NCBI GenBank assembly: GCA_021234155.1
Contig: JAJEKV010000011.1
Coordinates: 18,552,677 to 18,616,676, forward strand
DNA length: 64,000 nucleotides
Reading direction: 5' to 3'
Origin: Isoetes taiwanensis
Taxonomy: Eukaryota; Streptophyta; Lycopodiopsida; Isoetales; Isoetaceae
The translations under genes were made by a program, and so were the position numbers. Shown here piece by piece: positions 1-64,000 of this stretch (within the stretch, counting starts at the first letter, position 1; each line of letters begins with the position of its first letter). The notes beneath the pieces were generated by a model. That model ran no database searches, had not been told where the DNA came from, and saw only the letters and a program-made list of their open reading frames with translations.

Positions 1-720
1 AACAATGCAACAAGTTCTACTCCAAAGACCATTAAAGAATTTATACCAGGAGCCAGATCAAAAATAGCCAAGGCAGGGCAAACAAACAGCATCAAGGAAG
101 GGGAGGGACATTGCACCAAACCTGCATGGAAGAGTGCACATTAGCAGTAATGGATTCTGTCAAGCACTTGCAGCAGAAAAGGCAAGGAGAGAAGAGGCTG
201 AGAGACTGAAGAGGGAGCAAGCTGCCCTCAAAAAGGTAGAGGCAGCAAGGAGGAGGGTTGAGAAAGAAGAAGACAGCAGACGGGCTGCTGCAAATAGGCT
301 AGAGAAGGAGGAAAGCAGAGGCTGTGTATGAGGCTAGCACTAGGAGGTTGAGGAATTCATGTACCCTCCTGCAGGGCAATATAGAGTTAAAGTCATCCTT
401 GGCTGTCAGAGACCATTGAATGAGGCTGTAAAGGCAAGGAGGTTGGTTGCTATAAACAGGATTGGACAAAGACAAGGCAAGAGTCATGTGTTTAGTGCAG
501 TCCACATTGGGGAGGATGACAATTGGGAAGCCTATGTATCGAGCAACTAGAATGAAGAGGTTGGAATTCTGCAAGCACCTAGAGGCAGGTGTGTCAAGAT
601 AACTTGGCAGAGTTTCAAACACAAACACAGGATGTAGGTTGTAGTATTGAAGACACACACTTATGTGAGGGTGATGGGGTGCATCCTCAGACAATTAGCA
701 TAGAGGGCTGCATCCCCCTA
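1..720 (+). other. Unassigned coding-like remnant, Lys/Glu/Arg-rich
   Basis: The first 115 bases read openly from base 1, and a second frame (about 134-331) encodes a strongly charged, Ala/Glu/Arg/Lys-rich stretch that would form a coiled coil. The two frames do not join cleanly and both stop, so this looks like the decayed end of a gene that begins outside the window. I recognise no family. Bases 330-720 hold only short open frames on both strands and no splice pattern I would defend. Confidence 0.25.
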
Positions 721-832
721 GTCAGACCTACACAAGGTTAGCAACATCCGTTCACCTTTGAAAAGCGTCAAAGCATGGAGCTGGAGGGCGTTTTTGCACC
801 AGCCAAGCACCCTTAGCTGAAATTCTTACTTG

Positions 833-1000
833 TTTTTATTTTATTTTTAGCATGCCAGCTCAACCAAGCCTACAGTCTTCCTTGCAATTCTAGCCTATCC
901 ATGTAGTACGTCCACCTCATCAAAAATTGACGTGGCATTAAACTTTACCGTAAGATCTTATTTTTTTAAGATCTACGGCTAGCAAAATTAAAAAATTGGC
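833..1000 (+). repeat. Dispersed ~150-bp repeat, copy A
   Basis: This stretch, containing TGCAATTCTAGCCTATCCA and a following GTGGCAT block, is matched along most of its length by the reverse complement of about 25285-25445, and a shorter version lies near 26060-26165. Copy A ends just where the open frame at 996 begins. The family is not identified; it could be a MITE or a degenerate solo terminal repeat. Confidence 0.6.
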
Positions 1001-1668
1001 CAAAAATAGGCACGACGGAATAACTCTTTGTGCCAATCCATTCTTGCTACAAAAAGTTCGTTTGGTTCTTCGATCTGCTAGCCTCTGCTCCATTTGTGCC
1101 TTTTTTTTGTTCGTTTTAGGTTGTTCTGGCTTCATCAGCTCAAGTTACATCAGACCATTTTGTTTAGAGGCGGAATCATCATTTATACAGCAGAGGGCTT
1201 TATGTCAAGTTCTGCAAGCTATTTCTTCAAATCTTGATGCTTTTGAAGAGGAACCCTTGAATCTCAAGATTGTAGGCCAAAAGGATTTGCCATCTTCATT
1301 AGTGAAGGAAGATATAGATCTTACCGGAAAATTTTCTGGTAATTATCAGGTAACGTACCTGTTATTCCCTATCTATAATTTGTTAGCAAGGGTAAACAAG
1401 GATTCTCATTTATGCCATTTTAACCAAAGCAGCCAATTGAAACCATTGAGATAGAGGTAAATAAGACTGCTCAAGATGCCCAAAATGTATCAGAGAACTT
1501 TGAAATAATGACATCTGGTCAAGCAGCTGACTCTTTACAGAATGGAGTAACATCTGATCAAGGAGAAAGCAATAAGCTTATTGCTCAAGTCACAGAAATA
1601 CGTAAGAAGTCACTCCTTGATCTAATATTGCTTGCTGATGTTGCTGGCCTAATTTTCATTCAAAAGTA
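996..1668 (+). CDS. Hypothetical two-exon protein
   Basis: An ATG at 996 opens a frame that reaches a plausible donor after CAG at 1349 (GTAACG). The frame resumes at 1430 after an acceptor-like CCAAAG and stays open to the TAA at 1669-1671, with both junctions in phase 0. The predicted protein has one hydrophobic segment near residues 30-50 (signal peptide or anchor) followed by an acidic, Ser/Gln/Asn-rich tail. The acceptor is weak and no family is recognised. Just downstream lie exons of a PQ-loop transporter, so this might instead be the badly decayed 5' part of that gene. Treat as a tentative model. Confidence 0.25.
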
Positions 1669-1829
1669 ATCCATCAACATCGGTTCTTTGCTTATTATCT
1701 GTTATCTTTGTTGTTTATGTACTAAAATACATATCATCAAGCTTGCATATGTAAAGCTTTCATTTGTCTTGGCCTCTGAAAACTTGCTTTAATGACCACC
1801 TTCTTGTTTTCCTTCTCTATTTTGTTCAG

Positions 1830-3040
1830 CTCCCTACACAATTATATACTGTTGTGGTAGGTATGCTTTAACCTTATGCATCCACATATATGTGGAACTA
1901 ATTCGTGAACCTTTTTTAAATTGCTTTTACAGCTTTACACTGTCACTACAATAGTTCTTGTGGGTCAAACCCTATATTATGACCATTGGCTGAAATGGAG
2001 GAAGAAAATGCACCATGATGCTGAAGATTCTCTGCTTAAAGCTCAGGCAAATGTCTTTATAAAGGTAATAGTTCAGACACTGCGGAGTATAATTGGATTA
2101 GAAGTATCATGAAATATAGAGTTAGTATATGAAATATAAGCTTTGTACTCCCATCTACATAATTTTGTAGATCTTCTAATACTTTTCGTAATGTCCAAAA
2201 TTTTTACCTCGCATATTCCAATGTTTCTTGCAATCTGATGCTTTTGTTTATGTTGCGGGCATGTCCCGTAATGTGTCTTCCCCTAAGCTTTCTTTTTTTT
2301 TTTTGCCTAATTTTATTTCTGCTATGATGGTATTTTAGAACCAAAGAAAAATATGATGTGTCAAAAGTCGACATGCCAATTAATCTCTCACAACCTGAGG
2401 AGTAGCATGCAAGTGCACAACTTATTCCTAGGCCACGAGACCATTCTAGAAGGGAACTACAGTTTCTGTAATTGAAAGCTCCCCCTTATATGTAAAATTT
2501 CTTTACAGTTTTAACAGAAAAGGAACTCCGTATATCTCAAGCGAGATGTGGTTAATGTGGCCAAAACATTTGTGGTTAATGTGGCACATTAACCACTGGT
2601 TAATGTGGCCATCAATATCAGCCAGGTGGTTAATGTGGCCAAAAAAGCAGGCTTCAAACTGCGCTGCGAGGGTAAAAATTTCAATCGACTTGTTCTTTCT
2701 GCTCTATGGGCAGTTTGATTCGATTTAAAAACTACGCCAATCGCTTTGTCTAGCCTTTTATGTTAGATTGGTGAAGAGAAAAAGAGACTTGAGGCAAAAT
2801 GGAGCCTGATCGACCAAAAAACACCAAAAACGGTTGGTTTTTTTGCTTCAAACCACGTTGTTCTTCATGGCTGATACAGGTGGCCACATTAACCGCATCT
2901 TGCTTGAGATATACGGTGTTCCCTTTGAGTATTCATGGCGTTATTTTTACAGGTCTGCTAGATCTTTATCTGTTATCCACACCCCAACTGCAGGTACTTT
3001 CTTGTCAGGAAATTATTCAGGTGGACAAAGTGCAGGTTAT
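1830..3040 (+). pseudogene. PQ-loop (SLC66-like) transporter exons, probably decayed
   Basis: A 27-base exon at 1830-1856, between TTCAG and GTAGGT, encodes LPTQLYTVV. It joins in phase to an exon at 1933-2064 (acceptor TTTTACAG, donor GTAATA) that begins LYTVTTIVLVGQTLYYD. In plant PQ-loop membrane proteins this is the segment that follows the first PQ motif, where LPTQ.YT..LYT...VL..Q..YYD is typical. A further splice-flanked stretch from 2953 encodes SARSLSVIHTPTAG, which resembles the Ser-rich cytosolic loop of the same proteins. An inverted-repeat element (2518-2926) lies between them. The N-terminal PQ repeat is not seen. The family transports cationic amino acids or related solutes across vacuolar/lysosomal membranes; function of this copy is doubtful. 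Confidence 0.45.
2518..2926. mobile_element. Inverted-repeat (MITE-like) element with internal 14-15 bp repeats
   Basis: Left arm 2518-2563 and right arm 2881-2926 are reverse complements at about 42 of 46 positions. The motif TGGTTAATGTGGCCA in the left arm recurs three more times (about 2573, 2598, 2628), and its reverse complement occurs at 2586 and in the right arm. No convincing target-site duplication is visible, so the superfamily is open. It sits between two PQ-loop exons, in what would be an intron. Confidence 0.6.
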
Positions 3041-4254
3041 CTTGTATCATACTTGTCCTTATCAAACGATGTCAATGTTCTATCTCTTAGAAATATTGGC
3101 CCTGTGCTGGCTTGAGTGGTAAAAAAAAATTCAAGATTTTATTTTCTATTTCTGTTTCCGGTGGCTTTTGTTGCCTCTCGGTTTTTCAGTGTAAAACTAA
3201 TAGAGAGTCGGTCTTTAGGTAACTTCAAGCATGGTATTTGTTGGAGGCCTTGGCCTTTATTCCAGAGCCACTAATGGGTAGGGAAAAAATTAAGTATACT
3301 ATATATTTTTTCATAAGAAATGGTTTGGCTATTTTTCAAAATTTTATAGTATTTTATGATATACATTTGGCTAAACTTATTATTATTACATTTATATGTA
3401 TTGGCGAAACTTTTGAATTATATACTATAAATGTTCACTTTGCTATTTTATCTAACCGGAAAAAAAAAACAAAAAATGTAAAATAAATTTTGTAGCTTTA
3501 GATATATTGTACTATAATTACAAATTATAATCAACATCCAAGGAACATATAATAATATTAGAAAACTTTTAACAGACGCTCACAACGTAGTTTATAACAT
3601 CCATGCTCTGGACTACATTCAATGTAATGACACCTTCTAGATATGGCGATCAAATTGTACTTATCTCTAACCCTTGAAAAAAAAATGTTATGCAACCAAC
3701 TCGGGCATCTAGAGGGATATTGGCCATCTCTTACAATTCCTTTTTGAAGATGCATATGTGGCATATGTAATAGAAATTCATAGTTTGAAAAACTACTATC
3801 ACTGATGATAGTAGGTGGGGATGTGTAAAAGTCTATAATAAGAATTCATTTTTATTGGGCTATTAATGATTTAATATATAAATATTGTAATATAAAGAAG
3901 GCTAATCCTTTTTTCTTTAAGAATAGAATAATCCTAAAAAAATAATCCTAAAAAAATAATGGAGCACTTGTTTTAACTATGGCTATTTTTTTTTAAAGAA
4001 ATCTCTCTTCATAAAGTTCGCCGCAAAAATTATCTAGACCCCCTAAAAGATTGTCATTTGGCTATTAATAGCCATTGATTTTTTCCATGCTAATGGGACT
4101 CCAACAAGGGTTTTCAGTTCTCATGGCAGGGTCCTATATGCTGGAAGCAGGAGACTCTTGCAGGTTGCTCTATCTCGGAATGCTTCATTTCTATATGGCC
4201 AACTCCATGACAAATTTGTTCACGTTTGTGTTAATTTTTTTTTTTTTTTTTCAA

Positions 4255-4335
4255 TTTGGTAATGAAATCAACAAGAGCAGTACTCTTGGGAAAATTCTTG
4301 GATGGTTCATGGCAGCAATATATATGGGTGGAAGG
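4255..4335 (+). pseudogene. Second PQ-motif exon fragment of the transporter
   Basis: The frame encodes STLGKILGWFMAAIYMGGR, which closely matches the second repeat of plant PQ-loop proteins, where the motif reads GW.MAAIYMGGRLPQI. Here the reading continues into repeat-derived sequence directly after GGR, so the Pro-Gln pair itself is lost. It lies about 1.2 kb downstream of the Ser-rich loop exon, the right order for one gene. The missing PQ dipeptide and abrupt junction argue that this copy is broken. Confidence 0.5.
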
Positions 4336-4454
4336 TTCACGCCGTCAGTTCGATCCCTTGGCTCCTACCTCCAGGAGGTTTTAGATCTGCGGACTCATCT
4401 CTGCCCCGGGTGCCTATCTGAGGTGCCGGGAATTCATGTGTATATGTATATTTG

Positions 4455-4620
4455 TACAGCTGCCAGCAGGCTTGTTGCTGCGATGGTTTTTCCCTCCTAA
4501 GGGGGGGTTTTTTAATCCGGGTAGCAACGGGCTTGCTTCACCCGTGTAATTTGGGTCCCATAGGCCGATTGGCCTCCGTGGACGATAAAAGAACCTTCCT
4601 TCCTTCCTTCCTTCCTCAGA
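4455..4620 (+). mobile_element. RTE-like LINE 3' end with (TTCC)n tail
   Basis: The segment shares a block with six other places in the window: a GGTTTTTCCCTC stretch, then TTTTTTAATCCGGG, then GGTCCCAT and finally CTCCGTGGACGATAAAA. It ends in a run of TTCC units. In the longer copies at 14.9-16.9 and 53.8-55.4 kb this block follows reverse transcriptase sequence, so here it is a strongly 5'-truncated LINE. Immediately upstream (4336-4450) is a region with a tRNA B-box-like string (GTTCGATCC), so this may be a SINE sharing the LINE tail. Confidence 0.7.
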
Positions 4621-4790
4621 TTTGGCAAGTTCATCCATCATACTTTAATAGTTGGGGTTTTGACACTAGACATGTGATATCAACATTATGTTTACCCTTT
4701 GGCAGGGGACTCCATTGTATCAATGGGGATGCAAGGCAACACCATGTAATTTTAAAGTGGTAGGCTGGCCAGAGGGAGTCTTGATGTAAT

Positions 4791-4940
4791 GTAGTATCTC
4801 TTGGAAGGAAGATTTTAGAGCTTGAGAAAGTAGAGAAGGTATCTAACATTTGCAAAATGTTTGCCTTAAACCATATGGAGGTCCTGTCATTTATTATTCG
4901 ATACTGCGGGATGTAAGCGAGTATGAGAAGCAAAATGTGG
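4791..4940 (+). repeat. ~150-bp direct repeat, left copy
   Basis: This block, starting GTAGTATCTCTTGGAAGG and ending AGAAGCAAAATGTGG, recurs in the same orientation at about 12136-12288 with roughly 90% identity by eye. The two copies bracket 7.2 kb of mostly pyrimidine-rich, gene-free sequence. They may be terminal repeats of a decayed element or ends of a segmental duplication; no TG...CA ends are evident. Confidence 0.65.
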
Positions 4941-5106
4941 GAATCCAGACTTCAAGGAAAATACACTCTGATGGAAAAAAGACTTCACATGGAAATCAGA
5001 TGTTAAAGATCATTGTGTTTCTTGAAGCTCTTTGGCCATGAAATAGCATTCTTACGTACATGAGTATGCGTTTACAATCAAAAGCAGGTAGATGTTGAAT
5101 TGAAGA

Positions 5107-5146
5107 ATGCCACGGTTCTATTGCGATAGCAATAGAACCGACATTC
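5107..5146. repeat. Hairpin
   Basis: CGGTTCTATTGC at 5113-5124 and its exact reverse complement at 5129-5140 are separated by GATA. The stem extends outward imperfectly through GAATG and CATTC. Function unknown. Confidence 0.7.
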
Positions 5147-5264
5147 CTTGGATGGGGACGTCCCTTTCTTTTCGTACCTACTATTTATTCTGCATCTCTT
5201 CATTTGTCTGCCATCGGCGTTCTCTTGAGCTAGTTTTCTTCTTCTTCTCTATCCTACCAGTCTC

Positions 5265-5800
5265 CCTCACCCTCCCTCCCTTGGTGGATTGTCTGCACTT
5301 GATGGTGGCAATCGTTCCGTTTGTTTCTATATTCTTTAAGTGCATTATTCATTTTTTCTCGGCGTGGTATAGTAGCCTCCGAGGCATACTTATCATTCTT
5401 TCTCGGTGTGGCGATGTAGCCTCGAGGCAGCACTAGTCGGATGTTCTCGCGATGGTCATTATCAGTTTCCCTCACCCTCCGTCCCTTGATGGTTATTTGC
5501 ATTTGATCATGTTTGTTATTTCCTTTCCTTTTCTATGTCTTTTAAATTTGCATTCTTTATTTCCTCAGCGTGGCTTTGTAGCCTCTGAGGCATACTTATT
5601 ACTTTACTCTTTCTCGGCATGGCACTATAGCTTCTGAGGCATAACTCTTTTTCATTTTCTCTCGGCGTGGCAACGTAGCCTCCGAGGCAGCACTAATCGG
5701 TCGTTTTTCCCGCGAGGGTCATTTTCCGCGGATGGTTCCCGATTGGTCGGCTGTTGTTTCTTTCTCGGCGTGGCCCTGGAGCCTTCGAGTCTTCTTGCCT
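5265..5800 (+). repeat. Two diverged ~200-bp tandem units carrying six copies of a ~30-bp hairpin motif
   Basis: A unit beginning CCCTCACCCTCC occurs at about 5268 and 5470. Within and after the two units, the motif CTCGGCGTGGC...TAGCCTCCGAGGCA occurs near 5358, 5400, 5566, 5609, 5661 and (partial) 5762. CTCGG at the start of the motif is complementary to CCGAG near its end, so each copy can fold into a small stem-loop, and the pairing bases are better kept than the bases between. No open frame of note crosses it. Confidence 0.6.
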
Positions 5801-5899
5801 ATGGCATCTAACTCATTGACGGGTTATTTTTCTTTCAGCCTTGACTCTGCGGATTTTTTAAAGTCTTGTGGTTGCCGGAGTGCGTGGGGTCGTGCTTCA

Positions 5900-8800
5900 A
5901 TTAGTTGCTTGGGTTTTCCTTAAAAACCTAAAAAGGCGTGGTTCGTCTTCCTGATGAGAAGCAGTCACCAGGTCTTCTCACCTTTGCATCGACCAAGTGG
6001 CGGATAAAACCATCTTTTATATTGTATTCTTTAGTATCATCATGCTCTCGATGATTGTCTAGTTTCGGAGCATTTTAAGTTCATATTTCCAAATTTATCT
6101 ACTCCTAGTGAGGGATCCTACCAGTCTTCAGTCTCAGACCGATTCATTGCTCGATCTGTTTCCCTACATCATTTCGTCACTCTTCTATGGTTCGGTTGTG
6201 GGTAAGTTTAGTCGTGGCCTCTTGATTTTGATAAGGTTTTAGGGTTGCTTTCGCTAGATTAGGGTTTATCTGTTAGTTTAGAGTTTCTTTTTGTTGGATC
6301 GTTGTCAGGAATTTAGGTTATCTGCTTCTGTTCATATAGATTCTTAGATGGGTTCGGGTGGGGTTGACTTATTTTTTCCAATACGTTATGGCAGTTTTAT
6401 TTTTTATTGTGATGGTTTTTCTGGAATGCCCAGTCTTGATTTTCTGGAAGCCCATTTTTCTGTAATTTGACCGGTTATTGTTCCTCTATTCTTCCTTGCA
6501 TGATGCACTTGGATCATGGACATTACTGTAGGAGGTTGTCCAGGCTGTAGGTGTTGAGGCCGAATCTCCTTACCACACACGCCCTTTAAACATGTGCAAA
6601 GATGGCTGCAGATCGATCTGGCTTTGGATGCCAAATCTCTGACTCCTTGAGTATTTACGGCAGTCTTGGATCTTAGTTACAGAGTGCTTGTTTTTGGGCA
6701 TGGAGACCAAGCGATTGCAGATTATACTTTGGGCATCCGATCGAGCTGCATGCCCGTTCTAAAGGCTTATTCAGGAGGTCATCCGGTTCTCTCAAATACA
6801 AAGATCTCCGTATTTTTATATTCTTGCATGCACATGTTTAGCCCTAACATTTTAGACTTGAATTCTCAACGCTATCTATTGTGGACAAATTGTTCGAATG
6901 CATCCAAGGATGCAACTGTGGAGATTTGATGTATGGCCAAGAAAGCAACGAGCCGCTGCGTTCCCTCAAACACTATGATTCTATTGTTGCGGGTCTTTGG
7001 TACAACACCGGATTTTGTTTTTCTTTTTATTTGCCACCCAACAACAATCCATACCACATTTGTCCGTGCTATTCTTAAACTCTACTAACTCTTCTTCTTT
7101 AACATTAACAACAAAAGTGTTTATTTTCTCATAAGCCATTCAACGTCTCTTTGCATAGCCTATAGCGTAATGTAGCAAGTATTACGTTAGAGAGCATTGC
7201 ATGTGTTCTGTTTAGGGAGCATTGCATCCATTCCGTCGATTAAGCTTTGTTTCTAGGCCCTCTACATATGGTCTTAACGACATTATCCCCTCAACCATGT
7301 TAGATGTAGGAAGACCATGGCTCATAGCCGATTCTGCCTTTTATTAGTAATAGATAGATCTTTTTTATGTAGTAACGGATAAATCAGGTTCATGCCTGAG
7401 AGTCGCGTTTATGCCTTTATGGAACTCAGTCCTTTGGTAGCAACATGAAGCGTAATACCTCCATTTTCTCTATGTGGCCAAGAGATGCATTGTTAGAAAT
7501 TGAACATTTCACCTCTTTGCCCATGTGCGCAGCCACACATTACATAGCAGCCATCCTTTTGCATCATATCTACCTTTGTCGTTTTCCAATACTCTCTTCT
7601 TGGAGTTCCATTGTGCCTGCGTGATTTCTCTCGGTTCTAAATACTAATACTAATATTGCTTTTCGGCCGAAGATCGATAGATTAGTTTGTTCTTTCCATG
7701 AGGTTCTCATGAGAGTGTGCAAATTTTTGTGAACTAATTCGCACGTTCCTGTTTCATTCATACTAATGTTGTATATGTTTATACATGGTTCCATGGCAAT
7801 CTCTCCCATATACATTATTCTTACTTGCGCTAATATTGGTCTTCTGTTTCGAAGGGTTTCTTGGGCAATACCATACGATCTTCAATTGTAGCTTCAATCT
7901 TGTGGATCTAACATTGTCCGCAGCCATTTTGATCTGGCCACAATCTTCGATTTGGAAAGGGCCTAGTTTTTTCTAGTATTCTTTCTCTATTTTGCAACTA
8001 TCAAGTCTCTCCGACTGTAAAGTTCCCTCTTTCTTTTTCACTCCATCTAATTTTTATCAGGTTTGCAGGGGCTTAAATGAGTACCTTATGGCGAGGTGTT
8101 TTTATGAACTCGGGGGCTAGGATATATAGATTCCTAAGTGGAGTTGTCTTCTAAGCACAGGTTTCATTCATTGTAGAATATTGACGTATTTGTTAGTTGC
8201 ATGTTGTTGATTGATTGACATTACTTTTTGTTGCTGGGCAAACTTGAATTTCTATTTCCATCAGAGCAACGTGCATGTGTTTCCAACATTACTTATGAGG
8301 TGCATATTTTTTCTAACATTATTTGCGTTCTTTGTTCCTTTTACATCTTTTTTCTTTCTTTGGCTTCATTGCTCCTTCTAATACCCATGCTTTCATTAAG
8401 CCTTCATTTTTTAATTTCATAAGTGATTTGCATTGATGGTTTACCTTTATAAGTTTGGATGAACCCATTGCTCATATTTGTTATATCTATTAGTTAGATT
8501 AGTTTTTGTTTCACAGTATTTTGTCGCCATAGTAGTCAATGAGTTTGTCAGCTACATTGGTTCTCTTGTTTAATCTCAAGTGCACTTTGATTGTTGTCGA
8601 TTTTCGCTGTGCCATTTTTCATGTCTCCCATTCTCTTTCTGTGTTCTATTTGTCCGTAGACTTGGGTGTCCTTATTCGCCCATTCTTTTCGATCCGTTTG
8701 ATCTTTTTTTTCGCGGCCATCTCATTAGTCCCTTGTGCTCCATGGGCTTTTACGATTCTTTCACTTTGTTGTCCACAATTGCTTCCCTCCCCTCTTGTCT

Positions 8801-11800
8801 TGTTTAGCCTCCCACTCTTTCCATATTGGTTCTTATGTGATCGTGGTTATGTTTTCATATACTAACTATTTTTCTTGTCTCCCTCTCTTTTTTTACATTC
8901 CATTTGCCCATGTTTTTGGGTGTCCTTATCTATCCATTCTATTTTATTGCTCTTTTTTATCTTGACCACCTCATTGGCCCTTTGTACCCCTTTGGCTTCT
9001 GTTGTTCATTGGCTTTGATTTCTACCATTTCGTCCCTCCTCTCCAGTCTAGAGTAACCACCCATTCTTCTTTTGTTGGATTTGTCACACTTACCTATTTG
9101 GCTCTAGCTATATTTTGCCCCATTCCACCTATTGTTAGTTCCCTTGTGATCTACTTATCCCAATTGCCATTAATCCTCTTTTTGGCCTTATTGTTTCTAT
9201 TTTTCATTGAAACATAGGTGTTCCAGAGGATTATTTTTGGGGTGCATTTGTTGTTGACGTGCATAGATGATTTCATGTGCCTCATTACGAAGTTCTGTCA
9301 CGATTGACATATAATTGGATGCGCTGGATTAGGACGATGTGATTGCTATTTATGGCCTTCTTGTTTATGGCCTTTCACATTTTTTGGTCTTTACATCCTT
9401 TCTCTTTACATAGGCACCATAATTCTCAAGTTTTTTGGATATCAACTTTTAACATTTTACACATTGCATTCTTCGCACCTTATTTTGTAACCTTTTGAGA
9501 CAATGCTTTATTGGTCGGATTCATCTACTTGGTGTCCTTTCTAGACTAATTGCGTCTGCAATAGGCATAGTTGGATACATTATTTACAGCTCTGGTCATG
9601 TTTATTTATGTTGTTTCTTTGTTCGTTGTTCCGTTTCTGTTCTATCCGTTCTTTTTGTCTTGCACTTGTTACTTTTCCCTTCTATCGTACGGTTCCATTT
9701 ACTTATTCTGCAGTGTTTAGTTATTTACTTATTTGCTTATTTATTTACTTATTTGCTTTATTTATTCCATTTACTTATTTGCTTTGCGTTTTAGTTCGAT
9801 GTGCTCCAGTGTTCAGGCTCACTTTGTTGTCGTTGCCGCTAATATGTTAGTCTTTAATTCTATTGTTCTGGTTATCGCCCTGACCTCATCTTCTATTTGA
9901 CATCCTTTTGTCCCTTATATCCCATCATGTGCTTTAATCACATTTGTCCACACTTGTTCTATTTGGTCACTAGTCTCCTTAGCCTCCATGGTCTGATTAT
10001 TCCATTCACACTTTTTCAGTTGTTCTAGTTTGGTCATTTGCTCGCCTTTTCGGTCATTTTCTTAGTTCCATGCGCGTATTATTCGATTCATTTATTGTGC
10101 GCCCCTTCCAAATTTTATTTACTTTTAGCACTGCATGTTTTGCTTTAGATAATTATTCCATTATCTTTATACGTTGTCCCTTTAATCTAGTGTTCATGTT
10201 ACTTTCTTTTCTTTTGTACCTTATTTTTTCTTTGTGTTTGATTCTTCAAAGTTCTTTAGTTATGTTTTGCTCCTACAAGTGTTTCTTTTATTTACTTCTT
10301 CTGCCTTCTATTTCTACTGATAAATATTCTAATTATGGCTCCTTTCTGACTTCTGTTCATATTAGCATGCCATTCGTTACTTCATTTTCTCCCATAGTTC
10401 CTTTGGATTTGTTGCCTTTTTCTTTTTGCTATCTATGTTAGTTTGGGGTTATCGTATGTTTTGCTGGCATAATGTTCGTTAGTGCATTAATTCAGTTGGA
10501 TCTGTGTTTGGTGGTGGTGGTTATTTTTGGTTATTGTCATATTCGCAGATTTGTTTGTTTTCATCCCAACAGTTCCTTTTTCCATCTTCCACTGCATTGT
10601 TCCATTGTTTTCTTTTAGGTTTTCCATTGCGACAATATTTCGGTACAGTTCCTTTCGCATCTTTCATCGCACTATTTCATTTTGTTCACTTTAAACATTT
10701 TGTTATTTCGTGCCTTCGATTCTTTATTTGCCATTTCTGCCTCGCTTATTTGTCCCATTATTCTACTACTTTTGTTGTCTCCTTACTCCATTATCCCTTA
10801 TGCATTTTTGATATTCTGGCACTTCTCACTTGCTTCACTTACCTCGTTCTCCACTTGCTTCATGTTCCCTATCAACTCCTTTATCTATGCATTTTGTTCA
10901 TTTTGCATTGATCTCGGTAAACTTGCTTCTCTATTTCACTTCTTCATTTCATATTCATGTCTTTGTCTTACCTGTACGTTTGTTTCATTTGTTGCATTGA
11001 CCCGTATAGACTTATTTTTTCCTTCGGCTTTTACTTTCATATCTGCTTGGTTTTTGGTTTGTTCGAATTTGCCAAGTTGGTCCCCTAGCCGCTCTACTGG
11101 TATCCTTCGATCATGATACATGTGTTTCAGCTTTTTTAGAATTGGCTTGTCTCCTTTTTTGTTTTAAACTTCCTGCCTTTTTTCGCATTGGCCTTTTGTC
11201 TATTAGCTTGACCTTGGTTGCTTTTGCATCCATTCGAATCCTCGTACCAATATTTGGTTTTTCATCCTGTCTTTCATTGCTGCTACCTAGCTTGACTCCT
11301 CATATACTTAGTTCCTTTTTTGCCATGTGTTTTTGCCATGTGTCTCTTTACACGTCCTGTTCTCCATGTCACTATTTGCTCTGCATCCCTCTTATTTGAT
11401 TCTTTTCTACCGCATGCGATGTTCTCTTTCCATCCGACTTTCATCCCATCTGTCCCGTTGTTATTCTGTATGTTCTAAAAGTCCCTCTTGCGTCTTTGGT
11501 TGTCTCCAGTTTTGATTCATTCCACTTGCTCCATGTGCCCCATCAGCCTTACCTGTGCATTCTGTTTTTCTTTATGCCAGCGACCTTTGGAGACTTATTT
11601 CTGCCTTTCTTTATACCATATTTCTTTTTAGCTTCTTTCTTTCTCCTTGCTGTATAGTTTTGAGATTTGTTCCTCTTCTATCGGCCGTCATATGTGCTAT
11701 CATAGGACCCATCCTAGGAACGAACGTTTTTAAGTTTTTCTATTTTTTTCATGTTGGTCGTGCAAGTGAAATTGCAATTCTCTTCGATATGAGAAAGCTT

Positions 11801-12130
11801 GAGTGAAGTTCAATAGCTGGTAGCATCTTCAAATTGTTGGCCGCTCAAATTTTGGCTGGCTTTTTCCTGTTTTGTCCTACCATGTTCGTCAAAAATCTTG
11901 TGTAAAACCTTATGGATAAATGACATACTTATCATAATTTGCGTACTTTTGTGTCCTATGTTCTTTGTTATTTATCCCTTCACAAATCACCACTACTTTT
12001 TTAAGAACATCACAATCACAATGGTTGGATTGGTTGTATGTGAACTATTAATCTTAATTATTTCTACTAATCTTAAGGCTAAGATATTCTTCTCTAACGG
12101 ACATGCAACAACATTTCTCAAATGTGAGAT
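5900..12130 (+). other. Gene-free pyrimidine-biased domain
   Basis: From about 8.2 to 11.8 kb the plus strand is very rich in T and C, and its many overlapping open frames encode Leu/Phe/Ser/Cys-rich peptides that are a composition artefact, not genes. Phrases such as TTCCATT, CATTTGTCC and TTGTTC recur in slightly altered form, suggesting an old expanded repeat. The 5' part (5.9-7.9 kb) is more balanced but also lacks a supportable gene; 6230-6300 has AGGGTTT-type sequence often seen in plant leaders. I see no transposase, RT or RNA gene here. Confidence 0.5.
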
Positions 12131-12135
12131 GCCGT

Positions 12136-12288
12136 GTAGTATCTCTTGGAAGGAAGATTTTAGAGTTTGAGAAAGTAGAGAAGGTATCTAAAATTTGCAA
12201 AATGTTTGCCTTAAACCATATGGATATCTTGTCATTTATTACTCGACGCTGCAGGATGTAAGCGAGTATGAGAAGCAAAATGTGGCAA
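12136..12288 (+). repeat. ~150-bp direct repeat, right copy
   Basis: This is the partner of the block at 4791-4940, in the same orientation. Both copies share the internal stretch around GCAAAATGTTTGCC and the terminal GTAAGCGAGTATGAG. Sequence identity ends sharply after AAAATGTGG. Confidence 0.65.
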
Positions 12289-12621
12289 AATGTTCTTACT
12301 TTGCCCTTATTTTCCCCCACCTTTAATTTCTATGGCCTCTTGCATGCCTTTTTGCTAGTTTTTTTTACCTCCGATAAAGCTAAAATTTTGTATTCCAAGG
12401 CGTAATACGAATGCGTTTCAGGGAAAAATAATAAGAATTAAAATAAAATAAAATAAAAAAAAAATTTCTAAAAATACAAAAAAAAAAGGCCCCAGAAAGC
12501 ACCCACTAAGCACCATGTGTCGCTGACACAAAACGTGTCCCCCACCTCTACGCTTTAACCCAAAAGATGGGATTTTCCCAAGAGCCAAAGATCATTCAGC
12601 CCTTTACTTAACTCTCTAAGG

Positions 12622-12811
12622 ATGGACACACAAGGCTGGGTGAACTATGCAACAGCAAACACAGGGCCAAGAAATGATGAGGTCAGGGCAATTGACAAGG
12701 CCAGACATATTCGAGAGATGGCTGAGATTGGTTTGGATGTCGAAGCTCTTGCTACAGCAAAGGGCATGGATGAGGACTTCTTTAGGACATGGAGAACAGA
12801 CATGGCACAGG
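12622..12811 (+). CDS. Hypothetical exon-like ORF
   Basis: An ATG at 12622 opens 63 codons with balanced composition, including RNDEVRAIDKARHIREMAEI and a Trp-containing end, and then meets a donor-like CAG|GTATGC at 12811/12812. No following exon was located with confidence and no family is recognised. It may be a gene fragment or the 5' exon of a mobile-element gene. Bases 12289-12621 before it are A-rich and hold nothing else. Confidence 0.25.
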
Positions 12812-13000
12812 TATGCACCATCATCTTTGCTGACAAAGAGTTAATTTACATGTATGTATCTACAAAAGTGCCTTAGGGAAAATTGGCATTACACAAAAAA
12901 CTCTACCAAGAGGAAAAACAGGCAGTTAGGTATCATGGAATATAAGAGAGCTATATATTAGTTATGTGAGCATTCCTTTGGCCAACAGACAGCAGCTATA

Positions 13001-13348
13001 TTAATCTGGACTAACCGGATTCTCAAACTTGACTCGATCCCCTTCAGCGACTATTACACGACAGTGAACCATGTTGTGATCATCCTTGGCATGCTGCACA
13101 TGATCATATATTTCTGGTGTAACCTCCACAACAAGGTTTGAGCCCACTGCATCAGAAAATTCATGGCGACTCACAAGACAATTCTTCAAAGTGAAGGAGC
13201 CAACATCCTTGGTCTGTTGAGAGGTGCCCGAGTCGCGGCGCTCTCTCTTCTTGGCAGGGGAGGGAGTGTTTGGTGGCTTTCGGTATGGGTTGGAGCTGGT
13301 AATGCTGGGGGTCTTCCTCCAACCTTCCATGGCACTGCATGTGACCAA
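13001..13348 (-). CDS. Hypothetical protein fragment
   Basis: The minus strand is open for 115 codons. An acceptor-like CACATGCAG lies at the 5' side with an in-frame ATG shortly after it at about 13322. The product starts with a Pro/Ser/Lys-rich basic stretch and ends in a folded-looking segment (SNLVVEVTPEIYDHVQHAKD and on to a TAA). Codon composition looks like real coding DNA, unlike the surrounding sequence. I do not recognise the family; a mobile-element accessory gene or a fragment of a host gene are both possible. Confidence 0.3.
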   Translation of the reverse strand: MVTCSAMEGWRKTPSITSSNPYRKPPNTPSPAKKRERRDSGTSQQTKDVGSFTLKNCLVSRHEFSDAVGSNLVVEVTPEIYDHVQHAKDDHNMVHCRVIVAEGDRVKFENPVSPD

Positions 13349-13428
13349 GAAATCAGTTAGATAAACTTTCGGAGCAACCCAAAGAAATCAGTTAGATAAA
13401 CTTTAGAACAACCCAAAGAGAATGAAAT

Positions 13429-14870
13429 TTGCTAACCTTCGAACTGGTGCATGCCAGAGCAATTCAAGCTGAGGGAGGAATGTTGTTTGAGCAGCAAAAC
13501 CTTCCCCCTTTTTTAAATCCCCATCAAAATGATGGTGCCTCTGCTCGATTGTGCGAGGCCCTTCATCCTATATTCATCTCCAATTTGGCGGAGAAGAGTG
13601 TTAGGGGTCTGATTAGGGATAATTTTCGACGGGTGGATGTTGGCAAAAGCTGGCGAACAGGGCCAAAAAGGATGGCAGTCAATGGCCTTTGTGCCTGTGG
13701 TCAGAGATCCGTTGGTCCACGATGGCCATCTAGGGCCCCCCGAATGCAAGGGTTGCATGAAACATTTGTCCATGCTGGCATGGCGATGCCAGATCGAGAG
13801 GGGACGTACAGGAAAACACGTGCAGAGGATGGTTCGAGCGTGTGGCGGGAGGGGGACTGTCAGCCAGCGATGGCGGGTTCATTATGACGCGATACCAGAC
13901 TACTCTATGTATCGAGGGGAGGGGTTGGTGGGGCTCGAGAGGGGGGTTCAGACATGGCGTCAGAGGGCCTAGACCCCCCATTTTCGAAGCCATGTATCTC
14001 TTCGACCTTTGATTTTTTTTTAAAGTAAGTTTTTTTCCCACTGCATGGAATATCTGATTGGGTATCTAGGAATACCTTGGTTGGGCAAATTGGAGTTGTT
14101 TTTCACAATTTGCCACATTCACGCCTCTTAAGTGCGTGAAACATGGCAACCCCACCCTATGGAGAAACGAAGAAAAATGAATAAATTTATAGCTTCTTTT
14201 GGCAAGGCATCTCCATTTCAGGAGGAAAAGCTGTGTAGCTGTATTCTGCATTTTTTTTATTTTATGTTGAATGGTTATACTTTGTATTTTATCAGGCTCT
14301 GTATTTTGATTTCATGTGAATGGTTATGTTTAATAGTGGAATAAAGGTTGTGCATCCATTGACGCGTGGAAGAGCTTTTGGTTTTAAAAATCTAATGGCC
14401 CTTGATGAGTATATGAGATGGAATATTCCTTTAATCAAGGGCTCCAATGCAAAAATGCAAATAGAGTATATATAAAGTATGCAAATAGATACTTAAGCCA
14501 TCCTATTAGATTTGCCGCTATGTGTGAAAGATCCCTTTGGAGAAAATGATTCCGGAGGGAAACCCTCTTGGCGAAAAAGAAGTAATTTTAGGGCCAATCC
14601 GGGAAGCGCCACCGTAATAGGCGCAGTCCAACAGAATAGCAGGTGGAAAACGCGGAACAACGAGTAAGAAACGCAAAGTAATAGGGAAAAAAACGCAGAA
14701 TGGCGAGTAAGATTTTTGCTCTGTTTTCAGGGCAAGACATAGCAACACATGTCACGATATGACTGGACGGCAGGGCTGGATTGGCCCCAGCCGTCTTTTC
14801 CATATCTCATATTCGATTCGGAATTTTCTCGAATTTACATAATTGCCTCGATATATTTGACTGCACCTTT
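13429..14870. other. No supportable gene
   Basis: The G-rich stretch 13640-13990 gives long open frames on both strands, but neither resembles a known protein and they overlap each other. From 14000 to 14870 the sequence is AT-rich filler with a short G/A-rich block at 14530-14720. I see no RNA gene or clear repeat boundary. Confidence 0.4.
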
Positions 14871-14877
14871 TAGACCT

Positions 14878-16862
14878 AGGAAGGAAGGAAGGAAGGAAGG
14901 AAGGAAGGTACTTTTATCGTCCACGGAGACCAATCGGTCTATGGGATACAAAAACGCAGCAAGCGGATTACTGCCCGGATTAAAAAACCCCCGCCCCGAA
15001 GGGTTTTCGAGGGAAAAACCGTGGCAGCAATCAGCCTGCTGACAAACTGTCCTAACATATAAAATGCAAAAACACCCAAATATATCTGATCATGCACCAC
15101 TCCCCGTAGTGCCTAATCACGGGCGACCGGCGGGGCAAAGGTGACCTCGCAGTCCAAGCCCTCCTGAATATGCGATCCCGTGGCACGTCTCGACGGTGTG
15201 TTCATCGGCAAATGCAAGGGCAAGTCCGGCCCATACTAAGGGAGCGTGTCCGCCCGGATCGACCGATCAACGCCGGGCAACTCCGGAAAGTGTGAGACTC
15301 ATCCTCAATGGCACCCGTTTCCACGAAGACCGACGAGCACGTCTGGCGGGGGCTCCCCAATCCACTTGCCCGCCTCGATCGCGAAGATGGTGGGCACTGC
15401 GGCGAATGGAGGCAATGAGTCTGCTTTTTCAGGCGGTAGGGGAACGCAGGTAGAGCCGTGGCCCCGCTAACACGGGTTGATGTGCTCCTTTGTAATGGGC
15501 CATTTTGACTGCTCTAGAGCCGGGTCCCGTGAGCTTGCCAAGGAAACAAGCGTCTAGGTACTCCCGCGGTCGCCACGATCGGCCACGGCCCACCGCGCAT
15601 CACGTGCTCTGTTCTCGCACGCTCCATCCGGACCAGCGATCTATCTTACCCCTCCAACAGGCCCTAAGCGGCTGCGGACCCATGGCCACGGTGTAAGCCC
15701 GGTCGCGGGGAGCCGAGCATCACCCATAGTAACCACTTTCTCTCGAAAATATACGATGTGTCTATCAAGGGTCGCCGGCCGGCGGCAAGAATCCGGTTTC
15801 TACAGCGTAATCCGATAGGGGATGAAGGTTTCACCCAAGTGCCCGCCAAAAATGCCTTACGTTTTGCTCCAAGTCATTCCAGTCGCCAAAGAGACGACAG
15901 GGCCCCAAACCTCCGACCCGTCTGGAAGGACGTGCTCGACCGGTGGCACAGACGATGTGACCGATGGCCCCAATCATAGAGCTCACCACGGTCGTGGTGT
16001 TCGCATGGCATAAAGCGCTTTCCGGCCTCACCACCCATAAGCGATAGACGCCTCCCCAGAGCAGAAGGAGGGGGAACTCCACCCCCAGGTACTTGTAGGT
16101 GGGCGTGACGCCCACAGTCCGCCCTGATATGTGAGTGCGGAGGCATGGGGTGACGTGAAGAGGATATGAGAACCACCCCGGTCTTGGCCGATTGACGCCA
16201 AGCATGTGTTCAGAGCGACAAAATGTGTCTAGGGCATCCGGTGAGATCGCATAGCTTCGGGGTGTGGGCCAAAGCCAGGCCAACATCGTCCCGCATAGAT
16301 GAGTGGCGGGATGACACGTGCAAAAGTCCGTATGCCATTCCCCATGCTCGCGAAGCCGGGGCTCTAACCGACAATGTAGAGGCCAAAAGTGTTGGCGAAA
16401 GGGGGCAACCCCCGCCGACCCCGATACTATCGGTGAATGCTTGGCCCGTCACCGCATCCCCGCCAAAACAACTCTCATACAACCAGTATATGGCATTCGC
16501 ACGTGCAAATGGAGCCCCGGCTTGACGCAGCAGTCTAGCCCACGCTTTTTTCCTCGGGAACCGTATCAAAAGCCTTCGCGAAGTCCACAAAGCAGCAATA
16601 CAAGTCCTGCCGATGATTCCGGCTGTTTTCAATCAGTGCCCGCAGTGTAAAGATATGGTCAATCGTTGAGTGGCGGGGTCTAAAGCCTGCCTGTGTGAGG
16701 GCTCGCACATCTGCTGCCTCTGCCCAGCGGGTCAACTGCTGCTCGAGAATGCCAGCCAACAGTTTGGCAAATACTGAACTGACCATGATCGTCCGGTAAT
16801 TGGCCGGACAGTGTGGGTCGCCCGCCTTGTGAATTAGGGAGCAGATAGCAAAATTGACTAAC
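14878..16862 (-). mobile_element. RTE-like LINE, 5'-truncated, with reverse transcriptase remnants
   Basis: Reading on the minus strand, the element begins inside the reverse transcriptase (LIHKAGDPHCPANYRTIMVS) near 16860. It continues with AGFRPRHSTIDHIFTLRAL and CCFVDFAKAFDTVP (16535-16786), then in other frames LRQAG, a degenerate GGGCPLSPTL motif and YKYLGVEF. These are RT motifs of APE-type non-LTR elements, and HSTIDHIFTLR resembles the RTE clade. A ~170-bp 3' untranslated block follows and the copy ends in a run of TTCC units (GGAA on plus, 14878-14908). At least three frameshifts disable it. It stops about 240 bases upstream of the PPR start codon. Confidence 0.8.
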
Positions 16863-17100
16863 TGGTCAATTAGTTAACAAGAAAAGTGAGACCAAAAGTC
16901 GCATGCGTTATTTGAAGTGCGCACTAGGGTCCAGACTCGAGTTGATGATTTGTAAACCCGTCGCGGTTTCCAAGTCGTTGCCAAGTTTTTCTTGTTGCAG
17001 TGGGAGCCAGATCAAAGCAGAACTAAAATCGATAAACCAGGCAAGGTGTCTACTCTATGGTTGTCGTCTTCTATTATGAATTCGCAGCCGCGTTCTGTTC

Positions 17101-19347
17101 ATGACTCTCATTTCCCGTATTCACACTCTTGTAAAAGGAAATCAACATCAAGCACTCAAGGAAAGCACACATTGTGGTTATGTGAAAGAAAACTCCATAT
17201 ACTATCTCAGTCTTTTACGTGAATGCATCATTGCTGGTAACCTTGCAAGTGGAAAGCACATACATGGTTTTCTCATCAAACATGCAATACCCAGTATCCT
17301 TGTAGTGAACACACTTATTGATATGTACTGTAAGTGTGGAAATATAGCCTGTGCACGCCATGTTTTTGATAGATCATCTGTGCAAAATGTCTATACATGG
17401 ACCATCATGATTACTGGCTATGCCCAACATGGAGATGGGGCAGAGGCTCTCATGCTATTCCGGAAAATGCAGCAAGAAGGTGTGACACAAAGTCGTGTTA
17501 CATTCGTGAACGTTCTGAGTGCTTGTTCTGTAGTAGTTGCATTCAATGAGGGGAAGCGGATTCATGCAGAAATACTGGGAGGAGGATGTGAAGTGGACAT
17601 TTTTGTTGAGAATACTTTGATTAGCATGTACACCCAATGCAGGAGCATTACAGATGCTTGTCAAGTATTTAACAAGATGGAAGTTCGAGATGTCATAACA
17701 TGGAATACAATGATTACAGGTTATGTTCAGGAAGGAAATACTAAGGAGGCTTTCAGATGTTTTGAGGAAATGCAGCAAGATGGCATGAAGTTTAATAAAG
17801 TTACTTTCATTTGTCTTTTGGTGGCATGCTCCGATTTATTAGCTTTTGATCAAGGGAAGTGGTTGCATTGCAATATCCTTAAATTGGGCTGTGAGGGTGA
17901 TGATGTTGTAAGCTGTAGTCTTGTGGACATGTATGGAAAATGTGGGAGCATAAGAGATGCCCGTCAAGTCTTTGACAGGATCTGCGTAAAAAAACTAGTC
18001 TCATGGAATGTAATGATTTCAGGTTATGTCTTCCACGAAGATACCAAGGAAGCTCTTGCACTATTTGAATGTATGCAGCAAGATGTGAAGCCAGATGTGG
18101 TTACTTATATTAGCATCTTGAATGCGTGTGCCAATGGCTATGTCTTACATCAAGGAAGAAAGATACATGCGCATGTTGTAAAAGCAGGTCATAAGTCAGA
18201 TATCATTAACAATACCATTATCGACTTGTACATGAAATGTGGAAGCATTATTTATGCTCATGAAGCATTTGAGAAGATGCCCATAAGGGACGTCTTTACA
18301 TGGACTACAATGCTTACAGGATATGTGTCATGTGGATATGGAAAGGAGGCATTTAAATACTTTTTACAAATGCAGGATAACGAGGTTGCTTTCACAACCA
18401 TTTTAGGTTCTTGTGTTGGGGACAATGCTTTAGGAAGGGGAAAGTATGTTCATGCAACCATTGTAACATCTCGTTGCCAATTAGATGTGATAGTTTTTAA
18501 CGCACTTGTTGACATGTATTTAAAATGTGGAGATCTACATGCTGCATGCTATGTTTTTAATAGGATGCTTGTACGCAACGTTGTAGTGTGGACTGCATTA
18601 ATTTCAGGGTGCTCTCACCTGCTTGGTAATGAAATGGAGTGCCTCAAACTCTTTGATTTGATGCAGCATGAGGGTGTACTTCCAAATAACCTAACTTTGC
18701 TGAGTGTTCTGTACGGATGTGCTAGTTTAGGAGCTTTACAACAGGCTAAATGCATTATTGCAAGTTTCTTGAAAGGCGAGGAACAATCAGGCCTTTTTGT
18801 TGGTAGTTCTCTAATTGATACGTACATTAAATGTGGAAATCTTGAAGATGCCTGTCTTCTTTTTGATAAGAAAGTGCTTCGTGATGATGCCATGTGGAAT
18901 GTAATAATTGGAGGCCATGCCCAGCATGGGGATGGAAGAAAAGCAATCCTTCTATTTTGTAAGATGCAAGAAGAAGGCATAATGCCAGATGATGTGACAT
19001 TTATCTCTATTCTCTCTGCCTGCAGTCATGCATGCCTTTTAGATGAAGGAAACTTTTACCTGGTAACCATGGCACGAGACTGTGGGATTATTCCAGCAGT
19101 TGATCATTACTCCTGTATGACCGACCTTTTTGGCCGATCCGGGCTGTTGGATGAGGCAGAAGAAATTATGGATCATATGCCTTATGAACCAACCATCTCA
19201 ATGTGGATGTCTTTGCTTGGTTCCTCTAGGATATATTGTAGAAAAGATCTTGCAGAACGGGCAATGGAAAAGGTGCTGGAGTTGGAACCCTCAAATGCTG
19301 CAGCTGTAATTTTGCTAGCAAATATATATGCAAGAATTTTGGGCTGA
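17101..19347 (+). CDS. PLS-class pentatricopeptide repeat protein, short C-terminus
   Basis: This intronless 748-residue ORF is the best gene in the window. The ATG is the first after an in-frame TGA at 17077-17079. From about residue 30 to 740 it is a chain of PPR motifs in the P-L-S order, with recurring VVNTLIDMYCKCG, FVNVLSAC, MISGY and WN.MI elements. It ends with an E1-like motif (LAERAMEKVLELEPSNAAA). PPR proteins of this class bind single-stranded organellar RNA, one base per motif, and usually direct C-to-U (in ferns also U-to-C) editing. Here the frame stops at NIYARILG, at the start of the E2 motif, so the E2/E+ and DYW deaminase parts are absent. It may act with a separate DYW partner or be recently truncated. 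No TATA box is obvious; a LINE relic ends 240 bases upstream. Confidence 0.9.
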   Translation: MTLISRIHTLVKGNQHQALKESTHCGYVKENSIYYLSLLRECIIAGNLASGKHIHGFLIKHAIPSILVVNTLIDMYCKCGNIACARHVFDRSSVQNVYTWTIMITGYAQHGDGAEALMLFRKMQQEGVTQSRVTFVNVLSACSVVVAFNEGKRIHAEILGGGCEVDIFVENTLISMYTQCRSITDACQVFNKMEVRDVITWNTMITGYVQEGNTKEAFRCFEEMQQDGMKFNKVTFICLLVACSDLLAFDQGKWLHCNILKLGCEGDDVVSCSLVDMYGKCGSIRDARQVFDRICVKKLVSWNVMISGYVFHEDTKEALALFECMQQDVKPDVVTYISILNACANGYVLHQGRKIHAHVVKAGHKSDIINNTIIDLYMKCGSIIYAHEAFEKMPIRDVFTWTTMLTGYVSCGYGKEAFKYFLQMQDNEVAFTTILGSCVGDNALGRGKYVHATIVTSRCQLDVIVFNALVDMYLKCGDLHAACYVFNRMLVRNVVVWTALISGCSHLLGNEMECLKLFDLMQHEGVLPNNLTLLSVLYGCASLGALQQAKCIIASFLKGEEQSGLFVGSSLIDTYIKCGNLEDACLLFDKKVLRDDAMWNVIIGGHAQHGDGRKAILLFCKMQEEGIMPDDVTFISILSACSHACLLDEGNFYLVTMARDCGIIPAVDHYSCMTDLFGRSGLLDEAEEIMDHMPYEPTISMWMSLLGSSRIYCRKDLAERAMEKVLELEPSNAAAVILLANIYARILG

Positions 19348-19955
19348 ATGCTCCCAAACAGATTGTTCTTAAGACAACTCACACTTTTCGTCAGGTATGG
19401 GCTCATCTAACAATTAGCATAATGAAAGAGATCTGCAAATAATGGTGAGAGTATTGTAATTTCTTGCATGTATAGAACCTCCTGTTGATATGATGAGCTC
19501 AACATTACGTCGAAATTGACAAGAATTTTATAAGATGAAGAACCATCAGAAGTTTCAAAGCCATATGATCTGCATAGTTGGGCAGATTAGAAAAGGCTAA
19601 TAAAGAAAGAGCAGAACCATGGAAGGACGAATAGTAAGAAAGTTCTCTATTTTATGAATTCAAAATTGTTTCATTGGCAGCTACTTTTAATGCTGTTAAT
19701 GATTCCACTAACGTTTTATACATTTTTGGAATGGCATCACGTCAACATGAACTCTTCCGCTTGAGGAGAGAGCTGCTTGAAGGGAGCTATATTATTGACG
19801 TTATTAATATACTCGTTATGTCCTATCTCAGTTAATTCTAGCCTTTCATCCATGGTATATTCCATAGGATATACCATATCCTACAACCCCAGCCGTCCAT
19901 CCAAAAAGAAGATTGGGTCAAACCCCATTTTCCCTGACATCCTATGATTTAGCGG
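19348..19955. other. Non-coding, possible PPR 3' region
   Basis: No open frame of note is present. A donor-like TCAG|GTATGG occurs at about 19394, and an imperfect palindrome (GGTATA...TATACC) lies near 19855-19876. No deaminase-like coding sequence that could extend the PPR gene was found. Confidence 0.4.
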
Positions 19956-19959
19956 CTAT

Positions 19960-20170
19960 GGTTCCAAGTCAATGATGCAGTCAATTAAACACAAGTAGAA
20001 AGAACAAATAAAGAATAAATCTGGTAGAAGTAGTGTGCCACAAAACATAGTAGTGGGCCACATAAACATAACATACAGAAGAGAAATATGAGAAGCCTGT
20101 GAGTGCCAAGTCAATTGGGGATTTGAACCCCCTGCCATGAAAACGACAGTACCAACGCCTTGCCATGACA
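19960..20170 (-). mobile_element. tRNA-derived SINE
   Basis: On the minus strand, TGGCAAGGCGTTGG (about 20150-20163) fits a pol III A box, and GGTTCAAATCC (20119-20129) is a good B box at tRNA-like spacing. The tRNA-like head is followed by a T-rich body. The anticodon arm does not fold as an intact tRNA, so I call it a SINE and not a tRNA gene. Confidence 0.55.
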
Positions 20171-20496
20171 AGCATTTCAAAGTACGAAAGAACATTAGGC
20201 TTCATTTAAAAGGTTTTCTGCTCAAAATTTGCTGTAAAACAAGAGGCATCCAAGATTTCAAAGGTTTTACTCGTTACATCAGAAAATCGAACTTGACTCA
20301 GAAAGCAAGCTATCTCGAAACAACGTATTTCTTTGATTGAGGGCGTCTGGGCAAGAGCTCATCTGGCAATGTGTGCGCCATAGCCAGACCTCAGATCGAG
20401 CATCAAGATGACTGCTGAGAATGCATGGCTTGCCCTTTCTACTTATCTGCCTTTGCCCCCAGATTTTCTACAATAAACAGAGGCGCTCGCTCCTGT

Positions 20497-20636
20497 CGAA
20501 TTCTGCATCTGCGGCCTAAGTGATTCTGCATCTGTGGCCTGTCGGATTCTGCATAAGTGATTCTGCATTTGTGCCCTGTCGGATTCTGCATAAGTGATTC
20601 TGCATCTGTGCCCTGTCGGATTCTGCATATGCAGCT
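20497..20636. repeat. 37-bp tandem repeat, about 3.7 copies
   Basis: TGATTCTGCAT recurs at 20521, 20558 and 20595, with the companion GTCGGATTCTGCATA between, giving a 37-base period. Copies differ by only a few bases. The overlapping open frames on the minus strand simply encode this repeat. Confidence 0.85.
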
Positions 20637-21180
20637 TTGGGAATCGATCTGAAGACGTCGGTTATGGCCCCTGAACCCTGCCAAATTCACTCTGCCATGG
20701 CCAAGCAGCCGCCCATCGGAAGAACTCCGCCATGCGGACGTCGCCCTACCTTATTGCACAAATTTGACACGAGCCCACTTTCCTAATATAGAAAGAACTA
20801 GCAAAAAGGCACGCCAGTGGCTGCTAGAAACTATCACAAGTGCCAAGCAAGGCACCCTAGTTTTTCTCATCTTGAGGTAAGAGTGAACGTGTATTGGTTA
20901 CAACTTGCAGCCTAAAAATAACAAGATAAATTTGCACGTACATAAATATTTGAGCTATGAGTTCGAAATGTTTAATGTTTGTAGTAGTTTATTTAGATGG
21001 GATGATAGGGAAAACATGACATATTGGTGGAACTAGTAAATATAAAGTTCTTTTAAAAAATAATCAAGGGAGTGAGAAAGTGAGAAAGTTGGTAGGTCTT
21101 AACCAATGATACTACATGGTGGAACACGTATCAAAGGATATGAGCTTAATGTATGTTTCTTCAAATCCAGTAGGTGGAAT

Positions 21181-21457
21181 TTTCTTGAGTTAGCTTCTTT
21201 ACTGGACAACTGGGCATGGACTTATCAGGCTTGTACATGAAGAGCCCTGTTGCATCGATCTGATCTGAGGTTTTTATGGTCTGTTTTATGTAGAGGGACA
21301 ATGGTGTGCTCTGCAAATTTTCTTGAGTTAGCTTAATCACTGGACAACCAGGCATGGCCTTATCAGGCTTGTACATGAAGAGCACCGCTGCATAGATTTG
21401 GTCTGATGTTTATGCTCTGTTTTATGTAGAGGGGCATTGGTGTGCTCTGCAAATTTC
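21181..21457. repeat. 138-bp tandem duplication
   Basis: The block from TCTTGAGTTAGCTT through GTGTGCTCTGCAAATTT is present twice, offset by 138 bases, with about 88% identity by eye. No gene is implied. Bases 20637-21180 around it are non-coding filler. Confidence 0.8.
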
Positions 21458-21704
21458 CAACCACATTATTGCATGGATGAGGTACAGCTTTACCACTTTA
21501 CTTGCACAGTTTTTTATCGTTTGGACTGGACAATGCTGGGAAGATCAACATTGAATGATCCCTGTTCATCAGTTACTTGAGTTGTTGAACTGTTGAATTG
21601 TTGAATAGTATAATGATGAACATACCAGATCTATAGAAGCACATCAGCGTTCATAAAGGCACGGACTCAATTGTGCGCCTCGGTGCAGTATTGAATTGCC
21701 ATAT

Positions 21705-21895
21705 ATGATTGTACAGTCTACCAGCATACTTATTATTGCTAAGATTTTTCCCTCGAAAACCCTTCGGGGTGGAGGTTTTTTAATCTTGACAGTAATACGC
21801 ATGATGCTCTTTCTTTGTTTGGGTCCCATCGGCCAATTGGTCTCCATGGACGATAAAAATACATTCTATTCTATTCTATTCTTAAAAAATAAAAA
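21705..21895 (+). mobile_element. RTE-like LINE 3' end with (ATTCT)n tail
   Basis: This copy carries the same terminal block as the long LINEs (TTTTTCCCTCGAAAACCC, TTTTTTAATC, GGTCCCATCGGCC, TCTCCATGGACGATAAAA). It ends in ATTCT repeats, not TTCC. It is 5'-truncated to under 200 bases. Confidence 0.75.
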
Positions 21896-21899
21896 GAAA

Positions 21900-24195
21900 G
21901 GCTAGTGTTCGATTATTACAAGGCCATGTTTATAGTAGATCTTTTTCTTTCATTTGAAGAACCAATTATTATTTTTTTCTTTTTTGGCCATGTCGAAATA
22001 AGGATATTCATGGTAGGTTTGGACATTTCAATGTTTCATTTGAGCTTTTTTCCTATTAATTCTATTGTGTGGTAAGATTGGATGTACCATTTGAGCCCAA
22101 GACCTTAGGATTTCATGGAGGCATGCTCAAGTTATGGCAAGCAAATTGAATAATAAGTGAGCCAAACTATTGGCGCAATTCAAAACTTGTTTAAGATTTA
22201 GGGCATCTTCCCATGATCTTCAGACCTCAAATTTCTAGCATGGCAAGGTCAATTTGCACACAAAGTTGCCTCGTGCCCATAGCTGAAGACCTGATCCTAT
22301 TTCTGGCATGGGCTTAAGGAATTTTAGCAAGCCTATCTATCATTCATAGAAAGGAGAAAATGAACCTCATTGTTCGAAAATAAAGCAAAAATTCTCGAGT
22401 TTCAAGTTGAAAACTTCAAGGTGAGGCGTGCTTGAGAACGCCAAGGATTTAAGGGAGGTATCGCAGCACTGAGCATAGTATCAGGAGGCTAGCCAGTTGC
22501 AAATTGTAACTCTAACTCCACTTTTAGAGCAAGGCAACACTCCATTTTCAGACAATATAGTCTATGTCAGTACGGTTGATGCACTTATTCCAGCATAGAA
22601 ATTGGTGGCCACTTTAGGCCACTTTCAACATGTTCTTCCTTCCTTGAACATTTTAAATAAAACTGGAAGCTGAATAAACACAAAAATGTCCTTAAAATTC
22701 ATTCCTTTCAAACATAACAACATTAGAAAATAAGTTCTTACTTGCTGAATCTTCATCAGGTATATTAACTACAAGGAAACTAGAGATCTTTTCACATTGC
22801 CTTGGCTAACTTGACAATATATCTGATCCGTGACTGCACAAAGGATGTTAGGAAACCTCCTGAAAGACCCATGCAGAAATGTTCCGAACATGGGTGGAGG
22901 CATTGCAGAAAATAGATCTGTGCAATCTGTGCAGTATTGACAAAGATATTCTAGCTAATGCATGAGCTACCTATCCTATAAAGTGCATGGTATAAGCTTG
23001 TTTGATGAATAGCAATATGCTCCACTGTAAGAAAATAGTGGAGGCTGAGAAAATAGCAATAGTATGTTGCACTGTAAGACTTGACAAATTTCATATCGAT
23101 TGCTACTAGTTAATGAGATAAAATCCCTTTGATGAAATCCCTGCTTAGATCTACCTAATATCGTCTATTCGAATAGTTCCACATCTAGCTGGTAACAATT
23201 GCCTTCACATGCATAATGAAAATGCAATATCTGACTGCAAGTTGTTGAGCTATAAACATTAAACATTCTGCAGAAAAAATGTCTAGGTTAATTGACAATG
23301 TGACCTATGGCAAGTGTACGCTAGCTTTAAGCAATCAGATATTGAAACAACATACCTTACTTTAAATTTGTCTGCAAATAGTACTAGACAAATCTACTAA
23401 GTTAAGAATAGTTCTTGAAATGCCATGATTTCTAGTTATCTGCATAGTGGCAGACTTGGCAACGCCTTTAGAAGAACATTGTGCACAATCACAAGCACGT
23501 AAAGATGTCACTTTTTAAACAAGTCAGAGTCAATCAGAAAGTTAGGTAGCAAGCTGTCAACAAGTATGAAACTCTTAGGTGTCTTCCAAAAAAATATGAT
23601 TGAGGAAATTCAGAGAGATATATGAAGAACCGAACTGGTACTCGTTTTCTTTTGGAGATGAAATGAGCAAGTTGTCTTCTTCGCATCAGCATAAAAGAGA
23701 TATGCCTTCTAGTAAAGGCTTTTTTTTTTCTCATGTCCAATAAGTACCCTTCTAGATATTTGCATTACTGCGATACTTCAAAGAGAGAACAAAAGCTAAC
23801 CTGAGGTTGTTGTACTGTATATCAATGAGTTGCTTGTAAAGCGCTATTAAATTTGAATGACAAAACTGGTTTTACATAGGCCTGAAAGGTATCCACCATG
23901 GTAAAAGACTTTGACCAAAATAAGGAATTCAATAATCTCTTATGGGCTGGGAAGCATAAACTAATCACATGAAAGAGTCAACTTGTCTGGAGGGTTCATA
24001 ACAATGCCATCTGCAATTCCTTTGAAATGATTATCTTCTAGAATTTATTATTGGCACAACCTTCATAAATATGTAGCAAAATAACAGGGGGTTGCAGGGG
24101 GATTTGATATAGATATAATTCTTGAAACCATAGACCATATCCCTAAAACAATGCAATGGGTTATTATAAAAAAAAACATAGATTTAAGATAAAAA
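21900..24195. other. AT-rich, no firm gene
   Basis: Neither strand has a long open frame. On the minus strand two short splice-flanked stretches (about 23845-23803, encoding LYKQLIDIQYNN, and 22833-22792, ending SRIRYIVKLAKAM and stop) could be small exons of a gene that starts near 25.2 kb, but the model is incomplete. Confidence 0.3.
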
Positions 24196-24204
24196 ATAGT
24201 CACA

Positions 24205-24300
24205 TTAGCTCACTAGTTAGATTGGTTAAAGTAGTCTTATTAGGACATTGAGTTATTTTAGTAGAGGTTCGAATCCCCGTATTTCATATTCTAAAAGCTT
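24205..24300 (+). mobile_element. tRNA-derived SINE fragment
   Basis: TAGCTCACTAGTTAGATTGG is A-box-like and is followed about 45 bases later by GAGGTTCGAATCCCC, a near-perfect B box. The arms between do not fold into an intact tRNA. The 3' limit is unclear. Confidence 0.5.
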
Positions 24301-24914
24301 AAATGAAACCGTATAGAGGCACGATATACCATCAAAACCTTAGGCAAACTCGTATTCGACATCTTAAAATCATAGGCGTCCCCAATCATAATTGAGCATA
24401 ATCGAAACGAGAGGTGTCCAGAGGCTCCAACATACAGTCTGGGCCGTAGGATTGACAGATCCGACGACTATGGTAGTCCAGGGTGCACCTCGTTTAGAAT
24501 ATGTAGCCATTAATAAGGGGGGCTCAAATTTGGAAATTGATGTTAACAGTGGCCTCGGAGTCGGAATAATATGAAATAATTAGCTGCTCAAGGTTGGAAC
24601 AATCTGGTGGAAAACAGACATGGAACCTTCGCTATATGTCATGTCACGATATGTTATTCAAGATCTTTTAAAGACAGAGACAAGCACAAAAATGTAGCTA
24701 AATCTCTTTCACCACTAAGACCATAAATATATGTTTGGAGGCAGATCAACCCACACGAAACATTTTTAGTGGCACAAGACAAAAGCTTGAGAATGACCAA
24801 CTTCTGGCATTTCAGAACATAATGAATGTGGGTGATCCCATATCAAAAAACTCAAGACTGTGACGAACACGCAGGAGACAACAAGACAATGAATACTCAC
24901 TAAAGCCAAAATCT

Positions 24915-25260
24915 TACCTGGAGGATTGGACCTTGCATAAATGCTTCTCCTTGCTTTGGTAACTTCTGATAGAGCGGCTTCTTCTGTTGAGATTAAAATA
25001 GAGAATTCGGAAAATCACTTCTTCAGGGATGTTCTTTGAAAAAACAAATGCGTTTTCATGCTTGGATTGTATGTTCCAGTGATTGCAGTGACAAGCAGCA
25101 AGGGTCGGAACATGGGTGATTTCAGGGAGAAGATACGAAGAATATGATCAAGAAGAAACTCAAACGGTTGCCCTATAAACAAGGAAATAAGACTGGAATA
25201 AACGGAAGTAGAAGATCCTTGGTGAGGCACGAGGCACGCATGCTCTCTCGCGACATCGTT
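24915..25260 (-). CDS. Possible 5' exons of an unidentified gene
   Basis: On the minus strand an acceptor-like TTTAATCTCAACAG leads into a ~67-base stretch that ends at a good donor (CAG|GTAAGA). One frame encodes KKPLYQKLPKQGEAFMQGP, another a Glu/Arg/Ser helix; I cannot decide between them. A 75-codon open stretch lies just upstream in a third frame, and an ATG occurs near 25250. A repeat related to 833-1000 abuts the 5' end. The model is a guess based on splice signals; no family is recognised. Confidence 0.2.
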
Positions 25261-25284
25261 CTGTATCTCCGTTGAAATTTTAGG

Positions 25285-25445
25285 TTCTTTTCTAATTTCC
25301 CTAGCCTTAGATTTGCATAAATGAAAATCTAATGGTGAATATTATGCCACTTCAGACTTTGATGAGGTGGAGATGCTACGTGGATAGCCTAGAATTGCAA
25401 GGAGAGTTGCACGCTTGGTTAGGCTGGCGTGCTAAAAATAAATGA
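25285..25445 (-). repeat. Dispersed ~150-bp repeat, copy B
   Basis: Its reverse complement matches 833-1000 from the TTTTAGCA...CCAGC start to the final AAATTA, at roughly 70-75% identity by eye. As in copy A, a candidate coding start follows immediately. Confidence 0.6.
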
Positions 25446-25740
25446 CACACCTTACAAAACCCACATCACATTTAGTGACATTAGCATAATACTATTTTGG
25501 CATACGAATACCCCCCTAAACTATGTAAAACCATATGTAATACCCAATCCTTTCTTCAATTGCACAAGATAATGACATGAACTCATTCAAGTCAAATATA
25601 TATTATGTGACCCTTAATTTTTTGTGTTTGGACATCATCGCTCCATGTACGTCTACATATGGCCTAGCCCTAATGACTCTAGTTAAGTGTAAGCGAATAA
25701 CTATTCTACATCATTATCACAACCCTCCTCTTTTGTATAA

Positions 25741-26063
25741 GGGAATGGCCCGGTGAGCGGCATTCCAGCATAGGAAAATTGACCGATGCCGGAGGCAGAG
25801 GCCTGTTTGAATGTGATGGAATGCCGCCCACTGGGCCATTCACTCAACGTGAATGACGGGCAGGCTGCATTCAGCCGTGGATGCTAGGTGGATAGCTAAG
25901 ATCAATTTCTAGAATACAGAGTAGCACCGGAACAAGATTTCAGAATGTAGACCAACATTTCAGAATGTAGACCAACAATAGCGGCAGGCGACATCCACAA
26001 AATGAATCTTCGCCATGTGCCAAACATGGATTGGCTCATACAGCTGAATGCAGCCTACCCGAT
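25741..26063. repeat. Foldback with two successive inverted repeats
   Basis: Arms 25741-25767 and 25817-25843 are near-perfect reverse complements (GGAATGGCCC against GGGCCATTC). A second pair, 25857-25877 and 26041-26061, shares GGCTGCATTCAGC. Between lies a 22-base tandem pair (TTTCAGAATGTAGACCAACA). A short repeat related to 833-1000 follows. Probably a composite MITE-like element. Confidence 0.6.
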
Positions 26064-26158
26064 TTTTACGTTTAGCACTCTAGCCTATAGTGCCTATAGC
26101 CGTTTTTGCAATTGCAGCCTATCCACATAGCACCTCCACCTTAGCATTATCCATAGCC

Positions 26159-26162
26159 AGAC

Positions 26163-26198
<36 letters not shown>

Positions 26199-26212
26199 AC
26201 ACAGACAAATTA
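26159..26212 (+). mobile_element. Poly(A) tract flanked by a 10-bp direct repeat
   Basis: AGACAAATTA occurs directly before (26159-26168) and shortly after (26203-26212) a run of about 30 A. This is the footprint expected of target-primed reverse transcription that copied little beyond a poly(A) tail. It follows repeat copy C (about 26060-26165). Confidence 0.45.
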
Positions 26213-26214
26213 GA

Positions 26215-28910
26215 AAATGAGAAGAAAATGCTAACAGAGATGGGAGAAGGCACAACTTCGACCTTGTATCCTGCGTTTGCAACCCATTCTAAAACCAAGG
26301 GAGCGTATTCTTTCTAAAAAAGCATTCGCATTTGTTGTTCGTTTAGTCCTTAGTCCGATGCTTATATCTTTAGATAATAGCAATGTAGCTTAGATCTAAG
26401 CCCATATCATGGAAACGTCCTATGTTGTGAGCAAATGTTGCTTGGCCGACTTTTGAATTGCTATTATTGGCAATTTTTCTGGGCTCATAACCCCGTTGTC
26501 TTTAAATAGTTATCTGATCGTTCTTTTCCATGCCCTTATTTCCATTGGTCTCTCTCCTGTCTCTCCCCTGGTAGAGTCCGTAACCACCTAGCCATCGTGG
26601 TTCATGGTTCTATCTTTTCATCCGTGGTTCTTATGCCATTACATGTACTTTTGGATTTGAAAACTGGTTTAAATAATCAACTCCCTCTCTCTTGAACAAG
26701 CATCGAGTTTTTTTATTAGCTCGCATAGCATTTTGAATTTTCTTTCTACTCAGACTCAAAAGATGATTGTTGCAACACTGTACTTCGAAGCCAAGCTAAC
26801 ATTTAATTCGATTCAGTTCTTCAAGTGGCTAGGCATGGAGTGGACCTATTCTTGTGCCTTAACAATAGAGTTGTCAGGCGATGGACCAAAAATGGTGCAT
26901 TTGCACTGTTCACTTTAAAATTCATATAAAATCAATGGCTCAAAATTCAATAAAACCCTTCTTCGAAGTCCATATATGGCAGTCATATTCCATATAAAAA
27001 TGTCTAAAAATCTATCTACCTTTATCCATTAAAGTTATACTTAGGTGAATCCAAGGGGGTCATGCCAAGACTGCCTTATATTTACATAAGGTAAAACTGT
27101 CTTAATAAAATGATTTTTTTTATTTTTTTCAGTATTTTTTTATTTATTTATGCGAGCTAGAGAGCACAACACAAAAAACTGTCCCTCATTTCAAGATATG
27201 AGAAGGAAGATAGGGTTCATCGAATATGACAGGGTCAAAACTGTTTTCTGTCTTCTGTGGACCAATAATTATTTTAACATGAAATTAGAGATCTATATTA
27301 CCAAGGAAGGCTTGCATCCATAAAAAAAAATATAGCTCATAATAAAATATGATCTACATGCACTATTATCATACTCAACCTACAATACTTCTGGTAGCAA
27401 ACACAGTAATAAGTTTATGATAGCAAGTGAAAAGTAGGTTTCTTTGTGTTTTTTGCAATATATGACATCAAGAACCTCTATGCACATGTATTATTATAGG
27501 TGAGTTGAAAAAGAGTGTTATCTTGATTAAATGATTCAAATTTTGACAAGTCTAAGTATTGATCATTAATGGTCCATGGATATTTATATTTAAATCTTGC
27601 AACTACTATGCAACTTTCACATCAAATTTGAGATCTATGTTGCCAATGAAGTCTTGCATTCATAAAAAATATAGCATTTCCTAAAAGATGAACTATATGT
27701 ACAATTAGCATACTTAAACTCCAATATTGTGTCGTAACAAACACAATCAAATGTAGAGAATGCATGATTAGAGATCCTTTAGTCAACATTGAAATAATTA
27801 TAACTTATGAATGCTTCAAAAAAACATCAAACAATAGCTCTTAGAGTCAACAACTTATGACCACAAGAATTAGGCCAAAACTTTTAATAGTAAAAGAGAA
27901 ATAATTCATACCCTCAAACCGCTCTTTTGTGCAAAATTGGGTATGCCAACTTCATCTAATGTCACATAATAGTGAAAAAACATGGGAATATACAAATCAA
28001 TATGTTTTATCATAAAAAATCATTAGCTTTTGATTTTAGCAATGTTTGGACCCCTTTGTGCTAGAAAATATGAAGAATGCAGTTCTGGACTAGTACAAAA
28101 ACTGCTAAATTGTATGAGGTTTGGACAATTACCACAAGATATGGGTGAATCCATTGGTCATGAAATTCTTCTGGATCATAAAGAATCAAGTGAAGATTCA
28201 AAAAGTAGTGGTAGATTGCAAAATGGAGAAGTTCCTCTCTAGATATATGGGTTTAAGTGGCAGAGGTACGATGGTCAAATTTTGGTCCATGGACCACAGA
28301 TGGTCCAGTGGACAACTCTAGTGTTAAACATAGATAAACTACTCTTCCGTGAGGACCTTGAAATAATGTGATATGCCTTTCACACCTATTTTGTAGTAAT
28401 GTCGCTTTACCTTGCTTCCTATGTTTTCTGTACAACAATGTGAAAACCATAATCATGCATGGCATATTCCCATCATATGGCTCTCTACCTCAAGGTCTGT
28501 CTTCCCAGGCTTACCATACCAGCTTTAGCGCCTCTGGCTCCAATGAATATGAAGGTCTTTCTATTATATCAAGCAATCTTCGCCTTGAAAATGCGACAAT
28601 GATGTTGTTAAGCATTAAGCATTGCCTTTGAAGCTAATGCAAGTCCAATTTTCTTGGTGTATTCTTACACAATAAATTCCCTACACAAAAGCTCTGCCTA
28701 ATAGAAATTAGCATCTCGTCAACATGAACATCGCCACTACCTTGTTGTGGATCAAAATGAGAGGCCTTACCTTTTTGCCCTATCCTACAAATTTTTGAAC
28801 AAATCCTTCTTTCCATAAAATGAATGTCATATATCATTATTATATGGTGGTAAGCAATTCCAAGTATGATTGTTTACGCAATTCTAGTGTGTTATTTGCC
28901 TTGGAGCTAT
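26215..28910. other. AT-rich non-coding, with a diverged tandem duplication
   Basis: No gene is supported. Segments 27279-27415 and 27612-27750 are diverged copies (shared GAGATCTAT, CTTGCAT, CATAAAAAA and ATATAGC blocks), offset by about 333 bases. A short palindrome TGGTCCATGGACCA occurs near 28281. Confidence 0.4.
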
Positions 28911-28912
28911 CC

Positions 28913-28913
<1 letters not shown>

Positions 28914-29008
<95 letters not shown>

Positions 29009-29065
29009 ACGCCACTAGGCAGCATCCAACTGGATATGTGACCACCAACCACTACATTGTTCGGT
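28914..29065 (-). mobile_element. SINE 3' end with long (TATC)n tail
   Basis: Plus-strand GATA units run from about 28914 to 29008 (about 23 units). Directly beyond lies the reverse complement of the 3' end of the SINE at 30255-30465 (CCAGTTGGATG.TGCCTAGTGGC). The microsatellite is therefore the SINE tail, grown far longer than in the sister copy. Confidence 0.7.
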
Positions 29066-29857
29066 TGGGCGGCCTTCTAATTCCGATGCAGTTCAAAGCA
29101 TTGTGGAATCTAGTATCAGCGGAAAATTTCTTCTTCGAATATTGCAACTTCCATTCATTGAATCTATCAATCATACACAATATTGAAATGCCATCGAAGT
29201 AGAAGGGTCGTGATGAGCATTAGAATCCTTGACAAGCTAACCACATCCATTTTGGAAGACCTAAAGACATAAATTAGCATGAAATTTTCAAACAACTAAT
29301 ATCAATTGCTCGCAAACCCTAAAGATCGAGAGACGATAATGTGTACATTTCATTCTCTTGCAGAAAGGAAAACTATCAAAATGCCTTTGGATTTAGGGTA
29401 TTGATCCAAAATATCAAATAGCACATAGCCAACTATAATACTATATGCGAATCTGAACAATATATATAATATATCGTATTTTTCAAATTGCCCCTTGTTG
29501 ACAATAAAAATTTTAATGACACATAAGATTATAGTCTTATTCATCAGATTAACAATTGCAAATTTGGATCAAAATCAGATTAGCATTAGATTTATTTGAT
29601 CAAATGTTTTCATCATTGGGCACAACATTTTAGGATCAGATTTAAATTATGTATTGGTCAGCCATTCATCATTGATAAAAATGTTTTAGTTATAAGCTTT
29701 ATCGTCCACAGAAGCATGTTGCATTTGATCAATTGTTTTCATCAATAATAAAACCATTTTAGAATCAGATTTAAATCATTTATTTGATCAGCCTTTTTTA
29801 TCACTGATCAGACATTTTAGTCATAAGCTTTATCAACATATGCATGTTGCATCTACA

Positions 29858-30030
29858 TAGAATAGAATAGAATAGAATAGAATAGAATAGTTTTTTTAAC
29901 GTCCACGGAGACCAATAGGTCATGGGACCCATACAATGGGCTAGTACAATCATTACTACTAGGATTAAAAAACCCCTGCCTCGAAAGGTTTTCAAGGGAA
30001 AAACCTTTGCAGTAATGATGATACTAGACA
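29858..30030 (-). mobile_element. RTE-like LINE 3' end with (ATTCT)n tail
   Basis: Plus-strand AGAAT units are followed by GTCCACGGAGACCAATAGG, then GGATTAAAAAACCCC and the CCC...AAAACC block in the reverse order expected of a minus-strand copy. It is truncated to about 170 bases. Bases 29070-29857 before it are non-coding. Confidence 0.75.
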
Positions 30031-30254
30031 AGCAGAGATAATGACTACTGAGGGCTCAGTAATTGCAGACGTTTATCTAGAACCTCATGTATGTATAATG
30101 CCAAGTCATGCACAGATGGTGCTCTGAGAAGTTGTGGATATTGCAAAAGGAATTTGCACGAATGCTAGCATGTGGTCAATGATAAATGAATTGCTTAAAT
30201 AGATAATGTTATAAAAAGGACATTCATTTCTTTGAAAAATTAACTAACGTGTTT

Positions 30255-30467
30255 AGGTGTTTGGGCTAGTGGTAACACAACAGTTCTAGCAACTACAGGT
30301 CTCAAGTTCGAGATCACCTAGAATCACAATCTGAACTATTGGGTGTCAAATCCCACAATAGCAATGTAAAGTGTTTGGGGGTAGGGCCCAATTAGTGTGT
30401 GGTTACATGTCCAGTTGGATGTTGCCTAGTGGCTTGATGTTAAAACAACTATCTATCTATCTATCAT
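30255..30467 (+). mobile_element. tRNA-derived SINE with (TATC)n tail
   Basis: GGGCTAGTGGTAACAC is a good A box and CAAGTTCGAGATCACC contains a B box. The body runs through CCAGTTGGATGTTGCC to a tail of four TATC units. The copy at 28914-29065 shares the 3' half. This shows a SINE family with a tRNA-like head and tandem tetramer tail. Confidence 0.7.
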
Positions 30468-30469
30468 CC

Positions 30470-30541
30470 ACATTCGAATTTTGGCATATCATAATCTGGG
30501 GCCAAAACCATAGCCGATATTCCCCAGCATTGGTTGTGTTT

Positions 30542-30601
<60 letters not shown>

Positions 30602-30810
30602 GTAGCCTTGGAGCCAAAGCCACATTCGAATTTTGGCATATCATATATGGGGCCAAAGCCATATCCGATATTCTGCGGTTTTTCTTTTTCTTTTTTTTGG
30701 TAGCCATGGGGCCAAAGCCATAGCCGAAATTCTGCAGCATTGGTTGTGTTTGTTTTTTTCTTTTTTTTTTTTTTTTTTTCTCTTGTTTTTTTTTTTTTTT
30801 TTTTGGGGCT
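30470..30810. repeat. Three local copies of a poly(T)-containing unit
   Basis: A unit with GCCATAGCCGATATTC, GCATTGGTTGTGTTTG, a long T run and then GGTAGCC.TGG is present about two and a half times (from about 30476, 30630 and 30703). The first T run is about 60 bases. The long Phe/Lys runs predicted here are not genes. Confidence 0.75.
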
Positions 30811-31160
30811 TCAATTAAGTTTGCATAAGTCATTTCATATTGCATGAGGGTATTCTTTCAATGGTTGGGACTATTATTCCGGTATTGTATTGTATTTAAA
30901 ATGGTATTTTTATCCATGTTTGAGGTGCTTATTTGGTGTGAAAGACAAATTTCTATTTTAGTGTTTTGTATATGGGCTATTTCATAATGGTGTGAGAAAG
31001 GTAACTTATCATGGCATTTTAGAAAGTTCTGTTGTGCCTGAGCTGTTCTTGCATGCCCCGAACTTAGCGCCTATATCACATGCCAGATCACCATGCACCC
31101 ATATCACATGCCTCAAGTTTCTTGAGCCGGTTTGTGAAGCTGAAGCCACGAAGACCCTAT

Positions 31161-31934
31161 TAGTTTTTTTTTTGAAAGATCAACTTAATTAATATTAATA
31201 CAGAGTAAGTACAAGAAGAGCGATACAAGGGTACTCCTGCCCACACATAAGCGAGAACCCAAACGGCACGTATACCTACCTACGACTCATGAAACAAACC
31301 TGCCAATGCTATCTACAATGAAGAGGGTCCTTTCCCAGACAGCTGCCTTGAACTGCTCTTTCCGAGGGGATGCCAGGTAAGAAAGATATAATTTGTACCT
31401 CAACTGTGGGATCAAAACCCCAGGCTGCACCTCCTCATTCCTGAACACCTTCATTCGTCGTCGCTTCCAAATGAGCCACAGTAACCAAGCCGTGCACAAA
31501 TGAGGCCAGACACTAAAACTGGGACCACCCACTAGGATACACCCCCAAAAGAACCTCTTGACTACGGAGCGAGATGTGAAAGAGGCGTTGGACCCACTGC
31601 CATGCCGAATTGGATCTCCGAAAGCAAAACAAACATCTCCCGTCGGTCTCAACACGGTCACCACACATTGGACCGTCGGCCGACAGCCGGATTGATCCTG
31701 TGAACCCACGTGCTCACCCTCAGGGAACGGTGCACTATACGCCACAAAGAACACACCGAATCTTGGGGGCGGACGGGTTCCACACCCCATCTCCGGATAT
31801 TGCCCCATCATCATCCCCGACACTGGAGACTCCAAATTGTCCGAGGGAGGCAGCCCATCCTGAATTGCCAAACGCTCATAACAGGACTTTACAAAATTTG
31901 AGGGGTCAACTTTGGGATGACAACTTGCTTGCAT
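31161..31934 (-). mobile_element. L1-type LINE 3' end
   Basis: The minus strand has a 215-codon frame whose last third (LCTAWLLWLIWKRRRMKVFRN) matches the Trp/Arg-rich C-terminal zinc-binding region typical of plant L1 ORF2 proteins. Downstream the sequence reads TTAATATTAATTAAGTTGATCTTTC and then A10, a classic plant L1 3' end. Upstream parts (RT, endonuclease) are missing or scrambled. Bases 30811-31160 hold no gene. Confidence 0.65.
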
Positions 31935-32970
31935 ACCCGTCTCTACCCATTTGCTTGCTTGCAGTTTTTATTTCTTTTATTTCTTTGTGTTTCCCTGGAA
32001 TCAGAAGTTCGACGTCCTTTCTGGTTTCAGGCAAAGGCTTTCGGCGTCCTTTCTGGTTCCAGGCAAAGGATGGTTTTCAGCATCCAGACAGAGGCTTTTC
32101 TCTTGGCCAGGGCTTTTCTCCTTGCAATTTTTTTTTCCCAGCAACAGGTTGCGGGATGCTCTGCAGGGAATGGCAGCCGATTGTGCCTTTGGCGCTGAGG
32201 CGTTTGAGCATGGCCAGTGCATCTTCCTGTTTGTTTTGCACCATTGGGTTTTGTGAATTTAGTTTGCACCATTGAAACTTTAGTCAGGGTAAGGAGAAAA
32301 AAATTCTGAGGCACTTGATTTGGCTTCAATTGTTTTGCATTTTTTTTCAATTTGTTTCTTTTACACCATTGACATTGGAGTGCGAGTGATTTTGAATATA
32401 ATATAGATTATTGACCAAATCAATGGTCACAAATGTTCGATAATCTTCTTTTTCGTTATTATTCATTCTTTATCGGGTTTTTCCTTGTCTTTGATTTTTG
32501 ACCACTGATCTTTGGAATATTCTTTGTAAATCAAAGGCCATTAAATTTTTGGCCAATAATTCGCCCGCCACTTCCAATGGTCGAAATGCCACACATGGTC
32601 AGAAGATTAAAAAAAGAGAGAGAGAGAGAGAGATTCGGCGCATCCGGAGCCAAGGCCATGAGATTCGGCGAAGAAGCTCCAGGCCTTCACCATGCTCCGG
32701 CTCCACGCCCACAGCAAGTCTACTGGCAAATCTACAACTCTACTGGCATATCCGGCAAATCTACACCACGCCCTCAGCAAGTCTACTGGGCAAATGCAAA
32801 ACTCAAGAAGAAAATCCGAATGCATGCCTCTGCTGGCAGCAGAATCGACCTTAAAAGCAGAATTCATAGGGACAGGAGGATCATCCTGGAAGCGGAATCG
32901 ACCATAGCCGGAATCGACCCTTCCGCACCGCAGGTTGCTGCTGGTTATGCCCTATTCCGGTGCCTCCCAA
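31935..32970. other. No firm gene; short tandem repeats
   Basis: A 30-base pair of repeats (CGTCCTTTCTGGTT.CAGGC) lies at 32011-32070. An (AG)n run follows near 32617, and then a CTACTGGCAAAT repeat cluster at 32718-32800. The long plus-strand open frame across this part has repeat-derived composition. Confidence 0.4.
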
Positions 32971-32973
32971 GCT

Positions 32974-33405
32974 TCAGAATACAGAAATTAAGAGGATTTT
33001 TCCTGCGCAAACCACGATTCTTGGCACAGAACTGTGCACCTGAGATGGGTTATTCATCACATTTACACTTCTCCATGTTCCGGTCTCTAAATCCAAGCTT
33101 GCAAGCTTGCCGGAATCAAAATACGCAAAAGAATATCTCCCACAAACTATTCTGTAATGCATTGGCCAGCTGCCCATTGCTTTCCATCGATCTGAGACTG
33201 GCAACAAATGCTCGTCCCTTTCCTCCGGCAACAAAAATCCCAAATGATCCTCGGTTTTGCTCTTCCAATCCGCCTTCAAACATCCTCGTCTAGGGCGTAA
33301 ATTGACCCAGATCCTTTCTGTCTGCCCCTTTTGTGCAGAACCCGTCCTTCTTCCAGCAGATAATCCAAATCGGCAGCTCTGAAACTGAATAAGCTCTAGC
33401 CGCAA
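32974..33405 (-). pseudogene. Possible F-box/Kelch-type protein fragment
   Basis: The minus frame contains FAYFDSGKLASLDLETGTWR followed by a VVCAGKILLISVF stretch. A 'fills a named variable, then describes the wearer's view of the gene' pattern of D.ETG.W and V..GK.L is common in plant F-box/Kelch substrate adaptors of SCF ubiquitin ligases. The frame stops soon after, with no further Kelch blades and no F-box upstream. I therefore treat it as a fragment; identity is tentative. Confidence 0.25.
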
Positions 33406-33409
33406 AGGC

Positions 33410-34410
33410 GCACCTGCCCAAAGAAGAAAGCGGCATGCTTTCTTGTCCTTCTATTCTTAAACCATGCCTTAGCCGATTTCTTGAACGCTCAAGCCAACAA
33501 GCAGCCGATTTTTAGAACTCTTGGCCAACAAGCAGCTCAAATCAGCAAAAAAATACGCGCTGCCTACGATTTTTCATACAATACCCAGCCTAAATCTAGG
33601 CCAAACCATCGGTGAGATACCCTCCCCAAATACCAAACAAAATAATTAGAACATTATCAATGGTCACAAATAAAAAATGCAAATATAAAGTGATGAATTA
33701 CAGCAACAATAATAAAATGTGATGACTAGTAATACATGTTAAGCACTTGTACATATTCCGCACTTGTATCATCCAAAATTATCTAAATTACACCGCACCT
33801 AGGCATGATATGGAAAAGTTTCCATGGAAGAGCAATGATGCCAATAACACCATATGCAGTAGCTCAAGCAAGTTTGAAGTCAATGTCGTGGAGGGACAGT
33901 ACGATTATTGATACCTATGCCTGCCTTCATATGCAAGGTATTAAGCCAAGAAACTAAACTTTAGCTAGCAAAATTCTTGCTTAAATATGGGGAGGAAAGG
34001 GACAGTAGGATCTCAAAGAGACACCACAAAATCAATTATGATCAAGCAAAGGGAACACCTTACAAGACAGCAGCAGACAACAATTCTTTTGCGGGTCCCA
34101 ATATGTGGATTGGTAGAAAAACTACATAGAGATTGGTAGAAAAACTACATAGAGAAAGATATAACATGTTACAGTAACCATAAATAATATTCTACTTGCC
34201 ATACCATTAAAGAATTTTATGAGATGAAATGGGGCATGCAACGCTCAATGGGTGAGGCCAAGTTGGCATCTTTTATGTGTCCGAATACAGTGCTTTCAGC
34301 ACCAGAACAAAACCGAAAAATCATACAACAGATTGCAAGAAGAAATCATATACAGAATTGCAAAGAAGCAAAACACCTTTGAATGAAAAGTAGGTGAATG
34401 CTTTTCCTAA
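33410..34410. other. 3' flank of the nuclear protein gene
   Basis: AT-rich non-coding sequence containing a 24-base tandem pair (GATTGGTAGAAAAACTACAT) at about 34109-34157. It probably includes the 3' untranslated region of the minus-strand gene that ends at 34416. Confidence 0.4.
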
Positions 34411-34415
34411 TTCCA

Positions 34416-37400
34416 TCATGGAGGTGGCCGGCGTCTTCTTGGAGCTATATCGTCATCTGCTTCTCGATTTGAATGTCTTGATCCCCTTCTTGACCTGATA
34501 ATTTCCCGGTGTCCATCATCTCGTCCCATGCTTCTCCTTTCATACATATCCATTCGTCTCTCTCTATCCAGCTCATCAATTCTGTTTGGTATGTCCTTCA
34601 TTCTACCTGCTCTACCTCTTACATCATCCTTTCTTGCCTCCACAAGTTCATCACCAGAACCTCTACGCAGTTCAGCTGAAGACAATTCTTGCTGAGACAT
34701 GCGCACCGAAGCTGAATTTGTCTGATGCCTGTCGACCAAAGTGCCTTGCCTTTGAAGAGGCTGTCGGTCCAAGAGGTCCCTCGGAGCATTGATATCAGTG
34801 TGGGATGATCTCCTTGGAGATATAGATGGACCTAGCTGATCGGAATATCTTCTGTCGCCATCTCTTCTTTCACCCAGCCTTTTTAAACCAGCTGGAGGTG
34901 AACGTTGGCTGCGTGGTGGCGGCGGTGGTAGGGGCAGTTTTGGAGGTGGGCCAACAGAACTACATCCTGGAGGTGAAGACTCCCGTGGTTCTCTACTGTT
35001 AAATTTGATATGACCTGGCGACCGGCTTTGCGGGGAACGTATTCTTGGAGAAAGACTTCTAGATCTGGACCTTGACCTCCTCTGAGAACGGGAGCCATGC
35101 AAAGACTTGCTTCTAAATGCTGGAGATGATTCTCTTCGATCCCACTTCTCTTGATCCCTGCCAGGGCTCCTAACCATTGGACCACTGCCACGACCATAAG
35201 GTGACATCCTGTGCCTCTCCATCATTCCTGCCCTCATGCCAGGATTCATGTTCATGCCGACTCCTATGTTCATGCCCAAGTTCAATCGCATTTCAGGACC
35301 TACATTAATACCCCTGCCAGGACCTATACCAACTCTTGACCCAACATTGATTCTTTCTGATGGACCAAGACCTCTACCCATGTTAAACATCATTGCTCCA
35401 CCATTCCGACTGCTGCCTGGGAAGGGACGCGATGATGGCCCCCTTGCAGGACTTCCAGGTTTTGTGATTGTTCCATCTGGGGCTACTACAAAGCCACTAC
35501 TTTCCACCTTTGCTGCAGCAACTGCTGCTGCATTAGCTTGTCCGCGAGGACCAAAACCAGCTCCATCTGAGAACCGTCCATGTTTTGGGCCCCATTGCCC
35601 TTGCGCACCTGAACCATTTAACCACGGGTCATGCCTGCCTCTGCCACGAGCTACCAAAGGTGGTCCACGTCCTCGAATTCTTCCTCGTCCAAAATCTCTT
35701 ATATACCCACCTCTTGGCCCAGATTCATGCATGTCATCCATCCTGCAAATGAAAAGAAACGTCGTCAGAACTTGGAAAAATAAGTCCTAACATAAGTCTA
35801 ATTACATTTCAGAAGACCAACCTTTGGCCCTGAAGGTCATGCCTATGTCGGTTATTATCTTCATGCCTGGGCCTGTCTCCAAAACTAGCTCCAGGTAACT
35901 GACGTGTGCTAGAGGAAGTGCCACGACTAGGTCCCACCCAAGTTCCCCTGCCACCCCGCAGGGTATTGTCCTTGACTGCCCTGAGAGCATCCTCTGCCTT
36001 GTCAAACCCTTCAGGCAGCTGATCCCATCCAGAAGCTTTGATTCGTGTAGAGGTGTTAGATGACCTCCTTATGTCTTGATTCGACCTAGAACATTCCTCC
36101 TTATGATCCTCCTTTTCCTTATCATACCCATCCTGAATATACCGATTCCTTTTAGAATCCTCTTCATGGTAATTGTGCTGTGAATCCATTCTAAAATCAA
36201 GCCGGCTATCTTCAATTTCTTCATCAATTTGCTCCCCATTTTCCATCTTACGATGGTTCCACTGCCGGCGAGCTTTGTCTGTCTCTTCCATATTATGTTG
36301 GTCCCAACTGGAGTGGTCAGTATCATGAATTTCACCTTGTTCATCCTCTTCATAGTCAATCTCATCCTGTAAGCCTGCTGAGGTCAGCTCACCTGGTTCT
36401 ACTTCAAAGACATTGCCATTATCTTCATCAGATTCACCATAATCAACGTTCTCTGCTTCCAACTCTGCACCAGCCTGTTCACCCCAGTCAGAAGAAATTT
36501 GGCAATATTCTTCAACTGGTTGTTCATCATTCTGGCATTCTCGATGCTCTCTGCTGTCTGCATTTTCGTCTCCTAAAATGCCTTCTTCTGTCACTTTGCC
36601 AGAAACTAAATCTACTTCATCTTCCCGTAGAAGGTTAGTACTGCGTACTTCCTTGGACCCTAAACCTGCCTCCTGTTCATGACCACTCTCTACTTCTGTA
36701 GTCAAGTTCAAACACGTTTGGCTAGATTCCTCACATGTTCCTTCTACTTTAATATTTTCTGTTTGTAAGATACAAGGTTCTGAATGTATTTCATCTGTAC
36801 TTCTTATCGCAAAGTCTTCAAGAGTTTCTGATACTTTTGGGACGCTGCTAAGTTCGTCCTTATCTACAGGATCAACTGTTTGTGCTCTACGAAGATCGTC
36901 AGATACTTTTGATATGCTGCTAAGTCCTTCGTTATCTACAGGATCGAATGCGTCTGCCCTAGGCAGATCATAACTTGGCTGATCGTCCATGTCACTATAA
37001 TTTGCATGTACCGGAAAAGGACTTGAATCTTCCCCCGGTTTAATCATACTTTCTCTTTCTTCCAACGTCATTTCACCAGGTTCCAATTCATCTTCATCCT
37101 CCCCTTGTAAAGAACTTGGTGGCACATGTTCGGTCTGAAAATTATCTATCTTTGGAGCATGATAAGGTTCTTGATCCAGTTCATCTTCTACTTTAACTTC
37201 TGTTTTGCATTGCTCCGCCTTCACATCTTTCTCGTCGTCATCATTGGCTGTTGAAGGGCCTTCATCCCGTGGTCTTTCCCAGGCTTCCATCTCCATATTT
37301 AAATCCCAATGAGACCTATCATCTATATTGCCACCATTGCCAAATCTGGAACCCAACTGGTTCCCATTCAGAGGCAGATAGTTTTCATCATCTTCACCAA

Positions 37401-37990
37401 GTGGAGATCTTGGAGGTGGAGAGGGAGAACGTACAGCTTCCAATATCTGTATTCTTCTTTTCTTTATGGGAATGGTAGATGCCACATCACTGAATCTACG
37501 GCCAAGTGTCACTTCAGGCTGCATCATGATTTCCAGAAACAAAGTCAGCAATACAGCAAGCATTTTGAAGATAACTGAAAAATGTGTAACCCTTTTTCTG
37601 CCCCCTGCTATTTGAAAAAAAATATGCCATAGTTTGCAGAAATCTAGAGATGGGAAAAAAGTCGTATTCCATCAACTTACCTTAGACAACGAAGAAGTTG
37701 CATCCATTTTCTCGCTTGGCATTTTGGCTTCTATATCCTGTCTTCCATTCCCAGGTGATAAGTTCTCGTCAAAATCCCCTTTCTTATCGCTATGTGCCAA
37801 TGCACTCCGTAGCCTCTTCACACCTCTTAGAGAAGTTTCTGTGTTGGCAGATCTTCTTGCTGACCGCTTCATTGAAGCATTCTTCATTGATGACGTCCCC
37901 TGGCTCAATGCCTGGGGGAACCTGCTCGAAGATACAAGTCTCTGGGCCAAGGTGGCCGTAGTAGTGGTAGCAGTAATAACCCTCAGATAT
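34416..37990 (-). CDS. Plant nuclear protein with acidic N-half and RGG/RS-like C-half (three exons seen)
   Basis: Three exons join in phase: 37990-37681 (donor AAG|GTAAGT), 37518-35822 (acceptor GATGCAG, donor AAAG|GTTGGT) and 35742-34416 (acceptor TTTGCAG, stop TGA). If translation starts at the ATG at 37887 the product has about 1,076 residues. Its order is a basic Ser/Arg start, IPIKKRRI (a likely nuclear signal), a long Glu/Asp-rich region with EPGE motifs, SGWDQLPEGFD, then RGRGRGPP, FVVAPDGTITKPG, repeated GM/NVG units, an RSRSRSRS tract and Pro/Arg-rich end. This build resembles an uncharacterised plant nuclear family of likely RNA-binding or splicing-associated role; I know no established gene name. 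The 5' UTR exon is probably at 38.0-38.6 kb. Confidence 0.8.
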
Positions 37991-37999
37991 CTGCAAGAA

Positions 38000-38700
38000 T
38001 GAAACACCATCCATGTTTTAGAGGCCGCTGCATCTAAACCCGCGAGTTTTTAACCTGCATCTAAAACATTATTCCTTTTCCCTGTCCCTGTACCCTGCCA
38101 TGGTCATATACGTTTTTGCTAAAAGACCTGTTCTTGACCCTGTCTAACAAGAAGCAGAAGCTTCATCCTGCATATGTCATATAGGCTATTACAACCCTGA
38201 AAAAAAGACCCACTTCTCCATATCTCATCACATCAGATGCTCTGCCTCTAATATACCTGTCCTTTAAAATCCCGTTTGCCTTTGATTTGTTTTAAACACG
38301 AGCAGCCCTGCGACCGCCGCCCGAGGTACCGTATTTGAAGCTGAAAAAACTGGGCCGCCGCCGTAGACTATGCTACTATCTGAAAGCCCTAAAGCCATAA
38401 CCATAGCCAGATCCAGCAGTTAAAAAAGGCATGGGAAGAGGGGTATTTAAACCCGATTTAAAAGCTTGAATGGGCTGCTTCTTCCGGCGATGCAGGGGCG
38501 CCGTCCTCCTTGTTGATCCCTTTTCTTCCTCTTTGGTCGCTCTGCTCAACAAAAGAAATACAAAGGAGAGGAAGGAAAAAGAAGTGATGTTGCTGCCCAT
38601 TGCCTAATCCAATAGATTCCGTCCACGTCAGTTATTTTTGACATGTTGGAAAATCCTCTTCTTCCCAGTTAAAGTCGTGTTCTTGTTAAATTTATGTCAC
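38000..38700 (-). promoter_or_regulatory. Probable promoter and 5' leader of the nuclear protein gene
   Basis: On the minus strand, sequence upstream of exon 37990 contains a donor-like GATGCAG|GTTAAA near 38054, a 74-codon frame at 38600-38376, and above it ATTGGAT (inverted CCAAT) and TGACGTGGAC (ACGT-core element) near 38610-38630. No TATA box is apparent. Boundaries are inferred only. Confidence 0.3.
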
Positions 38701-40150
38701 CCCATCTCTAGACATCTTTGTATACCGTTGCCCAAACGAGGTTCTGGTATAAAAATATCATATGATTAGGAATGGTTAGTGTGGGGTTTCATATTAAGGC
38801 CCAGTTTCCACCAGGCCGGCAGATTGCAACCTTGCTTGCAACAAATACCAGTTTATTTGAATCAAAGTGCCGGAATCAGCATTCCACAGAAGTCGTGATA
38901 GTTCTGTAATTGAAGCTTTCTTGAGCTTAGCTGGCATCATTTCGTGCATCTGCCAGCCATCTGCCGGGCAACATCCCCCGTCACAAAAAATTCTTGTAAC
39001 TGACTCCACCTCAGGAATTTCCACCCTGCAGTGGAATCCCAACAGCGGCGTCAGTTGCTTATTTGTTGCCCATCGATTTGTCCTCACAGCAACTGCCGGC
39101 GCAGTGGAATCTAGGCCTAAAATATGTATAAAGTTGAGGTGGACTGGTGAGTTTGATCGATGGTGTTCGTGTTTAGGGCTTTGTTCTTTTTTTTTCATCT
39201 GTCTTCTTGTGGTGCAAAGCTATGGCCAGATTTAGAACGTGCATGTGGCGCTCGGCATTTGGCGACGCTTTCTTGGCTTCCTATGATGTTGGGCAGAGGA
39301 GCTGATGGAACTTGAGGGCTTGGGCATGGCGATACTTGTTTGGGGAGTTGTATGCGATGCCTTATCCAGATTTTAGAGAGGGGAGACGGGATTCTTATAA
39401 TTTTGTTGTAGATCATTATGTGTTTGTTGTGTTCATGTAAATCTCTATTGAATCATTGTGTTTTCTTTTTTGTCATTTTGGGGGTTCTTTATATGAGGAA
39501 GGAGGTTATGCATGCTGCCAAGGGGCGGGTCTATACTTAGAGGCTTGATGTTGATACTATTGATGGTAACCTAATTGATGTTAGTGTCATTTTGAGGCAA
39601 TTTGGAGCAGACGCCTTTTAGCAACGTAGTTAGGTTCTATGCCTTTTGAGAGGAGGAGTGAGCTTGATCACTTACCCTGCCAAACAGTGTTTAGGCTTAA
39701 GCTAAAAACGTGCATTGTTGTGAATGCTAGTATCAAGAGACGGTTTGCCCGGGGTATGGAAAAACCTAATGGTATCTAAGATGTGATTGGCTCTATATTG
39801 TAGAGCTAAGTAAAGGTTTGACCACGTCAAACATATTGCTGGATGGCCAGGATTCTAGATCTTGGCATGGAATATACCTCCATCCTATGGTTGAAATTAC
39901 AAGATAGGAAGGTACAACAATAATATACATATAACAAATTAAATCATGCCTTATGGCTAGATCTTGTTTTATGTAAGTCTTAACGAGCAATAACCCAACA
40001 TATACGAAGGATCATGCAATCTGGCCCATCCTTAGAACCCTTAATCTCAACATACCAAACGCTTAAAAATATTAGCAAAACCTAATCCAAATTTTAAAAT
40101 ACATAGTTGGCCCTAGATTTGTGTACAAAGTAAATTTGTACAAGATGTTG
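38700..40150. other. No firm gene
   Basis: A GC-richer patch at 38800-39420 has open frames on both strands (122 and 134 codons) but no recognisable domain. From 39421 on the sequence is AT-rich and non-coding. Confidence 0.35.
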
Positions 40151-40157
40151 TCAAAAT

Positions 40158-40215
40158 ATATAGTTGAATTGAATTGAATTTATCGTCCATGAAGATCAAT
40201 CAACCATAGTGCAAT
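40158..40215 (-). mobile_element. Very short RTE-like LINE end with (AATTC)n tail
   Basis: Plus-strand GAATT units run into TTATCGTCCATGAAGATCAAT, the end block of the LINE family in minus orientation. Only about 45 bases of the element remain. The tail unit differs from those of the other copies. Confidence 0.6.
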
Positions 40216-40984
40216 GTGGGTACATTATTTTCAAAATATTCTGTGGTTGCCAGAAACATGGATTTAAGGGTCAAACCAACTTTTATTGCAAATGCCAAGT
40301 CATGGAAGTGCATTGTCAAGAATTTTGGCAGTACATGGCCATAAAGAACAATTCCTCAGCAACATTAAAACCATAGTCATAATGATAATTGGTCAACAAT
40401 TAACATCCTCCAAGAATTGAACTTGGATCAATCCATTGAGTGCAACATGCTTGAGGTCCATGCTTTTTGTCCAAGAAACTCCTGCAAATATAGAGCCACA
40501 AATGGCCATCTTCTCGATTCGAAGAAGTCTCTAAGCGTGTGCTTGGCATCTCCTCATTTTGAATAATCCTCTAATCTTCTTTTAGAGTATAAGGCATGGT
40601 AAAAAGGAACAGATATGAGGTGGCTTTGGAATTGAAGCAACCTTCATATAGTCTGCTAAACAAGTAAAGAAAGAAAATAGCATAAAACAAACCATATATT
40701 ATGAAGCAAAATAGTGCTTGTGCCTTATCTACTTTGTTAATTTGGGAATTTCCGGTATGGTGGAAACATTTTTGGTATTTTTTATTGTGGGATATCACTA
40801 TGATTTCGAGTTTTTCCGGCAACTAGAAATAAATCCGGCTTACAAAAATTGGGAAAACATTTTTGCGACAAAAAAAATGGGCGTTGAAGGCTTGGGTTTG
40901 ATCAGATTATGCATGCTTGCTTGCAGGTGGCGCTGGAGCTCTGCATGCTTGCCGGATTAGGATGGCCATGTGAATCGTGAAATG

Positions 40985-40993
40985 TATAAATAG
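40985..40993 (+). promoter_or_regulatory. TATA box
   Basis: TATAAATAG is a canonical plant TATA element. CATGCA-type (RY-like) motifs lie 60-100 bases upstream. It would start transcription near 41015-41025, ahead of the spliced coding-like segments at 41.2-42.3 kb. Confidence 0.45.
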
Positions 40994-41649
40994 AGGAGAT
41001 CAAGGCAGACGGTGGACAAAGATCTGAGATATGCAGCCTAGCTCCAGATTTTTTGTACAAAAACTTACCTATTTCGATTTGACAAATTTCGACTTCGGCC
41101 ATATCCCTTTGGTCGGATTTAAACCCAAGAACTGTGGGCATTTAATTGAGCATCAGTTGTGATGCCAGATTGAGGGACACGAGAGTGGAAGCAGAATGTG
41201 TTTTTTCACATGAAAATAAGGTCAGATGCTGGGTTGGAGCTGAAACTATTCAAGGATAACTTCTCCGGGAATCCACCGCCATATCAATTGCTGGTAGAGC
41301 ATCGATATATGCTCCACCAAATCTGTCTAATGACAAACATGCGGCATCCTGGGTTTATAGATGGGCAGGGCCTGAGCAGGATTGGATATCCAGGCCTCTT
41401 TGGCAGCCAAAGAACTCGCCGGATCTTGAGGCCTTCACCTCTGCATGTCAATCATTCTGCCATTCTAAATCGGTTGTCATCTAGCCAGAAAAGGTAACGT
41501 TGCTTTTCTCTTCCACTTCAAATTCTAGGAGGATCCATATATCATCAAGATTATTCTGACATGCTTTTCATTCGGGGTTGTATTTCTGTCAGATTCAGAG
41601 AGCCCAGCAAATAGACGGCCAAGGCCAAGTTACTGGGCATTAACATGGT

Positions 41650-41757
41650 ACCTCTACATATGCTCCTGTTTCTCAGTATGTAGATGTTACTGTCTGGAAG
41701 ATTACCTCTACATATGCTCCTGTTTCTCAGTATGTAGATGTTACTGTCTGGAAGATT
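41650..41757. repeat. Perfect 54-bp tandem duplication
   Basis: Two identical adjacent 54-base units start ACCTCTACATATGCTCC. Each contains an internal inverted repeat CTACATA...TATGTAG. Identity suggests a very recent event. Confidence 0.9.
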
Positions 41758-41874
41758 AAAAAACATGAACAGGGTTTGTAAAGGTAGGTTGTAGCTGTAG
41801 CTATAGCTAGAGGATTTTATTTCTTGGTTAGAATGATGTTGATTGGAATATTACATAGGCTGGCATTATTTCAG

Positions 41875-42294
41875 TGATTGCAGCAAGCACTGGTAATCTG
41901 AAAATATGTCGGAATTGCAAACAGCAATTTGATCCTTCCAAAAATCATCCTGAGGCATGTAAATATCATTCAGCCCATTTTGGTGGTAAGGTCTGCCACT
42001 TATATGGTAGTTATTATATTTGTCATGAAAATTTTCTAATCAAGGTATTTCTTTCCCCTTTTCTCTAAGGTTCTTTATAGTGATTACAAAAGATGCTGAA
42101 GATGCTGACATGGATTGATACCACAGGTCATTAAGGAAACACAGCTTAAGGGTTTACATTACAAGGTGGAGTATAGAAATATTGTCTGTGATTTCATTGT
42201 TTGTTGGCTTTGACAAATGTATGCATCTCTATTTGTAGGTTTTGCAACCAGATATGCATCTGCTAAAAAAGACTCTTCATTAAACTGCATCAAG
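41875..42294 (+). CDS. Zinc-binding (CHORD-like Cys/His) protein, partial two-exon model
   Basis: Exon 41875-41985 (acceptor TTTCAG, donor GGTG|GTAAGG) encodes ICRNCKQQFDPSKNHPEACK followed by YHSAHFGG. This matches the C..C...FDP..N....C.YH pattern of CHORD-like zinc modules and of a small plant family with the same signature. The next splice-flanked stretch 42239-42294 (TTTGTAG, GTAAAG) continues in phase, encoding FATRYASAKKDSSLNCIK. The usual WHCCG half of the motif is not found downstream, so the gene is truncated or has a distant exon. The open frame at 41210-41493, ending in a donor, does not join in phase. TATA at 40985. Confidence 0.35.
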
Positions 42295-42474
42295 GTAAAG
42301 CTTTACTTTGGAGTTGATCATTGCAAGCGATCAAACACGATTTGTAATTATTGTTTTAGATCCATCACAGATTTTTAGTGGTATTTGTGCCATTTGTTAC
42401 TTTAAATGTAATATAATCATCTTATTTTTGAACTTGGTGAACATTAGTAGTTTCAAACAATCCATGTGACTTGA

Positions 42475-43790
42475 TTATGCAGAGAAAAACCACAGAGAAA
42501 AACCACTTAGCACAGGCAGAATTTCCAGGCAGCTTAACATTGTACTAGAGTTTTTGCCACAGTTATTATTGTCGATATTCCAGTAACGTGATGCAAGAAG
42601 AGGACTCTATTTCATAGTCACTGTAAGATGGATTAGCAGCAATAATCCTGCCATGATGTTCTTATTGGGTTTCATTCAGTGATCAGGACTGGGCTTACCA
42701 TCATTCTCTCTGTCCATATTCTGCAGAAAGTAATGTCCCAATGAATGTCCATATTTCTGTAGCCATCTACTCTCAATGTCCATATTCTGCAGAAAGTAAT
42801 GTACCAATGAATGTCCATATTTCTGTAGCCATCAACATGTTATCTTTGAGACTACATGTTCTTAGAAATTTGTGATCAGGACTGAATTGTATATGTTGTA
42901 ATCAATTCTTAGTAGTTGGAGCCATACAATGGATAATATATATCACTTCAATGAGTAGCATTTAGGTATGCAACTGGCCTGCCTTCTTCTGTTGCAGATT
43001 TTTAGTGATATATGTGCCATTACCTGGTGAATATGTATTTTAAACAACCCATATGATTTGATTATGCACAAGCAAACCGTTCAGCACATGCAGAATACCC
43101 ATGCAATATTAAGATTGTGCTGGAGTTTTTGCCCATAGTTATTGCTGCGGATATTACAGTAATATGATACAAGAGAACTTTATTTTCATAGTCACTACAA
43201 GATGGACTTGATTATGCACAAGAAAACCATTCAGCACAGGCAGAATACCCAAGCAGTATTAAGATTGTGCTGGAGTTTTTGCCCGCAGTTATTGCTGCGG
43301 ATATTACAGTAATGTGATACAAGAGAACTTTATTTTCATAGTCACTATAAGATGGATTAGCAAAAATAATCCTGCCATGCATTCTGTGATGAAGATTGGG
43401 CTTACCGTCATATTCTATGTCCATGTTTTGCACAAATCATTAACCTACAAATGGACTTGAAGATTATGACCTTTCTAAATCAATTCAATGATTAAATTGC
43501 ATGGGATGTGCAAAGTTTTGGGAGGCGCCTGGAAAGTATTTCAAGCAATGTCCTAAAGAAATATGCTTTTCCCATTCAAGAATCATTCAAGACACCAAAC
43601 ATGTACTTTTAATATAGCCATCCATATGCTATCTTTGAGTTTTGCTATAGCCATCTACATGTTGTCTTTGAGGTTACTGTTTACATGTTCTTAGCAATTT
43701 GTGACTAGGACTTAATTGTATATTTTGCATCAATTCTTAGTGGCTGGAGTCATGCAATGGATAATATATCAGTTCAATGTACAACGTTGT
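42475..43790. repeat. Segmental duplications, three copies of a ~150-bp block and two of its flank
   Basis: A block with GGAGTTTTTGCC...GTTATT..TG.GGATATT.CAGTAA is present at 42475-42640, 43060-43205 and 43205-43360. A second part (ATGTTCTTAG.AATTTGTGA through CAATGGATAATATAT) is present at 42845-42950 and 43670-43770. Inside the first unit, 42714-42834 is itself a 64-base pair of repeats. The area is non-coding. Confidence 0.7.
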
Positions 43791-44605
43791 TCTTCTATAG
43801 CTCTATCCATATCCCAAGTCTCTAGAGTTTATGCATTTGATCCCTTGCCATTTTGCCAAATCAAATAAAAATGGATGTGCACCAGCTAGCACATTAGAAA
43901 TGGTGTTGCTAAGGCTCTTGCTTCAAAATAACATCAATAATCATTACAAGATATTTTTTGTAGAAGATGTAAAAGGAGAGGATGTACTTTTCCATTTACC
44001 CCACTACAAAAAGAAAAAGAAAAAAATATACAGAGTATGATAGATGTGATTGGCAGCATTTTATCCACGTTGTGGGGGATTCATTATTTCTAACCATCTA
44101 GCTTTTGTTGCGTTGAAAAGGGATTGACAATTGATACATTATTAGCACCTTATGTCAACTCATAAGATCAAGTCATTCGTTTTAGTAATTTTACTATGGT
44201 GTAAATAAAGCAACTTTTAAAGACAAAATGTTGAATCCCATGTCAAATCTATATGTAGGGTACACAATATTTAGATACCAATTTTAACATACAACACTCT
44301 ACACATTTAGAATACAATACAATTCATGATGCTTTTTGATAATTTTTTTGGAACTATATGCTTTAGTCCATTAGCATTGTACATCACAACATGCCTTTGC
44401 ATTGCATCTAAGTTAAGGTCATACTATAACATCTGACATGAAATTCATAATTTTGTGCACAATGGGCTTTTATCTTCATCCATGAATCTTCAAAGTTTGA
44501 ACACAAAGTTTATGCTCATTGTTGCTCCTACAATCTTCAAATGCATATTTGCACGTCATAAATTTCATTTTCGTATAAAAGAACCACTCTCCAAATTGTT
44601 ACTAC

Positions 44606-44633
44606 GCCCGGCAACGCCGGGCACTATAACTAG
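44606..44633 (+). mobile_element. Helitron 3' terminus
   Basis: GCCCGGC-AAC-GCCGGGC forms a perfect 7-bp hairpin (44606-44622). It is followed 7 bases later by CTAG and then T. A short GC hairpin 5-12 bases before CTRR, with T after it, is the diagnostic 3' end of plant Helitrons. The 5' end (TC after A) lies upstream and was not located. Confidence 0.6.
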
Positions 44634-44639
44634 TTTTGA

Positions 44640-45950
44640 TAGAAATTGAGAAGGTGAGCCAAAATACGATCTATGTTGTCTTCTATTCTTAGAGCAAAAG
44701 AAAATGGAACACAACATTGGCATTCTTTCTCGAAAAATAAACACATAAATACAAGCATATTTGGTGATCCTGATCTAACTCTATTCTTAGTCCAGAGCAT
44801 AACACCACCATATTTGGTGATCTCTACACATGATTTTTGCACATAATTCCATTCTTGGTTAGAGGTCTAGAATCCCAAAACTGTGACGTTCCACGTATTT
44901 ATATGTTATACATAGAAATACATGACACAAGGATGTGTTGGCCTGCTTAATGAAACTAGGAGCATAATGATAATACATCAATCATTTACTTACATGATTT
45001 AACCTCATAGTATATGTTACATAGTCTACATCTCCAATATTATCTATGTAACAAGAAATTGAGAGAAACTTAACAGGATAGTATCAACAAGAATGGAAGG
45101 AAAATATTATTATGTAAAAAATGTATAGCATAGAACAGACCCAGCAGCATAATATAGACAAACTGCAAGGGAGACTTAATAAAAAGCATAATTATGATGG
45201 TCCAGGCATAGGGTCTAAATCTGCAGAAGTTAAATAGATCTAGATTACAAAATATACATATTTGTTGTTAACTTAAGATTAGAGTTGTATGAGAGGCCCT
45301 TTTGCGTTGATCAACCCATATGGGTCCCTCAAACACCTGTATGCTTTAAAAGGAATAAATCTATGTGATAGTTACGAAATTTTAAAAGTGAGGATTGGAT
45401 TGTAAAGTTAACTCGAACTTCTACCACCATATTCAATGGCTAGGTCAAATTCCTCAAGATTTTAATATAGTAGCACCTTGAAGTACACTTATTTTTTACA
45501 TTCTATGATCTCATGAAACTTGAACATCTAACAATTAACATAATAGTAATGCCTTTTTTTAAATAGAAATAGACATTAAGTATTACTTATTTTTCAATTT
45601 TCATGTGGTTTGTTAAAAATTGAAGTAGCTCTGGATTATCAAAATCGGAAATCCAGTCCAGAGATTTTCTAAAATAAGCTTCTGATCATCATTTCTTATC
45701 CATAATATTTGAAATGGAATAGAAATTTCAAATTAGCATTGTCAATGCTAAATATAACTCATTTTCCAAGTTTTGTGTGATTTCTTCAAAAGATGAAGTA
45801 GCTATATTCACCCCTTGCAGGACCCATAGCTCCACAAAATTACTCAATATGGTAGTAAAAAAAACCCGAGATTTTTATAAAAATGGTACTATAGGCATTG
45901 GATAGCCATCTATATTCACCATTCTGGGCCTTAAATATCCCCATTAGTAA
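44640..45950. other. AT-rich, nothing recognised
   Basis: No open frame of note, no repeat pair and no RNA gene were seen in this stretch. Confidence 0.4.
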
Positions 45951-45959
45951 CTTGTTGCT

Positions 45960-46720
45960 AGTTCATGAATACATTCAGATTTGATTTCAAGAGCACTAAA
46001 AGGAATGGATTCAAAATTCGAGATGTTTAGCCTGATGAAGTCCATTTCCCTACTGTGGTTGAAGGAAGCATTATTCCCAGCTTTATCCACCTCAGAAATA
46101 TAAAGGTTTTTTAGTAATCATAATACATTTTTCTTCACATTGTCATCATCCGATAAAAACCTTTTCAATAGATTGTCTTTAATGGCCAGGATTTCCAATT
46201 CAAACAAATTTAATAAGCTGAACTGATGAACAGAAAAGAATTGTTCAATTGTGGCTTTGAAGTCAATTAAGAACATATCCATAGAAAGAGCACTATCAGG
46301 TATATAATTGAGCCCAAAAGATAAGACAATCCTAAGCTTAGGACAGTGTACAATGTCCAAATTCATGGTACGAATGTGGCCAATAGCAGGGTCAACAAAC
46401 TTAGCTAAGCTTGAATTTTTGCAAGGAAATTCTTATGGAAGCTGTCTATAAATACCTCAAAATGTTAATATAGTTTATCTCTTAACTGATCAATATATCT
46501 CCATCCGAACAAAATATCTTCTAGGAGTTCATTGGCCAGAGAAGGAATAGGTTTCCAAGGCACTTCCTTGAGATGCTTCTAATGTTAAACTTTCCAAGAA
46601 TTTGGAAAAAAATGTACCACTATTTTTGATCGAGATAAGGTGTCTCTTTCCGTCGCAATCCTTCACCACAAACCTTGAGTTTTGAAAATGATCCTAAAAA
46701 AAGTTTAATTGGATTTTAGA
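45960..46720 (-). pseudogene. Possible Penelope-like (PLE) RT N-terminal region, degenerate
   Basis: The minus strand, across a few stops and at least one frameshift, reads KDCDGKRHLISIKNSGTFF, then HIRTMNLDIVHCPKLR followed by a Gly-Leu-Asn-Tyr stretch (46118-46366), and YISEVDKAGNNASF (about 46100). The order resembles the region before the RT core of Neptune/Naiad-type Penelope-like elements, where H..TG.L.I..N..LR...KG..YR is followed by DKA.NN. Catalytic RT motifs and a GIY-YIG nuclease are not seen. Identification rests on my recall of these motifs and needs a profile search. Confidence 0.4.
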
Positions 46721-46724
46721 GTCC

Positions 46725-49700
46725 GAAGAAGTAAAAATAGTTAAAAAAGAACCTAAAGGTTAGTCAATTAGTCTTAACATCCTGCAATCAGTCTTATCAA
46801 TCAGTCTTACAATGCCACTCCAGTCTTATCATCTTTCTTTATATCCTTCTCACAAGCACATGTAAGGAAAGGGTAATGAGTCCTCCACATCTTTTTTAAG
46901 AAAAAAACCATCTCTTTTGTCATTGGAGTATGCCATATTTGTAGAAATCGATCTAAATTTTCATGCTTTTCTTCTTGTATCATGCAAGGCTTTCATTTAT
47001 TATGTAGCTAACACAATCATTCAAAACTACCATGGAATATCACTGTTCATTAAACATCAAATTGTTCATATGAAAGCTGGCATGTAATACATCATTGTGG
47101 AACACTGTGATCATCATTCCGGGTGTCTATCTATTCCGGAATCAAGTCGCCACCACATTTCGGCCATCTAGCTAAAATAGCATCTGATCAAATTTAGCAT
47201 TTCTTCTAAGTTTCAACGATTTTGCTGTCAATGGTTTATTTGGAGTTCAACCTTCTACTCGTTTTTTTTTAAAACCTAGTTTCCTTATACAGGTTAACAG
47301 TCATAACAATGACCATGTAGACATCATCATCTAATATGCACATGAACTAATTCTTGGGAGACTCTATACAACAATAAATAACATAAGTGAAATGGCTTTC
47401 CTATTGAGTGTTCCAAAGAAACAAGTTCAACAATAGAGTAGTAATAATGGATGACCAAAAAATATGTAAAGCCAAACACCTCTTAACACCCCGGAACTAG
47501 ACAATCACCGAAGGTCTTATAAAAGAAAAAATAAAGCCACACAAACTCGAAATTCGAAATCTTATCAACTGGACTAAAAACCCCGCCCTTTCGTGTTTTC
47601 GGGGAAAACCGTGAGGATAAAAAATGGACAGAGAGCGATATAACCTATAACGTTGAGTTCCGAACTAGAAGCAATAAGTCGAAAAATTTCCATGCGCTAG
47701 CAGGCTTCACGCGCACTGCCAACACCAAATATGCCCAAAAAATGAAAAAACCGCAATGCCCAAGCCCCAAAAGACTGATCCAATGTGATCGCCAAAGAAA
47801 ACCTGAACAAATAAAATGCAACTCAAACCACTTCACCCATAAAAAATGTTAGTCTTTCAAACCTAAAATAGGCTTAAAGAAAAAGCACAGAAATATGACA
47901 GGGAAGGACATCCGCTAGCCAGGAAATACTTCTGCAAACTAGAGTAGGGAAACATCCATCCATCAAACAAAAATTCAAAGAACGGGACGGGAAGAACATC
48001 CGACTGGCCAGCAAGAGCATCTGCAAACTAGTACGGGGAAGAACATCCGCCCGTAAGTAAGAAAAATGAAGAAAATTTAGAAAGTAAAGACAAATAGCCA
48101 ATCAATTTTTACGAGCACATTGAACATAACAAAACCAATAACAGGGTTGGGAGGGTGGAAAAAATGGAGATAAGGGAGCAAAGAAGATGGAATACTCAAA
48201 GAGAAGGCTGATAAAGAAAGTAAGGACACGGAACAATTTATAGACGATTGTAAAAAGGCCCTCAAAAAAGGGTTCCAAAATAGGATGTCGTCTTCCCAAG
48301 AATGATGGCTCTATGATGGCATAGAACCATTGCATTCTTGAGAGACTCTATACAACAACAAATAACATGGCCGACAGAAGAGGAACACTCCACCTTTTAA
48401 AATCTAGAAACCGAGAAAACTATCATGAATTCCACGATGCAAAAAACGAATATATCTACTACATTGGTAATGCTCAAATGTGACGAGAAAGGAGATACAA
48501 AGCCAGAGTTTGGTAGACAAGTACAATCAGTGAAAAACCCGAGAACTTCAAAAGCCACCACACAAAAACGAAACACAAAATTGCAAAGCACAAAATACCA
48601 GATATTAACCATGAATAAGAAAGTTAATGACTATATACAAAGGATCCAAATTAAACAAGGTGTTGCACACGAGGGGTTGCCCTCCAGTGCCGCGAAGATG
48701 TGTTTTCATAGTTTCAGTTTCATCATTTCGTGTCGGGTCTTTTTTGTTTGTTCATAGGGTGTCATTTTCTTAGGGCATGAGTTTTGTTTATGAAGCTATG
48801 AAGGTCAATTTATAGAACTGGGGGAGGAAAGAATAATACTTCAAACTAATTTACATAATTGATATTGTGCAACGAATAACTCTATGATTTACGGGTACTT
48901 GAGATATAGAACAGGCACAGTGAAGAAAGTGTTGCACTATGATTTAAGATACATAAAAGCAAGTTAAGATAAATTTAGGCATTGACATTGTTATTAGTTT
49001 TTATGCGACATTCTTGCATTTCACCTCACATTCTTGAATTTTACCTCACAATGACAACCTTATTGGCTATTTTGATATGGAGCAAGCACGGGGGAGTGGT
49101 CCACGGCGAATGGGTTATTGGAAGTATGGCAAATACTATGTAAATGTTATTCCTAAAGTCACCTAATAATATAAAGGGGCATAGGATAATATAGCATTTA
49201 GATGTGAAGAACCATTGATATTTATGGAAGGGGTCGAGGCACTATCATTGGGATGGTTATTGGTTGAGAAAAAGATCATAGATAATGTCTCATATGATAA
49301 GTCATACAATCTAATTAAAGGCAAGGAGATATTTTGAGAAAAAAGGCAACTGCATGCTAAAAAAGGCTAAAGTCGCAGAGAGATCTATAAATAGAATCGA
49401 AACTTCAGTTGGACATATCTCGGCAAGCAGAGGTTGGATTGCAGCGACCTTTATCTCATTGGAACCGGCTCGGAGTCTAGTTTCCGAATTGGAGTGGGAC
49501 ATATCCTAGTTCATCCGTATGAGAGAGTAATGGCCGAAAAGGTGACAGGGGGTCATAAATTACTGCCATAGCGACTTCACAGATCTGCAATTGCTCTTAT
49601 GATGTGTGGCTACGTGGAATAGCTAGATTAGCCTGGAGGGCCAATAAGCCAGATATTGTCTTTGCCCAATGGTCTACGTGGAGTAGCCAGATATTGTTTG

Positions 49701-50345
49701 CTGAGCTAGTTGCATTGCCATAACCCTGTGGACCCGGTTTGGTGGTTAAACATGCTCATCAATATATTTATCTGATATATATGATGTTCTTGGATCTTGA
49801 TCTTCAAATAAGATGTTGTTGTATCAGTAGTTTAGCTTCCCATAAATAATGAATCGTATCATATTTAGTTGATCTTGTTAGCATATTTCGAATTATCTTC
49901 CGTAAATTTATCAAACAAACCTCGCATAAAGTGCACAAAGTGCATGACTCTCAAGTTTTGGCGCGTCTAGAACAAGAACAGTGGCATACAGATAAGCATA
50001 TGTTTCAGCTTCATTAAGCTAATGTTGGCAAGAAGGACTATCATTTAAAGGCAAAAAAAGCATCTACTAGGCATGACCATATTAACATGAAAAGCAATCT
50101 TAATCCCTTTCACACCTAAATGCCTGCACTGCTGTTCTGACTCCTGTTGTATATGAAACCATTTAGTATTTCAAAAAGGCCATCCATCCGAGAATGCATG
50201 GGAATGTAAGATGCCCACTTTCACTAAATGGTTTGGGTTTGTCGTATTTGCATCATTACAATGTTTTGGGTTTATCATGTTTTTTGTTTAATGTCTAATG
50301 ACATATCACTTAAATACTCCTATTAGGCTTCTACTTAGAGGCTAG
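46725..50345. other. AT-rich filler, one LINE scrap
   Basis: Nothing gene-like is supported. Around 47572-47628 the strings ACTAAAAACCCCGCCC and TTTTCGGGGAAAACCGTGAGG match the minus-oriented internal 3' block of the RTE-like LINE, without its terminal part. At 49614-49695 a CTACGTGGA.TAGC..GAT block is repeated. Confidence 0.4.
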
Positions 50346-50354
50346 TCCCCCTTG

Positions 50355-50490
50355 TTCGGTTTAGTGGCTAGTCCATTGGTTTAGCAATTAAGAGATCTTG
50401 TGTTCAAGTCTCTGGGGGTCCGTCATATGTCCTCATGGACGCTGCCAATGTGGCATGACGTAAAAATACTATCTACTATCTACTTAGAGG
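50355..50490 (+). mobile_element. tRNA-derived SINE with CTATCTA tail
   Basis: TTTAGTGGCTAGTCCATTGG is A-box-like, and GTGTTCAAGTCTC is a B box about 45 bases on. The body ends in ACTATCTACTATCTAC, a short tandem tail like that of the SINE at 30255. Confidence 0.6.
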
Positions 50491-51386
50491 TCCTCCCATG
50501 CAGGTCTGTTATTGCTGGTTGTTTAGTAGTTATACAATAATGTATGTCTTCTAACTGCTCAGCAGTCCCATTTCAGAGGAAGCTACAAGAAAGAACTCTC
50601 TGAAATAAATAGCCTATTTGTGGGCCTTCAACATTAGAAAATCATAAGATTAGGCTCCACTTGTTTGAACCAAAGAGTATTTCTGTCTGTCCCAACTTCG
50701 TTAAAGTACAAAAGTACTAGTAGAAAAGCTCAAGTGGCCTGCAATATTTTCTTTCCTGTACCTAAATCTTGGCAATGATATTTCCTTAAAAGCATAATTT
50801 CTTCATACACAGAACTTCTAATTTAATTTCTACTACTTGTTAATGTCCTTAAGGGATCCATTTTTCAGAGTTCTTTTTGGAAAAGCTGTTACTTCCATCC
50901 AAACTAGGCAAAAGGCTGTATTGTTCTGACCCACAAAATGCTATGAATATCAGGTCTCTACTGAGATTAAGCGGGACAGCATCCATGGGTCCACTATCAA
51001 TACAACCTATCTTGAACACCAAGTAGCAGCTATGAATCCAGTAGTACAGAACCTATCTCCTCCATGCATAAGTCAAATAATGATGAAAACAGACAACAAT
51101 AGAATATCTGGGAACCAGTGCAAAACAAACAATCCAAGTAGAATTTCTTAAAGAAAACACCTACCATAGTTTGAAAAGCCCAATTCAGGCCGGATTGGTC
51201 GAGCACAAAGAAAACAACAATTCTGCCCAACATAAACAATGATTTAGACAAAATGGTGTCTTCTTCAATGGACATAAAAGTATGCAGCTGTGTTACCTAC
51301 AGTTTCGTATACACTTTGGAGTCCACTATTTCTATAAGAGTGACCACAAGGAAAAAAAGTTGCATTGTCCATCAGCATGCCCCTGA

Positions 51387-52057
51387 TGTTACGAACCAAA
51401 ATTTAGTACCAAAAATTTCGATTTGTATTCACATCAAACCATCAGAGTACACAGAACAAGTACTGCCTCCCACGAGGCTATATACATGAAAACCACGTAT
51501 ACAGATAATAAGACGACAACACAAGATAACTAGATGCACATGTACGCTCTGCCAGTTATCAAACAGCCTGCACAAGCTTCCACGTATTAGTAACATGCAT
51601 AAGGGTTATCTGGTAGTGTCAACATGAAGCAATGACTGACGGACTGCAAGAATACACATATGGAATCCACCGCACGCACCATAGTATCTGCCAAGCAGAT
51701 ACACCCCGCGCGGGGGTTCTAGACTAGATATGGCGGGGTGTATCTGCTTGGCAGATACTATGGTGCGTGTGGTGGATTCCATATGTGTGTTCTTGCAGTC
51801 CGTCAGTCATTGCTTCATGTTGACACTACCAGATAACCCTTATGCATGTTACTAACACGTGGAAGCTTGTGCAGGCTGTTTGATAGCTGGCGGAGCGTAC
51901 GTGTGCATTTAGTTATCTTGTGTTGTTGTCTTGTTATCTGTATATGTGGTTTTCATGTATATAGCCTCGTGGGAGGCAGTACTTGTTATGTGTACTCTGA
52001 TGGTTTGATGTGAATACAAATCGAAAATTTTTGGTACTAAAATTTTGGTTCATAACA
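51387..52057. mobile_element. Nearly palindromic 671-bp element with LTR-type ends
   Basis: Arm 51387-51709 and arm 51733-52057 are inverted copies at about 96% identity, with a 23-base centre. The outer ends are TGTTA and TAACA, and CCTGA lies directly outside both (51382-51386, 52058-52062). TG...CA ends and a 5-bp target duplication are the marks of integrase-made insertions by LTR elements. The arm ending at 52057 resembles the 3' half of a solo LTR. There is no coding sequence. Most arm differences are C/T or G/A. A transcript would fold into a ~320-bp duplex. Confidence 0.85.
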
Positions 52058-52566
52058 CCTGACATAAGGGATTGCATATGCCTTGCACTTAGAGAAGAAA
52101 TGTCCCAGGGGATGAAATCAATGTGCCCTCTTCTGCATCAGATGCTGAGGCTGCAAACAAAAAATACACTATCTGCTCAACTGACATGCTGCACAAACTG
52201 TTAAATGTTAAAGAATGTAATGAGGCCGCTGCATCTGCTATACTTAAAATGCATTGCTCCTATACTGTTACCTTTTGTGCTCATGATGCATTTTGACTAC
52301 TTGTCGATGTGTAGAGTGACCATGCCCTTTGTCATTGCCATGTTAAAAGCATCCTTCTAGAGCTTAGAAAATGAGGCTCATTGTAATACTGAATCATGCT
52401 CCCGTAGCAACTACATGTGCATTCTTCTTTCCTTTATGCTCTGGAAAATTGGCTAGATGACTAGGGATGCATTATGTTATGAGCTAGTATGCAAAAGAAA
52501 AATCCAATGTATAAACCACCAAGATGAATCAAGAATAATTTATTATTGGCAAACTTTACCAATCAA

Positions 52567-53510
52567 ACAACCAGGTCAAGTTCTTCAATATCTGGGATTG
52601 CAACATCTAACCTCATGAATGGCTTCCATAGACTTGGGACTTCTGCTCAACAACTGCAAGAGCTTGTCCATAGTACTTCCTTAACTCATTAACTAATGGA
52701 GCACCATCCCGAATATGTCAAACAAATTTAGGTGGCACTACTTCATCTAGAGTTGCTTCCTGCCAACCATGTTGCCCATTTCTCCATTGATATTTAAATG
52801 CCCCACAAAGTTGAGCCTTGTGGCCTCATGGTCCAACCTGAACTTCTGGGCAATAGCCACAAGCCCTGACAGGATATCTGTTCATTAATTTCTTAACGCC
52901 CATCCTCATTGCATGCCATGCCTTTATAGTTCTAATAGCAATGGCTTTTATCTCATCTATTTTATCACAAGAGTTCTCTTTCGGCTCATCGAGAGGGGAT
53001 ATATCAATTGAATCTTCATCCTCCACAAGCTTGCCAGAACATTTAAACAGGTCACCCATGCTTGTGCTTTCAAGAAGAGTTTCACTCTCTGCCATCGACC
53101 AAGCCGTTATCTTCTAAATTATACTAATCTACTCCATTACTGTCTATACATGTTGGAGCACCTGTGTTTGCCTCTTTCATCGCTGTTGCTTGATATTCAA
53201 AGGCCAATTCCATCGCACATTCCTATACCACCATGGGACTACTTCGCCTCATGGCTGGATACTCAAGAATGTCAACTCCTGCTTGGATGCACAATTCTAC
53301 TACTGTTGGTATCCGCAGGACCTCAAACCATTGCACATGCCTTATAGGAGGACCTACCATGTCATAAACATGATAACATTCTACAGGAGGAATAACATCT
53401 TCAAGTTCGACATCAATCCAATGATGATGGCCCTTGCGTTGTGAACAACCAGGTCCTCGACAGGATCTCAACTGATGCCCTCACACCCAACAAATACTTC
53501 CTCGCAATAG
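52567..53510 (-). pseudogene. APO-family (accumulation of photosystem I) pseudogene
   Basis: From an acceptor-like TTTTATGCAG the minus strand reads YCEEVFVGCEG, then, after a one-base loss near 53481, HQLRSCRGPGCSQRKGHHHW and VVELCIQAGVD. After a linker it reads CGYCPEVQVGP, GHKAQLCGAFKYQWRNGQHGW, PKFV and LRKYYGQALAVVE, and ends near MRLDVAIPDIEELDLVV and TGA. These are the two APO zinc/RNA-binding modules in order. APO proteins act in chloroplast or mitochondrial group II intron splicing. Stops at 52826-52828 and 52718-52720 replace expected Trp codons (TGA for TGG), and others lie near 53215 and 53130. The N-terminus is missing upstream of the LINE. Confidence 0.8.
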
Positions 53511-53814
53511 CTGCATAAAAATTGTTAATAATGATTTTTTCTGTCAAGTATATGGCCAATGCACAAAGACTTGCCAAAATGTTTTCTGACAATAAAAATA
53601 ATCATCACATTATTACTAGAGGGATGATTACACAATCTTATCCACAGCTATGAAATACAAATGGGCACATATATAAGTGTCTATTATTTACCACCAACAA
53701 GTTGCATCGTCGTAAGAACAGAGTTTGCATCGTCGTAAGAACATTGTTTACACTGGCAAAGGCTGATAATTTCAAAAGAATTGGCACGCTCTCCATTATA
53801 TAGTGAAAACTTAG

Positions 53815-55400
53815 AATAGAATAGAATAGAATATGATTTTATCGTCCACGGAGACCAACTGGCCTATGGGACCCAAGTACAAAGAGAGAGCAAGCAGCGT
53901 GACATTACTACCGGGATTAAAAACCCCCACCAAGGGTTTTCGGGGGAAAAACTTAGTAGCAATAAGGATGCTGACATATCTTACGATTATATACATAATC
54001 ACAAGTACAGTGAGGTTAATGTCTGACGGGGGCATAACGAAACCGCGTATCCATTACCTCCCGAGGTACGATCCCAACAAGCCTACAGAGGCCGTGCTCA
54101 TTGCTCATGCAAGGCCCGATGGGGCACAACTAACCGAAAGCATACCGAGCCCGATATGCTCGCAAATGACAAAGCCAGGCAGGAGGGCGTGACTTTCATC
54201 CTCAATGGCGCCCTGTGGCAAAGATCGACAGACTCTGTCCTCACGCGCGGCTCCTAATCCATCTCCCCGTCTCAATGCGGAGGTGGTGTGCACTGTCTTG
54301 AATGGAAGCAATCACCTGCGCTTTTTCATGGGTAGATGGGTGCGCGGTAGTGGTGTGGGCCCCTCGTGAGCATGGGATTAACCTGGCATCGATAATTTGC
54401 CACCTTGACATGTGACGGGGCCTCTGCATCCCAAAGCTTGGCCATGAAGCAAGCATCCAAGTACTGCTTTAAGGCAGCGCGTTCCTTCGGTGTATGCACT
54501 AGTCCACATCTGTGTGTCTGCATATTCCATAGCGAGAATCACTGGGCTTGCTTGTCTTTCCAACAGGCTTTGAGTCGCTGCGGGCCCATCGCCACTGCCA
54601 AAGCAAGGTTGGGCAGTCGGGCTTCATCCATAGCCACCACCTTCTGGAAGTAAATAATGTGACGTTCAGTAGCAGCCCTCTGTAATGGAAGGAAGCCTGT
54701 CTCCTGAGCAAGATCCGATATGGACCGTGGATTTCACTCCCAAAGCGGGCCAAGAAAGCCTACGTACTGCTCTAGATCGTTCCAAGTGGTGAGGGATATC
54801 ACCGGCCCCCACACTACGCCCCATAGAGGAGGACCGGTTCAACCAAGGCATTGAACAAGTGTGCTGGTGACCCCATGTATCTGACTCGCCTTGTGGATTT
54901 GTTGTTTTGCATTGCATCTGTGGGCTTTCCGGCTGCGGTGACCGTAACGATGGATGCATCCCAAAGTGTGTGGTAGTAGAAAACTCAATGCCCAAATACT
55001 TATAAGATCGAGCCACCTCCACTACACTACCTCGTAAATGAATGAGGGAAGGCGGGTGCCGGGGGATGGGGACCAAAGCGGCACCCTTTGTCTTGGCCAA
55101 GTTAACTCTCATGTCGGTGAATTGGTAGAAAGTGTCCAAAGCATCCGGTGGCGTTGCATGTCCTCCTCGGGTATATCTTGAAGCGTGTCAACATCATCGG
55201 CATATATGAGTTGCGGGATTATGTGGTGCATCAACCGAAGCCTCCCCTCCGGGCTCAGCTAGCCATTCTTCTAGCTGGTCAATGTACAAGCCGAAGAGCG
55301 TCGGGGATAGAGGGCAGCCCTGGCGCACCCCAATGCTACTAACAACGGGCTCCCCCGATAGTGTGAGATGACCGGAGCAAGCCTCGTATAGTCGAGCTGC
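53815..55400 (-). mobile_element. RTE-like LINE, 5'-truncated, with (ATTCT)n tail
   Basis: The minus strand starts inside the RT with LYEACSGHLTLSGEPVV and SIGVRQGCPLSPTLFGLYID, continues in another frame with MRVNLAKTKGAALVP and ARSYKYLGIEF, and ends in the family's 3' block plus AGAAT units on plus (53815-53832). The RT motif 'QGCPLSPTLF' is intact, unlike in the 14.9-16.9 kb copy. Frameshifts break the ORF. It lies 300 bases upstream of the APO pseudogene in the same orientation. Confidence 0.85.
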
Positions 55401-55406
55401 TCTGCT

Positions 55407-55496
55407 TCAATAGTTCTGTATAGCCTGCAAAAGAGATATCAATTATACAGAACTTATAACTGTATGTCTCTTTTGCAGGCTATACAGAACTATTGA
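55407..55496. repeat. Perfect 30-bp inverted repeat (hairpin)
   Basis: 55407-55436 and 55467-55496 are exact reverse complements separated by 30 bases. The loop also contains TATACAGAACT, part of the arm. It stands at the 5' junction of the LINE at 53815-55400. Related AGTTCTGTA/TACAGAACT pairs occur again at 57679-57704. Confidence 0.85.
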
Positions 55497-55499
55497 CGC

Positions 55500-57265
55500 A
55501 TAGCGAGACACTTATAGCAATGTCTGAATCTAGAACACTTACAAAAATACACCATAGGTTACTAATTTAAAAGGAGATGATATAAATTTTTTTCTTTCCT
55601 GACCAACTTTCATAGACAAACAAATTTGTATGTCTGTTAAAACGGCTCAGTAAATGTCTGCCATGGTTAATAAAGCAAATAGCCAATGCAAATGAAATGC
55701 CAAAAAGTGTCAAACCTGCAAATTTTGACAGGAAAGTCTTTCATTATCCTGACAATCCCAACATAAGCCCAATGTTTACAAGTTAGATTGAAGCGGACAA
55801 TGGTGTATTTCTCTGCTTGATCTAACAAAGAAAGGCATATATATTGACTTCTTCCAAAACACACAAATGGATTTCACTTATGTAACATGCTGCCAAAGAA
55901 GCCACAAAGTGATTCAATTACACAAATCGGACAATCAATTATACAAATAAGAAAATAGGCACATGCTTCCTCTCAATCTCAATCTTTCATAAACATTCTG
56001 AAGATGTTTGTTCCATAAAGCCAAAGATGTATCCTCTTCGTGATATAACAATGATAGGCATACCGGAAGAGCTTCTGGCAGGGGCAGAAGAAGGGAAACA
56101 AAAGATCTATGGAGTGCATCACGCCTAGCTCTGTCGGTTAGACGGTTTTAGAGAGGCCGCCCATCAACTGGTTTGAAATACTGGTTATATCAAATGTACT
56201 GGTTTGAAATATGATCTAGTGCTTGTACATGGAAATACTCAAGAAGTATTAAATCTATACAGACAAAAGCTATAGCCATAATGAGTGTCAAATACAAACT
56301 TTGAAGAAAAATCTGAAAGGCAAAAGCGAGAAGATTGCACATTTCAGAAGAGTGCCAATTTGTGCTATGCAGTGAAAGTGAAAGATTGCCTATTTGAGAA
56401 TATACCTCATAATATCCTTGAGAGCGATAGTGCCAGAATCCAACCTAGGTTATAGAAGCATATGTAGAGCTTAGTAGCTAAAGCTCATATTTTCTTTTAT
56501 AGGAGGACTTTCAACATATAGTTTTATGTTTTACCTCAAGCAATTGAGCTAAGGGGTCTAAAGCTCCGAATGGGCAAGAAGCCGATGAGCCAGAACCAGA
56601 ACCCTTAACGGACCTGTGCTTATCTTCTCCTTGTACTGATTTTCAATGGGTAGAACATTTATCAAGACCGAAGCTGAAGCTTGAGCTCCAGTTCAAGTGT
56701 AGGCGAGCCGAATTGAGTTGAGCGAATTGGGCTCTCGTCAATTCCTTGAAACAACAGGACAACCATGGCAGTGCCGGTTAGCCAGTTTGCACATTGGCCG
56801 CCCAGCAACACTGGCGACCGCCAGTTTACAGGCAACAATAAGTTCGGAGCAGTTCCGGGCATATCCTAGATATATTCCAGCATATACTTAGGATATGCCG
56901 GAAACCCACATGAGCAAGGGTTTTCCCCCTAGGGGCAACCCAAAAATTGAAGAAGATACCCTAAGCACTATAAATTATATATAAAGACAATCTGAAGCAA
57001 ATTACAGAGATGGTGCAAAAAACAATAAAAGACATCGGTTGTCAAAAAATGTAAAAATGAAGAATAATGCAAAAAATCAATACTTAGCCCCTAGAGGCAT
57101 AAAATGTATGGATGAACAAATTAAGCAATGAGTCATGGAAAGGAATCCCTACCCTAATGAGGCTGAACAAGGGTCAATACAATGACTATCATGCCCACAA
57201 AAAGGTGCAACTCAAGTAATTAAGACAAACTAGGTCATCGCTTGCGGGCGAGTTTGAGACGCCGT
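55500..57265. other. AT-rich, nothing supported
   Basis: Short open frames only. No APO N-terminal exon, RT or RNA gene was recognised. Confidence 0.4.
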
Positions 57266-57271
57266 GCTTCA

Positions 57272-57667
57272 TCAATGGAAAAAGGAGGAAAACATATGGT
57301 CATCACAATCTAGAGCTATCTCATAGCCCTTCCTGTCTGCAACAATCAAGAACTTCATATGTCGAGCAACAGACATCTTACCCCCTTTCATAATTGCAAG
57401 AACGTCATTAGGAATCGAATGGCTCAATGAGGACATGCGAGAGTGTAAATCGTTAAAGCGATCTTGCATAGAAGACAAGAACTCGTACTGGTATCTAATT
57501 GGATCGCTCTTAAAAGTAGGTATAGCACGAGAAGCGTATTCCTGAATCTCCAACATCAAGGCCTCGAGCTTCTCATCAACACGAGATTGACTAGATAAAG
57601 AACTTGGTAAGTCTTGGATCTGAGCAGACTGAAACTTTATTGCTTGCAGAAGTTCTCTAGCATCCAA
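57272..57667 (-). CDS. Hypothetical protein, helical
   Basis: A 131-codon minus-strand frame with an ATG at 57667 has balanced composition and likely helices (LEALMLEIQEYASRA, FLSSMQDRFNDLHSRMSS). No motif or family is recognised. It could be a small host gene, a gag-like fragment, or a piece of a spliced gene. It starts right beside a hairpin (57679-57704). Confidence 0.3.
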   Translation of the reverse strand: MDARELLQAIKFQSAQIQDLPSSLSSQSRVDEKLEALMLEIQEYASRAIPTFKSDPIRYQYEFLSSMQDRFNDLHSRMSSLSHSIPNDVLAIMKGGKMSVARHMKFLIVADRKGYEIALDCDDHMFSSFFH

Positions 57668-57678
57668 AGAAGTGTTAG

Positions 57679-57704
57679 TTCTGTACGTCCAGGTACAGAA
57701 CTAT
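57679..57704. repeat. Hairpin AGTTCTGTAC/GTACAGAACT
   Basis: A 10-bp perfect stem with a 6-base loop (GTCCAG). The arms share TTCTGTA with the hairpin at 55407-55496. Confidence 0.7.
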
Positions 57705-57839
57705 TCCTGAAGACTACGGAGCAGGGCAGGAATAAGGCACCAGGTCAAGCATCGGGTAGTAGACCCATGCCACCATCAAAACCCATGCAAAAGACCACGC
57801 CCCAGTCAAAAAAGAGACCCAAAACAGACAAATGATGGC

Positions 57840-60800
57840 CTCCGTGGAGTATAGTCCAAAGTCAGCGAGATTCCAGGCATATAAAGAAGGCGCTGCCGGA
57901 TTCCCCGAAAATCAGGTTTTGATCCGGGAGTTGGTAACTGAGACCTGCCACATATCTATTTTGAGCTCAAGACCGTTGTACTATATATATGAGTAGAGAT
58001 AGATCTCAAGTTTTAGATGAGATTTTGGCCTTATCTCGATTGTTTTCCTCTCGCTTGACGAGAGTTCATGTACTCAAGTTGATATCAAGAAATTCTTATT
58101 TTCGCTCACTGTTTTGTTTTGTTCTCTCCTTTCCTTTCTTTCTTTTCTCTTTTGCAAAATCCCACGTGACACTCATCAAGGATTCTCCTGCTTGATCCAA
58201 GGGTCCTCATAGATGTCCTGCAGGAGATCCCGAACCCAGACCCTAAACACTGTCGTCATTGCCGAGTCTTAGTTCTATTTCTTTCCCATCAATATGTCTG
58301 CTCGCGCTTTCACTCCTGAGGAACTCCTTAGTCGAACTGCGGCCCGATTGGAACGCCATCAGCGCCACGAAGCTGCTCGCGAAATGTATGATCCTGACTG
58401 TGATATTGAAGGAGGCCGTGTTCGCTCACGTGCTCAGTCGGCATCTCCCACCCCTCGTGTCAGTTCTCGACCAGGGTCTCCCTCTATTTGCAAGCACTGC
58501 TCTCAATCACAGTCGCCACATCATACATCGGTCCATCCTACTCCTCATTATTTTCAGACTGCAGATAGCACTTACATTCATATCCCTTCTGGTCACACTC
58601 CTTTGCCTTCGCAACCCTCTTCTCCTCTGGCGGGGATGGGCTATCCACATGCCTCTTTTGGCCCTCCCCATGTTCATGAATTTCAGTCCTCCCCATCCTT
58701 TCAGCAGGTTCCCGTTTACAACATTACTGATCTCAAGGTAACTGAGGATGGCTCCCAAGACCCTTTGCCCATGGAAGCTCCTCTCTCTGAACCACCTGGT
58801 TTCTCAGTTCCTATGCCACCACGTTGTTCCCAGCCCACGGCTGTTCCTCAGGGATATATTCTCACTTATGCTCCACCCCTTTACACGCAAGTCCATGCTC
58901 CGTCACCTGTTCAAAATCTTAAGCTCACATATCCGATTTTTGGGAACACCAAAGGGAAACCCCTAGATCAAAGTGCCCAATCTCACATGGAGGAATTTAA
59001 GGCCTTGCCTATTCTGAATGGCCATTCTCAGCCTCAACTCAAGTTCCACATTTTCTCTACCACGCTGTGCAGAGCCCCTCATCAATGGCTCGTGGGCAAC
59101 AAAAAGTCACTGGAAACAAAACTGGCAAGAGATGAAGACTGCCTTTCTCTCACATTATGGCACCACGGATGATGATCAGCAGCTTCTGAAGCAGCTCAAT
59201 GATCTACAGCAACAACCCATGGAGTCTTCCCGTGACTTTGCGGATCATTTCCAAATTCTTGTCAGCAAGCTTAAAGAGTATCCCACGCAGAGCCAGATTC
59301 TCGTCTGGTTTCTGCAGGGTCTCCCTCCTGCCATTCATCTCATGACAGAGTACCTGCGTCCTAAGACCCTGGAGCAAGCCATCGAATTGGTGAACCACTT
59401 TGTCAATGTGTCTTTTGGGGGTGTTTCCCTCACTGAACTTCCTTTCATGCCTCCTGTCATGGTTCCTCAGAATGCGGTACAACCCCAACAATCTGCTCCT
59501 CCTCAAAGAAGTCAGATTTGGTGTCACATTTATAAGTACCAAGGTCATCTTGCCAATGACTGTAACTCCACCAATGGTCCTCCTCACTGTAAACATTGCA
59601 ATACGTGCAATCATTCTACGGAAGAGTGTACTCGTGCACATCCTACACCCTTCAGGCAAAAAATTTTCTCAGCAACAGCAATCATATCCGCCTCAACAAT
59701 ATCAACAGGTTCAGCAACCCCAACAATCTCGGGGTCAAGGTTCCAGAACTCCTTTTGATCCCTCGAAAGCCTCGTGTTATCACTGTCAAGAATGGGATCA
59801 TACCACCACGGCATGTTCTCAGCTTCCTCAAGTTCAAGTCCAGCTTCCCGGAACAAATCAAAAGGCTTCCGTTCACCTTACTGCGTACCAACTCTAGGTC
59901 GCCAATGGCAAATAGGGTCCACGTCCAGTTTTGAAGAAACCCCCTCGACCACCACAGCAGCAGAGACCTCAACAAGTGGCACCCTCCACCACTCTGGATC
60001 AACAAGCTCAAGAAGAGATCCATCAAGCTCTTAATCCTCCGGTATAGCCATCCAATTGGGTTGGTCTGGTCTCATGCCAAACCAAGGCATCACGCCCATT
60101 GATGATCATACCACATGACACGCAACCTGCATTTGCTGTGGACACCATTCCCCATGAGGAGCACAAAAGGGTCCATTCCGACCCTGATCTTGATAAGCTC
60201 ATGTCTCATGTCATGCCTAAGATACGCCAGAGCATTCTCAAACTTATGTAAGCTACTGAAGGACGCATGCTTGCCAATGTTCATGCCACCACACGTGCCC
60301 AGCAGCGTTAGGAATCGCCCTCCACGTCAAAAAACCCACGCACTCATCAGTACCCCAAAATTTCTACTGAAGTGGAGCTCCTCAAGGAAGTCTTTGCGTC
60401 CATGCCCCAGACTCCTGCACCCTTGGACTTTGCAGATCCCTTCTCACATGTTTCCTTAGAACTCCAAGAGGAACTGACAAAAATTAAGATCCTGAGTCTT
60501 GCTACTATCCTCAAACTGTGTCCTGCTCTCAAGGAACAGTTGCCCCTACTCACGGACTTGGAGGTGTTGTAGCCACTTCTACCCCCACGGTACGCGCCAC
60601 GGTGGGAAATCAACAGATCAATCATGTGCAAATTGATGGCGATAGTGCCGTCAACCTCATCACGGACAAGCTTCGGAAACAGTTGGGCATCAAACAACTT
60701 TATCGTGCCCTCTATGACATCAAGCTTGCTAATGGCCACATCACGTGACCTCAAGGCGTCACCCCTCTTCTCCACATCAGTATTGGTGTGACGTTCCAGG

Positions 60801-60850
60801 GAAATATACGCTATAAATACGTACATTTCTGGGTCCGTCACTATAGAAGT
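57840..60850 (+). mobile_element. Ty3/gypsy-type gag-protease region, broken
   Basis: A leader with TATATATATGAG near 57984 precedes an ATG at 58294. The gag frame (58294 to about 59110) shifts by about 59,110 into another frame with the Retrotrans_gag core (WFLQGLPPAIHLMTEYL). Three zinc knuckles follow near 59520-59830: one has lost its second Cys (C-HIYKYQGHLANDC), the next is CKHCNTCNHSTEEC, and the third, in yet another frame, is CYHCQEWDHTTTAC. A protease-like VQIDGDSAVNLITDKL lies near 60630 (family: DGGSA or D[ST]GA). RT, RNase H and integrase are absent. At least three frameshifts disable it. Confidence 0.7.
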
Positions 60851-60859
60851 CTACTTCGT

Positions 60860-62300
60860 AGCCTTGTATACCTTAGGAAGTGGCATGGGTGCATATCTAA
60901 GTTAAGTATATAACTTAGATAACCTTAGGGTAAGGCCCATGTTCCATATGGCCTTATCCTATTGGGCAACCGCCACATGGCCATGCCCTATTGGAGCCAC
61001 ATGGAGCCACTTGTCATCCCATGTGAACCCTAACCTATATTAACCTAAACCCTAACCCCAGACCTCTTTTCCTAGCCCTAACACCCTGGGAACCTCCGTC
61101 GCACTTGAAACCCCGTTTCGAGCGTCGTTTGCTGTGGCATAGCCTAGTGCAGCAGCCCCCAGAGTGCGTGCAAGATCTTGGAGTGAGCGCGGCTTCGACC
61201 ACTTCGAGGACCATGGAGATGCCAAGAATGGGAGGGAGCGCTTCGGAAGCAGGTATTTGGAGTAGTGTTCTTAGTAGTTCATCTGGAAGTTAGCACTCCA
61301 GATGAGTTAGTATTTCGTATCTAAAGTAGAGCCATCCTAGAACCCTTATTCAACATCTTGAACCCTAATCAAGGAACCCTAATTGTAAGTTAGATATGTA
61401 TGAATAGGTTAGATGTTATTCTGATGATTATCATGATAAGTTGTACGATGATGGTTGATTATGTTTGCTCCTTTTGTATCGGGAAGGGGGGTAGAGACCT
61501 AGTAGCCTTACTTAGTGATGCTCCTAGTTAGACCCTTTAGTTCCTATTATTATGCGGCCTGTGCATAGGAACCCACCGGGCTACGGGGGCTATGATGTGA
61601 CTCAGCACTACATAACAGGGCTAGAGGAGATACGGAGGGAGGGTCCCTGCTGAGCGTGGCTACTGGGGACTCTATAGCGGGCTAGGCTTATGGCCGGTCA
61701 CTTCGTGTGGGCCGGGCATGGGTCCGACACCTCCTGGGGCAATGGTGTTGCTCTGCCTCTCAAGAGCTGCAGGTGTTGGCCTGGCTCTTGTTTCGGGGGG
61801 TTAAGTTGGGGACGAATCGTGTGTCGCCACGATTCTCTAGCCGCCCGTGGAACCTCTAGACCCCAGGAAAGGGGAGATGCAATCCTTCCTGCCTCGACGG
61901 ACCGAGGAGATGCAACTCGAAGTAGTCTTGATGGGTGATGCCATGAGATTCCATATCCGGAAGGCTAGAGTCATGCCAGAGCCCAACTTAGCCCATCTGC
62001 AAAGTATGCACAGGAGGGGCGGATGGAGTGGTCAACCCTAGCCATTGTCTATAGCCAGCCCCGCCATTGTTATGATTCGGTCTGCTCTATCTTGAGGCCT
62101 AGCCGTCAGTCTACCTCCCCACGAGTATGAGCCATGGGTAGGATCTCTCACGTTTTACGACACATGTTTATCTCTGTTGTAGCTATGGATATGTGGATGC
62201 GCTCCAATTTTTGTACTAAAAGATGTTAGAATGCTTAGAATTCGTCTAGAAATGCATTGTAGCACTTAAATTCTGCTAAAAATATCCAAAAGTAGCCAAG
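60860..62300 (+). other. LTR- or leader-like, no gene
   Basis: CCCTAA-rich strings (61030-61060, 61370-61385) and a GC-rich stretch at 61550-61900 occur without a supported frame. The context (gag remnant before, TATA and gag-like ORF after) suggests terminal or leader sequence of LTR elements, but no TG...CA pair was found. Confidence 0.35.
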
Positions 62301-62305
62301 ATCGA

Positions 62306-62579
62306 CCCACTCCGGTCACTCCACGCCAAACGCCTCTGCGTTCGCGACGCAGGCCCCTTTCGCGCGAGTGACCCGAGTCGCCCAAATTTACACTTTTAGA
62401 TGTCCAATTAACATGAAACAAGTCGCTAGCTAGACTAGAATTGATCCAAATAGGCATCAATATCTTACAACCGTTAGAAATGTTTGTTTTGCATAGAAAT
62501 CAGCCCACTCCGGTCACTCCACGCCAAACACCTTTGCGTTCGCGACGCAGGCCCCTTTCGCGCGAAGTGATCCGAGTCG
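62306..62579. repeat. Two CpG-rich ~75-bp direct copies
   Basis: A block with CCCACTCCGGTCACTCCACG, then CTGCGTTCGCGACGCAGGCC and CGCGAG, ends CCGAGTCG at 62306-62380 and at 62504-62579. Each holds a CTGCGT/ACGCAG hairpin (TTGCGT in the second). It lies 180 bases upstream of a TATA box, so it may belong to the promoter or U3 of an LTR. Confidence 0.75.
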
Positions 62580-62754
62580 ACCTAGTTTGACCATGAATTG
62601 CCCAAATTTGACCCAACAAATTGCCATATAGTGTTCCTTGACTTGTTTTGCTTAAATTTGCACTTCATGTTACCTTATTTGGAGATCCATAGCCTTAGAA
62701 CAACGGCCTGTTCGATCAAGAACCCTTGTGCACGGAAACCTAGGCAGTCTTAGT

Positions 62755-62764
62755 CTATATAAGG
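62755..62764 (+). promoter_or_regulatory. TATA box
   Basis: TCTATATAAGG is a strong plant TATA element. It lies about 115 bases upstream of the ATG at 62874, a fitting distance for a short leader. Confidence 0.55.
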
Positions 62765-62873
62765 GGACCTCATTTGCCATTTTCTCTTCATCAAACTTGC
62801 TCTCATTGTCTTAGGCGATTTTCCAAGCTTTTGTCAGTTCTTCCAAGCCATCTTCTGCATCTATCTCTGCTCA

Positions 62874-63845
62874 ATGGCGCCCACGAACTTTGTTCAATGG
62901 TACGACAGTACCAACCACATCCGTGATCTCCCTGCTGAAGAGGCCTTCCTTGTGTTTGATCATCTCTTTGACCTTCATGCAACCCTGACCAGAACCCCTT
63001 ACTATACTGATATAGTTTGCCAGTATGACCAGCAGGTCTTACCCTGGGAAGTTAGCCTTCTCCCTAGGGGAGGAAAGTGGGTATCTTTAGAGTCGTTGAG
63101 CCAAGCCATTGGGGGGAGGGGGGGGATCTAGAGTCGAGGGGCAGCTGTGGGACAGGACGAAGGATATGCCAGATTACATGAGTTGTAAGGCCCGTAGGCA
63201 TAGATATGTCTCGGCGCATGTGGCCCGCTCCTTATTTATGCAATACAGGGCCGTCAACGGGGTGAGGGAACCTTCAATCCAGCCCTTGGACCTAGCACCA
63301 CTCAATACAAGAATAGACCAAGGACAGATCCATGAGATTGAATCAACAAAGTACGAGTACCATGGCACGGCATCGGGAGCATTCCAGATTGAGCAGAATT
63401 ATGAGCAGCTAGGGGAAGAAAACCTGGATTGGGAGAGCAGAGAGGCGGCAAGAATGGAGAGGCGAATAGCAAGGCATGATGATGACATCAGGCGGGCCAA
63501 CGAACCACCAATCGGTATCACAACTCTATCGCCGATAGTAATTGAAAGGGAAGAGTACATATTGGCAAATGACATCCTCAACCTCCCATACTGCCAAGAA
63601 GAGGGGCTCAGAATCGACGAGCTCTTAGGTTTGATTGCAAAGGAACAACAGAGCGACTCCATCATCAGGAAGTCCCAAGGGAAGTAGTAGAGCGACACTC
63701 CTACGCCGGTGAGACGATGTCCGACATCGCCGCCTACGAACACATAAGGAAAATTTATCATCGACAGCAGCCAATCATCCCAGAGGAAGAATTCCAAGAA
63801 ATCCAAAGCAGGTTGTATAAACAAGGGAAGGGACCGAGCTCTAGC
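62874..63845 (+). pseudogene. Unidentified gag-like ORF set, split at a G-run and again near 63670
   Basis: ATG 62874 opens 85 codons (starting MAPTNFVQWYDSTN) and then stops after a run of six G, A and eight G at 63111-63125. The next frame, from about 63109 to 63687, continues with matching composition (Glu/Arg-rich). A third frame overlapping near 63670 remains open to about 63858. This looks like one ORF cut by slips at homopolymers. It has a nearby TATA box and lies in retroelement sequence, so a gag-like gene of an LTR or related element is likely. I recognise no zinc knuckle or family. The window ends before downstream domains. Confidence 0.4.
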
Positions 63846-64000
63846 CGAACCGTTTGATCGCGAAGTATGCGGGAGGGATCCAGCAGCATCAATCTGGATA
63901 GTGCAACCACCATGTGGAGGGATCATGAAGACCTCCTAGCATTGGACATCTACGGTGGAGCGGCTCAAAGAAAGGGCACAGGTACTCAGACCATAGGAAG

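Follow-up and report, generated by a model that had tools for sequence, protein, structure and literature searches.

A palindromic insertion in Isoetes taiwanensis with the U5 end of a Ty3/gypsy LTR on both sides, probably an aberrant reverse-transcription product

In this study we describe a near-perfect palindrome of 671 bases in Isoetes taiwanensis, found at positions 51387-52057 of the analysed stretch of 64,000 nucleotides, which we call the window. The palindrome is real and goes back to one insertion event. Normal linear cDNA of a long terminal repeat (LTR) element ends in U3 on one side and in U5 on the other, and here both ends of the insertion are U5. We consider it probable that the palindrome arose when integrase inserted, in a single event, an aberrant Ty3/gypsy reverse-transcription product with U5 at both ends. 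This suggests that the DNA of such an element can be mis-copied to a two-tailed form, yet still be inserted.

Structure of the palindrome

The initial annotation had described a near-perfect palindrome within LTR-type boundaries, and this is confirmed. Its two arms (323 and 325 nt, Table 1) differ by 12 substitutions and two 1-nt indels. Their inverted similarity stops exactly at TGTTA on the left and TAACA on the right, and CCTGA starts at the next base on both sides. The arm differences had been called mostly transitions, which holds for 11 of the 12 substitutions, with one transversion. The further claim that many of them lie at CG sites is correct in part: C>T or G>A accounts for nine of the 12, of which five fall at CG and four do not (in the right arm, CG makes up 17 of the 133 C/G positions). 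As a pattern of base changes, this bias at CG fits the decay of methylated DNA, and it is no proof of silencing by the palindrome locus.

The spacer is 11 nt shorter than the same stretch of the common LTR allele, and the right arm contains a TATATAG box-like sequence. The predicted RNA fold of the palindrome has an energy of -600.8 kcal/mol, compared with a mean of -184.4 kcal/mol (sd 7.2) for 20 shuffled sequences. Scans of the window with Rfam at gathering cut-offs and for tRNAs gave no matches.

Table 1. Features of the palindromic insertion, in window coordinates
Feature	Position	Strand	Remarks
TSD (target-site duplication), left copy CCTGA	51382..51386		supported by the empty sites of paralogues L072, L073
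Left arm, 323 nt, inverted Ty3/gypsy LTR tail	51387..51709	-	U5 end outward; TGTTA is the reverse complement of TAACA
Head-to-head junction ACACCCCGC/GCGGGGG	51701..51716		2-bp GC overlap with common LTR allele, read by eye
Spacer, 23 nt	51710..51732	+	runs on into right LTR tail (GCGGGGGTTCTAGAC..TAGATATG)
Right arm, 325 nt, LTR tail	51733..52057	+	U5 end TAACA outward
TSD, right copy CCTGA	52058..52062		upheld by empty paralogous sites

Several other features of the window were recorded. A smaller near-palindrome of 106 nt (55399-55504) is 87% self-inverted and is possibly a MITE-like hairpin. Five copies of a repeat of about 165 nt are found in both orientations and at about 71-81% identity (4437-4616, 14886-15061, 21702-21882, 29855-30030 and 53809-54003); this dispersed repeat is probably a short interspersed element. 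The + strand of 8001-12000 is strongly pyrimidine-rich, with an AT skew of -0.43 to -0.47 and a GC skew of -0.14 to -0.21, and the same region has several overlapping, hydrophobic-looking open frames. An open frame of 755 aa at 17080-19347 consists of pentatricopeptide repeats (PPR), with an E motif just under the cut-off. A gag-like frame at 59018-59755 (Ty3_capsid, Retrotrans_gag) belongs to a Ty3/gypsy element.

Target site and empty sites

A search with the left flank, in which 21 candidates were scored, gave six loci, namely the window (L068) and five paralogues (L069-L073). The palindrome is absent at the corresponding place in all five paralogues. In two of them, L072 and L073, the left flank passes directly into the right flank, whose identity is 91.8% and 89.1%, respectively, and a single CCTGA or CCTGG is found at the flank join. 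The empty sites read ...CCTGACATAAGGG in L072, with one copy of the pentamer, and CCTGGCATAAGGG in L073. Because these sites carry one pentamer, the duplicated CCTGA is a target-site duplication, as had been annotated. The palindrome thus has both the 5-bp TSD and the empty site that belong to a Ty3/gypsy insertion.

The parent LTR family

We searched the assembly (1.66 Gb, 1,110 contigs) with the right arm. The initial annotation had advised such a search for ordinary, single-arm LTRs, and these were found as single-arm LTR tails in many copies (759 candidates, of which 40 places were scored). In one member of the family, L033, the LTR is about 1.73 kb long and ends at base 1861 with GTAACA, followed by GTGGTATCA. 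The second LTR of L033 starts at about 6505, after a purine-rich tract. Several family copies have GTGGTATCAGAGCC directly after the LTR end, which we take to be the primer-binding site complementary to the initiator tRNA-Met. Other copies vary in the 5' part and in the middle of the LTR.

The open frames between the LTRs of L033 match Retrotrans_gag, RVP_2, RVT_1, RT_RNaseH_2, rve and SH3_Tf2-1. From this set of domains, gag to SH3_Tf2-1, the family is therefore Ty3/gypsy. The order is that of this group as well, with reverse transcriptase (RVT_1) and RNase H (RT_RNaseH_2) followed by the integrase-related rve (26.7 bits, below the cut-off of 32.6) and SH3_Tf2-1 (71 bits). No tyrosine recombinase was found in the three L033 frames scanned, and these frames do not show the DIRS-type replacement of a DDE integrase by this enzyme.

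Counting the L033 LTR from base 134, the right half of the palindrome corresponds to LTR 1368-1728 and the left half, inverted, to LTR 1409-1728. Each arm retains the final ~320-360 bp of the LTR and lacks its 5' three quarters. Both halves map to the 3' part of the LTR, therefore both ends of the insertion are the U5 (3') end. The arms are joined inside U3, with the U5 ends pointing outward. An inverted joining of LTRs before integration had been one of two suggested origins, and it is supported for the LTR tails (U5, R and the 3' part of U3) and not for whole LTRs. The other suggestion, a TIR-to-TIR element that mimics LTR ends, is not supported, as the arms are Ty3/gypsy LTR tails. The palindrome shares LTR-derived sequence and TG..CA termini with Ty3/gypsy insertions and lacks their combination of one U3 end and one U5 end. 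It is not a solo LTR either, which would be one complete LTR in one orientation between TSDs, since it holds only the tail, in both orientations. Among the ordinary single-LTR copies with both host flanks, two of three have a 5-bp TSD (L008 with CCTGC and L039 with CTCTA), and L040 is without one.

Other arrangements of the LTR tail were recorded as well. L075 (2-1427, G000:C943) and L081 (2-1447, G000:C974) both have internal sequence (L033 ~2204-3208 and then ~3573-3847) joined to an LTR tail of ~180 bp; by their common structure, they may represent one internal-deletion derivative, possibly a non-autonomous one. In L031 (G000:C1033:3722000-3731500), three direct copies of the LTR tail, ~3.97 and ~2.94 kb apart, lie in a tandemly repeated unit, and two of the three are followed by the same host flank after the U5 end.

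A single template for both arms

To compare the arms, we aligned them with the tails of 28 other LTR copies (L003-L030). At every one of the 12 substitutions, one arm deviates from the family majority state, the left arm in eight cases and the right arm in four. Seven of the deviating states are absent from the 28 other copies, and each of the remaining five is seen in a single copy. Of the 34 sites that are polymorphic among the other copies, the arms differ at one and agree at 33. Pairs among the other LTR copies have a median of 9 disagreements, and one pair out of 378 has at most one; this sole pair as close as the arms consists of L004 and L007, both in one tandem array. From the agreement at 33 of 34 sites it follows that the arms began as identical sequence and diverged later.

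Two other possible sources of the arms were rejected. A dimer of two clearly different element copies is ruled out by the same agreement. By overall distance, L003 is the nearest copy to each arm (tied with two others for the left arm), and its allele CCCGCGCGGG, seen in 1 of 44 matches, would allow 5-bp priming in cis. A source LTR with this rare allele was dropped, as L003 matches the arms at 27 of the 34 polymorphic sites, which is no better than L020 and L028.

A second U5-U5 insertion

A further insertion with U5 outward at both ends was found in L035 (G000:C1018). It is 4,016 bp long (1054-5069) and flanked by a duplication of GGATG. The left end is an inverted LTR tail of 258 bp (LTR 1473-1728), which is fused to the RT region (L033 position 4149); from there the insertion continues in + orientation through the 3' LTR to the second U5 end. 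The 3' LTR has a divergent middle and is without about 363 nt (LTR 1334-1696). The fusion lies at GACTnACGAA, where inverted LTR tail and internal region match at nine of ten bases; at the unmatched position L035 has a third base. A 9/10 microhomology is expected in random joins with a frequency of 0.00025. The junction was found nowhere else, as only L035 itself spans it among the 40 places scored of 799 candidates, and as far as seen in these places, L035 does not appear to be a multiplied copy. The test for a single template is confined to the window palindrome, since of the right-hand U5 end L035 retains no more than 32 bp. The palindrome and L035 are two independent U5-U5 insertions, each with its own 5-bp TSD, and they are unlike in centre and length.

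Frequency of U5-U5 insertions

No inverted partner of the family was found near 78 other LTR copies, within a context of 1.5-2.5 kb in which long cases like L035 would escape. These copies are a sample of the family and comprise 28 viewed with flanks of 1.5 kb on both sides and, with upstream context, 30 to about 2.5 kb and 20 to about 2 kb; matches to the second LTR of L033 were omitted, and L031-L037 are outside the count. One of the copies, L040, had been flagged for both orientations solely on account of L033 8869-8992, a stretch beyond the element, and was scored as having no inverted partner. L036, whose LTR pieces at 595-1103 and 3476-3644 lie in both orientations, may represent two neighbouring or rearranged elements. 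A second palindrome was not found either, as only the window copy spans both arms among the 40 places scored of 759 candidates. The mobile palindromic family that had been envisaged is thus not seen: there is one palindrome in these places and the 78 other copies, and L035 is built differently.

We also listed 166 exact-match LTR 3' ends without a primer-binding site (56 + 83 + 27). One pair of these U5 ends lies less than 30 kb apart and points outward, and this pair is L035. The pattern misses ends with a changed base, such as the left end of the window palindrome, which lacks one base, and ends before GT. As a control, 56 LTR 5' ends were inspected by eye for U3-outward pairs, and no converging pair was found within 1 Mb. 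This control is weak, since less than one pair would be expected at the U5 rate (one pair per 166 listed ends), and its pattern excludes duplications ending in A and many subfamilies. A listing with a narrower U3-end pattern gave 4 matches. In these scans, U5-U5 insertions look rare.

Proposed origin and alternative explanations

The minus-strand cDNA of LTR elements always carries U5 at its 5' end. We propose that two nascent minus-strand cDNAs of one element, each begun at the tRNA primer and so with U5 at the 5' end, would both have halted in U3, where their 3' ends would have annealed via few complementary bases and each been extended on the other. Alternatively, one minus strand might have folded back on itself. 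In the linear palindromic duplex so made, either end would carry a normal U5 attachment site; integrase would have cut both back to CA and inserted them with a 5-bp stagger. Later, the centre might have been shortened by loss of sequence between CCCCGC repeats and of 11 nt between CTAGA repeats, and the arms would have diverged, chiefly by C>T. Best supported are the insertion itself, the LTR origin, the U5 end on either side and the single template; from this anatomy of genomic copies, with two known insertions at hand, we infer the priming, mutual or self, the action of integrase and the order of the central deletions. Olsen and Swanstrom reportedly described in 1985, for defective retrovirus DNA, aberrant strand transfers and abnormal linear DNAs during reverse transcription, which may be relevant here.

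At the junction, the minus strand of the common LTR allele reads CACCCCGCC..GAACCCCCGCGC. Strands that end at GCGC could pair with each other through 4 self-complementary bases, and ACACCCCGC/GCGGGGG, as observed, would remain once sequence between the CCCCGC repeats had been lost. Mutual priming would have used two short strands in the window, and a long and a short strand with nine of ten complementary bases in L035. It is a point against mutual priming that the overlap of the window junction with the common LTR allele is just 2 bp (GC), and the third base of L035 at the odd position of its microhomology is another. Since 4-bp priming at GCGC needs a later deletion, the priming step leans mainly on L035.

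We prefer mutual priming over a snapback in cis, and the two are not firmly separated by the data. In the snapback, which we regard as unlikely, one minus strand halted in U3 would have folded at the hairpin TCTAGAC..GTCTAGA, copied itself, been linearised (for example by re-priming) and then been inserted. It would explain the single template for both arms, and the observed junction would arise directly with 2-bp GC pairing. In 39 of the 48 copies in which this stretch was recognised, a 7-bp inverted repeat occupies the spacer position, and a DNA fold of the nascent strand, for which the L003 allele was used, pairs the 3' end near the observed turn. However, such a repeat is just mildly unusual, being found in 82 of 1,693 35-nt stretches of an LTR, and the better 5-bp pairing is available only with the rare allele (1/44 matches). 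As a hairpin has one open end, the snapback also needs an extra step for a two-ended integration with a TSD, and for L035 it would require a loop of ~3.8 kb, as calculated from the L033 coordinates. A rearrangement in place would likewise predict one template. Here an ordinary solo LTR or element with its CCTGA TSD would have had its 5' part replaced by its own inverted tail through a later replication template switch at the terminal TGTTA. TGTTA is common to the LTR 5' end (TGTTATG) and the inverted 3' end (TGTTACG), which provides a 5-bp microhomology at the exact boundary. We nevertheless find this quite improbable, because two switches would be required, one of them exactly at the TSD border, and the coincidence would have to be repeated in L035; its U3-outward counterpart was not found among the 56 ends of the weak control.

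The remaining two explanations deserve hardly any credence. With its long inverted arms, short spacer and TSD, the palindrome has the overall shape of a non-autonomous DNA transposon, namely a MITE or foldback element whose terminal inverted repeats are long and whose TSD is 5 bp. Such a family would show multiple copies with common TIRs and a common centre, and among the sampled copies (40 places scored of 759 candidates and the 78 other LTR copies) no second palindrome was found. A TIR transposon or MITE family is rejected on this result and on the origin of the arms as LTR tails of a Ty3/gypsy family. An artefact of the assembly or of a read would be just as far-fetched. Chimeric long reads typically show long inverted repeats with short spacers, which resembles the arrangement seen here. 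The arms differ, though, by 12 substitutions that are each a one-arm departure from the family majority, and the exact LTR ends, the TSD with its two empty sites and the same anatomy in L035 also make an artefact unlikely.

Comparison with known systems

The palindrome resembles the ordinary Ty3/gypsy insertions of Isoetes taiwanensis in its arm sequence, its TG..CA ends and its 5-bp TSD (in two of three single-LTR copies). In contrast to their U3 and U5 ends, it has U5 twice and consists of LTR tails only. In the Triticeae, 'complex' LTR insertions have been described with three LTRs and two cores that share the internal LTR (Sabot and Schulman 2007, PMC1950507). The passages of that paper on these complexes place odd LTR structures within one pair of 5-bp TSDs and attribute them to a fault of reverse transcription (PMC1950507). 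An odd LTR structure inside a single TSD pair is thus common to the complexes and the palindrome. In these passages no inverted unit is described for the complexes (PMC1950507), whereas the units of the palindrome are inverted and truncated, with U5 at both ends. DIRS-1 retrotransposons, as outlined in PMC5633606, have inverted LTRs, a tyrosine recombinase instead of an integrase, and circular intermediates. The palindrome is like them in having inverted LTR sequence at both ends, but its family has integrase-related domains and leaves a 5-bp TSD.

For retroviral integrase in vitro, the account in PMC11054761 mentions oligonucleotides that model U3 or U5 ends and a two-ended joining with target duplication. 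According to the same account, integration during infection needs both U3 and U5 ends (PMC11054761), whereas the palindrome appears to have used two U5 ends in a genome. The 'U5-U5' of PMC12789967 concerns RNA packaging in the part of the text where the term is used. Among the matches listed in our literature search, which mostly did not extend to subscription journals, there was no integrated U5-U5 insertion or palindromic LTR-tail insertion.

Significance

The two insertions raise the question whether Ty3/gypsy elements have a recurrent by-pathway. We put forward tentatively, and with clearly less confidence than the origin of the palindrome itself, that co-packaged minus strands might cross-prime at 3' microhomologies and form U5-U5 DNA that is accepted by integrase in vivo, seeding one-step LTR hairpins as possible silencers of their own family. 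If the proposed origin is true, the integrase of an LTR retrotransposon would have worked on the same (U5) end twice in a living genome, and a joining of nascent minus strands 3' end to 3' end would be possible. The scar of such a reverse-transcription fault would be U5 outward on both sides, one template, a microhomology at the junction and a 5-bp TSD, and long-read genomes of any plant would allow this U5-U5 scar to be counted. It would also offer a one-step origin of LTR hairpins, which are candidate feeders of the small-RNA silencing of the parent family.
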